Source: an uncultured Paracoccaceae bacterium | Lineage (GTDB): Bacteria; Pseudomonadota; Alphaproteobacteria; Rhodobacterales; Rhodobacteraceae | Reading direction: 5' to 3' | Length of the DNA: 64,000 nucleotides | Assembly: GCA_947487205.1 (NCBI GenBank) | Contig: CANKVU010000005.1 | Location: 1 to 64,000, forward strand | Part shown: positions 1-64,000 of the stretch, in pieces | Numbering within the stretch: position 1 is the first letter of the stretch | How the letters are laid out: each line of letters starts with the position of its first letter | Translations under genes and position numbers: made by a program | Notes under the pieces: model-generated | What the model saw: the letters and a program-made list of their open reading frames with translations, nothing else | What the model was told of the DNA's origin: nothing | Database searches by the model: none

Positions 1-501
1 TCGTCGACGAGTTCACCCGTGAATGCTTGGCGATCCGGGTCAATCGGAAGCTGAACTCGACAGCCGTGATAGATGTCCTGACCGACCTTTTCATCTTGCG
101 AGGGGTGCCTGGCCACGTTCGGTCGGATAACGGGCCGGAGTTCATCGCCAAAGCGGTCCGGAACTGGATTGCGGCGGTCGGCGCGAAGACGGCATTCATC
201 GAACCGGGCAGTCCCTGGGAGAACGGCTACTGCGAGAGCTTCAACTCGAAGCTCAGGGACGAACTGCTGAACGGCGAGATCTTCTACTCGCTGGCCGAGG
301 CACGCGTGGTGATCGAGGCGTGGCGGGTCCATTACAATACCGCGCGGCCCCATTCGTCCCTGGGCTATCGGCCACCAGCGCCTGAGGCCGTTCACTGGCC
401 ACCCCGCAATGGCGGATCAGCACCGTCCCAGGCATCCGCCTTGGCGCCGAGACCCGTCATGCACTAAGACTGAAACCGGACCACCCGATTGGGGCAGGCC
501 A
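1..501 (+). mobile_element. Right end of an IS3-family insertion sequence
   Basis: The window opens inside an IS3-family element; its left end and first ORF lie outside. After the transposase stop at 467 the sequence runs to GGGGCAGGCCA at 491-501. Its reverse complement begins TGGCCTGCCCC, so the end has the 5'-TG...CA-3' termini usual for IS3 elements. I therefore place the right tip at about 501. The left repeat and any target duplication cannot be checked here. The insertion borders the damaged left edge of the prophage. Confidence 0.6.
3..467 (+). CDS. IS3-family transposase OrfB, C-terminal part (open at window edge)
   Basis: Partial DDE transposase catalysing IS transposition. The frame is open to the left edge (VDEFTREC...), so the true start is upstream; about 154 residues are seen. 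The second catalytic Asp lies in RSDNGPEF and the Glu in ENGYCESFNSKLRDELLN, followed by the C-terminal HYNTARPHSSLGYRPP block typical of IS3 rve-domain OrfB proteins (IS407/IS511-like group). The first catalytic Asp would be in the missing part or in the first residues. Family assignment is strong; intactness of the whole element is unknown. Confidence 0.85.
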   Translation, partial: VDEFTRECLAIRVNRKLNSTAVIDVLTDLFILRGVPGHVRSDNGPEFIAKAVRNWIAAVGAKTAFIEPGSPWENGYCESFNSKLRDELLNGEIFYSLAEARVVIEAWRVHYNTARPHSSLGYRPPAPEAVHWPPRNGGSAPSQASALAPRPVMH

Positions 502-503
502 AG

Positions 504-605
504 GGGTTTGACGGCCAGCCCATCATTGAAACCTTGCTCCTCATGGTTGAAACCACTGAGAAGGCGGTCGTCAAAATCGTTGACGCCTTCTTCGACAGCA
601 ACTGA
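504..605 (+). pseudogene. Orphan C-terminal gene fragment abutting the IS end
   Basis: Immediately after the proposed IS tip a frame without stops encodes about 33 residues ending VVKIVDAFFDSN before a TGA at 603-605. It has no start codon or ribosome site of its own and has a regular hydrophobic pattern (ETLLLMVETTEKAV). It looks like the tail of a gene cut by the IS insertion. The product is not recognised; a chance open frame is possible. Confidence 0.3.
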
Positions 606-609
606 TGGC

Positions 610-777
610 TTAGGGGGCTTCATTATACCCCCTCTCGCCTTGGGTACGGCAAGTATAATAACGCCAGAACACACGGGTGCGCCCGCCCAGCTGGGCGACG
701 CGCCGCGTTTGCGTCTTCGACCCGTCGAGCAGGGCGCGGATCATCGGGCCCGAGAACAGGATGGGACGATCGGCCAT
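610..777 (-). CDS. Truncated phage protein (RPILFS...ALLDGxKTQTRR family)
   Basis: 55-residue product beginning MADRPILFSGPMIRALLDG followed by SKTQTRRV. That opening is characteristic of a phage/prophage family normally around 150-250 residues long with an ASCH-like fold. Here the recognisable part stops after about 30 residues and an unrelated tail runs to a stop, so the gene has lost most of its length at the IS-proximal edge. Its ATG overlaps the TGA of the upstream membrane-protein gene, so it is the last gene of the leftward early operon. Probably non-functional. Confidence 0.55.
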   Translation of the reverse strand: MADRPILFSGPMIRALLDGSKTQTRRVAQLGGRTRVFWRYYTCRTQGERGYNEAP

Positions 778-944
778 CACATCACCACCAGCCAGATCAC
801 CACGACCACGCACAGCGCGGCGACGATCACACCCATGACGAGGCGGGTGCTGCACAGCGGCGGGCCGTAGCGGGAGGCGTCGGGGTTGGGCTCGCCGTCT
901 TCCCAAGTGGCGTCCATCGGGATGGGTTTGTCAGGACGGGTCAT
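777..944 (-). CDS. Small single-span phage membrane protein
   Basis: 55 residues: a polar N-terminal half with DKPIPMDATWEDGEPNPD, then one transmembrane segment at about 35-55 (VMGVIVAALCVVVVIWLVV). The start ATG (944-942) overlaps the TGA of the methyltransferase second half (943-941), and its own TGA overlaps the ATG of the next gene. This translational coupling in a leftward operon supports it as real. Predicted N-out or N-in single-pass inner-membrane protein. No family recognised and no function assigned. Confidence 0.6.
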   Translation of the reverse strand: MTRPDKPIPMDATWEDGEPNPDASRYGPPLCSTRLVMGVIVAALCVVVVIWLVVM

Positions 945-1714
945 GCTGCCTCCGCTTTATGGATCAGGTGGGCGCCATTCGCGCGGGCCAGCGCCGCCGC
1001 CAGGTCGGGGCAGACGCTGTTTCCGCACATGCGGGTCTGTTCGGTCTTCGTGAGCGGCGCGCCGTCCGGGCGCCGGTCGATCACGTAACTGTCCGGGAAG
1101 CCCTGGGCCCGGAACTGCTCGCGCGGGGTGAGCATCCGCATGCCGATGTCGGCGATCGCGTAGGTCTCGCCGTCGATCTCGACCGTGACGAGGCCGAAGG
1201 TGTCCCGCGTTGAAAGGGTATGCAGCGGCCCATCGGCGGTCTGGCCGAGGCCTTGGCCACAGTATTTCTGAAGGAACGCCGCGACCAAGGTCTGCTGGCT
1301 GCCGGTGGTCGTGATCGTGGACAGGGGCGCTGTCGCGGGGCGCCCGGCGTTCCTCTCCATGCCTGGCCCGGCGTTGTGCTGGGCCAGGAACGCAGCGACG
1401 AGGGCATGCTTCGCGCCTGCCGCGACCATGGTCCCGATCGGCTTTTCCAGCCCGGGTACGCGTGGCTCCTGGCCGGGGCGTTCGCCGTATCCGGTCTGGA
1501 TCAGCGTCGGGACCACGATGGCGTTCTGGTCCTTCGTACTGGCCGTGATCGTGTGGTGCGGGGCAAAGCCTGAACGATTGCCGCCGCCGTGCTGGCCGTA
1601 GGTCACGACGAACGGCTGCTTCGCCTCCAGCACGTAGCGGACCACGCCGCGGGCGATCCGGCGCAGGGTCGCGTCCTTCAGCGGGCAGATAGCGCGGACG
1701 CCGTGTTTCGCCAT
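941..1714 (-). pseudogene. DNA (cytosine-5) methyltransferase, C-terminal half after in-frame amber
   Basis: This 257-residue frame continues the methyltransferase of 1718-2461 in the same reading frame after a single TAG at 1720-1718. It holds the variable target-recognition region and the C-terminal motifs IX-X: MLTPREQFRAQGFPDSYVI and CGNSVCPDLAAALARAN. Its ATG lies two codons after the TAG with no clear ribosome site, so independent translation is doubtful. Without it the first half lacks target recognition and motif X. The TGA stop overlaps the next gene's ATG. Confidence 0.8.
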
Positions 1715-1717
1715 GAT

Positions 1718-2461
1718 CTAAGCCGAGCTGTCGAAGATGCTCGGGCACGGGAGCGACCAGTCGATGATCTCGGCCGCGGTGCGCCACGGCTTGCGGATCC
1801 CGGCGATGACCTCGGCGCTGTCGGGTGCGCCATGCGTCGGCTCGGGCCAGACGATGGGGCGCCCGTCCCGGCGCGCGATGACGAACAGCCGCTGGCGGAT
1901 GGTCGGGGCACCGTAGTTGCAGGCGCGCAGCCGGCGCCAGTCGACCTTGTAGCCCAGGCGCCGCAGCTTGCGGACCCAGAGGCGGAACGTCTCGCCGCGG
2001 CGCTCGGGGTCGGGCCGGTCGTTCTCGAGGAGCGGACCCCAGTCCTGAAACTCCTCGACGTTCTCCAACATGATCACGTCGGGGGCCACGCGCTCGGCCC
2101 AATGGACCACCACCCAGGCGAGGTCGCGAATGTTCTTCGACACGGGCTTCCCGCCCTTGGCCTTCGAGTGGTGCTTGCAGTCCGGCGAGAACCAGGCGAG
2201 GCCGACCGACCGCCCGCGCGGCACCACGTCCCGCGGGTCGATCGCGTAGATCGAGGTGATCATGTGCCGGGTATCGGGGTGGTTCGCCTCGTGCATCGCC
2301 AGCGCGGCCGGATCGTGGTTGATCGCCACGTCGGGAGAGCGGCCGAGGGCGCGCTCGATCCCGGTGGACGCCCCACCACCACCGGCGAAGCTGTCCACGA
2401 TCATCGGGGCGCTTGATGCGGTTTCCGGGGCAGGGTGTTCCAGCTGCAGGGCATCGAACAT
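1718..2461 (-). pseudogene. DNA (cytosine-5) methyltransferase, N-terminal half
   Basis: Prophage C5-cytosine methyltransferase catalytic half. Visible motifs are I (VDSFAGGGGASTGIE, residues 22-36), the catalytic PC-type motif as FSPDCKHHSKAKGG (Cys95), VI as MLENVEEF (131-138) and VIII as IRQRLFVIARR (188-198). The frame ends at SSA-TAG (1720-1718); with any sense codon there (GAG would be one base away) it reads straight into the C-terminal half, giving about 506 residues, normal for phage Dcm enzymes. A ribosome site AAAGGA precedes the ATG at 2461. Such phage enzymes usually protect DNA from host restriction. Confidence 0.85.
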
Positions 2462-2489
2462 CAGGGCGTTCCTTTCGCCGACATCGTGG

Positions 2490-2981
2490 TCACCGGTACG
2501 CCTCCAACGCCGCCTCGTTCTCCAGCGCCGCGAGATCGCCCCAGGTGGCGGGGCTTCCGTCGTGGCGTTGGACGCGGTGGCGCGGCGACTTGGCGCCGAA
2601 GATCAGGAAATTGACGGAGGGTCCGAGGCCGCGACCGGTCGGGAGCGGGATGTCGCTGCCATCCATCAGCGGCCGCCTGCGCCATGCGGAGCGGTACGTG
2701 ACGGGCCAGGCGCAGCCGTTCTTGCTGGCCCACATGTAGGCGGCCGTCGGCGTGACCCCGCGGGCTGTTGCGGCCTCGATCGCCGTCATGCCGGCCGCGT
2801 GGCAGTCGGCCCACGCGCGCTTGCCCGAACTGACCCTGGCGACCGGCAGCTCGTAGCGCGAGACTGCCCAGCGAACCGATCCGAGGGGCCTGCCGGTCAG
2901 ATCGGAGAGGCCCCGGGTGGTGATCCTGGGATTGGCCGCGACGAGGGCGTGCCAATCGTCCGCCGAGAGCTTCTCGGGCAT
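2490..2981 (-). CDS. Phage early protein of unknown function
   Basis: 163 residues, starting MPEKLSADDWHALVAAN. The N-terminal 60 residues look like a helix-turn-helix segment (ITTRGLSDLTGRPLGSVRWA), and a second similar helix pair follows at about 65-90 (MTAIEAATARGVTPTAAYMW). This suggests a small DNA-binding protein with two HTH-like repeats. The start ATG overlaps the stop of the upstream 55-residue gene and the methyltransferase follows 28 bases downstream, so it belongs to the leftward early operon. No named family recognised. Confidence 0.6.
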   Translation of the reverse strand: MPEKLSADDWHALVAANPRITTRGLSDLTGRPLGSVRWAVSRYELPVARVSSGKRAWADCHAAGMTAIEAATARGVTPTAAYMWASKNGCAWPVTYRSAWRRRPLMDGSDIPLPTGRGLGPSVNFLIFGAKSPRHRVQRHDGSPATWGDLAALENEAALEAYR

Positions 2982-3148
2982 CAGTCGACCCCCCGATCGT
3001 CTGGCATGGCCAACGACCGCGCCACCGCGATCCAGTCCACGCGGTAGAGGACGGGGTCGAGCTGCGCCGGAACCGTCCGAGGGCCGGGTGCCGTGCGGAC
3101 CTGGTCGACAATGGCGCGCGGGGTGAAGGTGAGGGTTCGATCGGGCAT
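2981..3148 (-). CDS. Small phage early protein
   Basis: 55 residues (MPDRTLTFTPRAIVDQV...DDRGVD). The ATG at 3148 has a good ribosome site (AGGAGATC upstream on the minus strand) and the TGA overlaps the next ATG (2983-2979), indicating coupled translation. It has no membrane segment or cysteine pair. Not recognised. Confidence 0.55.
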   Translation of the reverse strand: MPDRTLTFTPRAIVDQVRTAPGPRTVPAQLDPVLYRVDWIAVARSLAMPDDRGVD

Positions 3149-3272
3149 GATGATCTCCTGTTCGAAAAGGCGGGGCGGCGTGTGGGACCGCCGCCCCGCA
3201 GGTGCCGGCAGGTGGCAGTGTTCGGGACGTGCAGGACCCGTTTTCCCTGCCGGGGGATGGGTGGCGCCCGGC

Positions 3273-3482
3273 CTAGCGGCCGAGGGCGTAGGCGGCGGCC
3301 TCGGGGCCGTGGGCGTGGACGACGCTGGCGTCGATGCCCGCGTTCAGCGCGGCCTTCGGCGCGAGGGCGAACCCGATGCAGACGAAGAGCAGGAGCGCCC
3401 AGACCCCTGCGCCGATCTCGGCACGGCGGTGGCGCTGGCGGCGCAGGACGTGCTCGGAGCGGAAATCAGGGCGATGGATCAT
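3273..3482 (-). CDS. Small single-span membrane protein of the early operon
   Basis: About 69 residues from ATG 3482 (an in-frame ATG at 3488 is the alternative). A basic N-terminus (HRPDFRSEHVLRRQRHRR) is followed by one hydrophobic segment, IGAGVWALLLFVCIGFALAP, and a short C-terminal part. ATG 3482 overlaps the TGA of the upstream gene (ATGA), which favours that start. Likely an inner-membrane protein with a cytoplasmic basic N-terminus. Unknown role. Confidence 0.5.
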   Translation of the reverse strand: MIHRPDFRSEHVLRRQRHRRAEIGAGVWALLLFVCIGFALAPKAALNAGIDASVVHAHGPEAAAYALGR

Positions 3483-3772
3483 GGCCATTCGCCGACGCCC
3501 GTGTCGCGGTGGCGCGGGCGGGCGGCCAGTGCCAGCTGATCGTCGATCCACTTCTGCCCGAGAATGCCGTGGTCGAGATCCCCGCCCGGCCGCGGGGTAC
3601 GTTGGCGTGAAATATTGCCGGGCGGGGTCGCGGCGGAGGCCGCGTTCGGAGACCCGACGAGGGCAGGGAGGAGGAAACCCCCGCCGGGCCTATCCGGCGC
3701 CCCTTGAGGGGCAGGCGCCGGAATGACGCGCCGCGCGGGGTGGCGTGGGAAAAGGTGAAGGGTGAAGGCCAT
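3479..3772 (-). CDS. Hypothetical phage early protein
   Basis: 97 residues, Arg/Pro-rich for the first 60 and better ordered at the end (DLDHGILGQKWIDDQLALAA). It starts three bases after the stop of the 67-residue gene and its TGA overlaps the start of the membrane-protein gene, which is the main support. The N-terminal composition is typical of high-GC non-coding frames, so the real start may be internal. No function proposed. Confidence 0.4.
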   Translation of the reverse strand: MAFTLHLFPRHPARRVIPAPAPQGAPDRPGGGFLLPALVGSPNAASAATPPGNISRQRTPRPGGDLDHGILGQKWIDDQLALAARPRHRDTGVGEWP

Positions 3773-3775
3773 GGT

Positions 3776-3979
3776 TCAGGCCTCGCCGCGCGTGGCGTCG
3801 ATGACATGGGCGGACGGGATGTCGGCCGCGTCCTCGGCGAACGCTTCGGCCAGCATGTCCGCGGTGTCGCGGGCCGTCTTCCGGTCCCCGGCCACGATCG
3901 CCTGCCGCAGGCGGCGGATCGGGCAGAGCGGGTAACCCGCATCGGTGCGGGCAGGGTGATCAATGTGCGCAAGCTGCAT
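3776..3979 (-). CDS. First gene of the leftward early operon, unknown
   Basis: 67 residues (MQLAHIDHPARTDAGYPLCP...). The C-terminal half is helical and acidic (TARDTADMLAEAFAEDAADIP). A clear ribosome site GAGGGAG precedes the ATG at 3979, and the gene is first downstream of the leftward promoter at 4066-4094. Not recognised. Confidence 0.55.
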   Translation of the reverse strand: MQLAHIDHPARTDAGYPLCPIRRLRQAIVAGDRKTARDTADMLAEAFAEDAADIPSAHVIDATRGEA

Positions 3980-4065
3980 AATAACTCCCTCGCAATCCGT
4001 TGCGGCGTCCTGCCGCGAAACTCGGTGCCGGTCGGATCGTGGGTGGTGCGACCGGCTATGAGGAG

Positions 4066-4094
4066 ACTATGATAAGCAGAATGCGTAGATTCAA
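4066..4094 (-). promoter_or_regulatory. Leftward early promoter with an operator half-site in its spacer
   Basis: On the minus strand TTGAAT (4094-4089) and CATAGT (4071-4066) are separated by 17 bases. The spacer contains CTACGCAT (4088-4081), the reverse complement of the ATGCGTAG half-site found in the two palindromes nearby. This would drive the operon 3979 to 610 and place it under the repressor. The intergenic stretch 3980-4294 holds this promoter, the operator at 4104-4119 and otherwise only a doubtful rightward small ORF (about 4145-4363). Confidence 0.5.
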
Positions 4095-4103
4095 GGGTAA
4101 AAA

Positions 4104-4119
4104 TTCGCATTATGCGTAG
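4104..4119. promoter_or_regulatory. Operator-like palindrome
   Basis: TTCGCAT-T-ATGCGTAG is a near-perfect inverted repeat about one base centre. Its right half is identical to the half-site in the leftward promoter and differs from the right half of the rightward operator (GTGCGTAG, 4623-4630) only at the first base. Position 10 bases upstream of the leftward -35 suggests a second repressor site. Function inferred from repetition only. Confidence 0.45.
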
Positions 4120-4294
4120 TTGAAACGCAACCGTCGGCCTTGCCGTGTGCGCAAATGACCTGTCAGAAAGAACAGGTTCGAGTGGTGGAGGTACAACAGA
4201 TGGGGGATACGCAGCGGCTAGAGCTGCTCAAGATGGCGCGGCGGAACTCAAGCATGTCGCTAGATTTCTGGGTAGATCTGACGGAGGGCTTGGA

Positions 4295-4597
4295 TCAGAG
4301 GTGCCTAGAGATCCTGGTGGGAAGATCGTCGATCTTCCCGAAGTACATAAACTCCAGTGGTAGCTGATAAGCGCGCCTTAGCTTTTTCGCAGCATCAAGA
4401 GTCAAATCGCGTTTTGCGTTCTCGAACGGGCCATATACCTGCATGCTCAGGCCGGCCCGTTCGCAGAACTCCTTCTTCCCTAAGCCGATAGCTTCACGAG
4501 CCGCTTTTAAACGAGCTGCGACGGCCTCGCGCTGATCTTCCATCTCTTCCAGCATGGCCGGAGCATGCCATGAGGTGTGTTCAATCGCACTTAGCAT
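4295..4597 (-). CDS. Prophage XRE-family repressor (CI-like, no peptidase domain)
   Basis: Up to 100 residues from ATG 4597; ATG 4555 gives 86 residues. The helix-turn-helix is at about 26-65: RLKAAREAIGLGKKEFCERA then GLSMQVYGPFENAKR. The C-terminus EFMYFGKIDDLPTRIS resembles the tail of short phage XRE regulators. There is no room for an S24/LexA-like domain, so induction would not occur by self-cleavage. It is transcribed away from the Cro-like gene; only 36 bases separate the longest forms. A minus-strand -35 TTGCAA (4611-4606) would give a transcript suiting ATG 4555. Likely lysogeny repressor binding the 4104-4119 and 4614-4630 palindromes. Confidence 0.7.
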   Translation of the reverse strand: MLSAIEHTSWHAPAMLEEMEDQREAVAARLKAAREAIGLGKKEFCERAGLSMQVYGPFENAKRDLTLDAAKKLRRAYQLPLEFMYFGKIDDLPTRISRHL

Positions 4598-4605
4598 TTT
4601 GCGAC

Positions 4606-4633
4606 TTGCAACACTAAGCACGGTGCGTAGTAT
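4606..4633 (+). promoter_or_regulatory. Rightward early promoter with embedded 17-bp operator
   Basis: TTGCAA (4606-4611), a 16-base spacer and TAGTAT (4628-4633) form a rightward promoter. The palindrome CTAAGCAC-G-GTGCGTAG occupies 4614-4630, between the two boxes, so a bound repressor would block polymerase. TTGCAA is its own reverse complement and could also serve as the -35 of the divergent repressor promoter. Transcription would begin around 4640, at or next to an ATG. Confidence 0.55.
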
Positions 4634-4639
4634 ATGGGC

Positions 4640-4975
4640 ATGAGCAGCAGTACCCATATCCCCAGCGCCGAAGAGAGGTTTCCGACCGTTTCGGATTTCC
4701 TCGAGGAGGTTGGTCGCCAGCGGTTCGAAGCCGCTTGCGGCCACGGTAAGCAAGTCGTCTCGCGGGCCATCAAGAAGAACCTCATGCCCGCGCACTGGTA
4801 TTTCGACACTCGCGACTTTTGCGAAGAATTGTCCATTCCTGTCCCAGAGCACTTGTTCCGCCAGTCCTACACCCCGCGAAGCGGCGGCGGTAAGCAAGAT
4901 GATGACCAACAGGGCTGCGTTCAACCTGAACATTCGGACACGCACTGTTCGCCAGAAGATGGGGTGGCCTCGTGA
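4640..4975 (+). CDS. Cro-like phage regulatory protein
   Basis: 111 residues from ATG 4640 (ATG 4634 in frame lies against the -10 box). The region VSDFLEEVGRQRFEAACG then HGKQVVSRAIKKNLMPAHWY has the layout of small Cro/CI-type proteins of lambdoid prophages that recognise their operator with an AAxG-xxxxVSRAIKxN-xMPxxW helix-turn-helix. The C-terminal 30 residues are polar and probably disordered. It is the first gene of the rightward early transcript, and the predicted +1 coincides with the ATG, so the mRNA may be leaderless. Its TGA overlaps the ATG of the next gene. Confidence 0.65.
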   Translation: MSSSTHIPSAEERFPTVSDFLEEVGRQRFEAACGHGKQVVSRAIKKNLMPAHWYFDTRDFCEELSIPVPEHLFRQSYTPRSGGGKQDDDQQGCVQPEHSDTHCSPEDGVAS

Positions 4976-5235
4976 TGCGGCCCCATCTCACCGACCAGCA
5001 GCGCGCGTTCCTCGACGCGCTGCTCGCCCGCGAGGGCCGGACCGTCACGTTCGACGATCTGCGCGAGGCCCTTCACCCCGACGGGGAAGAGCGTTCCCGC
5101 GGCCTCTACAACGTGCTCGCCTGCCACGTCCGTAAGCAGGTCACGCGCTTCGGCGCGCGGATCCACTCGGTTCGGGGCGAGGGGTACCGGTTCGAGCGTG
5201 ACGATGGGGCGAAGCTGCCTTGGGAGGGCGCGTGA
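4975..5235 (+). CDS. Winged-helix DNA-binding protein (OmpR/PhoB-type fold)
   Basis: 86 residues from ATG 4975 (GTG 4972 also possible). The pattern TFDDLREALHPDGE...LYNVLACHVRKQVTRFGARI then HSVRGEGYRFE is the classic Trans_reg_C winged helix: a recognition helix followed by the beta-hairpin wing with VRGxGYRF. It has no receiver domain; stand-alone copies occur in phages. The start overlaps the stop of the Cro-like gene, so the two are co-translated, and it probably acts as a second early regulator. Confidence 0.7.
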   Translation: MRPHLTDQQRAFLDALLAREGRTVTFDDLREALHPDGEERSRGLYNVLACHVRKQVTRFGARIHSVRGEGYRFERDDGAKLPWEGA

Positions 5236-5237
5236 TG

Positions 5238-5801
5238 TCAGGTGCTATGCCCTTTGCGTCGCGCGATGGCGGCCTCGATCTGCGCGGGCAACTCGTACGC
5301 ATAGCGGAGATAAGTGATCATGAACTCGCGGCCCGCTCTCGCGTCCTCCTCGGTGACATCCTCGTCGTGCGCCGCATCGTTGCCCAAGTACCTGACCCGG
5401 TCCAGAAGCTGAACGAGGGTGGCGGGGACTTCCGCAGTTCCCCCAAGCTTGTGGATGCGGACTGCCAAGGTCCCATTCAGTTCGGGATGCAAGTGCTTCA
5501 AGGCGCGCTCGATCGCCCTGCGATACATCACACCGGCCGCGTTGAAGTTCCTGGCGATCCATACGCTCTCGGCTTCCCGGAAGGCGCGTTCGACCGAGGG
5601 TTCGAGGTGCGAGATCCCAGCTTCGATGAAGTTGGGATAGATTTCAGTGACACGGTTCCTGATCGAGTTTCCCGATTGGAATTCGATAATTGGATCTGTC
5701 GATCCGTACATCTCAATCAGAAGGCCTTCGTGGCAATCTTCGCATCTGGCGAGGACAGCACGTTGGGCTGTGTCGGTCTGGAACGACGATATCAGTTCCA
5801 T
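5238..5801 (-). CDS. DUF4145 domain protein, probable prophage cargo
   Basis: 187 residues. A CxxC pair (Cys20, Cys23 in ARCEDCHEG) near the N-terminus may be half a zinc ribbon. The DUF4145 core spans about 65-165: SVERAFREAESVWIARNFNA then YRRAIERALKHL, LVQLLDRVRYLGNDAAHDED and a helical end. This domain is common in defence-associated and restriction-linked proteins, alone or fused to nucleases; its activity is not established. It is read against the surrounding rightward genes and ends 2 bases from the winged-helix gene, as accessory morons do. A role in host defence or superinfection exclusion is inference. Confidence 0.75.
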   Translation of the reverse strand: MELISSFQTDTAQRAVLARCEDCHEGLLIEMYGSTDPIIEFQSGNSIRNRVTEIYPNFIEAGISHLEPSVERAFREAESVWIARNFNAAGVMYRRAIERALKHLHPELNGTLAVRIHKLGGTAEVPATLVQLLDRVRYLGNDAAHDEDVTEEDARAGREFMITYLRYAYELPAQIEAAIARRKGHST

Positions 5802-5850
5802 CGCAGTGTTCTTAACCCCGCATCGCGATCAGTCACCGGAGATCTGGGTC

Positions 5851-6045
5851 ATGTACGAGTCCAGTCAGAAGAGGGAGGCCGAGCGCATCTCTCGGGACAA
5901 CTTCGATCCCGAACAAGATGAGCGCGATCTGAAGGATTATGCGGTGAGCCTGGAGCCGCACGAACTCATCCGGCTCACCTTCGTGCTGATCGAACAGCAA
6001 CGTCAGCGCGCGGAATTTCAGCGTTCTCGACCCAAGGCGGAATAG
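5851..6045 (+). CDS. Small charged phage protein
   Basis: 64 residues (MYESSQKREAERISRDNFDP...), almost wholly charged and helical, with LEPHELIRLTFVLIEQQRQR in the C-terminal half suggesting a coiled coil. A GGAG site lies about 9 bases before the ATG. Stops at a TAG, showing that TAG serves as a genuine terminator in this prophage. Not recognised. The following 6046-6217 shows no further convincing gene. Confidence 0.5.
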   Translation: MYESSQKREAERISRDNFDPEQDERDLKDYAVSLEPHELIRLTFVLIEQQRQRAEFQRSRPKAE

Positions 6046-6217
6046 CCCGTATCGCGCGGATCTGCTTCTCGTCAGTCATCAGATTCGGGTCCTTCAAGGT
6101 CTGGTTGATGGGTTCGATAGGCACCGGTGGGCGCGGTCACGTTCGCCGGTGCCGCCAGCTCAGCGCAGGTCGCCGCCGGCCGCCCAGCCACGCTCAGTTT
6201 CTGCTGAGGGTGTCGCA

Positions 6218-6439
6218 ATGATCCCGCATCGCTGCGCCTCTGCCGGCGAACTCGCGTCCCGCCGCCGCGCGGTGGAGCGGGCCGCGAAGGATGGGCTGTC
6301 AGTCGACGCCATTAGCACGGCCGAGGGCCTGACCGCCGCCCAGGTGCGCGCCGACATCCGCTACCTGCGAAGGGCCAGGCGCCTTCCGCTCGATCCCGAA
6401 CGTCAATCCAGAAAGGAGGCCGCCCATGGCACCGCGTGA
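6218..6439 (+). CDS. Small helix-turn-helix protein
   Basis: 73 residues from ATG 6218 (longer forms reach upstream into non-coding-like sequence). VERAAKDGLSVDAISTAEGL then TAAQVRADIRYLRRARRL reads as a HTH of the resolvase/sigma-like type. It opens the replication module and overlaps the next gene by 14 bases, so the two are probably translated together. Likely a DNA-binding accessory protein; no named family. Confidence 0.5.
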   Translation: MIPHRCASAGELASRRRAVERAAKDGLSVDAISTAEGLTAAQVRADIRYLRRARRLPLDPERQSRKEAAHGTA

Positions 6440-7541
6440 GACGGAAGCGAAGGGCGGCGCGCCTGCGGTCCCGCCGGAAAGCCTTGCCACGTCGTCGCGC
6501 GACGAGCTGGAGCGTCTGAGCGCCGCGCTGGACGTGGTCCTGGGCTGCGTGGTCGCGGCGGAGGAGTTCGACCTGATCACGTCGGTGCGGTGCGGCCCAT
6601 CGAGCCTGTCGGTGACCGTGAGCTTCGCGGCGGCGGGTGCGGCCCCGCCGGTCGCGGAGGATGGCACATCCGGCGGTGATACGGCTCGGGCCACGACGCC
6701 TGCCGCTGTCGACGAGATCGCGGCCTTCACCGCGCCCGCGACGAGTGCGGCCCCGGCATCCGAGAAGGCCATGCCGCGAAACAATCTGCCGATCAACGCG
6801 TGGACGACGGAAGAGGATGACGCGGCGATCAAGATGGCCGGCCAAGGCAAGTTCTGCGCCGAGATCGGCGAGGTGCTGGGCCGGTCCGAGCGCGGCGTTC
6901 AGCAGCGGCTGCAGAAGCTCCAGAAGGCGGGGAAGCTCGACATCGTGCCCGACCGTCGGCGGGCTGAGCGTCCTTCCGCCGCCCGGGCGCCGGAAACGAA
7001 AGCGACACGTGGACGGCCGACTCCGCCGGCCCCTAAGGTGCGCGCGGCGCCGGATCGATCCGAGGCGGACGTGCAGGCGGACGCGCCGACCGGCCGCGGA
7101 TCTCCGGTGGAGACGAGGCAGGACGGGGAGCGGTCGGCGCCGGAAGAGCGCCGACCCTCCCCGAACGGCAAGAAGTCCGATGGGGCCGGCGATGCAGCGG
7201 CCGTTACGACCTCGGTGCGGGCGGCCCGGCCCGAACCGGCACGCCAGGACCATGAGGCCAGTCTCCCGACCAAGGATGCCCCGTCGTGGAAGCCGTCGCA
7301 CCTCGACCGCCGTCCCCCGACGGAGGCGGAGGTCGCGCAGGCGGAGGTCGACCTGGAGATCCTCGAGCTGCTGGGGGCGGGCCAGAAGGCGGGCGCGGTC
7401 GCCGGCATGCTGGAGATCGACAAGGCCGAGGTGATTGGCCGGTATCGCAAGCTGAACCCCGGCGGCACCATCGCGGGGCAGACGGCGGCGATCGAGCGGG
7501 TCCGCGGCATCGTGCGGTCGGCGCGCGAGGTGCGGGCATGA
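6426..7541 (+). CDS. Phage protein with Myb/SANT-like DNA-binding segment
   Basis: 371 residues. Residues about 10-75 form an ordered N-terminal domain; about 75-120 are Ala/Pro-rich linker. At about 120-170, INAWTTEEDDAAIKMAGQG then EIGEVLGRSERGVQQRLQKL has the W-xxxED...IAxxLGRSxxGVxxRxxKL signature of a Myb/SANT helix-turn-helix. A long basic, Pro/Arg-rich disordered region (about 180-290) precedes a C-terminal helical domain (about 295-371, LEILELLGAGQKAGAVAGML) that may be a second HTH. A strong ribosome site (AAAGGAGG) precedes the ATG. Position before the primase suggests a replication or origin-binding role. Confidence 0.55.
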   Translation: MAPRETEAKGGAPAVPPESLATSSRDELERLSAALDVVLGCVVAAEEFDLITSVRCGPSSLSVTVSFAAAGAAPPVAEDGTSGGDTARATTPAAVDEIAAFTAPATSAAPASEKAMPRNNLPINAWTTEEDDAAIKMAGQGKFCAEIGEVLGRSERGVQQRLQKLQKAGKLDIVPDRRRAERPSAARAPETKATRGRPTPPAPKVRAAPDRSEADVQADAPTGRGSPVETRQDGERSAPEERRPSPNGKKSDGAGDAAAVTTSVRAARPEPARQDHEASLPTKDAPSWKPSHLDRRPPTEAEVAQAEVDLEILELLGAGQKAGAVAGMLEIDKAEVIGRYRKLNPGGTIAGQTAAIERVRGIVRSAREVRA

Positions 7542-7813
7542 GCTGGACCGCGTTCGGCATGTCGTGCCTGGCAGCCGCGCTGGCGGCGCGCACGGGCCGG
7601 TTCGATCCCGCATGCCTTGACGACTTGAAGGCCGATGCGGCGAGCCGTGGGCCAGAGGCAATGAAGGCCCTCGCGGCGTTCGAGAGGGATCTGGGGCGGG
7701 ACCCGGCGGCGGCCGGTACGGCCCTGCAGGACTACGTCGGCCGGCTGGCCGTCAGGCGGGCGCCGCACGTGGCGATCGAGTTCGACTGGCAGGCGCGGGC
7801 GGACCTGCGATGA
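7538..7813 (+). CDS. Hypothetical replication-module protein
   Basis: 91 residues (MSWTAFGMSCLAAALAARTG...). Helical, with an acidic C-terminal half; no motif recognised. Both ends overlap neighbours by four bases (ATGA), which is the strongest evidence for this start and for coupled translation with the genes on either side. Confidence 0.5.
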   Translation: MSWTAFGMSCLAAALAARTGRFDPACLDDLKADAASRGPEAMKALAAFERDLGRDPAAAGTALQDYVGRLAVRRAPHVAIEFDWQARADLR

Positions 7814-8115
7814 CCGATGCCGACCGCGCCCTGATCGCCGCGATGATCGTCTTCGTCACCGAGGCCGTGCCCTCGACCGAGATCGAGGTGTCGCTGGCGG
7901 CGGCCGACCGGGCGCTACAGGCGCGCGATCGCATGCAGGAGAGCCCGTGCCCGGGCATCGTCGCCGCGGCCGAGGAGACCCTGCGCGCCTGGCGCCATGG
8001 CGGGCTGTGGGAGGCGCAGAACCGGCGCAACTACGTCCGCCTGGCGCTGGCCGAATACTTCATTCCGAGACGGGACGCGGCCCTTCGGGGCCTGCCCGGC
8101 GCATCCGCCACCTGA
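7810..8115 (+). CDS. Hypothetical replication-module protein
   Basis: 101 residues (MTDADRALIAAMIVFVTEAV...). All-helical, with ETLRAWRHGGLWEAQNRRNY near the C-terminus. It starts inside the stop of the preceding gene and ends 14 bases before the primase ATG, so it sits within the primase operon. Function unknown. Confidence 0.5.
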   Translation: MTDADRALIAAMIVFVTEAVPSTEIEVSLAAADRALQARDRMQESPCPGIVAAAEETLRAWRHGGLWEAQNRRNYVRLALAEYFIPRRDAALRGLPGASAT

Positions 8116-8129
8116 CCCTCGGAGGCGTC

Positions 8130-9257
8130 ATGCAGGACGATCCCCGGCTGACCGAAGCGCGTGCGATCCCGATCAAGGATATCGCCGAGCGCCTGGACCT
8201 GATGGGCCCCATGCGGCGTACTGGCCGTGAATGGGCCGGTCCATGCCCCGTCTGCGGCGGCGAGGACCGGTTCTCGATCGCGCCGGACCGCGATGTCTAC
8301 AATTGCCGGACCTGCGGCGGGGGCGATGGCCTGGGGCTGGTGCAGCTGGCTCTGGGGCTGGATTTCAAGAGCGCGCTGGCGTGGCTGGTCGGCGAGGCCG
8401 ATGCCGAGATCTCGGCCGAAGAGCGGCAGCGCCGCGCGGCGCAGGCCGAGCGCCAGCGGCGCGAGCGGGACGAGGTCGCGGACCGCAAGCGGCGCGAATC
8501 CATCGCCGCGGCCCGCGCGATCTGGTCCGAGGCGGAGCCCGCCGCCGGGACGCCGGTCGAGGCGTACCTGTCTGGCCGGGGTCTGACACCCGAGCTGCTG
8601 ACCATGCCGCGCAGCCTCCGGTTCCATCCTTCGCTGCCCTACATGGTGGCGCGCGACGACGGGGGCTGGCACGAGCTGCACCGGGGCCCCGCCATGCTCG
8701 CCGTGATCCAGGCGCCGTCCGGCGGGCTGATCGGCGTGCACCGGACGTGGATCGACCTGGACCGGCCGGGCGAGAAGGCGCGCCTGTCGAACGGCGACGA
8801 GGCGCTGCCCGCGAAGAAGGTGCTGGGATCGGTGCGCGGCGGGGCGATCCGCCTGTGCGACCGGCGCTGCGCGGCCGACAGCTTCGACACGATGGTGATG
8901 GGCGAGGGGATCGAGACGACCGGGTCGGCGATGGTCGCGGACGCGGTGCCGGGCGCGGCCTACTGGGCAGGCGTGAGCCTGCCGAACATGTCGGGCCGGC
9001 GGATCCTGCGCGGCGAGGGCATGAAGTATGCCGGCGTTCCGGACCTCGACGACACCGACGCGTTCATCCCGCCGCCCTGGCTGACACGGCTGATCTCCAT
9101 CCAGGACGGGGACAGTGAGCCCAAGGCCACGCGCGCCAAGCTGGTGGCCGGGCTGCGCCGGGCCAAGCACCACAACCCGGAACTGTCCGTGCGGATCGTC
9201 CATGCCGGCGACGGGGTGGACCTGAACGACGTGCTGCGCGGGGAGACCCCGGCATGA
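8130..9257 (+). CDS. Phage DNA primase with CHC2-type zinc finger and Toprim-like domain
   Basis: 375 residues. The zinc finger uses Cys39/Cys42 (GPCPVCGGEDRFSI) and Cys59/Cys62 (YNCRTCGGGDGLGL). A charged helix at about 95-125 links it to a catalytic region containing HRTWIDLDRPGEKARL and the Toprim-like VMGEGIETTGSAM (258-263 GEGIET). The C-terminal part (VDLNDVLRG) matches Toprim primases of prophages. It would lay RNA primers for phage replication alongside the helicase encoded next. GGAGG lies before ATG 8130, and its stop overlaps the helicase start by four bases. Confidence 0.85.
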   Translation: MQDDPRLTEARAIPIKDIAERLDLMGPMRRTGREWAGPCPVCGGEDRFSIAPDRDVYNCRTCGGGDGLGLVQLALGLDFKSALAWLVGEADAEISAEERQRRAAQAERQRRERDEVADRKRRESIAAARAIWSEAEPAAGTPVEAYLSGRGLTPELLTMPRSLRFHPSLPYMVARDDGGWHELHRGPAMLAVIQAPSGGLIGVHRTWIDLDRPGEKARLSNGDEALPAKKVLGSVRGGAIRLCDRRCAADSFDTMVMGEGIETTGSAMVADAVPGAAYWAGVSLPNMSGRRILRGEGMKYAGVPDLDDTDAFIPPPWLTRLISIQDGDSEPKATRAKLVAGLRRAKHHNPELSVRIVHAGDGVDLNDVLRGETPA

Positions 9258-11068
9258 GCGACGACCGTCTCGACCTGATCCGGTCGCGGTTCCACGCGGC
9301 CGAGGACGTGGCGCCCGCGGAGGGCCAGCCCGCGCCGTCGGAGCCGGAGGGCCCGGACCCCGCACTTCCTGAGGAGGAGGCGTCCACCCTCCCGATGGAG
9401 GCCACGGCGGCGACGTTCCCGCTCAACGACATCGGCAACGGCCGGCGGTTCGCCCTCTACTACGAGGACGAGGCCCTGCGCGTGAGCCGGGTCGGGTGGT
9501 TCCGCTGGACCGGCCAGGTCTGGAAGAAGGACGACGCGGACATGCGCGACTTCTCTCCGCTGGTCCGCCAGCTGGCCCACGCGGTCAGCGAGCGGATGGA
9601 GGAGGAGACCGCCCATATCCCGATCGACGATTGGGCGCGCCGCCTGATCGGGCAGGAGGAGGCGCTGGAACGGCGCCGTGTCGAGCTGGAGGGCGCGGAG
9701 GGCGGTGGCGACGAGCTGGCCGAGATCCGGGCGAAGCTGAACCGCGTGGCGCAGGCGCACAAGGCGGTGCGCGACCGCAAGGCCGAGTACCGGCGGTTCG
9801 CCAAGTCGACCGGCAACAGCTCGAAGATCGACGCCATGCTGAAGGAGGCGGCTGTCAGCCTGTCGCGGCCGCTGGAGGCCATGGACGCCAAGACGCTCGA
9901 CGTGAACTGCGAGTCCGGCGTGCTGTCGTTCTGGGTCGATCCCGGCGGCGAAGGCGCCAGCCGCAGCGCCGTGGTGCATCACCGCCCGCACGAGCGCGCC
10001 GACCTGATGACCAAGATGATGCCGGTCGAGTTCGACGAGACGGCCGCGTCTCCGCGGTTCGACGCCTTTCTGAACCGGATCCAGCCGGACCCCGCCATGC
10101 GGGCCTTCATCCAGCGCTGGTGCGGGCTGAGCCTGACCTCGATCACCGGGGACCAGAAGCTCGCCTTCTTCTACGGGCAGGGCGCGAACGGCAAGTCGGT
10201 TCTGGTGGACCTCATCGCCCGGATCATGGGGGACTATGCCGCCACGGCCAAGATCGAGAGCCTGACGGGCACCAACCGGCGCGGGGGCGGCGATGCCACG
10301 CCCGACCTGATCCCGTTGATGGGCGCCCGCATGGACCGCGCCTCGGAGCTGGAACAGGGCACGCACCTGCAGGAGGGCGTGATCAAGGAGCTGACCGGCG
10401 GAGAGCCGATCCTCGTGCGGGCGCTGCATTCCGACTTCGTCGAGGTGAAGCCTCAGTTCAAGCTGACGATCTCGGGCAGCCACAGGCCCGATATCCGGGG
10501 CACCGACGACGGGATCTGGCGTCGCGTGATGCTGGTGCCCTTCGACGTGATGATCCCCGAGGCGGAGCGCGACCCGAACCTGGGCGAGCGGCTGTTCGAG
10601 GAGGAGCGCTCCGGCATCCTCAACTGGATGGTGGCCGGGCTGATCGATTACCTCGAGGGCGGCCTGCAGGTCCCCCAGGACGTGGTCGACGCCACGGCCG
10701 GCTATCGGGAGGACAGCGACCCGATCGGGGTCTTCCTGGCCGATTGCTGCGAGGTGACCGGGTCGGAGCAGGACTTCACCACCTCCAAGCTGCTGGTGGA
10801 GGCCTTCAACTTCTGGATGGACGAGCGGGGCGAGGGCGAGTGGCGCCCCCGCACCATCACGCTGAAACTGAAGGAGCGGGCCAAGCGGCACCGCGATCCC
10901 CGGACGGGCAAGTCCTTCTCTCCGCTGAAGCGCAGCATCTCGGGATATGTCGGGATCAAGCTGTCCGACATGTTCCGCAAGCGGTTCGAGGCCTCCGGCC
11001 GCGCCTCCCTGCAGGGGACGGCCGGGTCGTCGTCGCAGGCGTCCTCGTCGTCCCCGGACCCCTTTTGA
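9254..11068 (+). CDS. Phage/plasmid P4-D5 type SF3 replicative helicase
   Basis: 604 residues. The N-terminal D5_N-like part (about 60-270) includes a charged coiled coil at about 135-185. The ATPase core has Walker A GQGANGKS (308-315), Walker B/B' in the LMGARMDRASELEQ region, and the SF3 motif C stretch FKLTISGSHRPDIRGTDDGI then WRRVMLVPF. The C-terminal end is Ser-rich and probably disordered. Together with the upstream primase it forms a P4-alpha-like initiation system split over two genes. The gene looks complete. Confidence 0.85.
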   Translation: MSDDRLDLIRSRFHAAEDVAPAEGQPAPSEPEGPDPALPEEEASTLPMEATAATFPLNDIGNGRRFALYYEDEALRVSRVGWFRWTGQVWKKDDADMRDFSPLVRQLAHAVSERMEEETAHIPIDDWARRLIGQEEALERRRVELEGAEGGGDELAEIRAKLNRVAQAHKAVRDRKAEYRRFAKSTGNSSKIDAMLKEAAVSLSRPLEAMDAKTLDVNCESGVLSFWVDPGGEGASRSAVVHHRPHERADLMTKMMPVEFDETAASPRFDAFLNRIQPDPAMRAFIQRWCGLSLTSITGDQKLAFFYGQGANGKSVLVDLIARIMGDYAATAKIESLTGTNRRGGGDATPDLIPLMGARMDRASELEQGTHLQEGVIKELTGGEPILVRALHSDFVEVKPQFKLTISGSHRPDIRGTDDGIWRRVMLVPFDVMIPEAERDPNLGERLFEEERSGILNWMVAGLIDYLEGGLQVPQDVVDATAGYREDSDPIGVFLADCCEVTGSEQDFTTSKLLVEAFNFWMDERGEGEWRPRTITLKLKERAKRHRDPRTGKSFSPLKRSISGYVGIKLSDMFRKRFEASGRASLQGTAGSSSQASSSSPDPF

Positions 11069-11191
11069 TCAGGAACAGCGGGACGATGGGGAGGATGAGC
11101 GGCACTTGCGGGAGGACGGGGGTAAGGGGGAAACGGTTCAAGGTCAGAGGCTTGGACCGGATCAGGGAGGATGGGGAGGATGATTGCAGGG

Positions 11192-11249
11192 TAACGCATA
11201 CGCGCGAAGGGAAGGGGAGTGAGAGGGGTGATGCCGGCTCTATGCGTTA
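11192..11249. repeat. Inverted repeat between helicase and next gene
   Basis: TAACGCATA (11192-11200) and TATGCGTTA (11241-11249) form perfect 9-bp arms 40 bases apart. The core ATGCG(T) resembles half of the immunity-region operators. It lies in the 265-base gap before the next gene, whose remainder is purine-rich and holds no evident gene. Could be a distal repressor site or a hairpin; undecided. Confidence 0.4.
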
Positions 11250-11333
11250 GTCTGAAATCTCCTCCCTATCCTCCCTTTTGAGAATAATAACGAAGAAAAT
11301 ACAGTGAGTTAGAAGGCAGGAAAGAGCGGGAAG

Positions 11334-12245
11334 ATGGCCAAAACGGCAAAATGCATCCTCCCGCTTCCTCCCACGGGCAAAAGAGGGCGCAGAATGGCGA
11401 AGGGAATGACGGCGGAGGAGCGCAGGGCGGTCGACAAGGCACTGGCCGAAGGGCGGGTGACGCGCATCGCGGCCACCCAGGCGCGCCAGTGTGGCAAGCG
11501 GGCGTCCCTCGCCGAATGGGACGCCGATCGCCGGGCCGGTGCCCGGCGGCCCACCGGCCCGGCGCCGCGCGAGGTTCAGGCCATGGGCATTCGCGAGGCG
11601 CTGGAATGGGCCTTCGGTGTCGAGCATGCCCGGCTCGATGCCGACCCGGTCGGCGCCAGTTCCGGCGGGCAGCGCCCGGGCGTGGGAATGGAGTTCGTCC
11701 TGATGCAGCGCGCGATGCTGGGCGGCGTGCGGATCGACACTTCGGCCGGGCGGTCGCTGCCGGCCGACGATGCCGAGCTTCTCGCCGGGGCGGTGCAGGC
11801 GGCGTTGCCGATGTCGGCCGGTCCGGACGCGGTCGGCGCCCTCGACGTGGCCGAGTATGCCCGGGCGGGTCTGGCCCCCGATCCGTTGGTGGGCGCCTCG
11901 CCGCGGTGTGTACCGATGGGGTGGCATCGCAATCCGCAGGGCGCGCTTGGCAAGACCGCGGTGCTGCCGCGGGAGGAGTACGTGGTGAACGGGCGAGTGC
12001 GCCGGTTCGAGCCGGTGGTTGTGCCGGTGACCTATGCGCCGACCTGGCGCCAGATCGCAGCAGCGCGCCGCCGGTACCTGAACTGGTGGCGCGCTGCTGT
12101 CGGAGGCGGCGGTGGCCCGGGCGGCGCCGCTGTCGTGGATCGAGCTGACCGACGGGATGCCGCCGCTGTCGCCCTGGCGGAAAGGGTATTGACCGGAGCA
12201 CAATGCAGAAAGCGCTGGCTCCCGTCTGCGCACGGGCCGAATTAA
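11334..12245 (+). CDS. Prophage protein of unknown function with probable C-terminal frameshift
   Basis: 303 residues in the uninterrupted frame; starts at 11394 or 11406 (better ribosome context) are also possible. The N-terminus AEERRAVDKALAEGRVTRIA then ATQARQCGKRASLAEWDADR looks like a DNA-binding helix-turn-helix, and the middle (EALEWAFGVEHARLD...EFVLMQRAMLGGVRID) resembles late regulators placed before terminases. From about 12,090 a +1 shifted frame gives ALLSEAAVARAAPLSW then IELTDGMPPLSPWRKGY and a TGA at 12190-12192. That tail matches the translated repeat at 13290-13356, so the printed frame after 12,090 is probably wrong or mutated. Confidence 0.5.
   Translation: MAKTAKCILPLPPTGKRGRRMAKGMTAEERRAVDKALAEGRVTRIAATQARQCGKRASLAEWDADRRAGARRPTGPAPREVQAMGIREALEWAFGVEHARLDADPVGASSGGQRPGVGMEFVLMQRAMLGGVRIDTSAGRSLPADDAELLAGAVQAALPMSAGPDAVGALDVAEYARAGLAPDPLVGASPRCVPMGWHRNPQGALGKTAVLPREEYVVNGRVRRFEPVVVPVTYAPTWRQIAAARRRYLNWWRAAVGGGGGPGGAAVVDRADRRDAAAVALAERVLTGAQCRKRWLPSAHGPN
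12137..12203 (+). repeat. Direct repeat, copy 1 (3' tail of a phage gene)
   Basis: 67 bases matching 13290-13356 with five mismatches. It encodes, in the shifted frame, IELTDGMPPLSPWRKGY followed by TGA and GACCGGAGCACAA. With copy 2 it flanks an 1.09-kb segment carrying the VPLPA-tail protein gene. Confidence 0.8.
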
Positions 12246-12318
12246 GAAAGTTGACAGGTCTGTGATCTCAGGCTTCCCTACGGAAGCTGATTGTTTCGAT
12301 CACGCTTGGGAGCCTCAA

Positions 12319-13149
12319 ATGATTGCAAAATGCATCAGAACCGTACCATCGGCGTTCGTGGCCCTTCTGGCCGTAACCGCGAGCGGCGGCGCTTCAACCA
12401 TGTATGTGCACGATTCCGCGGGCACTCTTGGGACCGTAGAAACTGAGACAGGCGCCGTGAACGTCCTCGGAAGTATGGGGGAGGTGATGACCGATATTGC
12501 CTTCGACACGTCGGGGAACCTGTTCGGCATCACCTTCTCGGGCCTTTACAGTATTGACCCGACCACGGCTTCTTCGTCGTTCATTGGCGGCCATGGTGTA
12601 CCGGGCGGGAACGCGCTCGTTTTTGACACGGACGGGACGCTCTATTCAGCGGGAACTTCCAGTCGGGATCTTTTCTCAATCGACCCTTCAAGCGGATCTA
12701 CCACGTCCCTCGGAACGACAGGCTTCTCCTCGGGCGGCGATCTGGCATTCGTTGGTGATAGTTTCTACCTCGCCGATAGCTCTAGCCGTCTGGTGTCGCT
12801 CAACCTCGCGGACCTTTCGGCAAGTACTGCGGTCGGGTCCTTCGGGGTAAGCAGCGTTTTTGGCATTGCCACCGATGAAGAAGACACAATGTTTGGGGTC
12901 GGGGGAACGCAGATCTTCACGGTGGATACTGCCACCGGCGGCGCGCTGAACTCGATCAACTACGGTGGCCAAGGTCTGGGTACCGCGTTCGGTCAAAGCT
13001 TCTTCGCAGAGGCGGGAGCACCCGGACCGGGACCAGGGCCCGAGCCGACGCCGACGCCTTCGCCGATCCCGCTGCCGGCCTCCGGTCTCCTGCTTCTGGG
13101 CGCATTCGGGATGTCGGGTGCGTTCAAGCTGAGCCGAAAGCGCTCTTGA
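12319..13149 (+). CDS. Secreted beta-propeller-like protein with VPLPA/PEP-CTERM-type sorting tail
   Basis: 276 residues from ATG 12319. A signal peptide occupies about 1-24 (RTVPSAFVALLAVTASGGAS). The body repeats a D-hydrophobic-A-hydrophobic-D...G-x-L-hydrophobic unit about five times (DIAFDTSGNLFGIT, ALVFDTDGTLYSAG, DLAFVGDSFYLADS, GIATDEEDTMFGVG), typical of NHL/SMP-30-like propellers. A Pro/Gly linker (PGPGPGPEPTPTPS) leads to IPLPASGLLLLGAFG then a hydrophobic segment and basic end LSRKRS. Exosortase substrates have this tripartite tail. A TTGACA at 12251-12256 and a CTTCC-ctac-GGAAG hairpin (about 12272-12285) lie upstream. It is foreign to a phage and sits between direct repeats, so it is read as cargo. 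Confidence 0.8.
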   Translation: MIAKCIRTVPSAFVALLAVTASGGASTMYVHDSAGTLGTVETETGAVNVLGSMGEVMTDIAFDTSGNLFGITFSGLYSIDPTTASSSFIGGHGVPGGNALVFDTDGTLYSAGTSSRDLFSIDPSSGSTTSLGTTGFSSGGDLAFVGDSFYLADSSSRLVSLNLADLSASTAVGSFGVSSVFGIATDEEDTMFGVGGTQIFTVDTATGGALNSINYGGQGLGTAFGQSFFAEAGAPGPGPGPEPTPTPSPIPLPASGLLLLGAFGMSGAFKLSRKRS

Positions 13150-13289
13150 AAGGGAATCCACGAATTATGGCGATACCGCAGGTCTGTGGCCGTCAGATTC
13201 CTTGAAAAAGCTAGTGCTGGCCAAGGAACGCGGACTGGTGACGGGCGCGGCAATCGGCAGCGCCGTTAGTCGGGCAACGCTGCTTTCCG

Positions 13290-13356
13290 GGATCGAACTG
13301 ACCGACGGGATGCCGCCACTGTCGACCAGGCGGAAAGGGGATTGACCGGAGCACAA
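13290..13356 (+). repeat. Direct repeat, copy 2
   Basis: Second copy of the 67-base repeat. Upstream in the same frame the similarity continues more weakly as AVSRATLLSGIELTDGMPP (copy 1: AVARAAPLSWIELTDGMPP), then ends in a stop. No start or full gene accompanies it, so it is the leftover 3' end of a related gene. The rest of 13150-13449 holds no gene. Confidence 0.8.
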
Positions 13357-13449
13357 GCCTTGGGGTATTGACCTCGACCAAGCAACCGACGTGCGCCCGG
13401 GGTAGAGATACCGCCGGGCGCATCTCGTTTCTGGCTATCGGAGGCAGCC

Positions 13450-14019
13450 ATGTACCGCCTCGAATTCCTTGATCAGAACGCGGTTCGGTTTCAGGACGCT
13501 GTCGTCCGGGTTGGCGACGCAAAGACGGCCCACGGCGCCTTCCGTCGGGCCATCAACCATACCGGCGCGAAGGCAAGGACACGGACCGTCCGGGCGCTTG
13601 CGAAGCAGATGGGCTTGAAGCAGTCGGTCGTCAGGACACGGATCGAGGAGCGGAAGGCCAATTACGAGCGGCTGGAGTACGTCCTGAAAGGATCGGGCGA
13701 ACCGCTGTCGCTCAAGGAGTTCGGGGCTAAGCAGTTCGCATACGGCGTCCGCGCCAAGCCATGGGGGCGCAGCCAGAGGTTCGAGGGCGTCTTCATCATG
13801 GCGGGATCGCGCAACAGCGGTCGACCCGTCGCGGGCGGCCACGTCTTCAAGCGGACCAACGGATCGGCCTCGCTGCCGATCGAGAAGCTCTACGGGCCCA
13901 GCATCCCGCGCGAGATGGTTCAGGGCGCGAGCGCCATCGCGTTCTCCGAGGTGACCAAGGATCTCGGGACCCGCATCCAGCACGAGTTGGGGCGGCTGAC
14001 GGGTGGGGTGGTGGGGTGA
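13450..14019 (+). CDS. Prophage minor tail protein Z-like protein
   Basis: 189 residues. FRRAINHTGAKARTRTVRAL (about 31-50), the following VVRTRIEERKANYE, SLKEFGAKQFAYGVRAKPWG and FEGVFIMAG...GHVFKRT, ending YGPSIPREMVQG, follow the layout of phage minor tail Z / GpZ proteins (lambda-type tail completion). It would act at the tail-head connector end. It precedes the terminase genes, an order seen in some transposable or mosaic phages. The ATG follows GGAGG (13439-13445 region). It seems intact although the structural genes it would work with are gone. Confidence 0.65.
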   Translation: MYRLEFLDQNAVRFQDAVVRVGDAKTAHGAFRRAINHTGAKARTRTVRALAKQMGLKQSVVRTRIEERKANYERLEYVLKGSGEPLSLKEFGAKQFAYGVRAKPWGRSQRFEGVFIMAGSRNSGRPVAGGHVFKRTNGSASLPIEKLYGPSIPREMVQGASAIAFSEVTKDLGTRIQHELGRLTGGVVG

Positions 14020-14118
14020 CACCGACCCCCCCCCGAAACAGGGACCGTCTCGAAATTCCGGGTACATGCGGGGGCGCAGCAGCCCGGGGTTTTCGCCATT
14101 TTAAACAATGCGCGGAGC

Positions 14119-14139
14119 CTAAACCCCGGGTGGGTTTAG
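14119..14139. other. Perfect hairpin upstream of terminase (possible packaging or terminator site)
   Basis: CTAAACCC-cgggt-GGGTTTAG is an 8-bp perfect stem with a 5-base loop in the 196-base gap before the terminase small subunit gene. It lacks a following T-run, so a Rho-independent terminator is doubtful. A position just upstream of the terminase is where cos/pac sites lie in many phages; that role is inference. Confidence 0.4.
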
Positions 14140-14215
14140 CTTGTTGAGCCATGGTTGAGCGCAGTCGTGAAAGGCAGGAGGGACGTAGGCGCGGCACCGC
14201 GCCAGGAAGGGCGTC

Positions 14216-14851
14216 ATGAGCAGGCAGCTGAGCACGACAGAACTGGCACAAGAGCTGAACCTGTCGAAGGGTCGGATAAGCCAGCTCGTGAGAGACGGCC
14301 GCCTCGACGGGTGCTTCCAGGGCGCGGGCCGCGCCCGGCGCTTTGACCTGGTCCTGGCGGCGGAAACATTGGGGCACCGTCTCGACCCGGCCCAGATGCT
14401 GGGCAACGGCGCGAAGACCCGCCGCAGCCTCGATGAGATCGACGAGCCGTCCCCGGCCGATCCCGAAGACATGCCGCGCGACGGGGCCGGCGCGACCCTG
14501 CTGCCGGCGAAAGATCCGAGCCGCTACGAGCTGGCGCGGACGCAGGAGCTCGAGGAAAAGGCGCGGCGCGCTCGCCGCCAGAACGAGGTGGAAGAAGGCA
14601 ACTGGGTCCTCGCCAGCGAAGTGCACACGGAGACGGCGCGCCAGATCCAGATGGAGATCGCGTCGATCGAAAGCTCTGTTTTGCGGGGAGGCGCACGCCG
14701 GATTGCCGATGAGCTGGGCGTCGATTTCAAGGAGGTGCGCGCGATCTTGACGCAAGTCTGGCGCGAGTATCGGGGGCACCGCACCGAACAGAAGTCCGCA
14801 GAGGCCGAAGCGGCGCGGCTCTCCGCGCCCGAAGACGAGATGGACTTCTAG
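14216..14851 (+). CDS. Phage terminase small subunit
   Basis: 211 residues. The N-terminal MerR/HTH-like segment (TTELAQELNLSKGRISQLV then RDGRLDGCFQGAGRARRFDL) would bind packaging-site DNA. A linker and a charged coiled coil (RYELARTQELEEKARRARRQ then NEVEEGNWV) follow, then a C-terminal domain (SEVHTETARQIQMEIASIES...DELGVDFKEVRAILTQVWRE). This matches DUF1441-like terminase small subunits paired with GpA-type large subunits. It ends in TAG one base before the large subunit ATG. Intact, but its partner is truncated. Confidence 0.75.
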   Translation: MSRQLSTTELAQELNLSKGRISQLVRDGRLDGCFQGAGRARRFDLVLAAETLGHRLDPAQMLGNGAKTRRSLDEIDEPSPADPEDMPRDGAGATLLPAKDPSRYELARTQELEEKARRARRQNEVEEGNWVLASEVHTETARQIQMEIASIESSVLRGGARRIADELGVDFKEVRAILTQVWREYRGHRTEQKSAEAEAARLSAPEDEMDF

Positions 14852-14852
14852 C

Positions 14853-17800
14853 ATGGGTTTCCTGGCTCCGGCCCAGGCGGTGGTCGCGCAAGCGATCGCC
14901 CAGGCCATCGCGCCGCCGCCGCCGCCGGACATCACCCGGTGGTGCGAAGAGAACATCGTGTTCGATGCGCGCTCGCCGATGCCGGGTCCGTTCGACATCT
15001 TGCGGTTCGCGTTCCTGCGGGAGATCCACGAGGTCCTCTCTCCCGAGCATCCGTCTCGGGAGGTCACTCTCCGGGGGTCGGCGCAATGGGGGAAGACGGT
15101 CTCGGTGATCCAGCCGACGATCGACGGGCAGACGGCGACGATCACGTACACCGTCTCGGACGGGACCGACGAGGACACAGGCACGGTCGCTGTCGGCGTC
15201 AAAGCTCCTGTCGTCATCGGCCCCGCCCCGACCACCACGACCAGCACCGTCACGATGACCTCCTGGGGCGACGATTTCGGGGAGACGAGCCCTCTTGGGA
15301 CGGCGAAGCCCGTTGGTGTTCTCGCGGACGGATCGCCGTTCATCGTATCGGGCGGCTCTTCCGTAGAGATCCTGGGTTTCTCGACCCCCTCGGGCGCTGT
15401 CGCACGGACCTTCGTGGAAGGAGCGTCTGGCCCCATGCTTGGCAGCAGCAGCGGGTCGTATGTCGCGCACGGCGCCATGCTCAACCCGGGCCAAGCGGCG
15501 TCTCAGGGCAGCCTCGGGGCAATGCAGTCCGACAACGCGGGCTATTCCTCATATGAGGGTGGTTCCCAAGGCTGGGACGAGGTGATCCTGAAGTCGAACT
15601 ACGCCAACTATTCGGCCAGTAAGAACATCGACCCCGGCATCACCGGGGAACCGATCACGTTGACCGAAGGGACAGTGGTCAAGGCGATCTCTCGGCTCAC
15701 TCCGGCCGGGGGTGTCGGTTCGCCGGTCATCGACGCGTTCTTGCCGGTCACTGTGCTGACCGAGACGCCGCCGGAGGGCGCTTTCCGGCCCGGGTTCGCG
15801 AACCCGGACAAGACGGTCAAGTGGACGGTCGCCGACTTGAGGATGGACCGTCTGCCCTCGCGCAGCGCGGCGGGGATCGACGTGCCAGTTTCGAGCGAAC
15901 TCATCAAGGCGCTGTCTCTGGTTCTGACGCACCACCACACCTTCAACGTCAACTCGGGCAACATCACGCCGACCAACGGCCGGTCACACCCGGGCCTCAG
16001 CAGCTATTACGGCGAAATCGCGGAACTCATGTTCGACGCGATGCTCGGGCTGACGCTAGACGCCTGGACCGCCGACGAGAAGCTGGCGATCACCATCCGT
16101 CTCGTGCAGCAGGGCATCGACATCGCCGCGCGGGTTCAGCAGGGCGGGGTCTTCTATCCCAACGGCGGGCACTCGCACGGCCGTCTGGGCTGCCTCTCCT
16201 TCGCGGCCGAAATGTTGGACAGCGATGAGCTGCGTCAGGTCTGTCGCACCCAAATTGAGTACGGCGGATATAAGAGCGTCAATGAGGGCGCATCGGTTTT
16301 CGGCGAGCGGAACATGTTCGTTCTAGTGGATCAGGGCATGATCGACGTGTCAAAGGGCATGACCATCAGCGGCCGCTCGGTCGAGTTCTTCGATGACATG
16401 ATCGACTGGCCCGAATGGGTGGGGGAACTCGGGAACTACACCCCCCGCAACCTGCTAGGGAATACCACCGATCAGAAGAAGGGCTACCTGCACATCTGTA
16501 TGCAGGCGCTGACATCGCAGATCCTCGTCGCCCGGCAGATCCCCGGCATGACCCTTCTGCAAGGTGATCCGGCGCTCCTCGATTTCGCTGACCGCTACGC
16601 TCAGTGGAAAGCAGGCGACGACGCCATGCTCAGGCTGACCGACACGATGGTCAATGTCGGCACCACGGGCAACCACCCGAAACCGTGGGTCATCGACACC
16701 TGGGTCGCCTATCGCGGCACGGATCACCTTTGGACGCGCGACACGGCCGGGGATCTCCGCGTCGTGGCGAACGAGGTCGATCCCGTGACCGGCGCGGCGC
16801 ACGTCCTATTCAACAGGGACGTGCTCGACCCCTCCCTTCCCAACGTCACCGCACAAGGAAACATGCTCATCGTGACCACAGAATTCACCATTGCTGCAGG
16901 AGCTATTCGGGACGGGTTCGGCAATACGAACCAGGAACCCATCCTCGTTACGCTGTCACCGCCAAGCGGTGGCGGGGGCACCGTCACGCCTCCGCCGGTG
17001 ACCACCGGGCGGATCGGCTTTGGCATCTGGAGCCAGAGCCAGACGGCGTACATGCTCGACCTGAGCGGCAAAACCGCCATCCCGCCGCCGACGCTCGTCA
17101 ACGACGTGACGATGACGGTCTACGGGGACGAGCACGGCACCGGAGGCACGCAGGGCAATCCGGAGATACGGGTTGACGACGTGACCCAAGCCAATCTGGA
17201 CAGCGACCGCTTGAACCCCGCCATGGGCGCGATGGGAGAGTTCTTCGCGTTCCGTCACCCCGGCCGGCACATCGATATCGTGGATTTCGCCACGCCCGGG
17301 ACCGGGTTTCAGAACCAGATGGACGATGCCGTGACCGACATTCTGTGGTCGGATAAGCAGGCCATGCTGGACAGGGTGCGGGCCGACGGGCGCGATGTTC
17401 ACGATAACATCTTCAACTGGATGGGCGACGACGCCGCCGCCGCCAAGAGCTACTACGAGACGATGTTCCCGCTTTTCACCGGCCAGCGATTCAACGGGGA
17501 GATCGTCAACATCGGCGACGTGAACCCCGATTCCTATCTCGGCCGTTCGGTCGATCACATCATGTATGACCTGTCCGGAGCGGGACGCGGGGTGTTCGAC
17601 AATGATGTGCCGATCAGCTTTCTCGGCTGGCCGACCTTCAACGATCGTGAAACCTCGGATGCCGAGGACATCAACTTCACGACCAAGGCAGACGGCTCTT
17701 ATGCCGGGCGCGACGTGCAGCTCGACCGCCCCGCGCGGGATCAACATTACCGGCTGCTGAACGACCCGTCGTGGGAGCCGATCAGGGGCTGGCACGGCCC

Positions 17801-18644
17801 CTCCTGCCACATCGCGAACATGGGCTACGGCACCCATCCGGTGACAGATGATCCGGATGGCCAGATCCTCTATATGTGGCCTTGGGCGATCACCATCGGC
17901 CGTCGCCTCGGCGACACGAAGTGTCGGAACATGGTCATCAACGAGGCGATCCGGGACGCCGATGGCACGTCGATCCGCCTGCGCGTCACGGACAGCGAGG
18001 GAAATGCCCTCGACCCATTGGACGATACGCTGACGACCCTCCGCATCCAGCGTGGCCTTCCGGCTCCCGCCCCGCTTCCGCCGCATTGGCAGGAAGCCAT
18101 GGGCGTGGAGATCGTGCGCTCCAGTGGTTCCCGTCGTCCCGTCTACCGTCTGGATGCCACCGGTTATCCGGACGAGTTCAAGGGTACGGTCACCATCGAA
18201 GGCGATGAGACTGTCGTGGTCCCCCTGATCCCCTTCGCGGACGACGAATACTGCGAATATCTGCGCGGCGACGCCAGCACGATGCTGAAAGAGCCGCGCG
18301 ACATCGACGCGAAGGTCTACCAGGACGTGCCGCTCGTGCATGTCGCCTCGCTCTATCAGGACGACGCGACCTATCCGTGCCCGGGCATCCCGGTTGAGCC
18401 GCAGCCGCCTGTGGAAGTCCTCGACGGGACGCGGACCGGCGGCGGCAAAATGACGTATCCGATCCCTGGACCCGGAACCGGCGGGGGCACCGGCGGCGGC
18501 GGCACTCCGGCGCCGGCCGGCTCCGCCTCCTGGAGCATCAGCGGCAACGATGACGGCACGTTCACCGTCGATAGCGTCGGCGATCTTCTCACCTCTCCCA
18601 TCGTCACCGGAAACGATGACGGCACGTTCACCTACGAGGAGTAA
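14853..18644 (+). CDS. Chimera: terminase large subunit N-terminus fused in frame to a giant tail protein
   Basis: 1263 codons. Residues 1-90 are the start of a GpA-family terminase: DITRWCEENIVFDARSPMPG, then REVTLRGSAQWGKTVSVIQP with the Walker-A-like GSAQWGKT (75-82). At about residue 90 (15,120) this stops and an Ig/cadherin-like strand DGQTATITYTVSDGTDEDTG takes over. The rest is a tail-spike-like protein: an alpha/alpha-toroid-like region (about 360-470, SHPGLSSYYGEIAELMFDAM and NGGHSHGRLGCLSFAAEML), a Ser/Gly/Pro linker (about 705-720), an SGNH-esterase-like region (about 725-950, GFGIWSQSQTAYML ... DVHDNIFNWMGDD), and a Gly-rich tail with GNDDGTFT twice. The join is best explained by a large deletion of the structural genes. 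Confidence 0.75.
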   Translation: MGFLAPAQAVVAQAIAQAIAPPPPPDITRWCEENIVFDARSPMPGPFDILRFAFLREIHEVLSPEHPSREVTLRGSAQWGKTVSVIQPTIDGQTATITYTVSDGTDEDTGTVAVGVKAPVVIGPAPTTTTSTVTMTSWGDDFGETSPLGTAKPVGVLADGSPFIVSGGSSVEILGFSTPSGAVARTFVEGASGPMLGSSSGSYVAHGAMLNPGQAASQGSLGAMQSDNAGYSSYEGGSQGWDEVILKSNYANYSASKNIDPGITGEPITLTEGTVVKAISRLTPAGGVGSPVIDAFLPVTVLTETPPEGAFRPGFANPDKTVKWTVADLRMDRLPSRSAAGIDVPVSSELIKALSLVLTHHHTFNVNSGNITPTNGRSHPGLSSYYGEIAELMFDAMLGLTLDAWTADEKLAITIRLVQQGIDIAARVQQGGVFYPNGGHSHGRLGCLSFAAEMLDSDELRQVCRTQIEYGGYKSVNEGASVFGERNMFVLVDQGMIDVSKGMTISGRSVEFFDDMIDWPEWVGELGNYTPRNLLGNTTDQKKGYLHICMQALTSQILVARQIPGMTLLQGDPALLDFADRYAQWKAGDDAMLRLTDTMVNVGTTGNHPKPWVIDTWVAYRGTDHLWTRDTAGDLRVVANEVDPVTGAAHVLFNRDVLDPSLPNVTAQGNMLIVTTEFTIAAGAIRDGFGNTNQEPILVTLSPPSGGGGTVTPPPVTTGRIGFGIWSQSQTAYMLDLSGKTAIPPPTLVNDVTMTVYGDEHGTGGTQGNPEIRVDDVTQANLDSDRLNPAMGAMGEFFAFRHPGRHIDIVDFATPGTGFQNQMDDAVTDILWSDKQAMLDRVRADGRDVHDNIFNWMGDDAAAAKSYYETMFPLFTGQRFNGEIVNIGDVNPDSYLGRSVDHIMYDLSGAGRGVFDNDVPISFLGWPTFNDRETSDAEDINFTTKADGSYAGRDVQLDRPARDQHYRLLNDPSWEPIRGWHGPSCHIANMGYGTHPVTDDPDGQILYMWPWAITIGRRLGDTKCRNMVINEAIRDADGTSIRLRVTDSEGNALDPLDDTLTTLRIQRGLPAPAPLPPHWQEAMGVEIVRSSGSRRPVYRLDATGYPDEFKGTVTIEGDETVVVPLIPFADDEYCEYLRGDASTMLKEPRDIDAKVYQDVPLVHVASLYQDDATYPCPGIPVEPQPPVEVLDGTRTGGGKMTYPIPGPGTGGGTGGGGTPAPAGSASWSISGNDDGTFTVDSVGDLLTSPIVTGNDDGTFTYEE

Positions 18645-18649
18645 TACCC

Positions 18650-19111
18650 ATGGGCACTCTCATCTTTCTCCCCGCCGGCGCCACCGATCTGAGCCGCGCC
18701 ATACTCGAAACCGACCTGGCGGACCTGGATAGCCGAGCCATCCCCCCGGGCAATTACATCCCCTTCGCCGCGCTTCCCGACATGACGGTGACGGATGCGG
18801 CGGCCCCGGCGCCGTTCTTCACGACCACCGCGTCCGCGCCGAAATACACCGATCCGTCCCCGGTGCCCGACAACACCACCGTCATCGAGTACGTGGCGCG
18901 CCTCCGCATTCCAACCGGCGCCGCGCTCGGGACCAACCGGCCCCTCTTCTCGCAGGCGTCCCTTGGCTACGACGTGCGCCTGATCGACGGGCAGATGTAT
19001 TTCCAAGTCCAGTACCTCAAGGACAGCACCAGCACGACGCTTCTTTCCGGCAGCGACGTGGGTGGGGCGCCTCGGGACGAATGGATCGACATGTCGATCG
19101 CGGCGGACTAG
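18650..19111 (+). pseudogene. Phage tail-associated protein, N-terminal part before in-frame amber
   Basis: 153 residues starting MGTLIFLPAGATDLSRAILE, 5 bases after the giant tail gene. The later part (YVARLRIPTGAALGTN ... DVRLIDGQMYFQVQYL ... EWIDMSIAAD) reads as a beta-sandwich, concanavalin-like structural domain. It ends at a TAG (19109-19111) in mid-domain; the same frame resumes at once with VAGEVRYSVGDD. The whole would be about 234 residues. Probably a tail fibre or receptor-binding accessory protein disabled by a nonsense mutation. Confidence 0.6.
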
Positions 19112-19354
19112 GTGGCGGGCGAAGTGCGCTACTCGGTCGGGGATGATACCGGCGTCAAACCTTTCAACCCGGGCAGCGGAAAATTCATGTCCACCCGCGA
19201 GATCATCCTGCTTGGCAGCGCGGCCTATAACGCGCCGGCCGGGCTCGAGATCGAGTACGTGGAGGTTTACTTCACGACGAACGGCACGCGATCCCTGCGG
19301 AAGCGGATCGACGCGAGCAACTGGGAAACGGACCCTTGGCGGTCTGACGTATGA
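19112..19354 (+). pseudogene. C-terminal continuation of the amber-interrupted tail protein
   Basis: 80 codons continuing the frame of 18650-19111 directly after its TAG: VAGEVRYSVGDDTGVKPFNP ... LEIEYVEVYFTTNGT ... LRKRIDASNWETDPWR. These are the expected remaining strands of a beta-sandwich (WIDMSIAAD-x-VAGEVRYSVG is a continuous strand pair). The GTG right after the TAG has no ribosome site. The last phage-like sequence before the VPLPA array. Confidence 0.55.
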
Positions 19355-19357
19355 TGG

Positions 19358-19385
19358 GAGGGCGGGGGACAGTTCCCGCCCCCTC
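19358..19385. terminator. Bidirectional hairpin between convergent genes
   Basis: GAGGG-CGGG...CCCG-cc-CCCTC around a short loop forms a strong GC stem between the tail gene stop (19354) and the first VPLPA gene stop (19390). There is no strong T-run on either side. Its convergent position suggests it ends transcripts from both directions. Confidence 0.5.
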
Positions 19386-19389
19386 AACG

Positions 19390-19989
19390 TTACCCGCGGC
19401 GGCGATGCCAAGCCAGCGCGCTCAAGCCCGCCAATAGGAGCGGAGCGGTGGCGGGCAGTGGGACCGGGGACGGGGTCACGTCGGTCAGGCTGAACTCGCC
19501 GGGGCCTTCGTAGAAAGTATTATTGAAGTAGTATTCGAACCGGTAGCTCCCTTCGGTGGCGAACATTGTAGAGTTGTCCTGATCCGACGAGACAAAGGAC
19601 GCATCAGTCAGACTACCATTCGGGGAGATAGACGCGTTAAGGGCTACCGAACTGGATAAAACAGTAAGCGCTGACAGCGGGGCGTTCTCCAAGGAATATC
19701 CGTTTATCTCAAATCGCTCTATTGTGACGGTGTCGATGGACGGAGGCGCATCTTCGTCGTAGTTGTACCAAGAGTGTCCGGTATCAAGTGCATAGGCACC
19801 GTCCGGCGCTTCGATTAAGAATGAAAAGTTGAGTGAGGTTCTGGGGCTGACCCCATCCGGACCGACGGGTCTCGGCTCCAATGTTCCCTGATAATCCGCG
19901 AGCCCCTTATAGCTAAGCCGGTACGTCGCCGCATCCGCGACCACCGGGACCGCGAGCAGGGCCGCCCCCGCCAGCATGGCAATACGCAT
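19390..19989 (-). CDS. VPLPA-CTERM secreted protein, subtype A (array copy 1)
   Basis: 199 residues. Signal peptide MRIAMLAGAALLAVPVVADA (1-20). The mature part opens ATYRLSYKGLADYQG and ends FYEGPGEFSLTDVTPS, both shared with array copies 3 and 5 (subtype A). The tail is PVPLPATAPLLLAGLSALAW followed by HRRRG: motif, hydrophobic helix, basic end, as in VPLPA-CTERM exosortase substrates. It would be exported by Sec, held by its tail and processed at the inner membrane. It is last in the leftward array, 44 bases after copy 2. Base composition is visibly more AT-rich than the chromosome. Confidence 0.8.
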   Translation of the reverse strand: MRIAMLAGAALLAVPVVADAATYRLSYKGLADYQGTLEPRPVGPDGVSPRTSLNFSFLIEAPDGAYALDTGHSWYNYDEDAPPSIDTVTIERFEINGYSLENAPLSALTVLSSSVALNASISPNGSLTDASFVSSDQDNSTMFATEGSYRFEYYFNNTFYEGPGEFSLTDVTPSPVPLPATAPLLLAGLSALAWHRRRG

Positions 19990-20033
19990 AAATTATCCCT
20001 TTTGGTGAAGGTTCTTTTATTGCCGGCGTTCTC

Positions 20034-20585
20034 TCACGCCCGGCGGCGATACCAGCTCAGGATTCCCAAGCCCGCCAGTAGGAGCGGCGCTGTGGCAGGA
20101 AGAGGCACAGGCGCTATATCAATCGGCCCGGCCGTCCACTCGCCTTCGGATTTGTAGACGAGATCCATAGTCTCAAAGTACTGAACCTTATCGAAGAATA
20201 CATCGATGTTTGGCACGCCTTCGCTTACGCTTGCGAATGCGTTGATCAGATTCCCAGAGTCATCCGTTCGGAACGAAGCCCGCCCATCGAAAATGAACGA
20301 GAACAGTGGGTTCAGTCGGTCAATATCACCGGATACAAATGATCCGCCACTTTCCTCTAAGACCGTCCCGCGCAGGTAACGTCCGGTATAATTCAGATCG
20401 ATAATGGAAGGAATATCGAGAACGATGCGGGCCGTGATCGGTCTGGTTCGATCCGGGTCTGCAAAGCTGTACTCATCCCCGGTGAACGTCGGCGCTTCGC
20501 TTTTGAAGCTGAACTCGTACAACGCCGCGTCCGCGGCCATCGGGGCGGCGAGCATGGCGGTCCCAACCAACATGGCAATACGCAT
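20034..20585 (-). CDS. VPLPA-CTERM secreted protein, subtype B (array copy 2)
   Basis: 183 residues. Signal peptide MRIAMLVGTAMLAAPMAADA. The mature domain differs from copy 1 and pairs with copy 4: ALYEFSFKSEAPTFTGDEY, ITARIVLDIPSIIDLNYTGR, LEESGGSFVSGDIDRLNPLF. Tail PVPLPATAPLLLAGLGILSW then YRRRA. The first codons (ATGCGTATTGCCATG) are identical to those of copies 1 and 3 although the bodies differ. A ribosome site GAGGA lies 10 bases before the ATG. No enzymatic motif seen; probably a structural or adhesive surface protein. Confidence 0.8.
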   Translation of the reverse strand: MRIAMLVGTAMLAAPMAADAALYEFSFKSEAPTFTGDEYSFADPDRTRPITARIVLDIPSIIDLNYTGRYLRGTVLEESGGSFVSGDIDRLNPLFSFIFDGRASFRTDDSGNLINAFASVSEGVPNIDVFFDKVQYFETMDLVYKSEGEWTAGPIDIAPVPLPATAPLLLAGLGILSWYRRRA

Positions 20586-20624
20586 GGTGACATGTCCTCA
20601 AGATATAGGTTTAAATAAAGTAAC

Positions 20625-21263
20625 TTATTGCGACTTTAAGCGGCGGCTTGTCCAACCAAGTGCCATCAAGCCAAAGGCTAGCATTGGTGCGGTCGCCGGG
20701 ATCGGAATAGGAGAGATATCGAGGTTCTCTACCTGAAACTGGCCAGGGCCTGACAGTGTGTAGTTATTTAAAGTGTCATCAAGAAAAAATCTGCCATTTC
20801 TTGCGTAGTACGTCGGCGTGGTGAATTGACCGAATCTGAACTCTGGCGAGGTTACTTCTCCATTACTTTCAATATCGAACTCTAAATCTGCAAAAAAGAA
20901 GTTCTCCGAGAGATTTGGCAAGGGGATATCTCCGGCGACTACAGTAAAGCCTTCGAAACGATCCAACCTGAAGCGTTCGACTTCAACGTTGAACGCCGAG
21001 CCAATTATATTCTCAGGCAATCTCGGAGGATTAGCGTACTCGCTGAATCCCGCATAAAAAGATCTGGGAAGCATTCCCGGTGCATCGACTAGGAATGATG
21101 CCTCAAGTGTCACCACCCCGTCGAAAGGTTCCTCGACTGGCCCGCTATCGTGTAGGTAGTTCTGGAACGTTGCCGACCCTTCATAGGAAAGTCGGTAAGC
21201 TGCGGCATCCGCAACCATCGGAGCGGCCAGTGCAACTGTTCCTGCCAACATGGCAATACGCAT
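20625..21263 (-). CDS. VPLPA-CTERM-like secreted protein, subtype A (array copy 3)
   Basis: 212 residues from ATG 21263 (a TTG directly before is an unlikely start). Signal peptide MRIAMLAGTVALAAPMVADA. Subtype A features: AAYRLSYEGSATFQNYLHD near the start and TLSGPGQFQVENLDISP near the end. The sorting tail is divergent (PIPIPATAPMLAFGLMALGW then TSRRLKSQ), with Ile for Val and Leu in the motif. It still has the motif-helix-basic layout. The divergence could weaken recognition by the exosortase. Spacing to copy 2 is 39 bases. Confidence 0.78.
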   Translation of the reverse strand: MRIAMLAGTVALAAPMVADAAAYRLSYEGSATFQNYLHDSGPVEEPFDGVVTLEASFLVDAPGMLPRSFYAGFSEYANPPRLPENIIGSAFNVEVERFRLDRFEGFTVVAGDIPLPNLSENFFFADLEFDIESNGEVTSPEFRFGQFTTPTYYARNGRFFLDDTLNNYTLSGPGQFQVENLDISPIPIPATAPMLAFGLMALGWTSRRLKSQ

Positions 21264-21306
21264 CAATTCAGCCTCTTGTAATGCTAATGTTTCGTCTCAG
21301 CCCGTT

Positions 21307-21891
21307 CTACGGGCGTCGGCGATACCAACCGATCGCACCGAGGCCGACCAACAGAAGGGGTGCTGTAGCGGGAAGTGGGACAGGAGCAACCTCTACAGAA
21401 GACAGCGTCCAAGACCCTTCTGCTTCGAAAAAATCTGATCCGGAATCGCCCCAGCGAACGTAGTCATACCCGATCGAATAGTCTGGGAAGTCAAATGCAA
21501 TACTAGCGCCGGCACCTGTCAGATCACCAGCTTCGTTAGTGGAAAATCCAAAGTCGCCGAACAAGGCATATGGATCAAGAACGCTGTATCCATCAATATT
21601 GCCCGAAATCAGTTCTCCCCCGCTTTCACCATGAAGATCGCTGTACGCGTAGCGGGTCGAATAATTAGCATTCTTGATTGATGGTACTTCCACCAAAAAA
21701 CTGGCTGTAACCGGCTGACTTACGCCGTCGAAATCCTCGAAGGTTGTTCTTCCAAGGCCGTAGGTTTCGTAATCGTCCTGAGTGCCGATGAAAGTAGTCG
21801 GGCCACTCATAAAATTAAGCTCATACTTGGCGGCATTTGCGACAGCGGGAGCTGTGAGCATAGCAACTCCCAATAGCGTGACGGTACGCAT
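21307..21891 (-). CDS. VPLPA-CTERM secreted protein, subtype B (array copy 4)
   Basis: 194 residues. Signal peptide MRTVTLLGVAMLTAPAVANA. Subtype B: AKYELNFMSGPTTFIGTQDDY, VTASFLVEVPSIKNANYSTR, HGESGGELISGNIDGYSVLD, aligned with copy 2 along most of the length. Tail PVPLPATAPLLLVGLGAIGW then YRRRP. A ribosome site GAAAGG precedes the ATG by about 8 bases. Rich in aromatic residues and Asp/Asn, poor in Lys and with no Cys in the mature part, as expected of exported beta-sandwich proteins. Confidence 0.8.
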   Translation of the reverse strand: MRTVTLLGVAMLTAPAVANAAKYELNFMSGPTTFIGTQDDYETYGLGRTTFEDFDGVSQPVTASFLVEVPSIKNANYSTRYAYSDLHGESGGELISGNIDGYSVLDPYALFGDFGFSTNEAGDLTGAGASIAFDFPDYSIGYDYVRWGDSGSDFFEAEGSWTLSSVEVAPVPLPATAPLLLVGLGAIGWYRRRP

Positions 21892-21924
21892 GTAAAAAAC
21901 CTTTCGATAAGAGTCGATTCTTAA

Positions 21925-22518
21925 TTACTGGGGGTAGATCGCGCGACGGCGATACCGGCCTATCGCACTTAGACCTACCAACAAGAGCGGGGCACTAGCT
22001 GGCAGTGGTATTGGGGCGATTTCGGGCTTATCCAAGTTCGTCAGTGTATATCCACCCGGACCTTCAAAAACAGTATTGTCGAAGTATCCTACCACAGTGA
22101 GTGTTTCTTCGTCAGCGAAGAATACACTAGTATCTTGATCATCGGCCCTAAACGATGCGCTCTCCAATTCACCGTTGGAGGTCAATTCAAACGTAAGATT
22201 CGCATCGGAGAAGTTTCCTCCGAAACGCTGGATAAAAGCTTGTGTCGCTGTACTACTGGCGTTGCCGCGCGAAATTGCTCCGTAATCGTAAAATCCCACT
22301 TCCTGCGTGGTAGTATCGCCCTCTGGAATATAAAAATCTAACGCAAAAGAAAGATTTACTGTCCTCGAACCTACTTCTGGAAAGCGCTCTGCCGGATCGT
22401 CGGGATTTAAGTAGCTGTCGAACGTAGCTGCTCCTTCGTAGGCCAGCCGATACGTTGCGGCTTCGGCAACCAGCGGCAGCCCTAGCGCGATAATCCCGGC
22501 TAACATTGCGGTGCGCAT
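21925..22518 (-). CDS. VPLPA-CTERM secreted protein, subtype A (array copy 5, promoter-proximal)
   Basis: 197 residues from ATG 22518 with GGGAG upstream. Signal peptide MRTAMLAGIIALGLPLVAEA. Subtype A: ATYRLAYEGAATFDSYLNP and, near the end, FDNTVFEGPGGYTLTNLDKP. Tail APIPLPASAPLLLVGLSAIG then RYRRRAIYPQ, five residues longer than in the other copies. It is first in the leftward array, so the promoter should lie in 22,519-22,600 near the inverted repeat. Confidence 0.8.
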   Translation of the reverse strand: MRTAMLAGIIALGLPLVAEAATYRLAYEGAATFDSYLNPDDPAERFPEVGSRTVNLSFALDFYIPEGDTTTQEVGFYDYGAISRGNASSTATQAFIQRFGGNFSDANLTFELTSNGELESASFRADDQDTSVFFADEETLTVVGYFDNTVFEGPGGYTLTNLDKPEIAPIPLPASAPLLLVGLSAIGRYRRRAIYPQ

Positions 22519-22542
22519 CAAGAATCTCCCTAATCAAACGAT

Positions 22543-22573
22543 TGACACGCTAACCGTGTTAACAGTCGTGTCA
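22543..22573. promoter_or_regulatory. Inverted repeat upstream of the VPLPA array
   Basis: TGACACG (22543-22549) and CGTGTCA (22567-22573) are perfect arms 17 bases apart, centred 40 bases upstream of array copy 5. Arm spacing of about two helical turns fits a dimeric regulator. On the minus strand TGACACG...TTAACACGG could overlap a promoter. Regulator unknown. Confidence 0.45.
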
Positions 22574-22661
22574 TGAGGGGTGTAGGGAGAACACGTGGAG
22601 AACGAAGAAAGAACATGGTCGTTTCCTTCGCGGCATCTTGGCGATATCAGGAGCTATGGCC

Positions 22662-22802
22662 ATGCACATGTTCCTATTCTGCTCCTGCGGTCACGAGGGC
22701 CTGGTGCGGCCCGACCTCTCCGGGCAGCGGGAGCGGATCCTGAAGAGAGCTCGGTGCTCGCGATGCGGCATCCTGGGGGCCATGGATTTGCGGATCATGT
22801 GA
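22662..22802 (+). CDS. Zinc-ribbon microprotein
   Basis: 46 residues from ATG 22662 (ATG 22656 is too close to the AGGAG site at 22649-22653). MHMFLFCSCGHEGLVRPDLS continues to RARCSRCGILGAMDLRIM. The two knuckles, C-S-C and C-S-R-C about 27 residues apart, form a small zinc ribbon, with an aromatic/basic middle. Proteins like this are found in phages and mobile elements. Not in any longer frame; recognised by translating the short ORF directly. Confidence 0.5.
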   Translation: MHMFLFCSCGHEGLVRPDLSGQRERILKRARCSRCGILGAMDLRIM

Positions 22803-22880
22803 TTCTCGCAGTCCGACGAGGATCTCGCCGAGCGGTATGGCCCAGTGGCAAGGAGGTCGAGCGACCGGGGAGGATGACCC

Positions 22881-23460
22881 TCAGCCTGCCTTGATCTCTA
22901 GCAGGGCCCAATCCGGCAGCGGGCGCTGCAACTCGGCCGCCTCGCTCCACGGCGCGCGCAACCAGGCCTCCCGCTCTTCCGCCGTGGTCAGGATCACGGG
23001 CATCGCCTTCGGATGAACCGCCGCGACCTCGGCGTTGGGTTCGGTGGTCAGGAAACCGTAGAAGTCGGCCGTGACCTCGCCCTCTTTCAGTTTCCGCACG
23101 CTGGTCCAACGGGCCCAGATACCGGCGAAGAACGCGAGGGGCTGGTCGTCTGCCAGCGCGAACCAGACCGGGGCCTTCCCGCGCCCTGTCGTTGTTCCCG
23201 GTTCCGAGAACGCTGTGAGGGGGACAAGGCAGCGATGTTCGGGACCCAGCCATCGGCGCCAATGAGGGCTCTTCGTGTTCCGCACGTTCGTAACGCCGCG
23301 GTCGGTCTTCTTTCCCTTGAGGGCGAAGTCGGGTGTGGACATGCCCCATCGCGCCAGTACGAGCTCGGCCCCTTCATCCGACGGTCGAACGATCGGCGCC
23401 TCATAGTCAGGGTATATCCCGGCAAGGGGAGCGAGGTTGCCCGCGCGATCGGTGAGGCCG
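22881..23460 (-). pseudogene. SRAP (HMCES/YedK-like) peptidase gene lacking its catalytic N-terminus
   Basis: SRAP proteins crosslink abasic sites in single-stranded DNA through Cys2. From GLTDRAGNLAPLAGIYPDYE the frame follows the family: APIVRPSDEGAELVLARWGM, TNVRNTKSPHWRRWL (active-site Asn region), CLVPLTAFSEP (Glu), AVHPKAMPVILTT (His). The first ~30 residues, which must begin Met-Cys, are replaced: upstream in frame the sequence is Arg/Pro-rich and unrelated, and no other frame supplies MCN/MCG. The 5' end was therefore lost, probably when the array or prophage was inserted next to it. Not expected to be active. Confidence 0.7.
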
Positions 23461-23818
23461 GAACGGTGCCCCACGGGGCCGGGCCGTGCCAATCTCCGGC
23501 GCAGGGCGCCGTGGCATAGGCGGCGGGCAGTGGCTCGCGGGGGCCTAACTCGCCGTAGAAGCCGGCCGCTGTGGCTGGGAGAGGTAGGAAGACGAGGATG
23601 ATCGGGTTTACAAACCGTCTCGTAAGGCATTGATTACGTGTGAGGCGCCCTTGGCGCCGTTTACGGCGTAACCTGTTGCGGCAGCTGGATTGTCGCTGTC
23701 CTCCAGGGATCGCCAGCACGTCCGGGCCCCCGGTCGCGTGTCCCCCTCGCGCGGCTCCCCTGTCGGCGCGCCCCCGCGGGTGCTAGGCTACGGGCCGAGG
23801 CCCGAGAAAGGACATCCG
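23461..23818. other. Scar region between mobile DNA and chromosome
   Basis: About 360 bases without a convincing gene. It covers the place where the SRAP N-terminus should be. Minus-strand translation contains FLPLPATAAGF near 23,560-23,590, reminiscent of a VPLPA motif, but without a following helix and Arg cluster. An AGAAAGGA ribosome site at its right end serves the gene at 23819. No tRNA or attachment site recognised. Confidence 0.4.
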
Positions 23819-24130
23819 ATGTATCTGACCATGAACCGGTTCGAGGTGACCGAGGGCCGCGAGAAGGAGTTCGAGGAGATCTGGCTGAGCCGCGATTCCC
23901 GCCTGAAGGAAGTGGAGGGCTTCGTGGCGTTCCATCTCCTGCGGGGCGAGACGGCGGACGGCTACACGCTCTACGCCTCCCACACGACGTGGCGCGACCG
24001 CGCCGCGTTCGAGGAATGGACGCGGTCCGAGGCGTTCCGCAAGGCGCATTCCGGCGTGCGCCCGCAGCAGGATCTCTATCGCGGGCCGCCGGTCCTGGAG
24101 ATCTTCGAGAGCGTGCAATCGCTGGACTAG
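23819..24130 (+). CDS. Antibiotic biosynthesis monooxygenase (ABM)/HmoA-like protein
   Basis: 103 residues from ATG 23819 with AAAGGA upstream. MYLTMNRFEVTEGREKEFEE, IWLSRDSRL, VEGFVAFHLLRGE and TTWRDRAAFEEWTRSEAFRK form the ferredoxin-like ABM fold of HmoA/IsdG-type heme-degrading monooxygenases. Asn7 and the Trp/Phe-Glu-Trp stretch are the family's marks. Heme oxygenation is plausible but not proven; small ABM proteins have varied substrates. Cytoplasmic. First clearly chromosomal gene after the scar. Confidence 0.75.
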   Translation: MYLTMNRFEVTEGREKEFEEIWLSRDSRLKEVEGFVAFHLLRGETADGYTLYASHTTWRDRAAFEEWTRSEAFRKAHSGVRPQQDLYRGPPVLEIFESVQSLD

Positions 24131-24195
24131 CCCCCGCGTCCCGTTTCCGCGCCGTCGCCCATTGGCGCCTTGCATGACCTGCACGCTTCGGACGA

Positions 24196-25455
24196 ATGTC
24201 CGTCATGGATGACCCGCGCTTCGCCTTTGACTCCTACCACCTCCTCCTGGCCATGCTTGGGGCGAGCCTTCTGGTGTCCTACTGGCTGCCGCGCCTCTTC
24301 CTGCGGCGTCCGCCCGCGGTCACCGCCCTGCTGATGACCTGCGGCATGCTCAGTTCCTGGGCGTTCCCGGGGCTCGTCGATGGCATCGATCCGACCCGCA
24401 ATCCCGCCATCTGGGAGGTCGCGGCAGAGATCGTGGTGATCGTCGTCCTCTTCGCCACCGGCATGCGGATCGACGATCTCGGCAATTTGCGCCTGTGGCT
24501 GCCCACGATCGGCCTTCTCGCCGTCACGCTGCCGCTCACCGTGGCCGCGATCGCGGTTCTGGGCTGGGCGCTCGCCGGGATGACGATCGGCGGGGCGATC
24601 CTGATGGGCGCCGTTCTGGCCCCCACCGATCCGGTCCTGGCCGGGGATCTGCAGATCGGTGCCCCGATGGAGGGGCGGGAGCATCCCGTCCGCTTCGCGC
24701 TGACGACCGAGGCGGGCCTCAACGACGGGCTGGCCTTCCCCTTCGTCTACCTGGCGCTCCATGTCGCGGCCGAGGGGGCCGCGCCCGGCCTCTGGCTCGG
24801 CGAATGGCTGAGCTGGGACATCCTCTATCGCATCTCGGTCGGGATCGTCCTCGGCGTCGGCATCGGCTGGCTCCTGGGGCGCATCCTCTTCGCGGTCCCG
24901 AGCTGGAACACGCTGGCCGCCTCCGGGCCCGGCGTCCTGGCCCTGTCGGGCGTGTTCCTGACCTACGGCCTCGTGGAACTGGCCGAGGGCTACGGCTTCA
25001 TCGCGGCCTTCGTCGCCGGTCTCGTCTGCCGCCGCGCGGAAAGCGAGCATCACTTCCACCAGCGCCTCCATCGGTTCGCCGTCTCGATCGAGCACGCGAT
25101 CACCGCGATCCTGCTCGTCCTGCTCGGCGGGGTCATGCCGCTGCTCTGGCCGAACCTGACCCTCGCGCATGCCATCATCAGCGGCGCGCTGATCGTCGTG
25201 ATCCGGCCGCTGGCCGGGTTCCTGGGCCTCGTCGGCACGCCGCTCGAGGGGCGCGGCCGTGCCGTGATCGCAACCTACGGGGTGCGGGGCATCGGCTCGC
25301 TCTACTACCTCGGCTATGCCTCGACCCATGTCGAGTTCATCGACGAAGGCGCCCTGTGGGCGGTGGTCGCCTACACGATCTTCGCCTCGACGGTGATCCA
25401 CGGGCTGACCGCGACCCGCATGGTCGAGGCGCTCGACCGGGCGGACGATCCCTGA
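24196..25455 (+). CDS. CPA1-type Na+/H+ antiporter
   Basis: 419 residues with about 12 membrane spans. Exchanges sodium (or potassium) for protons across the inner membrane. Conserved core motifs are LAPTDPVLAGDLQIG (about 145-160) and TEAGLNDGLAFPFVYLAL (about 172-190), which carry the acidic ion-binding residues, and YGVRGIGSLYYLGYA near the C-terminus. It has no cytosolic RCK/TrkA-C extension. NhaP-like; the exact ion is undetermined. Followed by a hairpin shared with the convergent dgoD. Confidence 0.85.
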   Translation: MSVMDDPRFAFDSYHLLLAMLGASLLVSYWLPRLFLRRPPAVTALLMTCGMLSSWAFPGLVDGIDPTRNPAIWEVAAEIVVIVVLFATGMRIDDLGNLRLWLPTIGLLAVTLPLTVAAIAVLGWALAGMTIGGAILMGAVLAPTDPVLAGDLQIGAPMEGREHPVRFALTTEAGLNDGLAFPFVYLALHVAAEGAAPGLWLGEWLSWDILYRISVGIVLGVGIGWLLGRILFAVPSWNTLAASGPGVLALSGVFLTYGLVELAEGYGFIAAFVAGLVCRRAESEHHFHQRLHRFAVSIEHAITAILLVLLGGVMPLLWPNLTLAHAIISGALIVVIRPLAGFLGLVGTPLEGRGRAVIATYGVRGIGSLYYLGYASTHVEFIDEGALWAVVAYTIFASTVIHGLTATRMVEALDRADDP

Positions 25456-25489
25456 CGCCCGGCCTCCTTCAGGTCCCGGCGGCCGGGCG
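25456..25489. terminator. Hairpin between convergent antiporter and dgoD genes
   Basis: CGCCCGGCC (25456-25464) and GGCCGGGCG (25481-25489) form perfect 9-bp arms with a 16-base loop, starting right after the antiporter stop and ending 6 bases before the dgoD stop. No T-run. Likely a bidirectional transcript end. Confidence 0.6.
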
Positions 25490-25494
25490 CGCCG

Positions 25495-26643
25495 TCACCA
25501 TTCCGCGACCGAGCCGTCCGCATGCCGCCAGATCGGATTGCGCCAGCGATGGCCCGTCTCGGCGGCGCGGGCGACGGCCGCCTCGTCGATCTCCACGCCC
25601 AGCCCCGGCCCGCGCGGGATTTCCACCTGTCCGCCCGCATAGGCGAAGACGGACGGATCGGCGAGATAGTCCAGCATGTCGCTGCCCCGGTTGTAATGGA
25701 TGCCGAGGCTCTGTTCCTGGATGAAGGCGTTGTGGCTCACCGCGTCCACCTGCAGGCTCGCCGCCAGCGCGATGGGGCCGAGCGGGCAATGGGGCGCCAG
25801 CGCCACGTCGTAGGCCTCCGCCATGGTGGCGATCTTGCGGCATTCGGTGATCCCGCCCGCATGGCTCAGGTCGGGCTGCACGATGTCCACGCAGCGCGCC
25901 TCGAAGACGCGCTTGAAATCCCACCGCGAATAGAGCCGCTCGCCCAACGCGATGGGCGTGGAGATCCCCCGTACGACCTCCGCCAGCGAGTCGAGGTGCT
26001 CCGACAGGATCGGCTCCTCCACGAACATCAGGCGGAACGGCTCCAGCTCCCTCAGCAGCACCTTGGCCATGGGGCGGTGGACCCGTCCGTGGAAGTCGAC
26101 CCCGATCCCCACCTGCGGGCCCACGGCCTCGCGGACCGTGGCGACGTTCTGGACGACGCGCTCCACACTGGCATGGCCGTCGACGATCTGCATCTCCTCG
26201 GGGCCGTTCATCTTCACAGCGCGGAACCCGCGCGCGACGGCGTCCCGCGCCGCGGCCGCCAGGTCCGAGGGCCGGTCGCCCCCGATCCAGGAATAGACCG
26301 CGATGCGCTCGCGGCACCGGCCGCCCAGAAGCTCGTGCACCGGCTGGCCCAGCGCCCGGCCCTTGATGTCCCACAATGCCTGGTCGATGCCGGCGAGCGC
26401 GCTCATCAGTACCGGGCCGCCGCGGTAGAAGCCGCCGCGATAGAGCACCTGCCAGTGGTCCTCGATGGGAAACGGGTCGCGCCCGATCAGGTAGTCGGCC
26501 AGTTCGTGGACGCAGGCCTCCACCGTGTGCGCCCGCCCCTCGACCACCGGCTCGCCCCAGCCCGACACGCCCTCGTCGGTCTCGATCTTCAAAAACAGCC
26601 AGCGCGGCGGCACGATGAACGTCTTGAGCGCGGTGATCTTCAT
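25495..26643 (-). CDS. dgoD: D-galactonate dehydratase
   Basis: 382 residues. Dehydrates D-galactonate to 2-keto-3-deoxy-D-galactonate (De Ley-Doudoroff route), Mg-dependent, cytoplasmic. It follows E. coli DgoD almost end to end: FLKIETDEGVSGWGEPVVEG, GGFYRGGPVLMSALAGIDQA, YSWIGGDRPSD, VDFHGRVHRPMAKVLLRELE, FVEEPI, GERLYSRWDFKRV, QPDLSHAGGITECRKIA, LAPHCPLGPIALAASLQ, and a C-terminus WRNPIWRHADGSVAEW. Metal ligands are the Asp of DFHG and the Glu of VEEP and LGER. No kinase, aldolase or transporter of the pathway is adjacent. Followed upstream by manC on the same strand with 48 bases between. Confidence 0.93.
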   Translation of the reverse strand: MKITALKTFIVPPRWLFLKIETDEGVSGWGEPVVEGRAHTVEACVHELADYLIGRDPFPIEDHWQVLYRGGFYRGGPVLMSALAGIDQALWDIKGRALGQPVHELLGGRCRERIAVYSWIGGDRPSDLAAAARDAVARGFRAVKMNGPEEMQIVDGHASVERVVQNVATVREAVGPQVGIGVDFHGRVHRPMAKVLLRELEPFRLMFVEEPILSEHLDSLAEVVRGISTPIALGERLYSRWDFKRVFEARCVDIVQPDLSHAGGITECRKIATMAEAYDVALAPHCPLGPIALAASLQVDAVSHNAFIQEQSLGIHYNRGSDMLDYLADPSVFAYAGGQVEIPRGPGLGVEIDEAAVARAAETGHRWRNPIWRHADGSVAEW

Positions 26644-26691
26644 GTCGGCTGTCCTCCCCTCGGTCTGCCCGGCCCGACCCGCACCGCGGCC

Positions 26692-28113
26692 TCAATCCGT
26701 GGGATCGCGGGCATAGATGTCCTCCAGCCGTTCGATGTCGTCCTCGCCCACATAGGCGCCGGTCTGCACCTCGATCAGGATCATCGGTACCTTGCCCGGG
26801 TTCTCCAGCCGGTGCGTCGCGCCGAGCGGGACATAGAGCGATTCGTTCTCGGTCAGGAGCCGCGTCTCCGCCTCGATCGTCACCCGCGCGGTGCCCGAGA
26901 CGACGGTCCAGTGCTCGGCGCGGTGGATATGGCGCTGCAGCGACAGCGACGCCCCCGGATGGACGACGATGCGCTTCACCCGGAACCGGTCGCCCTCGGC
27001 CAGGGTCTCGAAATGGCCCCAGGGACGGTGGTCGTGGCGGAACGATTCCGCCTGGTAGGCGCCCTTCGCGCGCAGCCTCTCCACCGCCAGCCGCACATCG
27101 GCACCCCGGTCGCGATGGGCCACCAGGACGGCGTCGTCCATCGCCACGACCACCAGCTGGTCGAGGCCGATCCCCACCACCTCAAGGCCGGCAACCTCCG
27201 AGCGCAGGAGCGTGTCGCGGCAGTCGATCGCCGTCGCGCCGCGGCCTGCCGCCACGCCGGCCGCGTCCCGCTCCATCTCCCTGTAGACCGCGTTCCAGCC
27301 GCCCAGGTCGACCCAATGGGCCGAATAGGGCGCCACGCAGAGATCTCGCGCCTTCTCCATCACCGCGTAATCGATCGAGGCGGCCGGCACGGCGTCCCAT
27401 GCCGCCGGGTCGAGCCGGACGAAGCCCAGGTCCGGCCGCGCCGCCTCCACCGCCCGTCCGACCGGGCCGACCAGGTCCGGCGCGTGATCGGCGAAGGCCG
27501 ACAGGATCCTGTCCGCCCGGAAGAGGAAGATCCCCGCGTTCCAGAAATATCCGCCGGCCTCGAACATGCGCTCCGCCTCGGCGCGGTCGGGCTTCTCCAC
27601 GAAGCGGCGCAGGGCGCTCAGCCCGTCCTCCAGCGCATCGCCCGGCTCCAGCCAGCCATAGCCCGTCTCGGCGCAGCTCGGCGTGATGCCGAAGGTGACG
27701 ATCCGGCCCGCCGCGGCGGCCGGACGGGCGCGGTGGACCAGCTCGACGAAGGCGTGGGGGTCGGCGATGGCGTGGTCGGACGGCGCGATCAGCATCACCG
27801 CCTCGGGATCGGTCCGCGCCACGGTCAGCGCCGCGGCCAGGATGGCGGGCGCGGTGTTGCGCGGCGCCGGCTCCACCAGGACGGCGCCGGGATCGACGCC
27901 GAGTTCCAGAAGGTGCTCGGCCACGACGAAGCGGAACGCGGCCGCCGTGACGACCGTCGGCGCGGCGAAGCCCGGCCCCGACACCATCCGCGCGCAGGCG
28001 GCAAAGGAGCTGGACGGGCCGACGATGCGCGCGAACTGCTTCGGATAGGCCTTTCGCGACAGGGGCCACAGCCTGGTCCCGGAGCCGCCGCAGAGAATGA
28101 CCGGGTGTATCAT
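26692..28113 (-). CDS. manC: Mannose-1-phosphate guanylyltransferase / mannose-6-phosphate isomerase
   Basis: 473 residues, type II bifunctional enzyme. The N-terminal nucleotidyltransferase starts VILCGGSGTRLWPLSRKAYP (5-24) with KQF; FVEKPDRAEAERM and GYFWNAGIFLFRAD complete it. The C-terminal cupin isomerase (about 350-470) has RPWGHFETL, RFRVKRIVVHPGASLSLQ, HIHRAEHWTVVSG and ENESLYVPLGATHRLENPGK. It makes GDP-mannose for polysaccharides. Divergent from manB, with 73 bases between, so both may share control. Confidence 0.92.
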   Translation of the reverse strand: MIHPVILCGGSGTRLWPLSRKAYPKQFARIVGPSSSFAACARMVSGPGFAAPTVVTAAAFRFVVAEHLLELGVDPGAVLVEPAPRNTAPAILAAALTVARTDPEAVMLIAPSDHAIADPHAFVELVHRARPAAAAGRIVTFGITPSCAETGYGWLEPGDALEDGLSALRRFVEKPDRAEAERMFEAGGYFWNAGIFLFRADRILSAFADHAPDLVGPVGRAVEAARPDLGFVRLDPAAWDAVPAASIDYAVMEKARDLCVAPYSAHWVDLGGWNAVYREMERDAAGVAAGRGATAIDCRDTLLRSEVAGLEVVGIGLDQLVVVAMDDAVLVAHRDRGADVRLAVERLRAKGAYQAESFRHDHRPWGHFETLAEGDRFRVKRIVVHPGASLSLQRHIHRAEHWTVVSGTARVTIEAETRLLTENESLYVPLGATHRLENPGKVPMILIEVQTGAYVGEDDIERLEDIYARDPTD

Positions 28114-28186
28114 CGGGGCGCCTTTGCCAATCCTATGAAACTTCTAGTTGATAGGGCGGACGCCCTCAATGCAACGGGGAGGAACG

Positions 28187-29554
28187 GTGACAGGACCCGC
28201 TTTCGGCACCAGCGGCCTGCGCGGGCTGGCGCGCGACCTGTCCGACGCGCTGGTCGCGGCCCATGTGGGCGCGTTCCTCGCCTGCTGCCCGCCGGGCCGG
28301 GGCCTCTTCGTGGGGCGGGACCTGCGCGCCTCCTCGCCCCGCATCGCGCGGGCCGTCGCCCGGCGGGCGCTCCGGGCCGGGCTGGAGGTGCACGAGTGCG
28401 GCGCCGTGCCCACGCCCTCCCTTGCCGGCGCGGCGATGGCGGCGGAATGCGCCGCGATCATGGTGACCGGCAGCCACATCCCCGGCGACCGCAACGGCCT
28501 GAAATTCTACACGCCCGCGGGCGAGATCACCAAGGACGACGAGCGGCGCATCGTCGCCGCGCTGGACGCGGCGGAGGCGCGCCCGCTGCCGCCCCGGGGC
28601 CGGTTCCGTCGCACGAGCGGGGTGGACGGACGCCACGCGCGGGGCGTCGCCGCCGCCTTCGGCCGGGTGCTGCCGGGATGGCGCGTCGGCGTCTGGATGC
28701 ACGCGACCGTGGCCGGCCCCGCGATCGTCGAGATGATCGGGGCGATGGGCGGCGAGGCGGTCCCGCTCGACCCCGCGCAGGCCTTCGTGGCCGTGGATAC
28801 CGAGGCGCTCGATCCCGCCCTGTCCGAGACGTTCCGGCGCTGGGCGACGGAGCACCGGCTGGACGCGATCGTCTCGGCCGACGGCGACGGGGATCGCCCG
28901 CTGATCGCCGACGCGGACGGCCAAGTCCTGGGCGGGGACGTGATCGGCATCCTGACCGCGCAAGAGATCGGCGCCCGGATCGTGGTGACGCCCCTGACGG
29001 TGACCGAGGCCGTCCACGAGGCCGGGTTCGACCAGGTGGTGACGACGAAGGTCGGATCGCCCCATGTCATCGCAGCGATGGCCGCCGCCGGGCCGGACCG
29101 CGTCGTGGGCTTCGAGGCGAATGGCGGCGTGATCGCCGGGGCGGGCGGCTGGGGGGCGCCCGTCGGAACGCGGGACGCGCTTCTTCCGATCGCGGCGGTG
29201 CTGGCGGCCGCGGCGCGGGGGCCGGGCCTCGCGGCGCTGCACGCGGCCCTCCCGTCCCGCGACACGGCCGCCGACCGCCTGGCGGGGATCGACCGTGCCC
29301 GCGTGGCGGCCCTGATCGACCGGCTCGTGGCCGACCGGGCCGCGCGCGAGGCGTTCTTTGCCCCCACCGGCCGGATCGTGGACATCGACCGGCGCGACGG
29401 GATGCGCCTGCGCTTCGACACGGGCGACGTGGTGCATCTGAGGATGTCGGGAAACGCGCCCGAGCTGCGGGTCTATGCGCAATCCCCCCGGCCGGGCGCC
29501 GCGCGGGCCCATGTCGCGGACTATCTCGCGCGGCTGGCCGCTGAACTGGGCTAG
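28187..29554 (+). CDS. manB: Phosphomannomutase
   Basis: 455 residues from GTG 28187, chosen because GGGGAGGA (28175-28182) precedes it; ATG 28169 is the alternative. Converts mannose-6-phosphate to mannose-1-phosphate, the step before manC. FGTSGLRG (6-13) binds phosphate; the catalytic phosphoserine is Ser96 in MVTGSHIPGDRNGLKFY; the Mg loop is SADGDGDRPLI (about 230-240); the sugar loop is GFEANGG. The C-terminal phosphate-binding domain has RMSGNAPELRVYAQS in the place of the usual RxSGTEP. The variant GSHIPGD and SGNAPE occur in Rhodobacteraceae homologues. Confidence 0.88.
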   Translation: MTGPAFGTSGLRGLARDLSDALVAAHVGAFLACCPPGRGLFVGRDLRASSPRIARAVARRALRAGLEVHECGAVPTPSLAGAAMAAECAAIMVTGSHIPGDRNGLKFYTPAGEITKDDERRIVAALDAAEARPLPPRGRFRRTSGVDGRHARGVAAAFGRVLPGWRVGVWMHATVAGPAIVEMIGAMGGEAVPLDPAQAFVAVDTEALDPALSETFRRWATEHRLDAIVSADGDGDRPLIADADGQVLGGDVIGILTAQEIGARIVVTPLTVTEAVHEAGFDQVVTTKVGSPHVIAAMAAAGPDRVVGFEANGGVIAGAGGWGAPVGTRDALLPIAAVLAAAARGPGLAALHAALPSRDTAADRLAGIDRARVAALIDRLVADRAAREAFFAPTGRIVDIDRRDGMRLRFDTGDVVHLRMSGNAPELRVYAQSPRPGAARAHVADYLARLAAELG

Positions 29555-29575
29555 CCGTCGCGGCGAGCCGTGGCG

Positions 29576-30136
29576 CTAGAGCTCGGTCTGGCAGACCGAG
29601 ACGAGGCTTTCGTAGCGCGACACGATCCAGCCCGGCGCGTCCTCGGGGATCGATTCGTCGATCGCCGCCTCGCTGCGGGCAAAGACGTTGGCCGAGCGGC
29701 TGTTCTCGACCGCCGCGATGCTCTCGGTCACGGCGATGCGGTCATAGACCACGAAGGCGACGGCGACGAGCACGATGCCCCGCGCCGCGCCGAAGACGAA
29801 ACCGAGGCCGCGATCGACCGGGCCCAGGGCGGAATCCTGCACCGCCCCGGACAAAAGCGGCGTGAAGATCGACACCACCACCAGCATGACCGCGAAGACG
29901 GCGGCGAAGGCGACGATGATCGACAATTCGCAACTGTCGGCGAGATAGCGGTCGAGATACGGGATCTCCTGCACCAGCGGCTGGGCCGCGGCGGCGAGCG
30001 CGAAGGCGGCGATGGCCGCGATCACCCAGCCGAGGATCGCCATGACCTCGCGCACGAGCCCCCGCGAATAGGCCAAGAGCGAGGAGATGACGAGGATCAG
30101 CGCGACCACGCCGTCGATGATGGTGAAGCCGTCCAT
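29576..30136 (-). CDS. cvpA: CvpA family membrane protein
   Basis: 186 residues from ATG 30136. Four membrane spans: IIDGVVALILVISSLLAYS, GWVIAAIAAFALAAAA, SIIVAFAAVFAVMLVVVSIF and FVFGAARGIVLVAVAFVVYD. The motif YSRGLVREVMAILGW is diagnostic. Known for colicin V production and biofilm or envelope phenotypes in other bacteria; mechanism unclear. It follows radA by 8 bases, so the two are probably one transcript; purF, a frequent neighbour, is absent. Confidence 0.88.
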   Translation of the reverse strand: MDGFTIIDGVVALILVISSLLAYSRGLVREVMAILGWVIAAIAAFALAAAAQPLVQEIPYLDRYLADSCELSIIVAFAAVFAVMLVVVSIFTPLLSGAVQDSALGPVDRGLGFVFGAARGIVLVAVAFVVYDRIAVTESIAAVENSRSANVFARSEAAIDESIPEDAPGWIVSRYESLVSVCQTEL

Positions 30137-30144
30137 GTCCGTCC

Positions 30145-31512
30145 CTATCCGGCGCCGAAGATATCGCCCACGAGTCCCGCCAGATCGGTATAGTGGCGCG
30201 TCGCCATGCCGTCCGTCTCCGGCGCCTTGGATTGCGCCGGCGCGATCGCGGTGGAAAAACCAAGTTTGGCGGCCTCTTTCAACCTGTTTTCGGTCTGGCC
30301 CACGGGTCGGAGCGCGCCGGACAGGCTGATTTCGCCGAAGATCACCGACCGTTCGGGCAGTGCCATGTCCTCGCGCGCGGACAGAAGCGCCGCCGCGACG
30401 GCCAGGTCGGCGGCCGGTTCGCGCACGCGCAGGCCGCCGGCCACGTTGAGATACACGTCGAGGCCCGAGAAGGGGATCGCGCAGCGCGCCTCCAGTACGG
30501 CGAGGACCATGGCCAGCCGCGCGCCGTCCCAGCCCACGACCGACCGGCGCGGCTGCGCCGTGGGCGTGGGGGCCACGAGGGCCTGGAACTCGCACAGGAC
30601 GGGGCGGGACCCCTCGATGCCGGCAAAGACGGCCGCACCCGGCTGGGGGTTGTCGCGCTCGCCCAGGAACAGGGCCGAGGGGTTGGCGACCTCGGCCAGG
30701 CCCGCCCCCGTCATCTCGAAAACGCCGATCTCGTCGGCGGGGCCGAAGCGGTTCTTGACCGCGCGCAGGATGCGGAACTGCAAGCCGCGCTCGCCCTCGA
30801 AATAGAGCACCGTGTCGACCATGTGCTCGACCACGCGGGGGCCGGCGATCTGCCCATCCTTCGTCACGTGGCCCACCAGGATCACCGAGATGCCGTGGCG
30901 CTTGGCGAAGGTCGTCAATTCGTGCGCCGCGGCGCGGACCTGCGCGACCGAGCCCGGCGCGCTGTCGACGTTGTCCACCCACATCGTCTGGATCGAATCG
31001 ATGATCGCCACGTCGGGCTTCTCGGCCTCGAGCGTGGTCAGGATCTCGCGCAGGTTCGTCTCGGCGGCGAGCCGGACCGGCGCGTCGCCCAGGCCCAGCC
31101 GGGTGGCGCGCATCCGGACCTGCGCCCGCGCCTCCTCGCCCGAGACATAGATGCAGCCCCGGCCCGAGCGGGCGAAGCTCGCCGCGGCCTGGAGCAGCAG
31201 CGTGGACTTGCCGATGCCGGGATCGCCGCCGACCAGCACCGCCGAGGCCGGCACGAGCCCGCCGCCCAGCACCCGGTCGAGCTCGGCGATGCCGGAGGCG
31301 GCCCGGGGCGGCGGCGTCTCGTCCGCGTCGTCGAGGCTGGTCAGCGCCATGCCGCGGCCGCGGGTCCGGCCGAGCGCCTTGGCGCCGGGGCCGGCCGACA
31401 GGGGAACCTCCTCCACGATGGTGTTCCAGGCGCCGCAGGCGTCGCAGCGGCCCGACCACTTGGAATGGGCCGCACCGCAGGCCTGGCACACGAAGTTCAT
31501 GGGTTTCGCCAT
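30145..31512 (-). CDS. radA: DNA repair protein RadA
   Basis: 455 residues from ATG 31512. A RecA-like branch-migration ATPase. The zinc finger uses Cys9/Cys12 and Cys23/Cys26; Walker A is GGDPGIGKST (95-104); the RadA-specific KNRFG motif follows in RAVKNRFGPADEIG; and the C-terminal Lon-S16-like domain has PERSVIFGEISLSGALRPVG. Length and domains are complete. A longer frame begins at 31623 but has no ribosome site. Confidence 0.95.
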   Translation of the reverse strand: MAKPMNFVCQACGAAHSKWSGRCDACGAWNTIVEEVPLSAGPGAKALGRTRGRGMALTSLDDADETPPPRAASGIAELDRVLGGGLVPASAVLVGGDPGIGKSTLLLQAAASFARSGRGCIYVSGEEARAQVRMRATRLGLGDAPVRLAAETNLREILTTLEAEKPDVAIIDSIQTMWVDNVDSAPGSVAQVRAAAHELTTFAKRHGISVILVGHVTKDGQIAGPRVVEHMVDTVLYFEGERGLQFRILRAVKNRFGPADEIGVFEMTGAGLAEVANPSALFLGERDNPQPGAAVFAGIEGSRPVLCEFQALVAPTPTAQPRRSVVGWDGARLAMVLAVLEARCAIPFSGLDVYLNVAGGLRVREPAADLAVAAALLSAREDMALPERSVIFGEISLSGALRPVGQTENRLKEAAKLGFSTAIAPAQSKAPETDGMATRHYTDLAGLVGDIFGAG

Positions 31513-31683
31513 GGCCCCCCTTCTGCCTTCGCCGGGGGCCGGCGGCAAGGCCGCGCGGTCCGCAGGCGGGACGATCCCGCCGGCTCCGCGCCCCGCATCC
31601 GGCCCGCCGCGCGCCGGTTTCACGCCCGCCCGGCGCCGGGCCGGCGTCCCGCGGATGTCCCGGCGGACGCCAGGCGCGGGCCG

Positions 31684-32721
31684 TCAGAGATAGGTGCGGT
31701 GGTAGCGGGCGCCGAGCGCGGTCAGGATCTCGTAGCCGATCGTTCCGGCCGCCTCGGCAAGATCGTCGATGCCGCCCTGGGGGCCGAGGATGTCGAGCGC
31801 CTCGGGCACCTCGGGGAGGTGCGACACGTCGGCGGTCAGCAGGTCCATCGAGACGCGCCCGACGAGCGGACAGGGCGTCGCGCCGTGCCAGAGCCGCGCG
31901 CGGTTGCCCATCGCCCGGATGATCCCGTCGGCATAGCCCGCCGAGAGGGTCGCCACGCGGGTGGGCCGCTCGGCCCGCCAGGTGCCGCCATAGCCGACGA
32001 TCTCGCCCGGGGCGACATCGCGGACCTGGATGACGGGGGCGGTCAGGCGCACGACCGCGCGCGCCTCGGCGAAGGGCAGACCGCCATAGAGCCCGATCCC
32101 GGGCCGCGTCACGTCGAAATGGTAGTCCCGCCCCAGGAGGACGCCGCCCGTCGCCCCGAGCGAGAGCGGCACGCCGAGCCCCTCGGTCAGGGAGCGGAAG
32201 GCGTCGCGCTGGCGCGCATTGGCCGCGTCCGCCGGATCGTCGGCGCAAGCCAGGTGGCTCATGACATGGACCGGGCGCTGCGCCATCACGAGATCGCGCG
32301 CGGCCGCCCATTCCACGGGTTCGAGGCCGAGGCGGTTCATGCCCGAATCGAGCTGCACCCCGAAGGGATGGCCGGGCAGCGCCTCGAAATGCCGGGTCAT
32401 CTGCTCGATCGAGTTGAGCATCGGGATCAGGGCATGCTCGCGCAGCAGCGGGGCGTCGCCGGGCATGTGGCCGGAAAAGACCATGATCGCCGCGTCGGGC
32501 CCGAGGGCGGCGCGGGCCGCGGCGCCTTCCTCGGCGACGGCGAGGAAGAAGGTCCGCGCGCCCGCGTCCCGCAGCGTCGTGGCGACGGGCGCGATGCCGA
32601 GCCCGTAGCCGTCGGCCTTGACCACGGCCGCGGTCTCGACGTCCGGGCCGGAGGCGGCGTCGAGGGCGCGCCAGTTCGCGGCCAGCGCGCCGAGATCGAT
32701 CTGGAGATGTGCGGTTCCCAT
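31684..32721 (-). CDS. alr: Alanine racemase
   Basis: 345 residues. Makes D-alanine for peptidoglycan with pyridoxal phosphate. Lys35 in [12 protein letters not shown] binds the cofactor; Tyr263 in [15 protein letters not shown] is the second catalytic base; RPGIGLYGG and [13 protein letters not shown] are conserved. Somewhat shorter than the ~360-residue norm but complete. Between dnaB and radA, as in related genomes. Confidence 0.93.
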
Positions 32722-32841
32722 GGATGCGCTTGGTGTGTCAGGCGCCGCCGCCGGTCAAGGCGAATCGGGGGTGGCGGCCGCGGCACGGCGCCCCCGCGAT
32801 CGCCGGCAGGGCGCGGGGACGCCGCCCGGGCCGGAGGGCCT

Positions 32842-34332
32842 TCAGGGCTCGATCCGCGCGTTCTCCTGCCAGGGTTTCACCAGGTTGCCGAAGCGGGTGA
32901 AGCGGCCCTCGAACGAGAGTTCCACCGTGCCGATGGGGCCGTGGCGCTGCTTGCCGATGACCACCTCTGCCCGGCCGTGCAGGCGGGACATCTCGTCCTG
33001 CCAGGAGGCCATCTTGTCGAGCTCGTGGTCGCCGGGCTTCTCGCGCTCCTTGTAGTATTCCTCGCGGAAGACGAACATCACCACGTCGGCATCCTGCTCG
33101 ATCGAGCCCGATTCGCGCAGGTCGGAGAGCTGGGGGCGCTTGTCCTCCCGCGCCTCCACCTGACGGGAGAGCTGCGAGAGCGCGACCACGGGGATGTCCA
33201 GCTCCTTGGCGATCGCCTTGAGCCCTTGCGTGATCTCGGAAATCTCGTTCACCCGGTTCTCGTTGCGCCCGGTCCCGCGGACGAGCTGGAGATAGTCGAC
33301 GAAGAGGGCGTCGAGCCCGTGTTCCCGCTTCAGCCGGCGCGCCCGCGCGGCGAGCTGGCTGATCGGCAGGGCGGGGGTGTCGTCGATATAGAGCGGGCAG
33401 GCCTCCAGCGACTTGGCGGCCTCGACGAAGCGGCGGAACTCGGCCTCGCTCATGTCGCCGCGGCGGATCTGCTCGGAGGGAACCTCGGAGGCCTCGGAGA
33501 GAATCCGCGCGGCGAGCTGCTCGGCCGACATCTCGAGGCTGTAGAAGCCGACCACGCCGCCGTCCACGGCGCCGATGCTGCCGTCCGGCCGCTGTCCCTT
33601 GCGGAACGCCTTGGCGATGTTGAAGGCGATGTTGGTGGCCAGCGAGGTCTTGCCCATGGAGGGGCGCCCGGCCAGGATCAGCAGGTCGGATTGGTGCAGG
33701 CCGCCGAGCTTCTTGTCGAGATCCGTGAGCCCGGTGGAGATCCCGGCCAGCCCGCCGTCGCGCTGATAGGCGGCGTTGGCGACGTTGACCGCATCGGTCA
33801 CCGCGCGCAGGAAGGACTGGAAGCCCTGGGCCGACTGGCCGGCCTCGCCGAGCTTGTAGAGGGCCTGTTCGGCCTCCACGATCTGCTCGCGCGGCTCGGA
33901 GGCCACGTCGACCTTGGCCGCCTTGTCGGAGATGTCCTTGCCAAGGCCGATCAGCTTGCGCCGGATCGCCAGGTCGTAGAGCATCTGCGCGTAGTCGCGC
34001 GCCGCGTAGGCGCTGATCGCGGCACCGGCCAGCTTGACCAGGTAGGCCGGTCCGCCCAGCTCGGTCAGCCCCGGCTCGTCGGCGAGGAAGGATTTCAGTG
34101 TCACCGGGGAGGCGAGCTGGTTGCGCGCGATCCGCGCCGCGGCGACCTCGTAGATGCGGGCATGGACGGGGTCGTAGAAATGGCTCTCGTCGATGACCGA
34201 GGCGACGCGGTCGTACACGTCGTTGTTGGTCAGGATCGCGCCCAGAAGCTGCTGCTCGGCCTCGATCGAATGGGGCAGGTGCTCGATCGCGGCATCCCCG
34301 CCCTCGGGTGCGAAGGTCGTTACCTTGTTCAT
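32842..34332 (-). CDS. dnaB: Replicative DNA helicase DnaB
   Basis: 496 residues. Hexameric 5'-3' helicase of the chromosomal replisome. The N-terminal domain (about 15-120, LPHSIEAEQQLLGAILTNND) binds primase; the RecA core has Walker A AGRPSMGKTS (221-230), GFYSLEMSAEQLAARILSE (about 262-280), Walker B DALFVDYLQLV (341-351), and GRNENRVNEISEITQGLKAI; the C-terminus has LRESGSIEQDADVVMFVFRE. No intein. The 232 bases upstream (34333-34564) contain no gene. Confidence 0.96.
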   Translation of the reverse strand: MNKVTTFAPEGGDAAIEHLPHSIEAEQQLLGAILTNNDVYDRVASVIDESHFYDPVHARIYEVAAARIARNQLASPVTLKSFLADEPGLTELGGPAYLVKLAGAAISAYAARDYAQMLYDLAIRRKLIGLGKDISDKAAKVDVASEPREQIVEAEQALYKLGEAGQSAQGFQSFLRAVTDAVNVANAAYQRDGGLAGISTGLTDLDKKLGGLHQSDLLILAGRPSMGKTSLATNIAFNIAKAFRKGQRPDGSIGAVDGGVVGFYSLEMSAEQLAARILSEASEVPSEQIRRGDMSEAEFRRFVEAAKSLEACPLYIDDTPALPISQLAARARRLKREHGLDALFVDYLQLVRGTGRNENRVNEISEITQGLKAIAKELDIPVVALSQLSRQVEAREDKRPQLSDLRESGSIEQDADVVMFVFREEYYKEREKPGDHELDKMASWQDEMSRLHGRAEVVIGKQRHGPIGTVELSFEGRFTRFGNLVKPWQENARIEP

Positions 34333-34564
34333 GCCTGTGCCCTGCTCCTTGTCCCGGTGCGTTGCCGGTGACGTCCCGATTAGTCCCCGCGTGCCGATCC
34401 GATCAAGACGGGATAAGTCGGGGGATCGTTTTCCGCCGATCCCAACATCTGGATAGCCGGCGTGTCAAAGCTTCTTCATGTTGCGGCGCCGGATTGCCGC
34501 GCCGGCGCGGGCCCGATCCATCCCCAGATCCCTGTGGGTATGTGGACAAGTCCGGCGCCGCGGA

Positions 34565-35245
34565 TCAGTCCCCGGCGCGGGCCGCCTGCCAGCCGCGGGG
34601 GTCGTCGAGGAAGTCGTGGACGCCGGCCAGCGTCTCGGCATCGAAGCTGCCGCGCGCCTCGGCCGCCGCCAGGACGTCCCACCAGGTGCACAGGTGGTGG
34701 AGCCGCAGGCCGTGATCGCACAGGGTGCGCTCCGTCTCTGGGAAGATGCCGTAGGAGAAGATCACCGCCGTGTGGGCGCAGCTGGCCCCGGTCTCGCGGA
34801 TCGCATCGACGAAGGACAGCTTGGAGCCGCCATCGGTGGTCAGGTCCTCGACCAGGAGAACCCGGTCGCCCTCGGCCATGACGCCCTCGATCCGGGCGCC
34901 CCGGCCGTGGCCCTTGGGCTTCTTGCGGATGTAGGTCATCGGCAGGGCCAGCCGTTCGGCGATCATCGCGGCGAAGGGGATGCCCGCCGTCTCGCCGCCC
35001 GCGACGCCGTCGAAGGCCTCGAAGCCCGCGTCGCGCATCACCGTGGCGGCGAGGAAATCCATCAGCACCGACCGGATCCGGGGAAAGGAGATCAGCCGCC
35101 GGCAATCGATGTAGGTGGGCGAGGGCAGGCCCGAGGACAGGGTGAAGGGCTCGACCGCGTTGAAATGCACCGCGCCGACCTCGAGCAGCATGTCCGCCGT
35201 GAGGCGGGCGATCTCCTCGCGCGCCGGGAACGCCGCCGGGATCAC
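34565..35245 (-). CDS. pyrE: Orotate phosphoribosyltransferase
   Basis: 226 residues from GTG 35245, which overlaps the TGA of glpX (GTGA). Forms orotidine 5'-phosphate in pyrimidine synthesis. The PRPP motif is [18 protein letters not shown] (about 118-135), with [17 protein letters not shown] as the flexible catalytic loop and [15 protein letters not shown]. Belongs to the longer alphaproteobacterial PyrE type. Coupling to glpX by overlap indicates one transcript. Confidence 0.93.
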
Positions 35246-36228
35246 GAGGGGCGGCCCGTGGGCGAGCGCGAGACCGGGTTGCGGTAGGTCATGCGGCGCA
35301 CCGATCCGGTCTTGGAGCGCATGAGGATCGTCTCGGTCGTGAAGTAGCCGGGCTCGCGCCGGATGCCCTCGACCACGGAGCCGTCGGTGACGCCGGTGGC
35401 CGCGAAGATCACGTCGTCGGTCACGAGGTCGTCGCGGGTATAGACGCGGTCGAAATTGGTCACCCCGGCCTTGCGCGCGCGCTCCTTCTCGTCCTCGTCG
35501 CGGAACACCAGCCGGGCATACATCTGTCCGCCCATGCATTTCAGCGCGCCGGCGGCCAGCACGCCCTCGGGCGCGCCGCCCGAACCCATGTACATGTCGA
35601 TGCCGGTGCGCGCCGTCTCGGCGCAGTGGATGATGCCGGCCACGTCGCCGTCGGTGATCAGCCGCACGGCCGCGTCGGTCGAGCGGATGCTCTCGATCAT
35701 GTCCTCGTGGCGCGGGCGGTCGAGGACGCAGACGGTGATGTCGTGGGTGGAGACCCCCTTCGCCGCGGCGAGGGCGGACACCCTCTCGGAGGGGCTCATG
35801 TCCATGGTGACGACGCCGGGGCGGAAGCCCGGTCCAACCGCCAGCTTCTCCATGTAGACGTCCGGGGCGTGGAGCATCGAGCCGCGCGGCCCCATGGTGA
35901 TCACGGTCAGCGCGTTGGGCATGTCCTTGGCGGTGAGGGTCGTCCCCTCCAGCGGGTCGAGGGCGATGTCCACCTCGGGGCCCTCGCCGGTGCCGACCTC
36001 CTCGCCGATATAGAGCATCGGCGCCTCGTCGCGCTCGCCCTCGCCGATGACGACGGTGCCGCGGATCTCGAGCCGGTTCAGCTGCTCGCGCATGGCGTTG
36101 ACGGCGGCCTGGTCGGCGGCCTTCTCGTCGCCGCGTCCGATCCACTGCGCCGAGGCGAGGGCGGCGGCCTCCGACACCCGGGCGAGGCCCAGGGACAGCA
36201 TCCGGTCGTTGAAGTCCTTCGTCGGCAT
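35242..36228 (-). CDS. glpX: Class II fructose-1,6-bisphosphatase
   Basis: 328 residues from ATG 36228. Gluconeogenic and Calvin-type phosphatase; homologues are bifunctional with sedoheptulose bisphosphate in some species. [60 protein letters not shown] and [14 protein letters not shown] are the GlpX metal and substrate motifs. It lies downstream of hom, the usual Rhodobacteraceae order. Confidence 0.95.
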
Positions 36229-36366
36229 CTGGGGGCCTTTCCTGGGCTCGGGGGGGTGGCGCCTGTCTAGCCCGGTGCCGGCGGGGCACACAAGGCCGTT
36301 ACCCCGCGCGCCCCCCTGGCGCGGCGCGCGGGCGGTCGCGCCCGGGGGCGGTCGCGGTGGCGGGCC

Positions 36367-37659
36367 TCAGCCCGGGATCTCCTCGATCCGGAGGGCGACG
36401 GGCTCGCCCACGAGGACGCCGGTATCGGCCATCGCCGCGATGGCGCGGTCGAGGTCGGGACGGGCGGCCCGGTGGGTGACGATCAGCACCCGCGCCGTCG
36501 TCTCGACGTGGTCGTACTGGCGCATCCGGTCGATGGAGATGCCGGCCTCGCCCAGCGCGGCGGCGATCCGCGCCAGCGCGCCGGGCCGATCCTCCAGGTC
36601 CATCCGCAGGTAATAGGGCGCGGGCGTGCCCCCTTCGGCGCGGGCGACGGGGCGCAGCGACGCGGCCGGCTGGCCGAAGGTCGACAGGCGGGTGCCCCGC
36701 GCGATCTCCATGATGTCGGAGAGCACCGCGCTGGCCGTCGGCCCCTCGCCGGCGCCGGCGCCGCGCATGACGATCTGCCCGGCCGCGTCGCCTTCGAGCA
36801 CCACCATGTTGGTGGCGCCGTCGAGCTGGCTCAGGGGGGAATCGGCGGGCACGAGGCAGGGCGACATGCGCGCCTCGAGCCCGCTGCCGGTCATCTGCGC
36901 GACGCCCAGCAGCTTGACCTTGTAGCCCATGTCGGCGGCGTGGCGGATGTCGGCGATCGACACCCGCTCGATCCCTTCGAGCTGGACGCCGGGGAAGTCG
37001 ACCCGCGTGCCGTAGGCGATGGCGGCCAGGAGCGCGAGCTTGTGGCCGGCATCGATCCCGCCCACGTCGAGCTGCGGATCGGCCTCGAGATAGCCCAGCG
37101 CCTTGGCCTCGGCGAAAACGGTGTCGTAGGGCAGGCCGGCATCCTCCATCCGCGTCAGGATGTAGTTGCAGGTGCCGTTCATCACCCCCATGACCCGCTC
37201 GATCCGGTTGCCGGCGAGTCCCTCGGTCAGCGCCTTGACGCAGGGGATGCCGCCCGCCACCGCCGCCTCGAACCTGAGCGCGAGGCCCTTCTCCTCGGCG
37301 GCCTCGGCGAGTTCCTGGCCATGGAGGGCGAGCATCGCCTTGTTGGCGGTCACCACGTCCTTGCCGACCTCGATCGCGGCGCAGACCGTATCCTTGGCCG
37401 GTCCCGCCTCTCCGCCCATGAGTTCGACCACCACGTCCACGTCGTCGCGGGCGGCGAGGGCGACCGGATCGGCCTCCCACGCATAGGCGGCGAGGTCCAC
37501 GCCCCGGTCCTTGCCCCGCGAGCGGGCCGAGACGGCGGCGATCTCGACCGGGCGGCCGGCCCGCGCGGCGAGGAGGTCGGCGCGTTCCTGGACGATGCGG
37601 ACCACGCCCGTGCCGACGGTGCCGAGCCCCGCGATGCCGAGGCGGAGGGGGGTGGTCAT
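36367..37659 (-). CDS. hom: Homoserine dehydrogenase
   Basis: 430 residues from ATG 37659. Reduces aspartate semialdehyde to homoserine for Thr/Met. NAD(P) motif GIAGLGTVGTGVV (8-20); ELMGG; TANKAMLALHG; GGIPCVKALTEGLAGNRIER; MNGTCNYIL; AEAKALGYLEADPQLDVGG; lysine-rich catalytic region GHKLALLAAIAYG. A C-terminal ACT domain (about 350-430, LRMDLEDRPGALARIAAALG) implies feedback by threonine. The 138-base gap before glpX has no gene. Confidence 0.95.
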   Translation of the reverse strand: MTTPLRLGIAGLGTVGTGVVRIVQERADLLAARAGRPVEIAAVSARSRGKDRGVDLAAYAWEADPVALAARDDVDVVVELMGGEAGPAKDTVCAAIEVGKDVVTANKAMLALHGQELAEAAEEKGLALRFEAAVAGGIPCVKALTEGLAGNRIERVMGVMNGTCNYILTRMEDAGLPYDTVFAEAKALGYLEADPQLDVGGIDAGHKLALLAAIAYGTRVDFPGVQLEGIERVSIADIRHAADMGYKVKLLGVAQMTGSGLEARMSPCLVPADSPLSQLDGATNMVVLEGDAAGQIVMRGAGAGEGPTASAVLSDIMEIARGTRLSTFGQPAASLRPVARAEGGTPAPYYLRMDLEDRPGALARIAAALGEAGISIDRMRQYDHVETTARVLIVTHRAARPDLDRAIAAMADTGVLVGEPVALRIEEIPG

Positions 37660-37730
37660 GGGCGGACTCCTTCGTCGCAGGGGGCGGACCGCTGGCCCCA
37701 TATCCGCTTTCGCGACGGGATCAAAGGGTC

Positions 37731-38039
37731 CTAGCGCAGGGCCTGGGCACGGGCGCGGAGCCCGTCGGCGCGGCGCTGCGCCTCCGCGTCGGCGCCCGGC
37801 GCGTCGCCCCCGATCGCCGCGGCGCGGTCGCGCAGCGCCCCGGCCCGGCCCTCCAGATCCTGCCCGATCGCGGCATCGGCCGGGGGCATCGCCTCGGCAC
37901 GCCCGGTCACGTCGCCGAAGGGCACGAGGTCGGGATAATCGGCCCGCGCCACCCGGTCCCCCTCGGGAACGTCGAGGTCGGGAAAGCCGCAGGCGCAGAC
38001 GAGCGGCAGGAGGAGCGGGAGGAGGAGAGGAAGGCGCAT
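37731..38039 (-). CDS. Predicted small lipoprotein
   Basis: 102 residues from ATG 38039. MRLPLLLPLLLPLVCAC gives a short, hydrophobic signal with a lipobox-like V-C-A-C, the likely lipidated Cys being residue 17. The rest is acidic then helical with Ala/Arg heptads (QDLEGRAGALRDRAAAIG). No family named. Convergent context: downstream of hom's divergent start and before the ThiE-like gene. Confidence 0.6.
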   Translation of the reverse strand: MRLPLLLPLLLPLVCACGFPDLDVPEGDRVARADYPDLVPFGDVTGRAEAMPPADAAIGQDLEGRAGALRDRAAAIGGDAPGADAEAQRRADGLRARAQALR

Positions 38040-38117
38040 GGACCCGGTATGCTGCTTGGCCGGGGCCACGTTAGGCGCGGCGGCGGCGGCGGTCCAGCGT
38101 GAAACGGCGCGGGCGGC

Positions 38118-38732
38118 TCAGCCCATCGCGGCGCGCAGCGCGCCGAGCCGGGCGACGGGGTCGTCGTCGGACCAGATCTCCTCGCCGAAGGAGAGGAAGT
38201 CGGTCGTCCGCCAGAGCGCTCCGACCCGGTCCGGGTCGAGCCCGCCCTCGGCCACGACCGGAACCTCGATCGTCTCGGACCACCACGCGAAGAGGTCGTC
38301 GGGCGCGTGGCCGGCGCCCAGGTCGGGGCCGCCGACCGGCCCGAAGGAGACGTAATCCGCCCCCATCTCGCCGGCCGTCATGGCGTCGTGGCGCGAGGCG
38401 CCGCAGAAGGCGCCGACGATGGCCTCGGCCCCCAGGCCGGCGCGCGCGGCCTTCACCCGGCGGGCGCCGTCGCCCAGATGCACCCCGTCGAGCCCGGTGC
38501 GGCCGGCGATCTTCCAGTGGTCGGCCACGATCGCGGCCACGTCGCGCGGCTCGGTCACGGCCCGGATCGCGTCGGCGGCGCGGATCAGCACGTCCTCGTC
38601 CCGGGTGGCGAGGTCGAGGCGCAGGCAGGCGACGGGATGGGCGTCTAGGAGCCGCGCCAGCGTCTCGGGAAAGCGCGCGGCGTCGATCTCGGGCGGCGTC
38701 ACGAGGTAGATCTGCGGCGTCTCGGTGGTCAT
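38118..38732 (-). CDS. Thiamine-phosphate synthase family protein (ThiE/TenI-like)
   Basis: 204 residues from ATG 38732. TIM-barrel of the TMP synthase superfamily: IYLVTPPEIDAARFPE, LRLDLATRDEDVLIRAADAI, GVHLGDGARRVKAARAGLG, VGAFCGASRHDAMTAGEMGA, DYVSFGPVGG and VPVVAEGGLDPDRV. The GADYVSFGP and GGL phosphate motifs are kept, but the usual HLGQ-D and pyrophosphate-binding KT region are changed, so it may be a TenI-type or unassigned paralogue rather than the biosynthetic ThiE. Divergent from trmJ. Confidence 0.75.
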   Translation of the reverse strand: MTTETPQIYLVTPPEIDAARFPETLARLLDAHPVACLRLDLATRDEDVLIRAADAIRAVTEPRDVAAIVADHWKIAGRTGLDGVHLGDGARRVKAARAGLGAEAIVGAFCGASRHDAMTAGEMGADYVSFGPVGGPDLGAGHAPDDLFAWWSETIEVPVVAEGGLDPDRVGALWRTTDFLSFGEEIWSDDDPVARLGALRAAMG

Positions 38733-38830
38733 GGCATCCTCCTGCGGCGGGCCCGGACCGCGACATAGCGAAGCCGGGCGCGCTTGGCCATGCTTGCCCG
38801 CGGCGCGCGGCGCGGATAGGGGCGGGGCCC

Positions 38831-39550
38831 ATGTCAGACACACCGACCATGATCCTCGTCCGGCCGCAGATGGGCGAGAACATCGGCGCCGCGGCGCGCG
38901 CCATGATGAATTTCGGCCTGACCGACATGGCGCTGGTCGCGCCGCGGGACGGCTGGCCGAACCCGAAGGCCGCGGCCATGGCCTCGGGGGCGACGCCGGT
39001 GCTGGAGCGCGCCCGGCTGGGGGCGAATGTGGCCGAGGCGGCGGCGGGGTGCGACTTCGTCTTCGCCACCACCGCCCGGCCGCGCGACATGGTCAAGCCG
39101 GTCTACGACCCCGAGGGGGCGATGGAGGCGGCGCGGCGGATGATCGGGCAGGGGCGGCGCGTGGGCATCCTGTTCGGCCCCGAGCGGGCGGGACTGGACA
39201 ACGACGACGTGGCCCGCGCCAACGCCGTCGTCACGGTGCCGGTGAACCCGGATTTCCCGTCCCTTAACCTGGCGCAATGCGTGCTGCTGATGGGATACGA
39301 GTGGCGCCGCGGCGGCGTGGACCGGACCTTGCCCGCGGCCCCCGACGTGGCGCCCGCCGAGGAGGTGGAGCGGCTGTCGGCACATTGGGAGGAGCGGCTG
39401 GAGGCGTCCGGCTTCTTCTTTCCGCCCGAGAAGGCGCCGCACATGCGCCGCAGCATCCGCAACTTCTGGTCGCGGATGCCGCTGACGCGGGCGGACGTGC
39501 AGGTTCTCCACGGGGCGTTGCGGCAACTGGTCCGGGGCCGGGGCGGCTGA
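38831..39550 (+). CDS. trmJ: tRNA (cytidine/uridine-2'-O-)-methyltransferase TrmJ
   Basis: 239 residues from ATG 38831. SPOUT methyltransferase for position 32 of tRNA anticodon loops. ILVRPQMGENIGAAARAMMN with FGL (motif 1), RVGILFGPERAGLDNDDVAR (motif 2) and VTVPVNPDFPSLNLAQCVLL (motif 3, knot) are all present. C-terminal extension HMRRSIRNFWSRMPLTRADV is TrmJ-type. Confidence 0.92.
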   Translation: MSDTPTMILVRPQMGENIGAAARAMMNFGLTDMALVAPRDGWPNPKAAAMASGATPVLERARLGANVAEAAAGCDFVFATTARPRDMVKPVYDPEGAMEAARRMIGQGRRVGILFGPERAGLDNDDVARANAVVTVPVNPDFPSLNLAQCVLLMGYEWRRGGVDRTLPAAPDVAPAEEVERLSAHWEERLEASGFFFPPEKAPHMRRSIRNFWSRMPLTRADVQVLHGALRQLVRGRGG

Positions 39551-39611
39551 CTTGCGGCGCCGGGCGCGGCGGCATAGCTTCGCGCGCGATCCCAGAGCCC
39601 CGGAGGCAGCC

Positions 39612-40757
39612 ATGGCGGCGAAGCGCGCGATATTCCAGGAGGTCGAGGACACCTCCCGCCCCAAGGAGGCGCCGAAGGGGGGCATGATCGACGCCCGCCC
39701 GCGCGGCGCGCGGAACGCGGTGCGGATCTGGCTGGGGGTGCTTTTCGCCATGGTGGTCGCGATGATCGCGGTGGGCGGGCTGACACGGCTGACCGATAGC
39801 GGCCTGTCGATCACCGAATGGCGCCCGGTGACCGGGGCGCTGCCACCGATGAGCACCGCGGCGTGGGAGGCCGAGTTCGCCCGCTACCGGCAGATCCCCC
39901 AGTTCGAGTTGCAGAACAGCGCCATGACGCTGGAGGCGTTCAAGTCGATCTATTGGTGGGAATGGGGCCACCGGCAGCTCGGCCGGGCGATCGGGCTGGT
40001 CTGGGCGCTGGGATTCGCGGGCTTCCTGGTGGCGCGCAAGATCCCGCCCGGATGGACGGGGCGGCTGTTCGCCCTGGGCGTGCTCGGCGGGCTGCAGGGC
40101 GCGATCGGCTGGTGGATGGTGGCGTCGGGCCTGACCGGCGACATGGTCAGCGTCGCCTCCTACCGGCTGGCGACCCATCTGGGCCTGGCCTTCGTGATCC
40201 TGGGGCTGATCGCGTGGTTCATGCTGTCGCTGTCGCGGCCCGAGGCGGCGCTGATGCAGGCCCGGCGGGGGCGAGAGCCGCGGCTGGCGACGTGGTCGGC
40301 GGTCCTGCTGGGGGCGGCCTTCGTGCAGATCCTCCTGGGGGCGCTGGTGGCGGGGATCGATGCGGGGCGGAACTATACCGACTGGCCGCTGATGGCGGGC
40401 GGGTTCCTGCCGCCCGACCCGCTGCAGATCGAGCCGCTGTGGCGCAACTTCTTCGAGAATGACGGCACGGTGCAGTTCATGCACCGGATGGCGGGCTACG
40501 CGCTGGCGATCCTGGCCGTCGTCGTGTTCCTCAAGGCGCGGCGCTCGCCCTACCGCAAGACGCGCGCAGCCTATCACGCGATCATCGCCATGGTGGCGCT
40601 GCAGATCCTGCTGGGCATCGCGACGGTGATGTATTCCGCGCCCTGGCCGCTCGCCATCCTCCACCAGCTGGGGGCCGTGGCGCTGTGGGTGCTGATCCTG
40701 CGCGGGCGCCACCAGAACGCCTATCCCAAGGCGCAATCCCTCAGGGAGGCCGCATGA
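39612..40757 (+). CDS. ctaA: Heme A synthase (COX15/CtaA)
   Basis: 381 residues from ATG 39612, with GGAGG before it. Oxidises heme O to heme A for aa3 oxidase; eight membrane helices. GGLTRLTDSGLSITEWRPVT (about 56-75), YWWEWGHRQLGRAIG, TGDMVSVASYRLATHLGLAF, GRNYTDWPLMAGGFLPPDPL, QFMHRMAGYALAI and APWPLAILHQLGAVAL carry the paired heme-ligand histidines of the COX15 type. Four-base overlap with the following carboxypeptidase gene. Confidence 0.95.
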   Translation: MAAKRAIFQEVEDTSRPKEAPKGGMIDARPRGARNAVRIWLGVLFAMVVAMIAVGGLTRLTDSGLSITEWRPVTGALPPMSTAAWEAEFARYRQIPQFELQNSAMTLEAFKSIYWWEWGHRQLGRAIGLVWALGFAGFLVARKIPPGWTGRLFALGVLGGLQGAIGWWMVASGLTGDMVSVASYRLATHLGLAFVILGLIAWFMLSLSRPEAALMQARRGREPRLATWSAVLLGAAFVQILLGALVAGIDAGRNYTDWPLMAGGFLPPDPLQIEPLWRNFFENDGTVQFMHRMAGYALAILAVVVFLKARRSPYRKTRAAYHAIIAMVALQILLGIATVMYSAPWPLAILHQLGAVALWVLILRGRHQNAYPKAQSLREAA

Positions 40758-42223
40758 GCGCCTATGACGAGCTGATGGCCCACCAGCACGAGACGGAAGT
40801 GCTGGGCCATGTCGCGATGCGCCTGTCCTGGGACCAGGAGACGGTGATGCCGCGCGGCGCCGCCGAGCAGCGCGCCGAGGAGATGGCGGTGATGGAGGGG
40901 CTGCTGCATCGCCGCCGCACCGATCCGCGCCTGGCCGAGTGGCTGGCCGTTGCCGAAGCGCCCGACGCGGCGGGGGAGGCGAGCCTGCGCCATATCCGGC
41001 GCGACGTGGCCCGTGCCCAGCGGGTGCCCGCGCGCCTCGCCTCGGAACTGGCGCGCGTGACCTCGATGGCGCAGGGGCACTGGGCCGCGGCGCGCGCCGC
41101 GGACGATTTCGCGGCCTTCGCGCCGGTCCTGGCCCGGGTCGTCGACCTCAAGCGCGAGGAGGCGCAGGCGGTCGCCGATGGCGGCGATCCCTATGACGCG
41201 CTGCTCGACGATTTCGAGCCGGGCGCGACGGCGGACCGGCTGTCGGAGATGTTCGGGGCCCTGCGCCCGCGGCTGCGCGACCTGCGCGACCGGGTCCTTG
41301 GCGCCCCGGGCGGGCCGGAGGCGCTCGGCGGGCGGTTCGACGAGGCCGCGCAGCTTCGCCTGTCGGCGGAACTTGCGACCGCGTTCGGCTACGACATGGC
41401 GCGGGGCCGGATCGACCGGGCGGTGCACCCGTTCAGTTCGGGGGGCGGGCAGGACGTGCGGATCACGACGCGGACCGATCCGGCGGATCCGTTCAACTGC
41501 CTCTATTCGACGATCCACGAGGTGGGCCATGCCGCCTACGAGCAGGCGATCCGGCCCGCCTATCGGTTCACGCCGCTCGGGCGGGGCGTGTCGATGGGCG
41601 TCCACGAGAGCCAGAGCCGGATCTACGAGAATCAGCTGGGGCGGTCGCGGGCCTTCACCTCGTGGTTGCACGGCCGGATGGAGGCGGCGTTCGGCCCGCT
41701 CGGCATGGATGCGGAGGCGTTCTACGGCACGGTCAACCGCCTTCATCGCGGCCATATCCGCACCGAGGCGGACGAGGTCCAGTACAACCTGCACGTCCTG
41801 CTGCGATTCGACCTGGAGCGGGAGATGATCGCGGGACGGCTGGCGCCCGCGGACCTGGAGGCGGCGTGGAACGACCGCTTCGAGGCCGATTTCGGCTATC
41901 GCCCCGCGGGGGCGGCGCAGGGCTGCCTGCAGGACGTGCACTGGTCGGTGGGCCTGTTCGGCTATTTCCCGACCTACACGCTGGGCAACGTCTATGCCGG
42001 GTGCCTCGATGCGGCGCTGCGGCGCGACGTGCCCGATCTCGACGCGGCGCTGGCCGAAGGGGACCCGTCGCCCGCGACGCGGTGGCTGCGCGACAACGTG
42101 CAGGTCCATGGCGGGCTCTACCGCCCCCGGGAGGTGATCGCGCGGGCCATCGGCGGCGACCCGTCCGAGGCGCCGCTCCTCGATTATCTGGAGGCGAAGT
42201 TCGGCGACATCTACGGGCTGTGA
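40754..42223 (+). CDS. Carboxypeptidase Taq (M32 family)
   Basis: 489 residues from ATG 40754 (ATGA overlap with ctaA). Metal-dependent carboxypeptidase. Zinc motif HEVGHAAYEQ (about 257-261) with the downstream Glu in GVSMGVHESQSRIYENQLGR; the M32 signatures DVRITTRTDPADPF, HRGHIRTEADEVQYNLHV and CLQDVHWSVGLFGYFPTYTL then GNVYA are complete. Cytoplasmic peptide turnover. Tight coupling with ctaA is common in Rhodobacteraceae. Confidence 0.93.
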   Translation: MSAYDELMAHQHETEVLGHVAMRLSWDQETVMPRGAAEQRAEEMAVMEGLLHRRRTDPRLAEWLAVAEAPDAAGEASLRHIRRDVARAQRVPARLASELARVTSMAQGHWAAARAADDFAAFAPVLARVVDLKREEAQAVADGGDPYDALLDDFEPGATADRLSEMFGALRPRLRDLRDRVLGAPGGPEALGGRFDEAAQLRLSAELATAFGYDMARGRIDRAVHPFSSGGGQDVRITTRTDPADPFNCLYSTIHEVGHAAYEQAIRPAYRFTPLGRGVSMGVHESQSRIYENQLGRSRAFTSWLHGRMEAAFGPLGMDAEAFYGTVNRLHRGHIRTEADEVQYNLHVLLRFDLEREMIAGRLAPADLEAAWNDRFEADFGYRPAGAAQGCLQDVHWSVGLFGYFPTYTLGNVYAGCLDAALRRDVPDLDAALAEGDPSPATRWLRDNVQVHGGLYRPREVIARAIGGDPSEAPLLDYLEAKFGDIYGL

Positions 42224-42226
42224 CGG

Positions 42227-43447
42227 TCAGGCCGGCCGCAGCCCCTCCCAGACCATGCGGCTGGAGGGCAGGGCCGGAAGCCCGGTCATGTCGAGGTCCA
42301 TGTCCTGGGGCGGGCGGCGATAGGCGATCCGCGTGAGCCACGCGGTGAAGGTCTGCATCAGCGCCAGCGTGACCTGCTCGCCGGCGCAGCGATGCCCGGT
42401 CTCCTGGTCCCCGCCGCCCTGGGGGACCAGCTCGTGGGGGCCGATCGCCCGGCCGTCGAAGCGGGACGGGCGGAACATGGCCGGATCCTCCCATATGGCG
42501 GGGTCGCGGTTGGTGCCGTAGAGGTCGAGCATCACCCGCGTGCCCGCCGCGACCTCGGCCCCGGCAAGGGACATCGCGCGCGGCGCGACGGCGGCCGCGA
42601 CCGGGAAGAACGGATAGGTGCGCCGGACCTCCTGCACCAGCGAGAGGGGCCGGTCGCAGGCGGCGGCGGGCGCGGCCGCCTGCACCGCCACCGCATGGGC
42701 GAGGAAGGTCAGCCAGGCCGAGACGGCCACGATCGGGCGGATCACGTTCAGCAATTCGACCGCCGCCACGTCGGCGTCCAGGAGGTTCCCCGAGAGGTCG
42801 CGGCACGCCGCGACCTCGGCCAGCGCGGAGCCGTCGGGCGGCGCGAGGTCGCCCGCCCGCACCGCCGAGACCAGCTCGGCCGCCCAGGCATCCGCAAGCC
42901 GCCGGTCGCGGAGCGCCAGCAGGTAGCGCGGCGTCACCGGAACCGCGTGGTCGAAGAGGTTGGCGAGCTGGCGCGCCCGGCGGGGCATCTCCGCGGCCGG
43001 GACCGGGATGCCGGCCCAGTCGCAGGCCAGCCGGGTCAGGATGCGGACCATCTCGTCCTGGACGACGATCCGGGCGGGGCGCTCCGCCGCGAAGGCGTCA
43101 AGCGACGCTTCGAGCCGCCCGGCGAGGACATGCGGGGCCTCCCCGGTCAGCACGCGCAGGAACATCGCCTTGCGGCGCAGATGCGCCGCGCCGTCGAGGC
43201 CCTGCACGCCGCCCTGTCCGAAGAGCGTGGCGCGGACGATGCGGGGCGCCGCGCCCCGGCGCGAAAGACCGGATTCGTAGAAGGCCCGAGACTGGGCGGC
43301 GCCGGTCAGGAACACCGTGTCCCGCAGGAGCACGCGCCCGCGAAAGGCGGTGGTGCCGAGGGCCGCGGCGGTGCGGCCGATCAGGCGGTAGGGATCGCGG
43401 GCCAGACGCAGCGTCAGATCGGCCTGGGGCGCATGGGGCAGAGGCAT
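42227..43447 (-). CDS. CYP152-family cytochrome P450 (H2O2-dependent fatty acid hydroxylase)
   Basis: 406 residues. The heme loop is VPQGGGDQETGHRCAGEQVT with Cys354 as axial ligand. Arg237-Pro238 in NVIRPIVAVSAWLTFL replace the normal acid-alcohol pair of P450s and bind the substrate carboxylate in CYP152 enzymes. Gln82 in FGQGGVQGLDGAAHLRRKAM occupies the site that is Gln85 in Bacillus P450-BS-beta and His85 in OleT, so hydroxylation rather than decarboxylation is predicted. It needs no reductase, and none is nearby. Convergent, 3 bases from the carboxypeptidase stop. Confidence 0.85.
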   Translation of the reverse strand: MPLPHAPQADLTLRLARDPYRLIGRTAAALGTTAFRGRVLLRDTVFLTGAAQSRAFYESGLSRRGAAPRIVRATLFGQGGVQGLDGAAHLRRKAMFLRVLTGEAPHVLAGRLEASLDAFAAERPARIVVQDEMVRILTRLACDWAGIPVPAAEMPRRARQLANLFDHAVPVTPRYLLALRDRRLADAWAAELVSAVRAGDLAPPDGSALAEVAACRDLSGNLLDADVAAVELLNVIRPIVAVSAWLTFLAHAVAVQAAAPAAACDRPLSLVQEVRRTYPFFPVAAAVAPRAMSLAGAEVAAGTRVMLDLYGTNRDPAIWEDPAMFRPSRFDGRAIGPHELVPQGGGDQETGHRCAGEQVTLALMQTFTAWLTRIAYRRPPQDMDLDMTGLPALPSSRMVWEGLRPA

Positions 43448-43470
43448 CGCGGGCACCTCCCGGGCGGGGA

Positions 43471-44760
43471 TCAGAGCGGCCGGATCCGGAGCCGCGTGAT
43501 TCGGTTGTCGGCGCGCTGCATGACCTCGAACCGGAACCCGTGGAACGAGAAGACCTGCCCCTGGGTGGGGATGGTCTGCGCCTCGTGGATGACGAGGCCC
43601 GCCACCGTGTTGGCCTCTTCGTCGGGCAGCTGCCAATCGGCGGCGCGGTTCAGGTCGCGGATGGTCATGCCGCCATCCACGATCCAGTCGCCGCCCTCGG
43701 TCCGACGGTAGGGCGCCTCGGAATCGAGGTCGAACTCGTCGGTGATCTCGCCCACGATCTCCTCGAGGATGTCCTCGAGCGTGATCAGCCCCTGCAACGC
43801 GCCGTATTCGTCGACCACCAGCGCGAAATGGGTGTGGCGGCGCAGGAACTGGCGCATCTGGTCGTCGAGCGTCGTCGTCTCGGGGACGAAATAGGGCTCC
43901 ATGGCGATGTCGGTGATGTCGAAGCTCTTGAGCGTCTCGCCGCCGTCGCCCGCGGCGATGCGGCGGGCGTAGATCTCGCGCAGCAGGTCCTTGGCGTGGA
44001 TCACGCCGATGATGTTCTCGTGGCTGTCGCGGTAGATCGGCAGGCGGGTATGGGGGCTTTCGAGGCACCGCTTGAGGAGCTCCGCGGGCGGGTCCTGGGC
44101 GTCGAGCATCTCGATCTTGGAGCGGTGGAGCATGATCTCCTCGACGGTGCGCTCGCTGAGGTCGAGCGCGCCCAGGATGCGGTCGCGGTCCTCCTTCTCG
44201 ACCACGCCCTCGGAATGGCCGAGATTCAGCGCGCCCTCGATCTCCTCGCGGATGGCGAGGATCTGGCTGTCTGGATCGGTCTGCACCCCGAAGATCCGCA
44301 GGATCAGGCGCACCATCGCGCGCACCGCCCCGACGACGGGGGAGAAGACCCGCACCACGATCCGGATCGGCCCCGACACCTTGGCGGCGGCGGTCTCGGC
44401 GTTGGTGATGGCGTAGGTCTTGGGCAGGACCTCGGCGAAGATGAGGACGAGGAGCGTCATCACCAGCGTCGCGAGGGCGACGCCCGAATCGCCGAAGAGG
44501 CGCGTGAAGAGGGCGGTGGCGAGCGACGTGGCCAGGATGTTGACCAGATTGTTGCCGAGCAGGACCGAGCCGATCAGGCGCTCGTTGTCCTCGGTGATCT
44601 TCAGGGCGCGTTCGGCGCCCCTGGACCCCTTGTCGGCAAGGCTGCGCAGCTTGCCGCGGGAGGCCGCGGTCAGGGCGGTTTCGGACCCCGAGAAGAAGGC
44701 CGAGCAGACCAGCAGGAGAAGGATTGCGCCAACGGAGACGAAAAGGGCGGCGTCTAACAC
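43471..44760 (-). CDS. CNNM/CorC-family transporter (HlyC/CorC)
   Basis: 429 residues from GTG 44760. The DUF21 membrane domain (1-150) has four spans and the CNNM signature SAFFSGSETALTAASRGKLR and LVLIFAEVLPKTYAITNAE. Two CBS domains (about 205-335: LHRSKIEMLDAQDPPAELLK, HTRLPIYRDSHENIIGVIH, HTHFALVVDEYGALQGLIT) and a CorC_HlyC domain (about 350-429) follow. Predicted divalent cation (Mg2+/Co2+) efflux or homeostasis. Possibly co-transcribed with the P450, which begins 23 bases after its stop. Confidence 0.88.
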   Translation of the reverse strand: MLDAALFVSVGAILLLLVCSAFFSGSETALTAASRGKLRSLADKGSRGAERALKITEDNERLIGSVLLGNNLVNILATSLATALFTRLFGDSGVALATLVMTLLVLIFAEVLPKTYAITNAETAAAKVSGPIRIVVRVFSPVVGAVRAMVRLILRIFGVQTDPDSQILAIREEIEGALNLGHSEGVVEKEDRDRILGALDLSERTVEEIMLHRSKIEMLDAQDPPAELLKRCLESPHTRLPIYRDSHENIIGVIHAKDLLREIYARRIAAGDGGETLKSFDITDIAMEPYFVPETTTLDDQMRQFLRRHTHFALVVDEYGALQGLITLEDILEEIVGEITDEFDLDSEAPYRRTEGGDWIVDGGMTIRDLNRAADWQLPDEEANTVAGLVIHEAQTIPTQGQVFSFHGFRFEVMQRADNRITRLRIRPL

Positions 44761-44835
44761 GTGGGTGTCGGGTCCATGGCAAGGGGGTTGAAGCTGTTCC
44801 CCACGTTATGGGGCGGCGATCCGGGGGTGACAAGA

Positions 44836-45756
44836 TCACCCGTCATGGGCCAGCGGATGGTGTTCCAGCACGAGCTCGCGCAGGCGCCGGTCGAGGACGT
44901 GGGTGTAGATCTCGGTGGTGGAGACATCGGCGTGGCCGAGAAGCGCCTGGATCGCCATCAGGTCGGCGCCGCCCGCCAGCAGGTGGGTGGCGAAGGCATG
45001 GCGCAGGGTGTGGGGGGTGACCTTGGCGGGCGCGATCCCGGCGGCGGCGGCGATCTCCTTGATCAGGGTGAAGAAACGGTGCCGCGTCAGGTGCCCCGAT
45101 TTCCCCCGCGAGGGGAAGAGGAACCGCGACGGCGCGCGCGGATCCTCGGCCGCGGCGCGCACCGCGATCCAGGCCGAGAGGGCGGTGCGCGCGGGGGCGG
45201 AGAGCGGCACCATGCGCTCGCGCCCGCCCTTGCCGCGGATGAGCAGCATGCGGGGATCGCCGCGGGCGGCGGCGAGGGGCAGGGACACCAGTTCGCTCAC
45301 CCGCATGCCCGTGGCATAGAGGACCTCCATCAGGCAGGCGTTGCGGACCCGGTCCGCCTCGGTGCGCCCGGTGGCCGCGGCGGCGCAGATCAGGCGGTCG
45401 ACCTCCTCCACCTCGAGGGTCTTGGGCAGGCGCTTCTGCCGACCCGGCCCCTTGATCCGGATCGCGGGGTTGTCGCCGCGCCACCCTTCCTCGTAGGCGA
45501 AGCGGAAGAGGCCCTTGATGGCCGAGAGCCGCCGCGCCCGGGTCGAGAGCGCCAGGCCCTGGTCGGCGCAATGGATCAGGTAGCGCTCGATCCCGTCGCG
45601 GTCGGTGCGGTCGAAATCGCTCCCCTCGGCGTCGAGCCAGGCGGCGAAGTCGCGCAGGTCGCGGGCATAGGCGAGCTGGGTGTTGGCGGCCGCGCCCGCC
45701 TCGGCCGATTGCGCCTCCAGATAGACCGAGATGCGGGCCGTCATGGTCACGGTCAT
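44836..45756 (-). CDS. xerD: Tyrosine recombinase XerD
   Basis: 306 residues from ATG 45756. Acts with XerC at dif to resolve chromosome dimers. The catalytic set is complete: Arg152 (ATGMRVSEL), Lys176, His249 and Arg252 (TPHTLRHAFATHLL), His275 (ALLGHADVSTTEIYTHV) and Tyr284. The N-terminal SAM-like domain spans about 1-100. Chromosomal housekeeping type rather than a phage integrase: no arm-binding domain and a nearby aroK/aroB context. ATGA overlap with the upstream secreted-protein gene. Confidence 0.88.
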   Translation of the reverse strand: MTVTMTARISVYLEAQSAEAGAAANTQLAYARDLRDFAAWLDAEGSDFDRTDRDGIERYLIHCADQGLALSTRARRLSAIKGLFRFAYEEGWRGDNPAIRIKGPGRQKRLPKTLEVEEVDRLICAAAATGRTEADRVRNACLMEVLYATGMRVSELVSLPLAAARGDPRMLLIRGKGGRERMVPLSAPARTALSAWIAVRAAAEDPRAPSRFLFPSRGKSGHLTRHRFFTLIKEIAAAAGIAPAKVTPHTLRHAFATHLLAGGADLMAIQALLGHADVSTTEIYTHVLDRRLRELVLEHHPLAHDG

Positions 45757-47201
45757 GGCGCCTTGCCCGTCAGCGCGATGGCGGTCGCCGCCCGGCGCGC
45801 GACGCCGTCCTGCCCGGCGGCGACGAGCGTCGCGAGCCCGTCGCGCAGCGCGTCGAGATTGCCCTGGGCGCCGAGGTCCAGAAGCTCGATGGCGAACAGC
45901 AGCGCCTCTCCGGTCCGGCCGTCGGCGAGAAGCTCGGCGCCGCGGCCCGTCGCCGCCTGGCCGTCGAGGCCCGCGGCGATGGCGGCGTCGAGGCCGGCAT
46001 CGCCGGTGGGATCGGGCCGCGGCGGATCGCGCTCGGCCAGCCGCCGGATGCGGCGCGCGATGTCGGCGGCGGGTCCGTCCAGCGCGGCGGGGTCGAGATC
46101 CGGCGCGACGTTGCGGGCCAGGACGGAGGCCAGCCCGGCGGCGCGCATGTCCGCCCAGACCGGCGGCAGACGGTCGGCGATCGCGTCCGTGTCGCCCGCG
46201 GCGATCGCGCGGGAGAGCGCCTGCGCGCCCGCGACCCGGTCCCAGGGCTGGCCGGAGGCGGCGGGATCGTGTTCGCCGTAGACCTCCCACAGGCGGTCGG
46301 GGTCGATCCCGCCGGCGCGGGCCAGCCGCTCGGCCGCGCCGATCCGGGCCTTCCAGCCGATATGGTGGCGCAGGTCGGCATGGGCGAAGGGCAGGGGCAG
46401 GGCGGCGCTTCGCAACGGCTCTCCCATCGCCTCGTAGAGCATGTAGTCGAGGGGGGTCGGCCGATCGGGCGGCGGCAGCGCCACGCCTTCGGCATAGGCG
46501 TCGAGGAACCGCGCGAGGCGGTCGGTCTCGGCCGGGGTGACGACCGCCAGCGCGCGGGCGGTCTCCAGCGTCACGGCGGCGGCGGGCCAGTCCCCGGACC
46601 GGGCGAGACAGAATATCCGGGCGGGATAGGTGGGCGTGATCCGCGGCGCGGCGCGCATCCGGGCGCAGGCCGCCTCTTCCTGACCGGTCAGCAGCGCCAG
46701 GTCGAACCACCGCCGGAAGATTCCCGGCCGGTCGTAGCCCGCGCGTTCCATCAGCCGGCGGGCGGGATCGAAGGCGCCCGCCCCCATCAGCGCGTCGATG
46801 CGCGCGAGGAAGAACGATTCGCCGCCGCTGCCCTGGGGGGCGTCGGCGGTCGCGACCAGCATCGCCTGCCAGAGTTCCTGCGTGGGCTGCAGCCGCGGCG
46901 CGCCGATGGCCGACAATTGCCGGGCGAGCGTCTGCGCCTCGGAGGCGGACCACATGGCGCCGGGCAACCCCGCCGCCGCGGGATCGGCCAGGCCCACGGT
47001 GTCGGGCACCGGCCGGTCGAGGGATTCGACCACGATCGGTTCGGGCCGGGCATCGTCGGCCACGGGCGGGCCGGCGGGGGGCTGCGCGACCGTGCGCGAC
47101 AGCCATCCCGGCCCCGACGCGGCCCCCGGCGCGGGCGATGTCTGCGCGCCCGCCGGAGCCGTCCAGAGCGCCACGGCGATCAGGAGGGCGCTACTGCGCA
47201 T
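45753..47201 (-). CDS. Secreted helical-repeat protein of unknown function
   Basis: 482 residues. Signal peptide MRSSALLIAVALWTAPAGAQ, then a Pro-rich linker and a long helical-repeat (TPR-like) body from about 100 to 480, e.g. FFLARIDALMGAGAFDPARR then LMERAGYDRPG. No catalytic motif. Homologues are found at this place in Rhodobacteraceae (sometimes mis-labelled antifreeze glycopeptide). Predicted periplasmic. It starts inside the end of a 44-residue membrane-protein gene and ends in the start of xerD, so the three form one operon. Confidence 0.7.
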   Translation of the reverse strand: MRSSALLIAVALWTAPAGAQTSPAPGAASGPGWLSRTVAQPPAGPPVADDARPEPIVVESLDRPVPDTVGLADPAAAGLPGAMWSASEAQTLARQLSAIGAPRLQPTQELWQAMLVATADAPQGSGGESFFLARIDALMGAGAFDPARRLMERAGYDRPGIFRRWFDLALLTGQEEAACARMRAAPRITPTYPARIFCLARSGDWPAAAVTLETARALAVVTPAETDRLARFLDAYAEGVALPPPDRPTPLDYMLYEAMGEPLRSAALPLPFAHADLRHHIGWKARIGAAERLARAGGIDPDRLWEVYGEHDPAASGQPWDRVAGAQALSRAIAAGDTDAIADRLPPVWADMRAAGLASVLARNVAPDLDPAALDGPAADIARRIRRLAERDPPRPDPTGDAGLDAAIAAGLDGQAATGRGAELLADGRTGEALLFAIELLDLGAQGNLDALRDGLATLVAAGQDGVARRAATAIALTGKAP

Positions 47202-47325
47202 CCAGCGACACGGGCTCGCTGTGCTCCTGGCGCTGGGGGGAGAGATCCCCGAGATAGGCGAAGCCGGCCACGCCGACCAGCGCCAGCACGATGCCGTACA
47301 CTGCGAATTTGATGAGCCTCAACAC
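47191..47325 (-). CDS. Small single-span membrane protein
   Basis: 44 residues from GTG 47325: MLRLIKFAVYGIVLALVGVA then GFAYLGDLSP and a polar tail ending VSLDAQ. One N-terminal transmembrane helix. The TAG at 47193-47191 overlaps the start of the secreted-protein gene (11 bases), and the gene is divergent from aroK. Codon pattern and position support a real microprotein. Function unknown. Confidence 0.6.
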   Translation of the reverse strand: MLRLIKFAVYGIVLALVGVAGFAYLGDLSPQRQEHSEPVSLDAQ

Positions 47326-47438
47326 GCCATGCCTCGTTCCGACTGCCTCGATCCTCCGGTTCTGGCGACCGGTCGAGCGGGATTATAGCTGGTCTTCCGG
47401 GCAAGATCACGTCATTCAGGCCCCGATTTTTTGACCCA

Positions 47439-48002
47439 ATGCGGGACATTGCCGGAGCGATGCGCCGATTGAAGAAGACCGTCGTCATGGTCGGGATGAT
47501 GGGGGCCGGCAAGACGGCGGTGGGCGGCGCCGTCGCGCGCATGCTGGGCGTGCCGTTCCTCGATTCCGACACCGAGATCCAGAAGGCGGCGAACGCCACC
47601 ATCCCCGAGATCTTCGCCCGCGACGGCGAGGCCTTCTTTCGCGCGCGCGAGACGCATGTGATCGAGCGCCTGCTGGGCGGGCCGCCCGCGATCCTGTCGA
47701 CCGGCGGCGGCGCGTACCTGTCGCCCCGGAACCGCGAGGCGATCGCGGCTCGCGGCGTCGCGCTCTGGATCCGGGTGGAGCGCGAGCTGCTGTGGAAGCG
47801 GGTGCGGCACAAGGATACCCGGCCGCTGCTGCGGACGCCAGATCCGCGCGCGACGCTGTTCGCGCTGATCGCCGAGCGGGAGCCGTGCTATGCCTGCGCC
47901 GATCTGGCCGTCGATGCCGAGGAGGGCCTGAGCGTCGAGGCGATGGCGAGGAAGGTGATCGGGTGCATCGCCACTCGGCCCGACGTGCTGGAGGAGGAAT
48001 GA
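47439..48002 (+). CDS. aroK: Shikimate kinase
   Basis: 187 residues from ATG 47439; ATG 47460 (MRRLKKTVVM) is also plausible. Phosphorylates shikimate in aromatic amino-acid synthesis. Walker A GMMGAGKTA (19-27), DSDTEIQKAAN, FFRARETHVIERLL (shikimate-binding Arg), STGGGAYLSPRNR, and the lid RPLLRTPDPRATL. Four-base overlap with aroB. Confidence 0.94.
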   Translation: MRDIAGAMRRLKKTVVMVGMMGAGKTAVGGAVARMLGVPFLDSDTEIQKAANATIPEIFARDGEAFFRARETHVIERLLGGPPAILSTGGGAYLSPRNREAIAARGVALWIRVERELLWKRVRHKDTRPLLRTPDPRATLFALIAEREPCYACADLAVDAEEGLSVEAMARKVIGCIATRPDVLEEE

Positions 48003-49114
48003 GCATGGCCGATATCCGCGTCGCGCTGGGAGAGCGCAGCTATGACGTGCGCATCGATGCCGGGCTGATCGGGCGGGCGGGAGCCGAGATCCGGCCGCTC
48101 CTGTCGCGCCCCCGCGTGGCCATCGTGACCGACGAGACCGTGGCGCGGCACCACCTGGCCGACCTGGAGGCGGCGCTGGCCGCGGAAGGGATCGCCGCCT
48201 CGGCGCTGACGCTGCCGCCCGGGGAGGGGACGAAATCCTGGCCGATGCTCGGCCGGACGGTCGAGTGGCTGCTGGCCGAGCGGATCGAGCGGCGCGACAT
48301 GGTCGTGGCGCTGGGCGGCGGCGTGATCGGCGACCTGGCGGGCTTCGCCGCGGCGATCCTGCGCCGCGGCGTGCGCTTCGTGCAGGTGCCGACATCGCTC
48401 CTGGCGCAGGTCGATTCCTCGGTCGGGGGCAAGACCGGGGTGAATGCCGCGGCCGGCAAGAACCTGATCGGCGCCTTCCACCAGCCCGCGCTGGTGCTGG
48501 CCGACATCGCCGCGCTCGAGACGCTCGGCGCGCGGGCGTTCCTGGCGGGATACGGGGAGGTCGCGAAATACGGCCTTCTGGGCGATGAGGCGTTCTTCGA
48601 CTGGCTGGAGGCGAACGGGCCGGCGATGGCCGCGGGCGACCGGGCGCTGCGCGCCGAGGCGGTGGGCCGCTCGGTGCGGATGAAGGCCGATATCGTCGCG
48701 CGCGACGAGACCGAGCAGGGGGACCGGGCGCTTCTGAACCTCGGGCACACGTTCTGCCACGCGCTGGAGGCGGCGACGGGGTATTCCGACCGGCTCTTGC
48801 ACGGGGAGGGCGTGGCGATCGGCTGCGCCCTGGCCTTCGACCTGTCGGCCCGGCTGGGCCTGTGCGCGCAGGAGGAGCCGTCCCGCGTGCGCGCGCATCT
48901 CGCCGCGATGGGGGCCAAGCGCGACCTGGCCGACATCCCCGGGGACCTGCCGGGCGCCGAGGCGCTGCTCGACCTGATGGGGCAGGACAAGAAGGTCGTC
49001 GACGGCCGGCTGCGCCTGATCCTGGCGCGGGGGATCGGGCGCGCCTTCGTGGCCGAGGATGTGCCGCGCGACGCGCTGCGGGGGGTGCTGGAGGCGGGGC
49101 TGGCGGGGCGGTGA
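47999..49114 (+). CDS. aroB: 3-dehydroquinate synthase
   Basis: 371 residues from ATG 47999 (ATG 48005 possible). Second step of the shikimate route, NAD- and metal-dependent. VALGGGVIGDLAGFAAAILR, VPTSLLAQVDSSVGGKTGVN, KNLIGAFHQPALVLAD, GYGEVAKYGLLGDEAFF, LNLGHTFCHALEAATGYSDR and LLHGEGVAIG, and the C-terminal QDKKVVDGRLRLIL carry the metal His/Glu and substrate Lys/Arg residues. Coupled by overlap with aroK and pabB. Confidence 0.95.
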   Translation: MSMADIRVALGERSYDVRIDAGLIGRAGAEIRPLLSRPRVAIVTDETVARHHLADLEAALAAEGIAASALTLPPGEGTKSWPMLGRTVEWLLAERIERRDMVVALGGGVIGDLAGFAAAILRRGVRFVQVPTSLLAQVDSSVGGKTGVNAAAGKNLIGAFHQPALVLADIAALETLGARAFLAGYGEVAKYGLLGDEAFFDWLEANGPAMAAGDRALRAEAVGRSVRMKADIVARDETEQGDRALLNLGHTFCHALEAATGYSDRLLHGEGVAIGCALAFDLSARLGLCAQEEPSRVRAHLAAMGAKRDLADIPGDLPGAEALLDLMGQDKKVVDGRLRLILARGIGRAFVAEDVPRDALRGVLEAGLAGR

Positions 49115-50232
49115 CGCTGCGGGCGCGGTTCGACGCCGGGCCGGGGGGAGGCGCGGCTTTCTTTGCCGGGCCCGAGGCCGTGATCCGCGCGGATCGCCCC
49201 GACGAGGTGCCCGCGGCGCTGGAGCGGATGGAGGCTGCGCGGGCCGACGGATTGTGGCTGGCCGGGATGGCCAGCTACGAGCTGGGCTACGCGATCGTGC
49301 CGAAACTGGCCGCGCTGATGCCGCCGGCGCGGGACACCCCGCTCCTGGCGTTCGGCGCGTTCCGCGCCCCCGGGGCGGCGGCGCCCGGCGGGGCGGGCGG
49401 GCGCGCGTCGCTGTCGCCGCCAGCGCCGGAATGGAGCGGGGCGCGTTATGCGCGCGCCTTCGACCGGGTGCGGGACTATATCGCCGCGGGCGACATCTAT
49501 CAGGCGAACCTGACCTTTCCGCTGCGGGCCGAGGCGACCGGCGGGGCGGAGGCGCTCTATGCCCGGCTCGCCGCGCGCCAGCCGGTGGGCCACGGCGCGC
49601 TGGTGGAGATGGACGACCTCGCGATCCTGTCGCGCTCTCCGGAATTGCTGGTCAGGATCGACGCGGACGGCGCGATCCTGACCCGGCCGATGAAGGGAAC
49701 CGCGCCGCGGGGCGACAATCCGGCGGCCGACGCCGCCGCCCGGATCGCCCTGGCCGGGTCCGAGAAGGACCGCGCCGAGAACCTGATGATCGTCGATCTG
49801 CTGCGCAACGACGTGGGCCGGATCGCGCGCATCGGCTCGGTCGCGGTGCCGCGGCTTTTCCACGTGGAGAGCTACCGGACGGTGCACCAGATGGTGTCGG
49901 ACGTGACCGGACGGTTGCGCCCCGGCGTGACGCTGGCCGAGACGCTGGCGGCGCTCTTTCCCTGCGGATCGGTGACCGGGGCGCCGAAGATCCGCGCGAT
50001 GCAGATCATCCGCGAGCTGGAGACCGCCCCCCGCGGCGCCTATTGCGGCGCGACGGGGTGGATCGCGCCGGACGGGGCGCTGTCGCTGTCGGTCGCGATC
50101 CGCACCCTCACCCTCTGGCCGTCGGGCCGGGTGAGGCTGAACGTGGGCGGCGGGGTCGTGCATGACAGCACGGCCCGCGGCGAGTACGAGGAGGCGCTGT
50201 GGAAGGCGCGGTTCGCGACGCTCGACCCCTAG
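49111..50232 (+). CDS. pabB: Aminodeoxychorismate synthase component I
   Basis: 373 residues from GTG 49111 (GTGA overlap with aroB). Aminates chorismate on the way to p-aminobenzoate and folate. The chorismate-binding domain has [92 protein letters not shown], and [10 protein letters not shown]. The PIKGT-type Lys is present. The N-terminal half is shorter than in E. coli PabB, as in many alphaproteobacteria. Its last four bases overlap the convergent ssb gene. Confidence 0.9.
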
Positions 50233-50732
50233 AACGGGATCTCGTCGTCGCTGTCCTGATAGCCGCCGCCACCACTGCCGCCGCCGCCCTCGGGCGACGA
50301 TCCGCCGCCGCCGTAGCCGCCGCCATAGCCGCCCCTGTCGTCCTGGTAGCCGCCCCCGCCGCCACTGCCGCCGCCCTCGCCGCGGCCGTCGAGCATCGTC
50401 AGCTCGGAGCGGTAGGGCCGCAGGACGACCTCGGTCGAGTAGCGGTCCTGGCCGCTCTGGTCCTGCCATTTGCGGGTTTCGAGCTGGCCCTCGATATAGA
50501 CCTTCGAGCCCTTCTTGAGGTATTGCTCGGCGACGCGCGCCAGCGGTTCGGCGAAGATCGCGACCGAGTGCCATTCGGTGCGCTCGCGCCGCTCGCCGGT
50601 ATTGCGGTCCTTCCACGTCTCGGACGTGGCGATGCGCAGGTTGCAGACCTTGCCGCCGTTCGAGAAGGTCCGCGTCTCGGGGTCGCGTCCCAGGTTGCCG
50701 ATCAGGATCACCTTGTTCACGGATCCGGCCAT
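50229..50732 (-). CDS. ssb: Single-stranded DNA-binding protein
   Basis: 167 residues. OB-fold 1-110 starting [20 protein letters not shown], with [20 protein letters not shown] and [19 protein letters not shown] Gly/Tyr/Ser-rich linker (about 118-158) leads to the acidic tip SDDEIPF that recruits replication and repair partners. ATG 50732 has AGGAGAGA upstream. The stop overlaps pabB by four bases on the opposite strand, so terminators for both would lie inside the other gene. Confidence 0.95.
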
Positions 50733-50899
50733 CGCGTCTCTCCTTGCCGAGTCGGGTTTCGGCGATCTGTCGCACGTTGCCCAAAGGATGGCGAGGGGCC
50801 GGGCGGCGACCGGGGGCCGGCCGGGCGCGATCGCGGGACTGGTTCGAATCGACGCGCCGGGTTACAGGCTGTCCGGGGGACAGGAAGACGAGGGACAGA

Positions 50900-51493
50900 A
50901 TGCGATTTCTGGTGCATGCGGCGATCCTCGCCGCGCTGCCGCTCGGCGTGCAGGCGGACACGCTTTTCTCCAGCAAGGGGCAGTCGGGATTTCGCGCGAA
51001 GCTCAACGTGCTGGACGGCCGCGCGGCCGCGCAATACGAAAGCTCCGCCCGGTTGCAGCCCAAGGTAAAGCCCGGGCCCGAGCAGGCGGGACGCCCGGCC
51101 GCGGTCACCGCCGCCTTCACGGGGCGCTATCGCGGCCAGTGGCTCGACCCCGCGCGGGAGGCGGCGCGCCGCCATGGCATCCCCGAGACGGTGTTCCTGC
51201 GCCTGGTGCAGCGGGAATCCGGGTGGAACCCCGCGGCCCTGTCCCACAAGGGCGCGATCGGCCTGGCGCAGTTGATGCCGTCGACGGCCCGCCTGCTGCG
51301 GGTGGATCCGGCCGATCCGGCGCAGAACCTCGACGGGGGGGCGCGGTACCTGGCGCAGCAATACCGCCGCTTCGGCGATTGGCGCCTGGCGCTCGCGGCC
51401 TACAATGCCGGCCCGGGCGCGGTGGAGCGCCATGGCGGCGTACCGCCCTATGCCGAGACCACCGCCTACGTGGCGGCGATCCTGGGCCACTAG
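50900..51493 (+). CDS. Lytic transglycosylase (SLT family)
   Basis: 197 residues from ATG 50900 with GACGAGGGAC upstream. Signal peptide [19 protein letters not shown]. The catalytic domain (about 82-197) has Glu106 in [51 protein letters not shown] and [20 protein letters not shown] then YAET. Periplasmic cleavage of peptidoglycan glycan strands to 1,6-anhydro ends. Convergent with the DUF1206 gene by a four-base overlap. Confidence 0.88.
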
Positions 51494-52338
51494 CCGGCCT
51501 CGGCGCGGGCCTTGATCCGCGCCGCCAGGGTCTGGATGTCGGGATCGCTCGCCCGGGGCACGATGCGATAGACCGCGTTGACCGCACAGAAGATGGCAAA
51601 GCACAGAAGCCCCGCGCAGAGCGCCAGGATCAGGGCCTGCCCGTAGGGCTGGTCCGACAGCCACGAGAACACCGATCCGAGCCCGCCCGCGCTGTCGGGC
51701 GAATAGGTCCAGGCCGCGTATCCGATCAGGAATCCGATGACCGCGACCACGAATCCCTGGGCCGCGACGCCCACCCGCAGGACGGTGTCCCAGTTGCGGG
51801 TGAAATGGTTGCCCATCAGGTGCTTGCGGTAATCCCGGGCATAGGCCTTCTTGCCGTAATAGCCGCCCGCGGCGAAGGTCACGACGCCCGCCAGCAGCAG
51901 GATCCAGCGGCCGCCCGGCCAGCCGAGGATCACCCCGACCGCCTTGGAGATCGAGCTTTCGCCGCCACCGCCCGAGGCGGTGAAGACGATGAGGAGGGCA
52001 CCGATACCGATGGCCAGGTGGATGATCCCGGTCACGCACATGCCGATCCGGGCGATGATCCCCTCGCCGTCGCTGCCGTAGCATTCGAGGTCCCAGGCGG
52101 CGTCGACCAGGCGCCAGACCGCGTAGCAGGCCATGCCGAGAAACACGGCGAGGAGCACCGGAATGCCCCAGGTGCTGCGTTCGAGCTGACCCAGCGCCGA
52201 GGACGTGCCCTCGCCCTCGCCGCCATGCAGGATCGACCACAGCGAGATCCCCGCCACCACCACGTAGACCAGCGCCCGCCCGGCATAGCCCGTCCGCATG
52301 ACCGGGATCGCCCAGTCGAAATCTCCGTCGCGCGCCAT
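51490..52338 (-). CDS. DUF1206 membrane protein
   Basis: 282 residues from ATG 52338. Six membrane spans arranged as three similar two-helix units (e.g. [112 protein letters not shown]), as in DUF1206. The RxGYxGRALVYxxVAG and GxxxYAxWRLxDA pattern is kept. Function unknown. Confidence 0.8.
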
Positions 52339-52392
52339 CTCGCCCTCCGTTCCCCGTTTCGGGATGAACACCCCCCGCGGCCCGGTCGTTCC

Positions 52393-54471
52393 TCAATCGG
52401 GCGCGCGGGTGATGACCGGGTCCATGGCCTCGAGCTCGGCGCGGGCCAGGTGACACTTGATTTGGTGGCGCCCCCCGGGACCGAAGGCGACCATCGGCGG
52501 CACTTCCCGCTCGCAGAGCCCGTCGGGAACCCGCGACTTCCACCGGCAGCGCGTCTGGAACGGGCAGCCCGGCGGCGGGTCCATGGCCGAGGGCACCTCC
52601 CCCTCCAGCACGACATGCTTCTTGCGGACCCGCGTGTCGGCCACCGGGACCGCCGACAGCAGCGCCTCGGTATAGGGGTGATAGGGCGGGGCGAAGACGT
52701 CCGCGGTATCGCCGATCTCGACCACGTGGCCGAGATACATGACCAGCACCCGGTCCGCGAGGTAGCGCACGATCGACAGGTCGTGGCTGATGAAGAGGAG
52801 GGTCGTGCGGTGCTGGCGCTGGATCTCCATCAGGAGGTCCGCGACCGCCGCCTGCACGGACACGTCGAGCGCCGAGACCGGCTCGTCAGCGACGACGATC
52901 CGCGCGTCGCCGCCGAAGGCGCGGGCGATGCCCACGCGCTGCTTCTGCCCCCCCGAGAGCTGGCGCGGCAGACGGGAGGCGAATTCGCGGGGCAGCTTGA
53001 CCAGGTCCAGCAGGTCGAGCATGCGGTCGCGCCGCTCGCGCTCGCTCCGGCCCACGCCGAAGACCTCGAGCGCGCGCCGGATCTGCCGGCCGACGGTCAT
53101 GGACGGGTTCAGGGTGTCGAACGGATTCTGGAAGATCATCTGGATGTCGGCCACGGTGCCGGGGCCGCGCCTGTGCACGGGCACGTCCCCGATCGAGCGG
53201 CCGTCGAGGGTGATCGTCCCGGCCGTCGCCGTCTCGAGCCCCGTGAGCATCCGCGCCAGGGTCGACTTGCCGCAGCCCGATTCGCCGACGATGGCCAGCG
53301 TCTCGGCCTCCCGGGCCTCGAAGGAGAGGTCCTCGTTCGCCTTGACGACCTGCGTCCCGCCGGACCCGAACCATCCCGCGCCGGCGACCTCGTAATATTT
53401 CCGCACCCCCTCGAGGCGCAGCACCGGGCCGCCGATCCGCGCCGCCGTGTCCGGCGCGCCGCCGAGCGCCATGCGGCTCCAGTCGATCTCGTCGTGGCGC
53501 AGGCAGCGGGTGCGGTGTCGCCGGTCGCCCGGCACGTCGAACATCGGGATCTCCTGCGTGTCGCAGCGCCCGGCCCGGAAATGCGCGCAGCGCGGCCCGA
53601 AATTGCAGCCCGGCGGGCGCTCGTCGGGCAGGGGGAAATTGCCCGGGATGGCCACCAGCGGCTTGGCGGTCTTGTCCGCGCCGGGCAGCGGGATCGCCCG
53701 GAACAGGGCCTGGGTGTAGGGGTGGCGCATGGTGTCGAACACGTCGCCGATCGCCCCGGTCTCGACGGCCTCGCCGGAATACATCACGCAGATCCGGTCG
53801 CAGGTCTCCAGCACCAGGCCCAGGTTGTGGCTGATGAAGAGCATCGAGGTGCCGTATTTGCGGCCCAGGTCCCGGACGAGGTCCAGCACCGCGGCCTCGA
53901 CCGTCACGTCGAGCGCGGTCGTCGGTTCGTCGAGGATCAGCAGGGCGGGGCTGGCCATCAGCGCCATGGCGATGACGATGCGCTGCTGCTGGCCGCCCGA
54001 CAGCTCGTGGGGATAGGCCCGCAGGATGCGCTCCGGATCGGGAAGCTGCACGTCCCGCACCACGTCGAGCGCGCGCGCCCGCGCCTCCGGCTTCGACACG
54101 CCCTCGTGGATGATCGGCACCTCCATCAACTGGCGCCCGATCCGCATGGCCGGGTTCAGCGAGGCCATCGGCTCCTGGTAGATCATCGCGATCTCGCGGC
54201 CGCGGAGCGCGCGCAGCTCGTCCGGCGACAGCGTGGCCATGTCGCGGCCCCGGTAGCGGATCGTCCCGCCGGTGATGCGCCCCGTGGCGCCCAGGTCGCG
54301 CATCACCCCGAGCGCCACGGTGGACTTGCCGCACCCCGATTCGCCCACCAGCCCCATCGCCTCGCCGGGCATGAGCCGGGCCGAGAAATCCATCACCGCC
54401 GGGATCTCCCGCCGGCGGGTGAAGAAGGAGATCGAGAGCGACTCGAACTCGAGGATCGGCGTCTCCGTCAT
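52393..54471 (-). CDS. Dipeptide/oligopeptide ABC transporter, fused double ATP-binding protein
   Basis: 692 residues, equal to DppD plus DppF in one chain. First ATPase: Walker A GESGCGKST (43-51), signature ELSGGQQQRIVIAMAL, Walker B ALLILDEPTTALD. Second: Walker A again GESGCGKST (about 393-401), signature QLSGGQKQRVGIARAFGG, RIVVADEPVSALDVSVQ. Each ends in the oligopeptide-transporter C-terminal region with Cys clusters (CNFGPRCAHFRAGRCDTQE; CPFQTRCRWKSRV), possible iron-sulphur sites. Powers the two permeases encoded upstream. Confidence 0.92.
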   Translation of the reverse strand: MTETPILEFESLSISFFTRRREIPAVMDFSARLMPGEAMGLVGESGCGKSTVALGVMRDLGATGRITGGTIRYRGRDMATLSPDELRALRGREIAMIYQEPMASLNPAMRIGRQLMEVPIIHEGVSKPEARARALDVVRDVQLPDPERILRAYPHELSGGQQQRIVIAMALMASPALLILDEPTTALDVTVEAAVLDLVRDLGRKYGTSMLFISHNLGLVLETCDRICVMYSGEAVETGAIGDVFDTMRHPYTQALFRAIPLPGADKTAKPLVAIPGNFPLPDERPPGCNFGPRCAHFRAGRCDTQEIPMFDVPGDRRHRTRCLRHDEIDWSRMALGGAPDTAARIGGPVLRLEGVRKYYEVAGAGWFGSGGTQVVKANEDLSFEAREAETLAIVGESGCGKSTLARMLTGLETATAGTITLDGRSIGDVPVHRRGPGTVADIQMIFQNPFDTLNPSMTVGRQIRRALEVFGVGRSERERRDRMLDLLDLVKLPREFASRLPRQLSGGQKQRVGIARAFGGDARIVVADEPVSALDVSVQAAVADLLMEIQRQHRTTLLFISHDLSIVRYLADRVLVMYLGHVVEIGDTADVFAPPYHPYTEALLSAVPVADTRVRKKHVVLEGEVPSAMDPPPGCPFQTRCRWKSRVPDGLCEREVPPMVAFGPGGRHQIKCHLARAELEAMDPVITRAPD

Positions 54472-54535
54472 CGCGCGTCCTTCATCCTTTTTCCAAGTAC
54501 CCCGGGGTCCGGGGCGGCGCCCCGGTCCGCCTCCG

Positions 54536-55951
54536 TCACTCGCGCAGCGATTCCTCGCGCAGCCCGTCGGCCAGCAGGTTGAGGCCCAGAACGAGGCTCA
54601 GAAGGGCCAGGGCGGGCGCCAGCGCGGGGTGCGGATAGATGGCCAGAAGCTTGCGCCCCTCGTTGATCGTGGTGCCCCAGTCGGGGCTCTCGGGGGGAAG
54701 CCCCAGGCCGAAGAAGCCCAGCGTACCCAGAAGGATCGTCGTGTAGCCGATCCGCAGGCAGAAATCGACGATCAGCGGACCGCGGGCGTTCGGCAGGATC
54801 TCCCACAGCATCACGTACCACGGCCCCTCGCCCCTGGTGCGGGCGGCGGCGACGTAATCGCGCGTCTTCACGTCGAGCGCGATCCCGCGGACGATGCGGA
54901 ACACGGTCGGCGCGTTGACGAAGACCACCGCCACGAAGACCACGAGGATGCCGCCCGGCACGTCGAAGAGGTCCGCGCCGGGCGGCAGGACGCGCACCGG
55001 GCCCGCGGGTTCGGAGACGAGCGAGAGATAGAGCCATCCGAGCCCGCCGATCGTCGCCGCCAGGAGCGGCGCCAGAAGGCGCGGCCGCGTCCGGTAACGG
55101 GCGTTGAGGAGCACCGCGACGAAGACGATGGGAAAGACGAACAGCACCATCGCCATGTAGGTCGGGATGCCGGTCGCGACGATCTCGGGCGTGACGAGGA
55201 GGTAGAAGAGCAGGATCACCGGGAAGGCGAGGATCAGGTTGGCGACGAAGGTCAGGCCCATGTCGAGCCGCCCGCCGACATAGGCGGCGGGCAGGCCCAG
55301 CGTGATGCCGACCATGAACGAGAAGCCGGTGGCCAGCGGCGCGATCTGGACCACCGTCCAGGCGCCCGCGATCATGCGGGAGAAGACATCGCGGCCCAGG
55401 TTGTCGCCCCCGAGCAGGTAAAAGGGGTAGGCGCCCGCCGGCGCCTCGCCCAGCATCTGGGTGAAGGGCGTGCCCGGCGGCGCGTTCTTCATCGCACCGG
55501 ACTGGGCCAGTGGATCGTGGGTGAGGATCAGGTCCGCCGCCCCGAAGATCGCCGCGAGGACCCAGAACGCCGCCAGCGCGAAGCCGGCCGTGCCGATGGG
55601 CGAGTCGAAGAGCTTGCCGTAGAGGCCGAGCCGCCGGCGCAGCAGCCGCGACAGCGCCAGCACGAGCGCGAGCGCGATCCAGACCGGCAGGAGCCGTCGC
55701 GCCATCCCGCCGAGGATGCCGGCGTCCGTTCCGAGCGCCGCGCCGGCGGCCAGAAGGCCCGCCACCGCCAGCACGAGGGCGGCCGAGGACCACGCGAGGG
55801 CGCGGTCGATCCCGCCCGGCACCGGGCCGGCCGGCGCGGACAGCGCGCCCAGGAGGAGGCGGATCGCGGCGAGCGCCGGCGGCGCCGCCGCCAGCACCCC
55901 CAGCACGGGCAGGAGCGGCGCCAGCACGCCCGTCCAGGTCAGGGCGTCCAC
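54536..55951 (-). CDS. Peptide ABC transporter permease (DppC-like)
   Basis: 471 residues, longer than the usual ~300 because of an N-terminal extension with extra membrane spans (about 1-150). The core has GGDNLGRDVFSRMIAGAWTV, six helices and the inner loop RTRGEGPWYVMLWEILPNAR, then GTTINEGRKLLAIYPH. Inner membrane. 46 bases follow DppB's stop; both precede the fused ATPase in one leftward transcript. Confidence 0.88.
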   Translation of the reverse strand: MDALTWTGVLAPLLPVLGVLAAAPPALAAIRLLLGALSAPAGPVPGGIDRALAWSSAALVLAVAGLLAAGAALGTDAGILGGMARRLLPVWIALALVLALSRLLRRRLGLYGKLFDSPIGTAGFALAAFWVLAAIFGAADLILTHDPLAQSGAMKNAPPGTPFTQMLGEAPAGAYPFYLLGGDNLGRDVFSRMIAGAWTVVQIAPLATGFSFMVGITLGLPAAYVGGRLDMGLTFVANLILAFPVILLFYLLVTPEIVATGIPTYMAMVLFVFPIVFVAVLLNARYRTRPRLLAPLLAATIGGLGWLYLSLVSEPAGPVRVLPPGADLFDVPGGILVVFVAVVFVNAPTVFRIVRGIALDVKTRDYVAAARTRGEGPWYVMLWEILPNARGPLIVDFCLRIGYTTILLGTLGFFGLGLPPESPDWGTTINEGRKLLAIYPHPALAPALALLSLVLGLNLLADGLREESLRE

Positions 55952-55997
55952 GGCCTATCCTCCTGGCGGTGCGGGGCGGGGTCCGGAGCGGGATGCG

Positions 55998-57047
55998 TCA
56001 CGTCACCGAGATCCTCGGGTTGAGGTAGATATAGCCGATATCCGAGATCAGCTGGGTCAGCAGCACGACCACCACGGAGACGACCGACACCGCCAGCAAC
56101 AGCTCGATGTCGTTGTTCCCGGCCGCCTGCACCAGGGTCCAGCCGAACCCCTTGTAGTTGAAAAGCGTCTCGACGATCACGACGCCGTTCAGGAGCCACG
56201 GCACCTGCAGCATGATCACCGTGAAGGGCGCGATCAGGGCGTTCCGCAACGCGTGGCGCAGTACCACGTCGCGGAACCGCACTCCCTTGAGGCGGGCGGT
56301 GCGGATGTATTGCTGGGTCATCACCTCGGCCATCGCCGCGCGGGTCATGCGGGCGACGTAGCCCATCCCGTAGAGCGCGATGGTGAGCACCGGCAGGAAG
56401 AAGTTCCAGAAGGTGGCGTCCTCCATCGCCGAGGTGGCGGTGCCCTTGAACCAGCCGACCCCGGCCGCCGACGAGGCGAAGACGGTGATCAGGATCACCC
56501 CCGAGACGTATTCCGGCGTGGCCGTGGAGAGGACTGCGACCGAGGACAGCGTCCGGTCGGTCCGGCTGCCCTCGCGCATGCCCGCCAGGACGCCGATGAC
56601 GAGCGCGGCGGGGATCATCAGCAGGAGCGTCCAGCCCATCAGCTTTCCGGTGAGGGCGAGGCGGGTCGCGACGATGGCGCCCACATCCTCCCGGAAGACG
56701 GTGGAATAGCCCCAATTCCCCTGCAGGACGCCGCAGAAGGCGGCCGCGTTGGGGGGCGGCTCGGGCGCCTCGCCGAAACAGCGGCCGCGCACCGATCCGT
56801 CGGCCTGGCGCACGACATGGCCCGGCACCACGCCCAGCCATTCGCCGTACTTGACGAAGAGGTTGCGGTCGTAGCCCCGGCTTTCGAGCCAGGAGGCGAC
56901 CTCGGCATCGGTCATGCGCGTGTTGCCCTGGCTCTTGGCCATCTTCTCGAGGTTGGGGGCGAGGTTGGTCAGCGCGAAGACCACGAAGGTCAGGCACAGG
57001 GCCGTGGCCAGCATCAACGCGACGCGTCGGAGAAGAAAGGCACCCAT
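55998..57047 (-). CDS. Peptide ABC transporter permease (DppB-like)
   Basis: 349 residues. MGAFLLRRVALMLATALCLT opens the first helix; the periplasmic part contains a 60-residue insert (VVPGHVVRQADGSVRGRCFG...). The binding-protein-dependent permease domain has LAGMREGSRTDRTLSSVAVL and the EAA loop YIRTARLKGVRFRDVVLRHA. Inner membrane. Promoter-proximal gene of the importer; no substrate-binding protein gene lies upstream in the window. Confidence 0.88.
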   Translation of the reverse strand: MGAFLLRRVALMLATALCLTFVVFALTNLAPNLEKMAKSQGNTRMTDAEVASWLESRGYDRNLFVKYGEWLGVVPGHVVRQADGSVRGRCFGEAPEPPPNAAAFCGVLQGNWGYSTVFREDVGAIVATRLALTGKLMGWTLLLMIPAALVIGVLAGMREGSRTDRTLSSVAVLSTATPEYVSGVILITVFASSAAGVGWFKGTATSAMEDATFWNFFLPVLTIALYGMGYVARMTRAAMAEVMTQQYIRTARLKGVRFRDVVLRHALRNALIAPFTVIMLQVPWLLNGVVIVETLFNYKGFGWTLVQAAGNNDIELLLAVSVVSVVVVLLTQLISDIGYIYLNPRISVT

Positions 57048-57358
57048 GTCGTGTTTCCCGGCTGAGCTGGATCAGGTGGCCGGACGGGCCGAACGGGCCA
57101 GGCATGGGCCGGCGCGAAAGCCCCGGCGGCATCCGCCAGGGATGTGTCGGGACATGCCCCACCGGGGGACGTCCGGGCGGGCCCGGCCGTGGCCGCGCGG
57201 TCTCGATCTCACGCTGATCCCCTTCGGCCCGTGCGCCGCAGGACGCGCGGGCCGCACCGGCCCGCCATCCCGCATCCCCGTCGACCCATTCGGCACGAAC
57301 CGGACGGCGCCGTCAACGGCGCACGGCCTCACAGCGGCGCGACCATTCGCGGCAGCGC
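57048..57358. other. Non-coding gap between importer and miaA
   Basis: 311 bases with no credible gene; the open frames here are Arg/Pro/Gly-rich. It should hold the promoter of the leftward importer operon. I see no clear -35/-10, tRNA or riboswitch-like element. Confidence 0.5.
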
Positions 57359-58231
57359 TCACCCCGGCATCTCCACCGGGGTCCAGTCGGCCATGCGGGC
57401 GCGGAACCAGGTCCGCTGGCGCTTCGCGTAGCGGCGGGTCGCGATCACGGCGCGCTCGCGTGCGGTGGCCAGGTCCGTCTCGCCGCGCAGGTACGCCACC
57501 AGTTCGGGGGCGCCGATGGCGCGGTGGGCGGGCAGGGCGGGGTCGTAGGCGGGCAGCACCCGCCGCACCTCGTCGAGCGCGCCGGCCGCCAGCATCGCGT
57601 CGAAGCGGCGCTCGATGCGGGGCGCGAGCGCCTCGGGCGGGGCGTGGACGACAAAGGCGGTCGCCGATCCGCGGGGTAGGAGCGGCGGCGGGGTACGATC
57701 CTGCCAGCGGGCCAGGGGGCATCCGGTGGCGGTCAGGACCTCCCAGGCGCGCTTGACGCGGGCCGGGTTGCACGGGTCGATCCGGGCGCGGGTCTCGGGG
57801 TCGAGCGCGGCCAGCAGGTCGGCGTGGCCCATCGCGTCGGCGCGGCGGCGCACCTCGGGCGGGACCGGGGGAATGTCGGCCAGCCCCTCCGTCAGGGCGG
57901 TGAGGTAGAGCCCGGTTCCCCCGACGACGATCGGGCGCGGCCCCGGCAGGAGCGGGGCCACCTCGCGCAGCCAGTGACCGACGGAATAGGCGCGCCCCGC
58001 CTCCACGTGCCCGTAGAGGAGATGCGGCGCGCGGGCGAGGTCGCCGGCGCCCGGGCGGGCCGTCAGGATCCGCCAGGTGGCATAGACCTGCAGCGCGTCG
58101 GCGTTGACGACGCGCCCGCCATGCGCCTCGGCGATGGCGAGGGCGAGGCCGGACTTGCCGCTCGCGGTGGGGCCGGCGATCAGGACGGGCCGATCCCCGG
58201 CCGCGCCGGCGATCGCTGCGTCGGGCGTCAT
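57359..58231 (-). CDS. miaA: tRNA dimethylallyltransferase
   Basis: 290 residues from ATG 58231. Adds dimethylallyl to A37 of tRNAs reading UNN codons. P-loop [11 protein letters not shown] (20-30), [70 protein letters not shown] and [14 protein letters not shown] are all family marks. Divergent from pyrH, 75 bases apart. Confidence 0.94.
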
Positions 58232-58306
58232 GTTTGTCGTCCTCGCGATGTTGTATCGGCGCCGCTTTTCCGACATTTATCCGGCGGACGCAAAACGGGG
58301 GATTGC

Positions 58307-59035
58307 ATGGTCGAGGCACACGGAACCCGGCGCTACGACAGGGTTCTTCTGAAGATCTCGGGCGAGGCGCTGATGGGCGATCAGGGCTTCGGCCTTCACC
58401 CGCCCACGGTCCGCCGCATCGCCGAGGAGGTCAAGTCGGTCCACGACCTGGGCGTCGAGATCTGCATGGTGATCGGGGGCGGCAACATCTTTCGCGGGCT
58501 GCAGGGCTCCGCCCAGGGGATGGAGCGGACGACCGCCGACTACATGGGGATGCTGGCCACGGTGATGAACGCGCTGGCGATGCAGGGGGCGCTCGAATCG
58601 CACGGCATCCACACGCGCGTCATCTCGGCGATCACGATGAACGAGGTGGCCGAGCCCTATATCCGCCGCCGCGCGGTCCGGCACCTGGAGAAGAAGCGGG
58701 TCTGCATCTTCGCCGCCGGGACCGGAAACCCGTATTTCACCACCGACACGGCCGCCACGCTCCGGGCCAACGAGATGAACTGCCAGGCGATCTTCAAGGG
58801 AACGAAGGTCGACGGGGTCTACGACATGGACCCGGCGCAGCACCCCGAGGCGGTGCGCTACGACCGGGTGAGCTATGACGAGGTCCTGCAGAAGCACCTC
58901 AACGTCATGGACGCCTCGGCGATCGCGCTGGCGCGCGACAACCACCTGCCGATCATCGTCTTCTCGCTCGACGAGCCGGGCGGGTTCCGCGGCATCCTGA
59001 GGGGCGAGGGGACCTTCACCATCGTCGATGATTGA
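58307..59035 (+). CDS. pyrH: UMP kinase
   Basis: 242 residues from ATG 58307 with GGGG upstream. Converts UMP to [23 protein letters not shown] (14-33), [92 protein letters not shown]. First gene of the run pyrH-frr-uppS-cdsA-dxr-rseP. Confidence 0.95.
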
Positions 59036-59121
59036 GACGGCGGGGGCCCGGCGACGCGCGCACTGGAAATCCGGGCGCCGTTGCGGCATACCTCGCCGGC
59101 GAGAGACCCGAAGAGGCACCC

Positions 59122-59685
59122 ATGGCTGACGACATCGACTTCGATACCGACGACCTGAAGCGGCGCATGGACGGCGCGATGACCGCGCTCCGGCAGGAAT
59201 TCGCCTCGCTGCGGACCGGGCGCGCCTCCGCCCAGATGGTCGAGCCGGTGATGGTCGAGGCCTATGGCCAGCCGACGCCGATCAACCAGGTCGGCACTGT
59301 CAACGTGCCCGAGCCGCGGATGGTCACCATCTCGATCTGGGACAAGTCCCTCGTCGGCAAGGCCGAGCGGGCGATCCGCGAGAGCGGCCTCGGGATCAAC
59401 CCGGTGGTCGACGGCACGACGATCCGCCTGCCCATCCCCGAGCTGAACGAGGAACGGCGCAAGGAACTCGCCAAGGTCGCGGGCAGCTATGCCGAGAACA
59501 CCCGCGTGGCGATCCGCAACATCCGCCGGGACGGAATGGACCGGCTGAAGAAGGCCAAGGCCAACGGCATGTCCGAGGACGACCAGAAGCTGTGGCAGAC
59601 CGAGGTCCAGGAGATGACGGACGATTACATCAAGCGGGTCGACGAGGCGCTGGAGACCAAGCAAGAAGAGATCATGCAGGTCTGA
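59122..59685 (+). CDS. frr: Ribosome recycling factor
   Basis: 187 residues from ATG 59122. Splits post-termination ribosomes with [103 protein letters not shown]. Full length, three-helix bundle plus beta domain. Confidence 0.96.
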
Positions 59686-59787
59686 GCCGCGATGCGGGCG
59701 TCGACCTTACCAGATTGTAAAGGTTTCGACGGGTAGACCTGCCGGCGCCGAGCAGGCATGTACCAGTCCGAACCAAGGCGAGAGCGA

Positions 59788-60513
59788 ATGGCGATGGCTC
59801 AGAGGATGACCGGCGGTCCGCGCCACGTGGCGTGCATCATGGATGGAAACGGGCGCTGGGCGCAGGCCCGGGGCAAACCGCGGCTGTTCGGCCACCATGC
59901 CGGCGCGCGGCGCGTCAAGGAGGTGGTGAAGGCCTGTCCCGAGCTGGGGATCGAGTACCTGACCGTCTTCGCCTTCTCGACCGAGAACTGGAAGCGGACC
60001 CAGGCCGAGGTCGCCGGCCTGATGAAGCTGTTCCGCCGCTACATCCAATCCGAGGCGAACGAGCTTCTGGCGGCCGGCGTGCGCGTGCGCTTCATCGGCG
60101 ACCGGGTGCGGCTCGACCCCAAGCTGGTCACGATGATGGACCAGCTGGAATTGCTGACCTCGAAGAACGACAAGCTGCACATGACGGTCGCGCTGAACTA
60201 TGGCAGCCGGGACGAGATCGGGCGGGCGACCAAGCGGCTCGCCACCGAGGTCGCGACCGGCCGCGTCAAGGCCTCGGACGTGGACGAGACGACGCTGGCG
60301 CGGTACCTCGACACCCATTTCCTGCCCGATCCGGACTTGGTGATCCGCACCAGCGGCGAGGCGCGGATCTCCAACTTCCTGCTCTGGCAATCGGCCTATT
60401 CCGAATACGAGTTCATCGACACGCTCTGGCCCGACTTCACCGCCGAGATCTTCGCGCAGACGGTGTCGCGCTATGGGCGGCGCGAGCGCAGGTACGGCGC
60501 CGTGGTTGCATGA
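59788..60513 (+). CDS. uppS: Undecaprenyl diphosphate synthase
   Basis: 241 residues from ATG 59788, preceded by AAGGCGAGAG; ATG 59758 is a longer alternative overlapping a hairpin (CCTGC...GCAGG, 59738-59756). Makes the C55 lipid carrier for peptidoglycan and polysaccharides. HVACIMDGNGRWAQARGKPR (catalytic Asp), HHAGARRVKEVVKACPELGI, VFAFSTENWKRTQAEV, DLVIRTSGEARISNFLLWQS, YSEYEFIDTLWPDF. Four-base overlap with cdsA. Confidence 0.95.
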   Translation: MAMAQRMTGGPRHVACIMDGNGRWAQARGKPRLFGHHAGARRVKEVVKACPELGIEYLTVFAFSTENWKRTQAEVAGLMKLFRRYIQSEANELLAAGVRVRFIGDRVRLDPKLVTMMDQLELLTSKNDKLHMTVALNYGSRDEIGRATKRLATEVATGRVKASDVDETTLARYLDTHFLPDPDLVIRTSGEARISNFLLWQSAYSEYEFIDTLWPDFTAEIFAQTVSRYGRRERRYGAVVA

Positions 60514-61298
60514 AGGTCGGGCGCTGGAACGATCTGGGTGAACGGATCGGGGTCGGCGCCGTCGTTGCCGGGATCGGGCTCGTCTGCGTGTGGTTCGGCG
60601 GCTTCGTCTTCGGGGCGCTGACGGTCGTCATCAGCGCGGTCATGGTCTGGGAACTGGTGCGGATGCTCGACGCCGACGCGCCGGCCGTGCGGCTGGCGCT
60701 CGCCTCGGCCGCCGGGTTGATCGTGGCCGAGATCGTCCCCCCCGCCTACGCGCTGCCGCTGCTCCTCGGGCCGATCTTCCTCGGGGTGACGCTTCTGAAA
60801 CGGCGCCGCGCCACCTATGCCGTGTTCACCGTGCTGATCGTCCTGGCGGGGCTCGGCCTCTATATCCTGCGGACCGAGAACGGCGCGATCTGGATGCTGT
60901 GGCTGGCGCTGGCCGTCATCGCCACCGACGTGTTCGGCTATCTCGTCGGGCGGCAGCTCGGCGGGCCGAAACTCTGGCCGAGGGTCAGCCCCAACAAGAC
61001 CTGGTCGGGAACGCTGGCCGGTTGGGCCGCGGCCGGCGGGGTCGGGGCAATCTTCATGACCTTCACCGAGGCGAACGCCGAGATCATCCCGGTGTCGATC
61101 GCGCTCAGCATGGCCGCCCAGATCGGCGACATCGCCGAATCCGCCGTCAAGCGCCGCGCCGGGGTGAAGGACAGCTCGTCGCTCCTGCCGGGACATGGCG
61201 GGCTCTTCGACCGGTTCGACGGGATGCTGGGCGCGGCGGTCTTCTTCCTGCTGGTCGCGCAGATCATCGACTTCCCGCCGGGGATCGTCGCGGGTTGA
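60510..61298 (+). CDS. cdsA: Phosphatidate cytidylyltransferase
   Basis: 262 residues from ATG 60510. Forms CDP-diacylglycerol for phospholipids. Six or more membrane spans. The C-terminal signature appears as GQLGGPKLWPRVSPNKTWSG and AAQIGDIAESAVKRRAGVKD then SSLLPGHGGLFDRFDGML, with the metal-binding Asp residues. Integral inner-membrane enzyme. Confidence 0.94.
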   Translation: MKVGRWNDLGERIGVGAVVAGIGLVCVWFGGFVFGALTVVISAVMVWELVRMLDADAPAVRLALASAAGLIVAEIVPPAYALPLLLGPIFLGVTLLKRRRATYAVFTVLIVLAGLGLYILRTENGAIWMLWLALAVIATDVFGYLVGRQLGGPKLWPRVSPNKTWSGTLAGWAAAGGVGAIFMTFTEANAEIIPVSIALSMAAQIGDIAESAVKRRAGVKDSSSLLPGHGGLFDRFDGMLGAAVFFLLVAQIIDFPPGIVAG

Positions 61299-61303
61299 CC
61301 GGG

Positions 61304-62473
61304 ATGCGGCGCGTCACCGTGTTCGGCTCCACCGGGTCCATCGGGTGCAGCACGCTCGACCTGATCGCGCGGCGGCCGGACGCCTTCCGGGTGGTGGCGC
61401 TGACGGGCGGGACGAATGTCGCGCGGCTGGCCGCGCAGGCCCGGGCCGTCGGCGCCGAGATCGCCGTCACCGCCCATGCCGACCGGCTGGACGAGCTGCG
61501 CGCGGCGCTCGCCGGATCGGGGATCGAGGCCGCCGCCGGGCCCGCGGCGTTGGTCGAGGCCGCGCGCCGGCCGGCGGACTGGATCATGTCGGGCATCGTC
61601 GGCGCCGCCGGGCTCGAACCCGGGCTGGTGGCGCTCGAACAGGGCACGACGCTGGCGCTGGCCAACAAGGAGAGCCTCGTCTGCGCCGGGCCGCTGCTGA
61701 TGGAGACGGCGCGGGCCCACGGCGCGCGGGTGCTGCCCGTCGACAGCGAGCATTCGGCGGTCTTCCAGGCGCTGATCGGGGAGGACAGCGCGGCGGTCGA
61801 GCGGATCGTCATCACCGCCTCGGGGGGCGCGTTCCGCGACTGGCCGCCGGAGCGGCTCGCCCAGGCCACCCCGGAGGAGGCCGCGACCCATCCCAACTGG
61901 GACATGGGCCAGCGGATCACGATCGACAGCGCCTCGCTCTTCAACAAGGCGCTCGAACTGATCGAGACGAAGGAATTCTTCGGCATCGACCCGGACCGGA
62001 TCGAGGTCCTGATCCATCCCGAATCGCTGGTCCATGCGCTGGTCGGGTTCGCCGACGGGGCGCTGATGGCGCATATCGGCCCGCCCGACATGCGCCACGC
62101 GATCGGCTTCGCGCTGAACTGGCCCGAGCGGCGCGACCTGCCCGTGGAGCGGCTGGACCTGGCCCGGATCGGGCAGCTGACCTTCGCGGCGCCCGACGAG
62201 GCGCGGCACCCGGCGCTGCGGCTGGCCCGGGACGTGATGCGCGACGGGGGATTGTCGGGCGCCGTCTTCAACGCCGCGAAGGAACGCGCGCTCGACCATT
62301 TCCTGGGCCGGCGGATCGGATTTTTGCAGATGGCCGAGCTGGTGGAACGGGTGCTGGACAAGATGTCGTCAGACCGCCTTGGCAATCGGGTGCCGACGCT
62401 CGATATGGTCCGCGACGCCGATGCCCGCGCGCGCGCGCTGGCGGACGAAACCCTCGGCGCGCTGACCGCCTGA
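61304..62473 (+). CDS. dxr: 1-deoxy-D-xylulose 5-phosphate reductoisomerase
   Basis: 389 residues from ATG 61304. Second step of the MEP isoprenoid pathway, feeding uppS. NADPH site TVFGSTGSIGCSTLDLI (5-21); LANKESLVCAGPLLM; DSEHSAVFQAL; TASGGAFRDWPPERL (flexible loop); NWDMGQRITIDSASLFNKAL; EVLIHPESLVHALVGFADGA. Complete length. Confidence 0.95.
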   Translation: MRRVTVFGSTGSIGCSTLDLIARRPDAFRVVALTGGTNVARLAAQARAVGAEIAVTAHADRLDELRAALAGSGIEAAAGPAALVEAARRPADWIMSGIVGAAGLEPGLVALEQGTTLALANKESLVCAGPLLMETARAHGARVLPVDSEHSAVFQALIGEDSAAVERIVITASGGAFRDWPPERLAQATPEEAATHPNWDMGQRITIDSASLFNKALELIETKEFFGIDPDRIEVLIHPESLVHALVGFADGALMAHIGPPDMRHAIGFALNWPERRDLPVERLDLARIGQLTFAAPDEARHPALRLARDVMRDGGLSGAVFNAAKERALDHFLGRRIGFLQMAELVERVLDKMSSDRLGNRVPTLDMVRDADARARALADETLGALTA

Positions 62474-62483
62474 AGGAGACCAC

Positions 62484-63821
62484 ATGGACATCGTGGGACT
62501 GATCCCCGATTTCGGCTCGCTCATCGTCACGGTCCTGGCCTTCGTCGCGGCATTGAGCGTGATCGTCGCGATCCACGAATACGGCCACTACATCGTCGGC
62601 CGCTGGTCGGGGATCGAGGCGGACGTGTTCTCGATCGGCATGGGGCCGGTGATCGCGTCGCGGATGGACCGGCGCGGCACGCGCTGGCAGATCGCGGCCT
62701 TTCCGGTGGGCGGCTACGTCAAGTTCCGGGGCGACGCGGACGCGGCGAGCCTCAGGCAGGCCGACACGCCCGGCCTCGACGCCGAGACCCGGCGCCAGAC
62801 CATGGCGGGCGCCCCGCTTTGGGCGCGGGCGGCCACGGTCGCGGCCGGCCCCGCCTTCAACTTCCTGCTCTCGATCGCGGTCTTTGCGGTGGTCCTGTCG
62901 CTCCGCGGAGTGGCCAGCGATCCGCTGACCGTCGACGAGGTGCGGCCGCTTCCGGGTGTCGAGGCGCGCATCCTGCCGGGCGACCGGCTGCTTTCCATCG
63001 CCGGGCAGGAGGTGCCGCCCGTGGCCGAGCTCGGCAGCTTCTACGACGCGCTGCCGGTGGAGCCGCGCCTGCCATACGTGATCGACCGCGACGGCGAGAG
63101 GCTGGAGATCGAGGCGCCCTATCCGTTTCCGCCGATCGTGGGGGGCGTGAACCCGCAATCGGCGGCGCAGGCGGCGGGCCTTCGGGAGGGGGACGTGATC
63201 ACCGCCGTCGACGGGCAGGAGGTCTTCGCGTTCTCGCAGGTCCGCGACGTGGTCGGAGGGTCGGATGGCGGCGCCGTGGACCTGAGCGTCTGGCGGGCCG
63301 GGCAGGACTTGGGCGAGATCGAGCTTCAACCCCGCCGCATGGACCTTCCGCTGCCGGAGGGCGGGTTCGAGACGCGCTGGCTGATCGGCATCACCGGCGG
63401 CCTCTACGTGACGCCCCGGACGACGACCCCCGGCCCGCTCTCGGCGCTGGCCTATGGCGCGGGGCAGGTCGTCTATATCGTCGAGCAATCGCTCTCGGGC
63501 CTCTATCACATGGCGGCCGGGGCCATTTCGTCGTGCAACCTGCAAGGCCCCATCGGCATCGCCCAGACGAGCGGCGCGGCGGCGAGCGCGGGCGTGCTGA
63601 GCTTCGTGTGGTTCATCGCGGTGCTGTCGACGGCGGTGGGCTTGGTGAACCTCTTTCCGATCCCGGTCCTCGATGGCGGGCACCTGGTCCTATACGCCTA
63701 CGAGGCGGTGGTGGGGCGGGCGCCCTCGGAAAAGGCGCTGAACGTGCTGATGGCCGCGGGCATCGCGCTGATCGGCACGCTCATGGTCTTTGCCATCACC
63801 AACGACGTGCTCTGCCCCTGA
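62484..63821 (+). CDS. rseP: Site-2 protease RseP
   Basis: 445 residues. Intramembrane zinc protease for regulated proteolysis of envelope stress signals. HEYGH (31-35) is the zinc motif in the first helix; FPVGGYVKFRGD; one or two PDZ domains (about 150-320, VNPQSAAQAAGLREGDVITA); NLFPIPVLDGGHLVLYAYEA supplies the third ligand near residue 397. Last gene of the run; a C/G-rich inverted stretch (about 63,822-63,845) follows, and 63,846-64,000 contains no gene. Confidence 0.94.
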   Translation: MDIVGLIPDFGSLIVTVLAFVAALSVIVAIHEYGHYIVGRWSGIEADVFSIGMGPVIASRMDRRGTRWQIAAFPVGGYVKFRGDADAASLRQADTPGLDAETRRQTMAGAPLWARAATVAAGPAFNFLLSIAVFAVVLSLRGVASDPLTVDEVRPLPGVEARILPGDRLLSIAGQEVPPVAELGSFYDALPVEPRLPYVIDRDGERLEIEAPYPFPPIVGGVNPQSAAQAAGLREGDVITAVDGQEVFAFSQVRDVVGGSDGGAVDLSVWRAGQDLGEIELQPRRMDLPLPEGGFETRWLIGITGGLYVTPRTTTPGPLSALAYGAGQVVYIVEQSLSGLYHMAAGAISSCNLQGPIGIAQTSGAAASAGVLSFVWFIAVLSTAVGLVNLFPIPVLDGGHLVLYAYEAVVGRAPSEKALNVLMAAGIALIGTLMVFAITNDVLCP

Positions 63822-64000
63822 CCCCGCCGGGCCCGGCCGGGCCGGATCGCAGACGCGCCCGCGCGCCGCGCGGCCCGGCGGAGGATCGCCCCGGCGCGGC
63901 CACGTGCCCGGGGGGATTTTCGTAACCCCCTATCGCCGCGATAAAAAATTGCGTGTCGGCGAGGTGACACCGGGGGGATCGCGTTTTGACACCGGGCCGC

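Follow-up and report, generated by a model that had tools for sequence, protein, structure and literature searches.

A five-gene array of two alternating VPLPA-CTERM-like subfamilies in an uncultured Paracoccaceae bacterium and its single-pair relative on a genomic island

Five neighbouring genes in the genome of an uncultured Paracoccaceae bacterium encode small proteins of two kinds, here called A and B, and a single A-B pair in a sister species (G259) lies on a tRNA-associated genomic island. The array may thus be read as an expanded copy of an A-then-B module for two different small secreted proteins that would use the XrtD exosortase of the host. On balance, we lean, with moderate confidence, towards a two-gene surface module that is mobile in G259, probably mobile in the window as well, and expanded in the latter. 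Throughout, the window denotes the whole stretch of 64,000 nucleotides that was analysed (contig CANKVU010000005.1, positions 1 to 64,000).

Layout of the array and its two subfamilies

The array consists of five co-directional, intact ORFs that fill positions 19390-22518 of the window on the minus strand. In the order of transcription, these are g1 (subfamily A, 21925-22518), g2 (subfamily B, 21307-21891), g3 (A, 20625-21263), g4 (B, 20034-20585) and g5 (A, 19390-19989), the last of which is not followed by a B gene. The intergenic gaps are 33, 43, 39 and 44 nt; all coordinates use ATG starts, while the ORF list gives an earlier TTG for g1 and g3. Each protein is made up of a signal-peptide-like start (recognised by eye), a mature domain, which spans 135-164 residues in the version trimmed for the tree, and a VPLPA-type tail.

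As proposed in a preliminary description of this DNA, the mature domains alternate A-B-A-B-A, and pairwise comparison against shuffled sequences bears this out. A domains share 34-37% identity with each other (z 10-13) and B domains 34% (z 17), whereas identity between A and B is 24-30% (z 1.6-3.5), which places the alternation beyond chance. The phylogeny for which that description had called likewise separates A from B as two groups, with a support of 100/99 in a nine-row tree. Since the A and B profiles have no credible match to one another, this split means two groups rather than descent from one ancestor, and common ancestry of A and B, to which profile-profile comparison gave a probability of only 3.7%, is not claimed. 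Neither mature domain matched a listed family, and neither profile matched a solved structure by sequence. Among NCBIfam models, TIGR03370 is the sole one to reach its cut-off on the array proteins, and in Pfam the PEP-CTERM motif alone does so, in g4 and g2.

The suggestion that an A-B unit was duplicated has fared less evenly. It gains from the sister species, which carries one A-B pair in the same order, but a particular history of pair duplications does not emerge, as the branching within A is weakly supported (60/38 and 76/84). Among the B proteins, the tree nests the G259 copy within those of the window (82/92, 75/81); the duplication may therefore predate the species split.

Signal peptides, tails and the host exosortase

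The five signal peptides are alike, but not near-identical as first described: the three pairs among g3, g4 and g5 have 71-81% of residues in common and the five computed pairs involving g1 or g2 have 52-67%. A VPLPA-type tail, which had been reported for all five proteins, indeed stands at the extreme C-terminus of each in the alignment, together with the N-terminal signal peptide, yet by TIGR03370 score it is marginal. When the array proteins were searched, only g5 passed the cut-off, g4, g2 and g1 fell slightly under it and g3 gave no listed match; in the genome scan, four of the five genes passed (g1 with 26.3 bits), and g3, whose tail deviates (PIPIPATAP), scored 14.2 bits and thus stayed below the cut-off in both searches. 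The genome as a whole holds 35 TIGR03370 matches at E <=10, 19 of them over the cut-off, including the four in the array.

XrtD is the VPLPA-CTERM-specific type of exosortase. It is also the one exosortase found in this genome (TIGR04152, 694.4 bits against a cut-off of 400), so that the preliminary description, which would have fallen with a genome devoid of such an enzyme, holds on this point. Among eight ORFs scanned near xrtD are a PrsT-like TPR protein (201.5 bits, under the cut-off of 312.2), a PEP-CTERM-ATPase-like protein (265.5 bits, under 324.5) and a rhombosortase-like gene (45 bits, under 84).

Compared with the VPLPA-CTERM/XrtD system (TIGR03370, TIGR04152), the array is alike in its signal peptides, its C-terminal VPLPA-type tails and the XrtD of its genome; it differs in mature domains that match no listed family, in its row of five genes of two alternating kinds and in the below-threshold tail of g3. 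For the related PEP-CTERM/EpsH system, substrate sets are described as fast-evolving and lineage-specific, with frequent duplication and loss, and most PEP-CTERM genes as standing alone in their operons, preceded by long intergenic stretches (Haft et al. 2006, PMC1569441). The array shares with these sets fast evolution, lineage specificity, duplication and loss, as well as a sorting tail on secreted proteins. With gaps of no more than 44 nt, it departs from the single-gene pattern, which in that study is common rather than strict (PMC1569441).

On the model of the PEP-CTERM/exosortase system (PMC1569441), the signal peptide would export each A or B protein, the VPLPA helix would hold it in the inner membrane, and XrtD would cut the tail, after which the protein would be passed to the cell surface or to the polysaccharide matrix. 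A possible model for the role of the array proteins is offered by PepA-type floc proteins, a PEP-CTERM protein of this kind being described as required for flocculation (PMC9850573). Array matches to the corresponding family (NF033554) are sub-threshold and mostly driven by the tail.

A single A-B pair on a tRNA-Gly island

In G259, a single adjacent pair repeats the gene order of the array, with A (here rA) at positions 8078-8701 of contig L039 and B (rB) directly after it on the same strand (8769-9368). Mature identity between the window and G259 is 28-36% for A and 35-50% for B, the highest value being that of g2, the array copy nearest to the G259 B. An insert of ~5.2 kb, with a 15-bp direct repeat (6954-6968 and 12153-12167), carries the pair. 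Its further marks are a tRNA-Gly gene (12154-12227) and an integrase gene (10696-11976; Phage_integrase, 30.5 bits, cut-off 27.1), and it also contains a third VPLPA-type gene (7022-7519; tail recognised by eye). In random sequence of like composition, such a 15-mer repeat arose in none of 300 trials.

In contrast to the low identity of the mature domains, the chromosome next to the island matches the window's genome with 82% DNA identity over 6.9 kb. In the latter genome, the two island flanks are contiguous, with a single copy of the repeat, and form the empty site. The G259 copy thereby combines tRNA, integrase, direct repeat and empty site, the marks of a tRNA-integrated island, which together identify the A-B pair as island cargo: in G259, the pair is mobile. 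As in other tRNA-integrated genomic islands, the insert has a tRNA 3′ end, a direct repeat and an integrase; it is set apart by a cargo of exosortase substrates, and the window copy by the lack of such island marks. No phage structural gene was recognised among the island ORFs examined. A reading of the island genes as defence genes was dropped, as the three island ORFs tried gave no PADLOC match.

Surroundings of the window copy

The preliminary description had placed the array at a prophage edge. It does abut phage genes, but these belong to a remnant on the plus strand (7947-19354; PHROGs, Pfam), which ends beside the array and contains a primase, a neck protein, a small terminase and the N-terminus of a large terminase fused to other sequence. 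The last part of the remnant (18650-19354) has no family match and was counted to the phage by its position.

Neither a tRNA was found around the array nor, among selected ORFs searched against Pfam, an integrase (the best match to the G259 integrase had an E of 0.26). Comparison of 22521-24200 with 1-19390 likewise revealed no same-strand exact repeat of 15-30 bases; the contig start falls within the prophage, and one end may therefore be missing. Tests for an empty site ended with the genes of 22600-30000 matching G259 on five different contigs, without a junction showing on any of them (the assembly is a draft of ~250 contigs), and a search of 18000-24000 against Rfam returned no match. With tRNA, integrase and long exact repeat all wanting at the array, we infer the mobility of the window copy from other evidence.

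Part of that evidence is base composition. The array genes have a GC content of 49.9-58.3% and the G259 A and B genes of 57.9 and 59.8%, compared with 69.1% for the window, which supports a foreign origin of the array. The last 600 nt of each of 24 other VPLPA-type genes of the same genome serve as a comparison. Only one of these genes (L027) is as AT-rich as the array (50% GC), and it lies between an integrase and a tRNA-Ser whose 3′ end is repeated over 14 bp; such a repeat occurred in one of 300 random trials at any position and in none of 300 when anchored at the 3′ end. The next-lowest value (61%) belongs to L026, a VPLPA-type gene within the window prophage (12262-13149), and the remaining genes range from 64 to 77%; low GC therefore marks these loci rather than VPLPA genes generally.

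The region upstream of g1 (22519-22655, read on the minus strand) contains a ribosome-site-like GGGAGATTC and a TTCTCCCTA box, both of which are also found upstream of the G259 A. A hairpin hiding the ribosome site was considered and rejected: although the complementary boxes recur in G259, fold z scores were modest (-2.25 and -0.89). The complementary repeat itself is within chance, complements of >=7 bases occurring in 731 and of >=8 bases in 224 of 5000 random stretches.

Beyond this region lies a small divergent ORF on the plus strand (22656-22802), whose 48-aa product has CxCGHEG and CxxCG motifs (four cysteines) and no Pfam match. G259 has a 63-aa relative with the same motifs at the same place: the distance from its start to that of A is 138 bp in the window and 148 bp in G259, divergently in both, with 59% identity over 44 residues (59/77/48% by codon position). 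As the two loci are otherwise unrelated, this ORF seems to accompany A-B when the pair moves. A plasmid of Roseivivax that also has ParA and integrase genes carries a weaker relative (41%), and the 12.1 kb read there contain no VPLPA-type motif, for which reason the small ORF may belong to the carrier element rather than being a partner of A-B.

Gene ends compared with gene centres

The G259 A and B genes have 85% of their signal-peptide DNA and 91% of their tail DNA in common. At codons for identical residues, their third positions agree in 30/42 cases at the ends and in 9/32 in the middle (p 0.0002). The second pair to stand out is g4-g5, the best within the array, with 22/32 at the ends and 17/33 in the middle (p 0.12); these two adjacent A-B pairs have the highest end values among the 21 gene pairs compared, and the other 19 gave p values of 0.09 or more. 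The p values are uncorrected for the 21 tests, a correction that 0.0002 would survive. Judged by these codon positions, A and B have exchanged their ends in the G259 pair, and the same is only suggested within the window array. Tail DNA within the array reaches an identity of 0.75 at most, which equals the maximum among 276 pairs of other tails from the same genome (0.75). Recent homogenisation of all array ends is accordingly unsupported beyond the G259 pair and, weakly, g4-g5.

Distribution of A, B and XrtD

Among 14 genomes of the genus, the A profile finds two, the window's genome (three matches) and G259 (one match), and the B profile three at E <=10, one of which (G250) has a mere E of 0.046. 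XrtD is present in six of the 14, including both carriers of A and B. Between the two A carriers, XrtD identity amounts to 89.6%, and the five other XrtDs are 50-51% identical to that of the window's genome.

Across the family, the first A and B profiles each recovered one of 248 genomes, the window's own. A wider B profile found four of 394 at E <=0.05, with only the window's genome and G341 (8.5e-8) passing 1e-3, and a wider A profile found two of 394, the second of which (G198, E 0.017) has internal stops. Since these samples contain roughly one genome for each genus and failed to recover G259, patchy carriers may escape them. Searches with the single proteins g2 and g5 found neither A nor B in phage or plasmid records, and viral contigs likewise gave none. 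A first scan of genome contigs had no match; a second yielded one locus, CANMTR010000001.1 (from an uncultured Rhodobacteraceae isolate), matching the G259 contig. The A-B pair is known from two genomes alone. A distant B stands without A at G000:C22 and g5 lacks a following B: A and B are not always paired.

VPLPA tails as such occur in 37 of 120 family genomes (E <=0.001). Among the matches listed, inspection by eye found close same-strand VPLPA neighbours in at least four other genomes (G092, G080, G079, G063), one case being a plain duplication and three having unrelated mature domains; none alternates. One of the G079 genes is truncated by a contig end. A further pair of adjacent B-like genes, with similar tails, is present in G048. 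All of the family matches listed score above the tails of the array itself, meaning that arrays like this one would be missed and that the counts yield no frequency. Titles and abstract openings in the literature searched mention neither an alternating array nor island-borne VPLPA pairs, with most subscription journals and preprints lying outside that scope.

Competing explanations

That A and B act together is suggested by their adjacency and order, which are kept in both carriers. The most serious rival concedes the joint duplication and denies the partnership: A and B could be independent matrix proteins that were merely copied together, a view to which we give appreciable weight, if somewhat less than even. 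The lone distant B, the unpaired g5 and the unrelated VPLPA genes that adjoin at L051, L052 and L054 all speak for it; what it has to accommodate is that both carriers have retained A-B adjacency and order in spite of mature identities of only 28-50% between the species.

Two further explanations concern how the array came to its present place. It might be an old, vertically inherited chromosomal array beside which a phage integrated by chance; the pair in G259 would then have come to its island later and independently. Such a history would be compatible with the B tree, which permits duplication before the species split, and with the array having no attachment site or integrase found beside it. 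Yet it leaves unexplained the low GC, the restriction of A to two of 14 genus genomes, the presence of the pair at unrelated places with the same divergent ORF, and the contiguity, in the window's genome, of the flanks of the G259 pair without the pair itself; we regard it as improbable. Slightly less probable still is prophage cargo for lysogenic conversion, in which the proteins would alter the surface of the lysogen, for example to exclude other phages. The position at the prophage edge and the other VPLPA-type gene inside the prophage (L026) would fit, but the phage is a remnant, A and B were not found in the phage records or viral contigs searched, and the island ORFs examined in G259 include no recognised phage structural gene. 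Under the mobile-module reading that we prefer, the window copy would also have arrived on a mobile element, and the array would have grown as neighbouring genes recombined at their similar ends.

Implications

Taken together, the two loci suggest that pairs of A and B proteins travel and multiply as ready-made units. A broader and more speculative proposal, which we hold to be rather doubtful at present, is that XrtD bacteria trade surface-protein modules on integrative elements, each module pairing two unrelated centres between nearly common ends (the signal peptide and the sorting tail), and that recombination at these ends multiplies and reassorts the centres. If true, surface-protein cassettes would be shuffled here in a Gram-negative, exosortase-based manner. 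With a conserved two-gene unit, the question of what exosortase substrates do comes down to one testable pair, for which nature provides both a single-pair version (G259) and an expanded version (the window) for comparison. Finally, the link between exosortase-sorted proteins and integrative elements would offer a bacterium a way to alter the composition of its surface in a single event.

VPLPA-type genes outside the array

In the window's own genome, a putative tRNA-Ser island with an integrase (L081:2295-9714, contig C1) harbours an AT-rich VPLPA gene (L081:6950-7852), whose tail is 82% identical at the DNA level to that of the A gene of G259, the sister species of the same genus. An additional VPLPA-type gene is located amid the prophage genes of the window (12262-13149, plus strand; 59.8% GC); its tail, PIPLPASG, scores 18.6 bits, below the cut-off. 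As for subfamily B, a solitary distant relative with a normal GC content of 68.7% is found on contig C22 of the same genome (L040:6388-6981), and two adjoining B-like VPLPA genes with almost identical tails are present in G048, which belongs to a different genus (L050, about 6290-7635).

Accompanying genes

The tRNA-Gly island of G259, which carries one A-B pair, also contains an AT-rich gene for which no known family was found (L039:9915-10706) and a fragment (L039:9459-9607) that is 86% identical to a copy on contig C11 of the window's genome and presumably resembles the start of a transposase. Immediately after XrtD, the VPLPA-CTERM-specific exosortase gene, lies a rhombosortase-like rhomboid gene (L087:8616-9341, contig C15), scoring 45 bits against a rhombosortase cut-off of 84.

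Near the window start, on the minus strand, homology to C-5 cytosine methylases is divided between two adjoining ORFs (941-2461), and a DUF4145 protein (5238-5801) weakly matches PD-T7-4 in PADLOC (25.8 bits).

Within the prophage remnant, a 1263-aa plus-strand ORF (14853-18644) begins as a large terminase (residues 1-87) and continues as unrelated sequence; it is a deletion scar or fusion. Two successive plus-strand ORFs (18650-19354), which matched no family, share one frame with a stop codon between them, and this pair is probably a broken phage gene.
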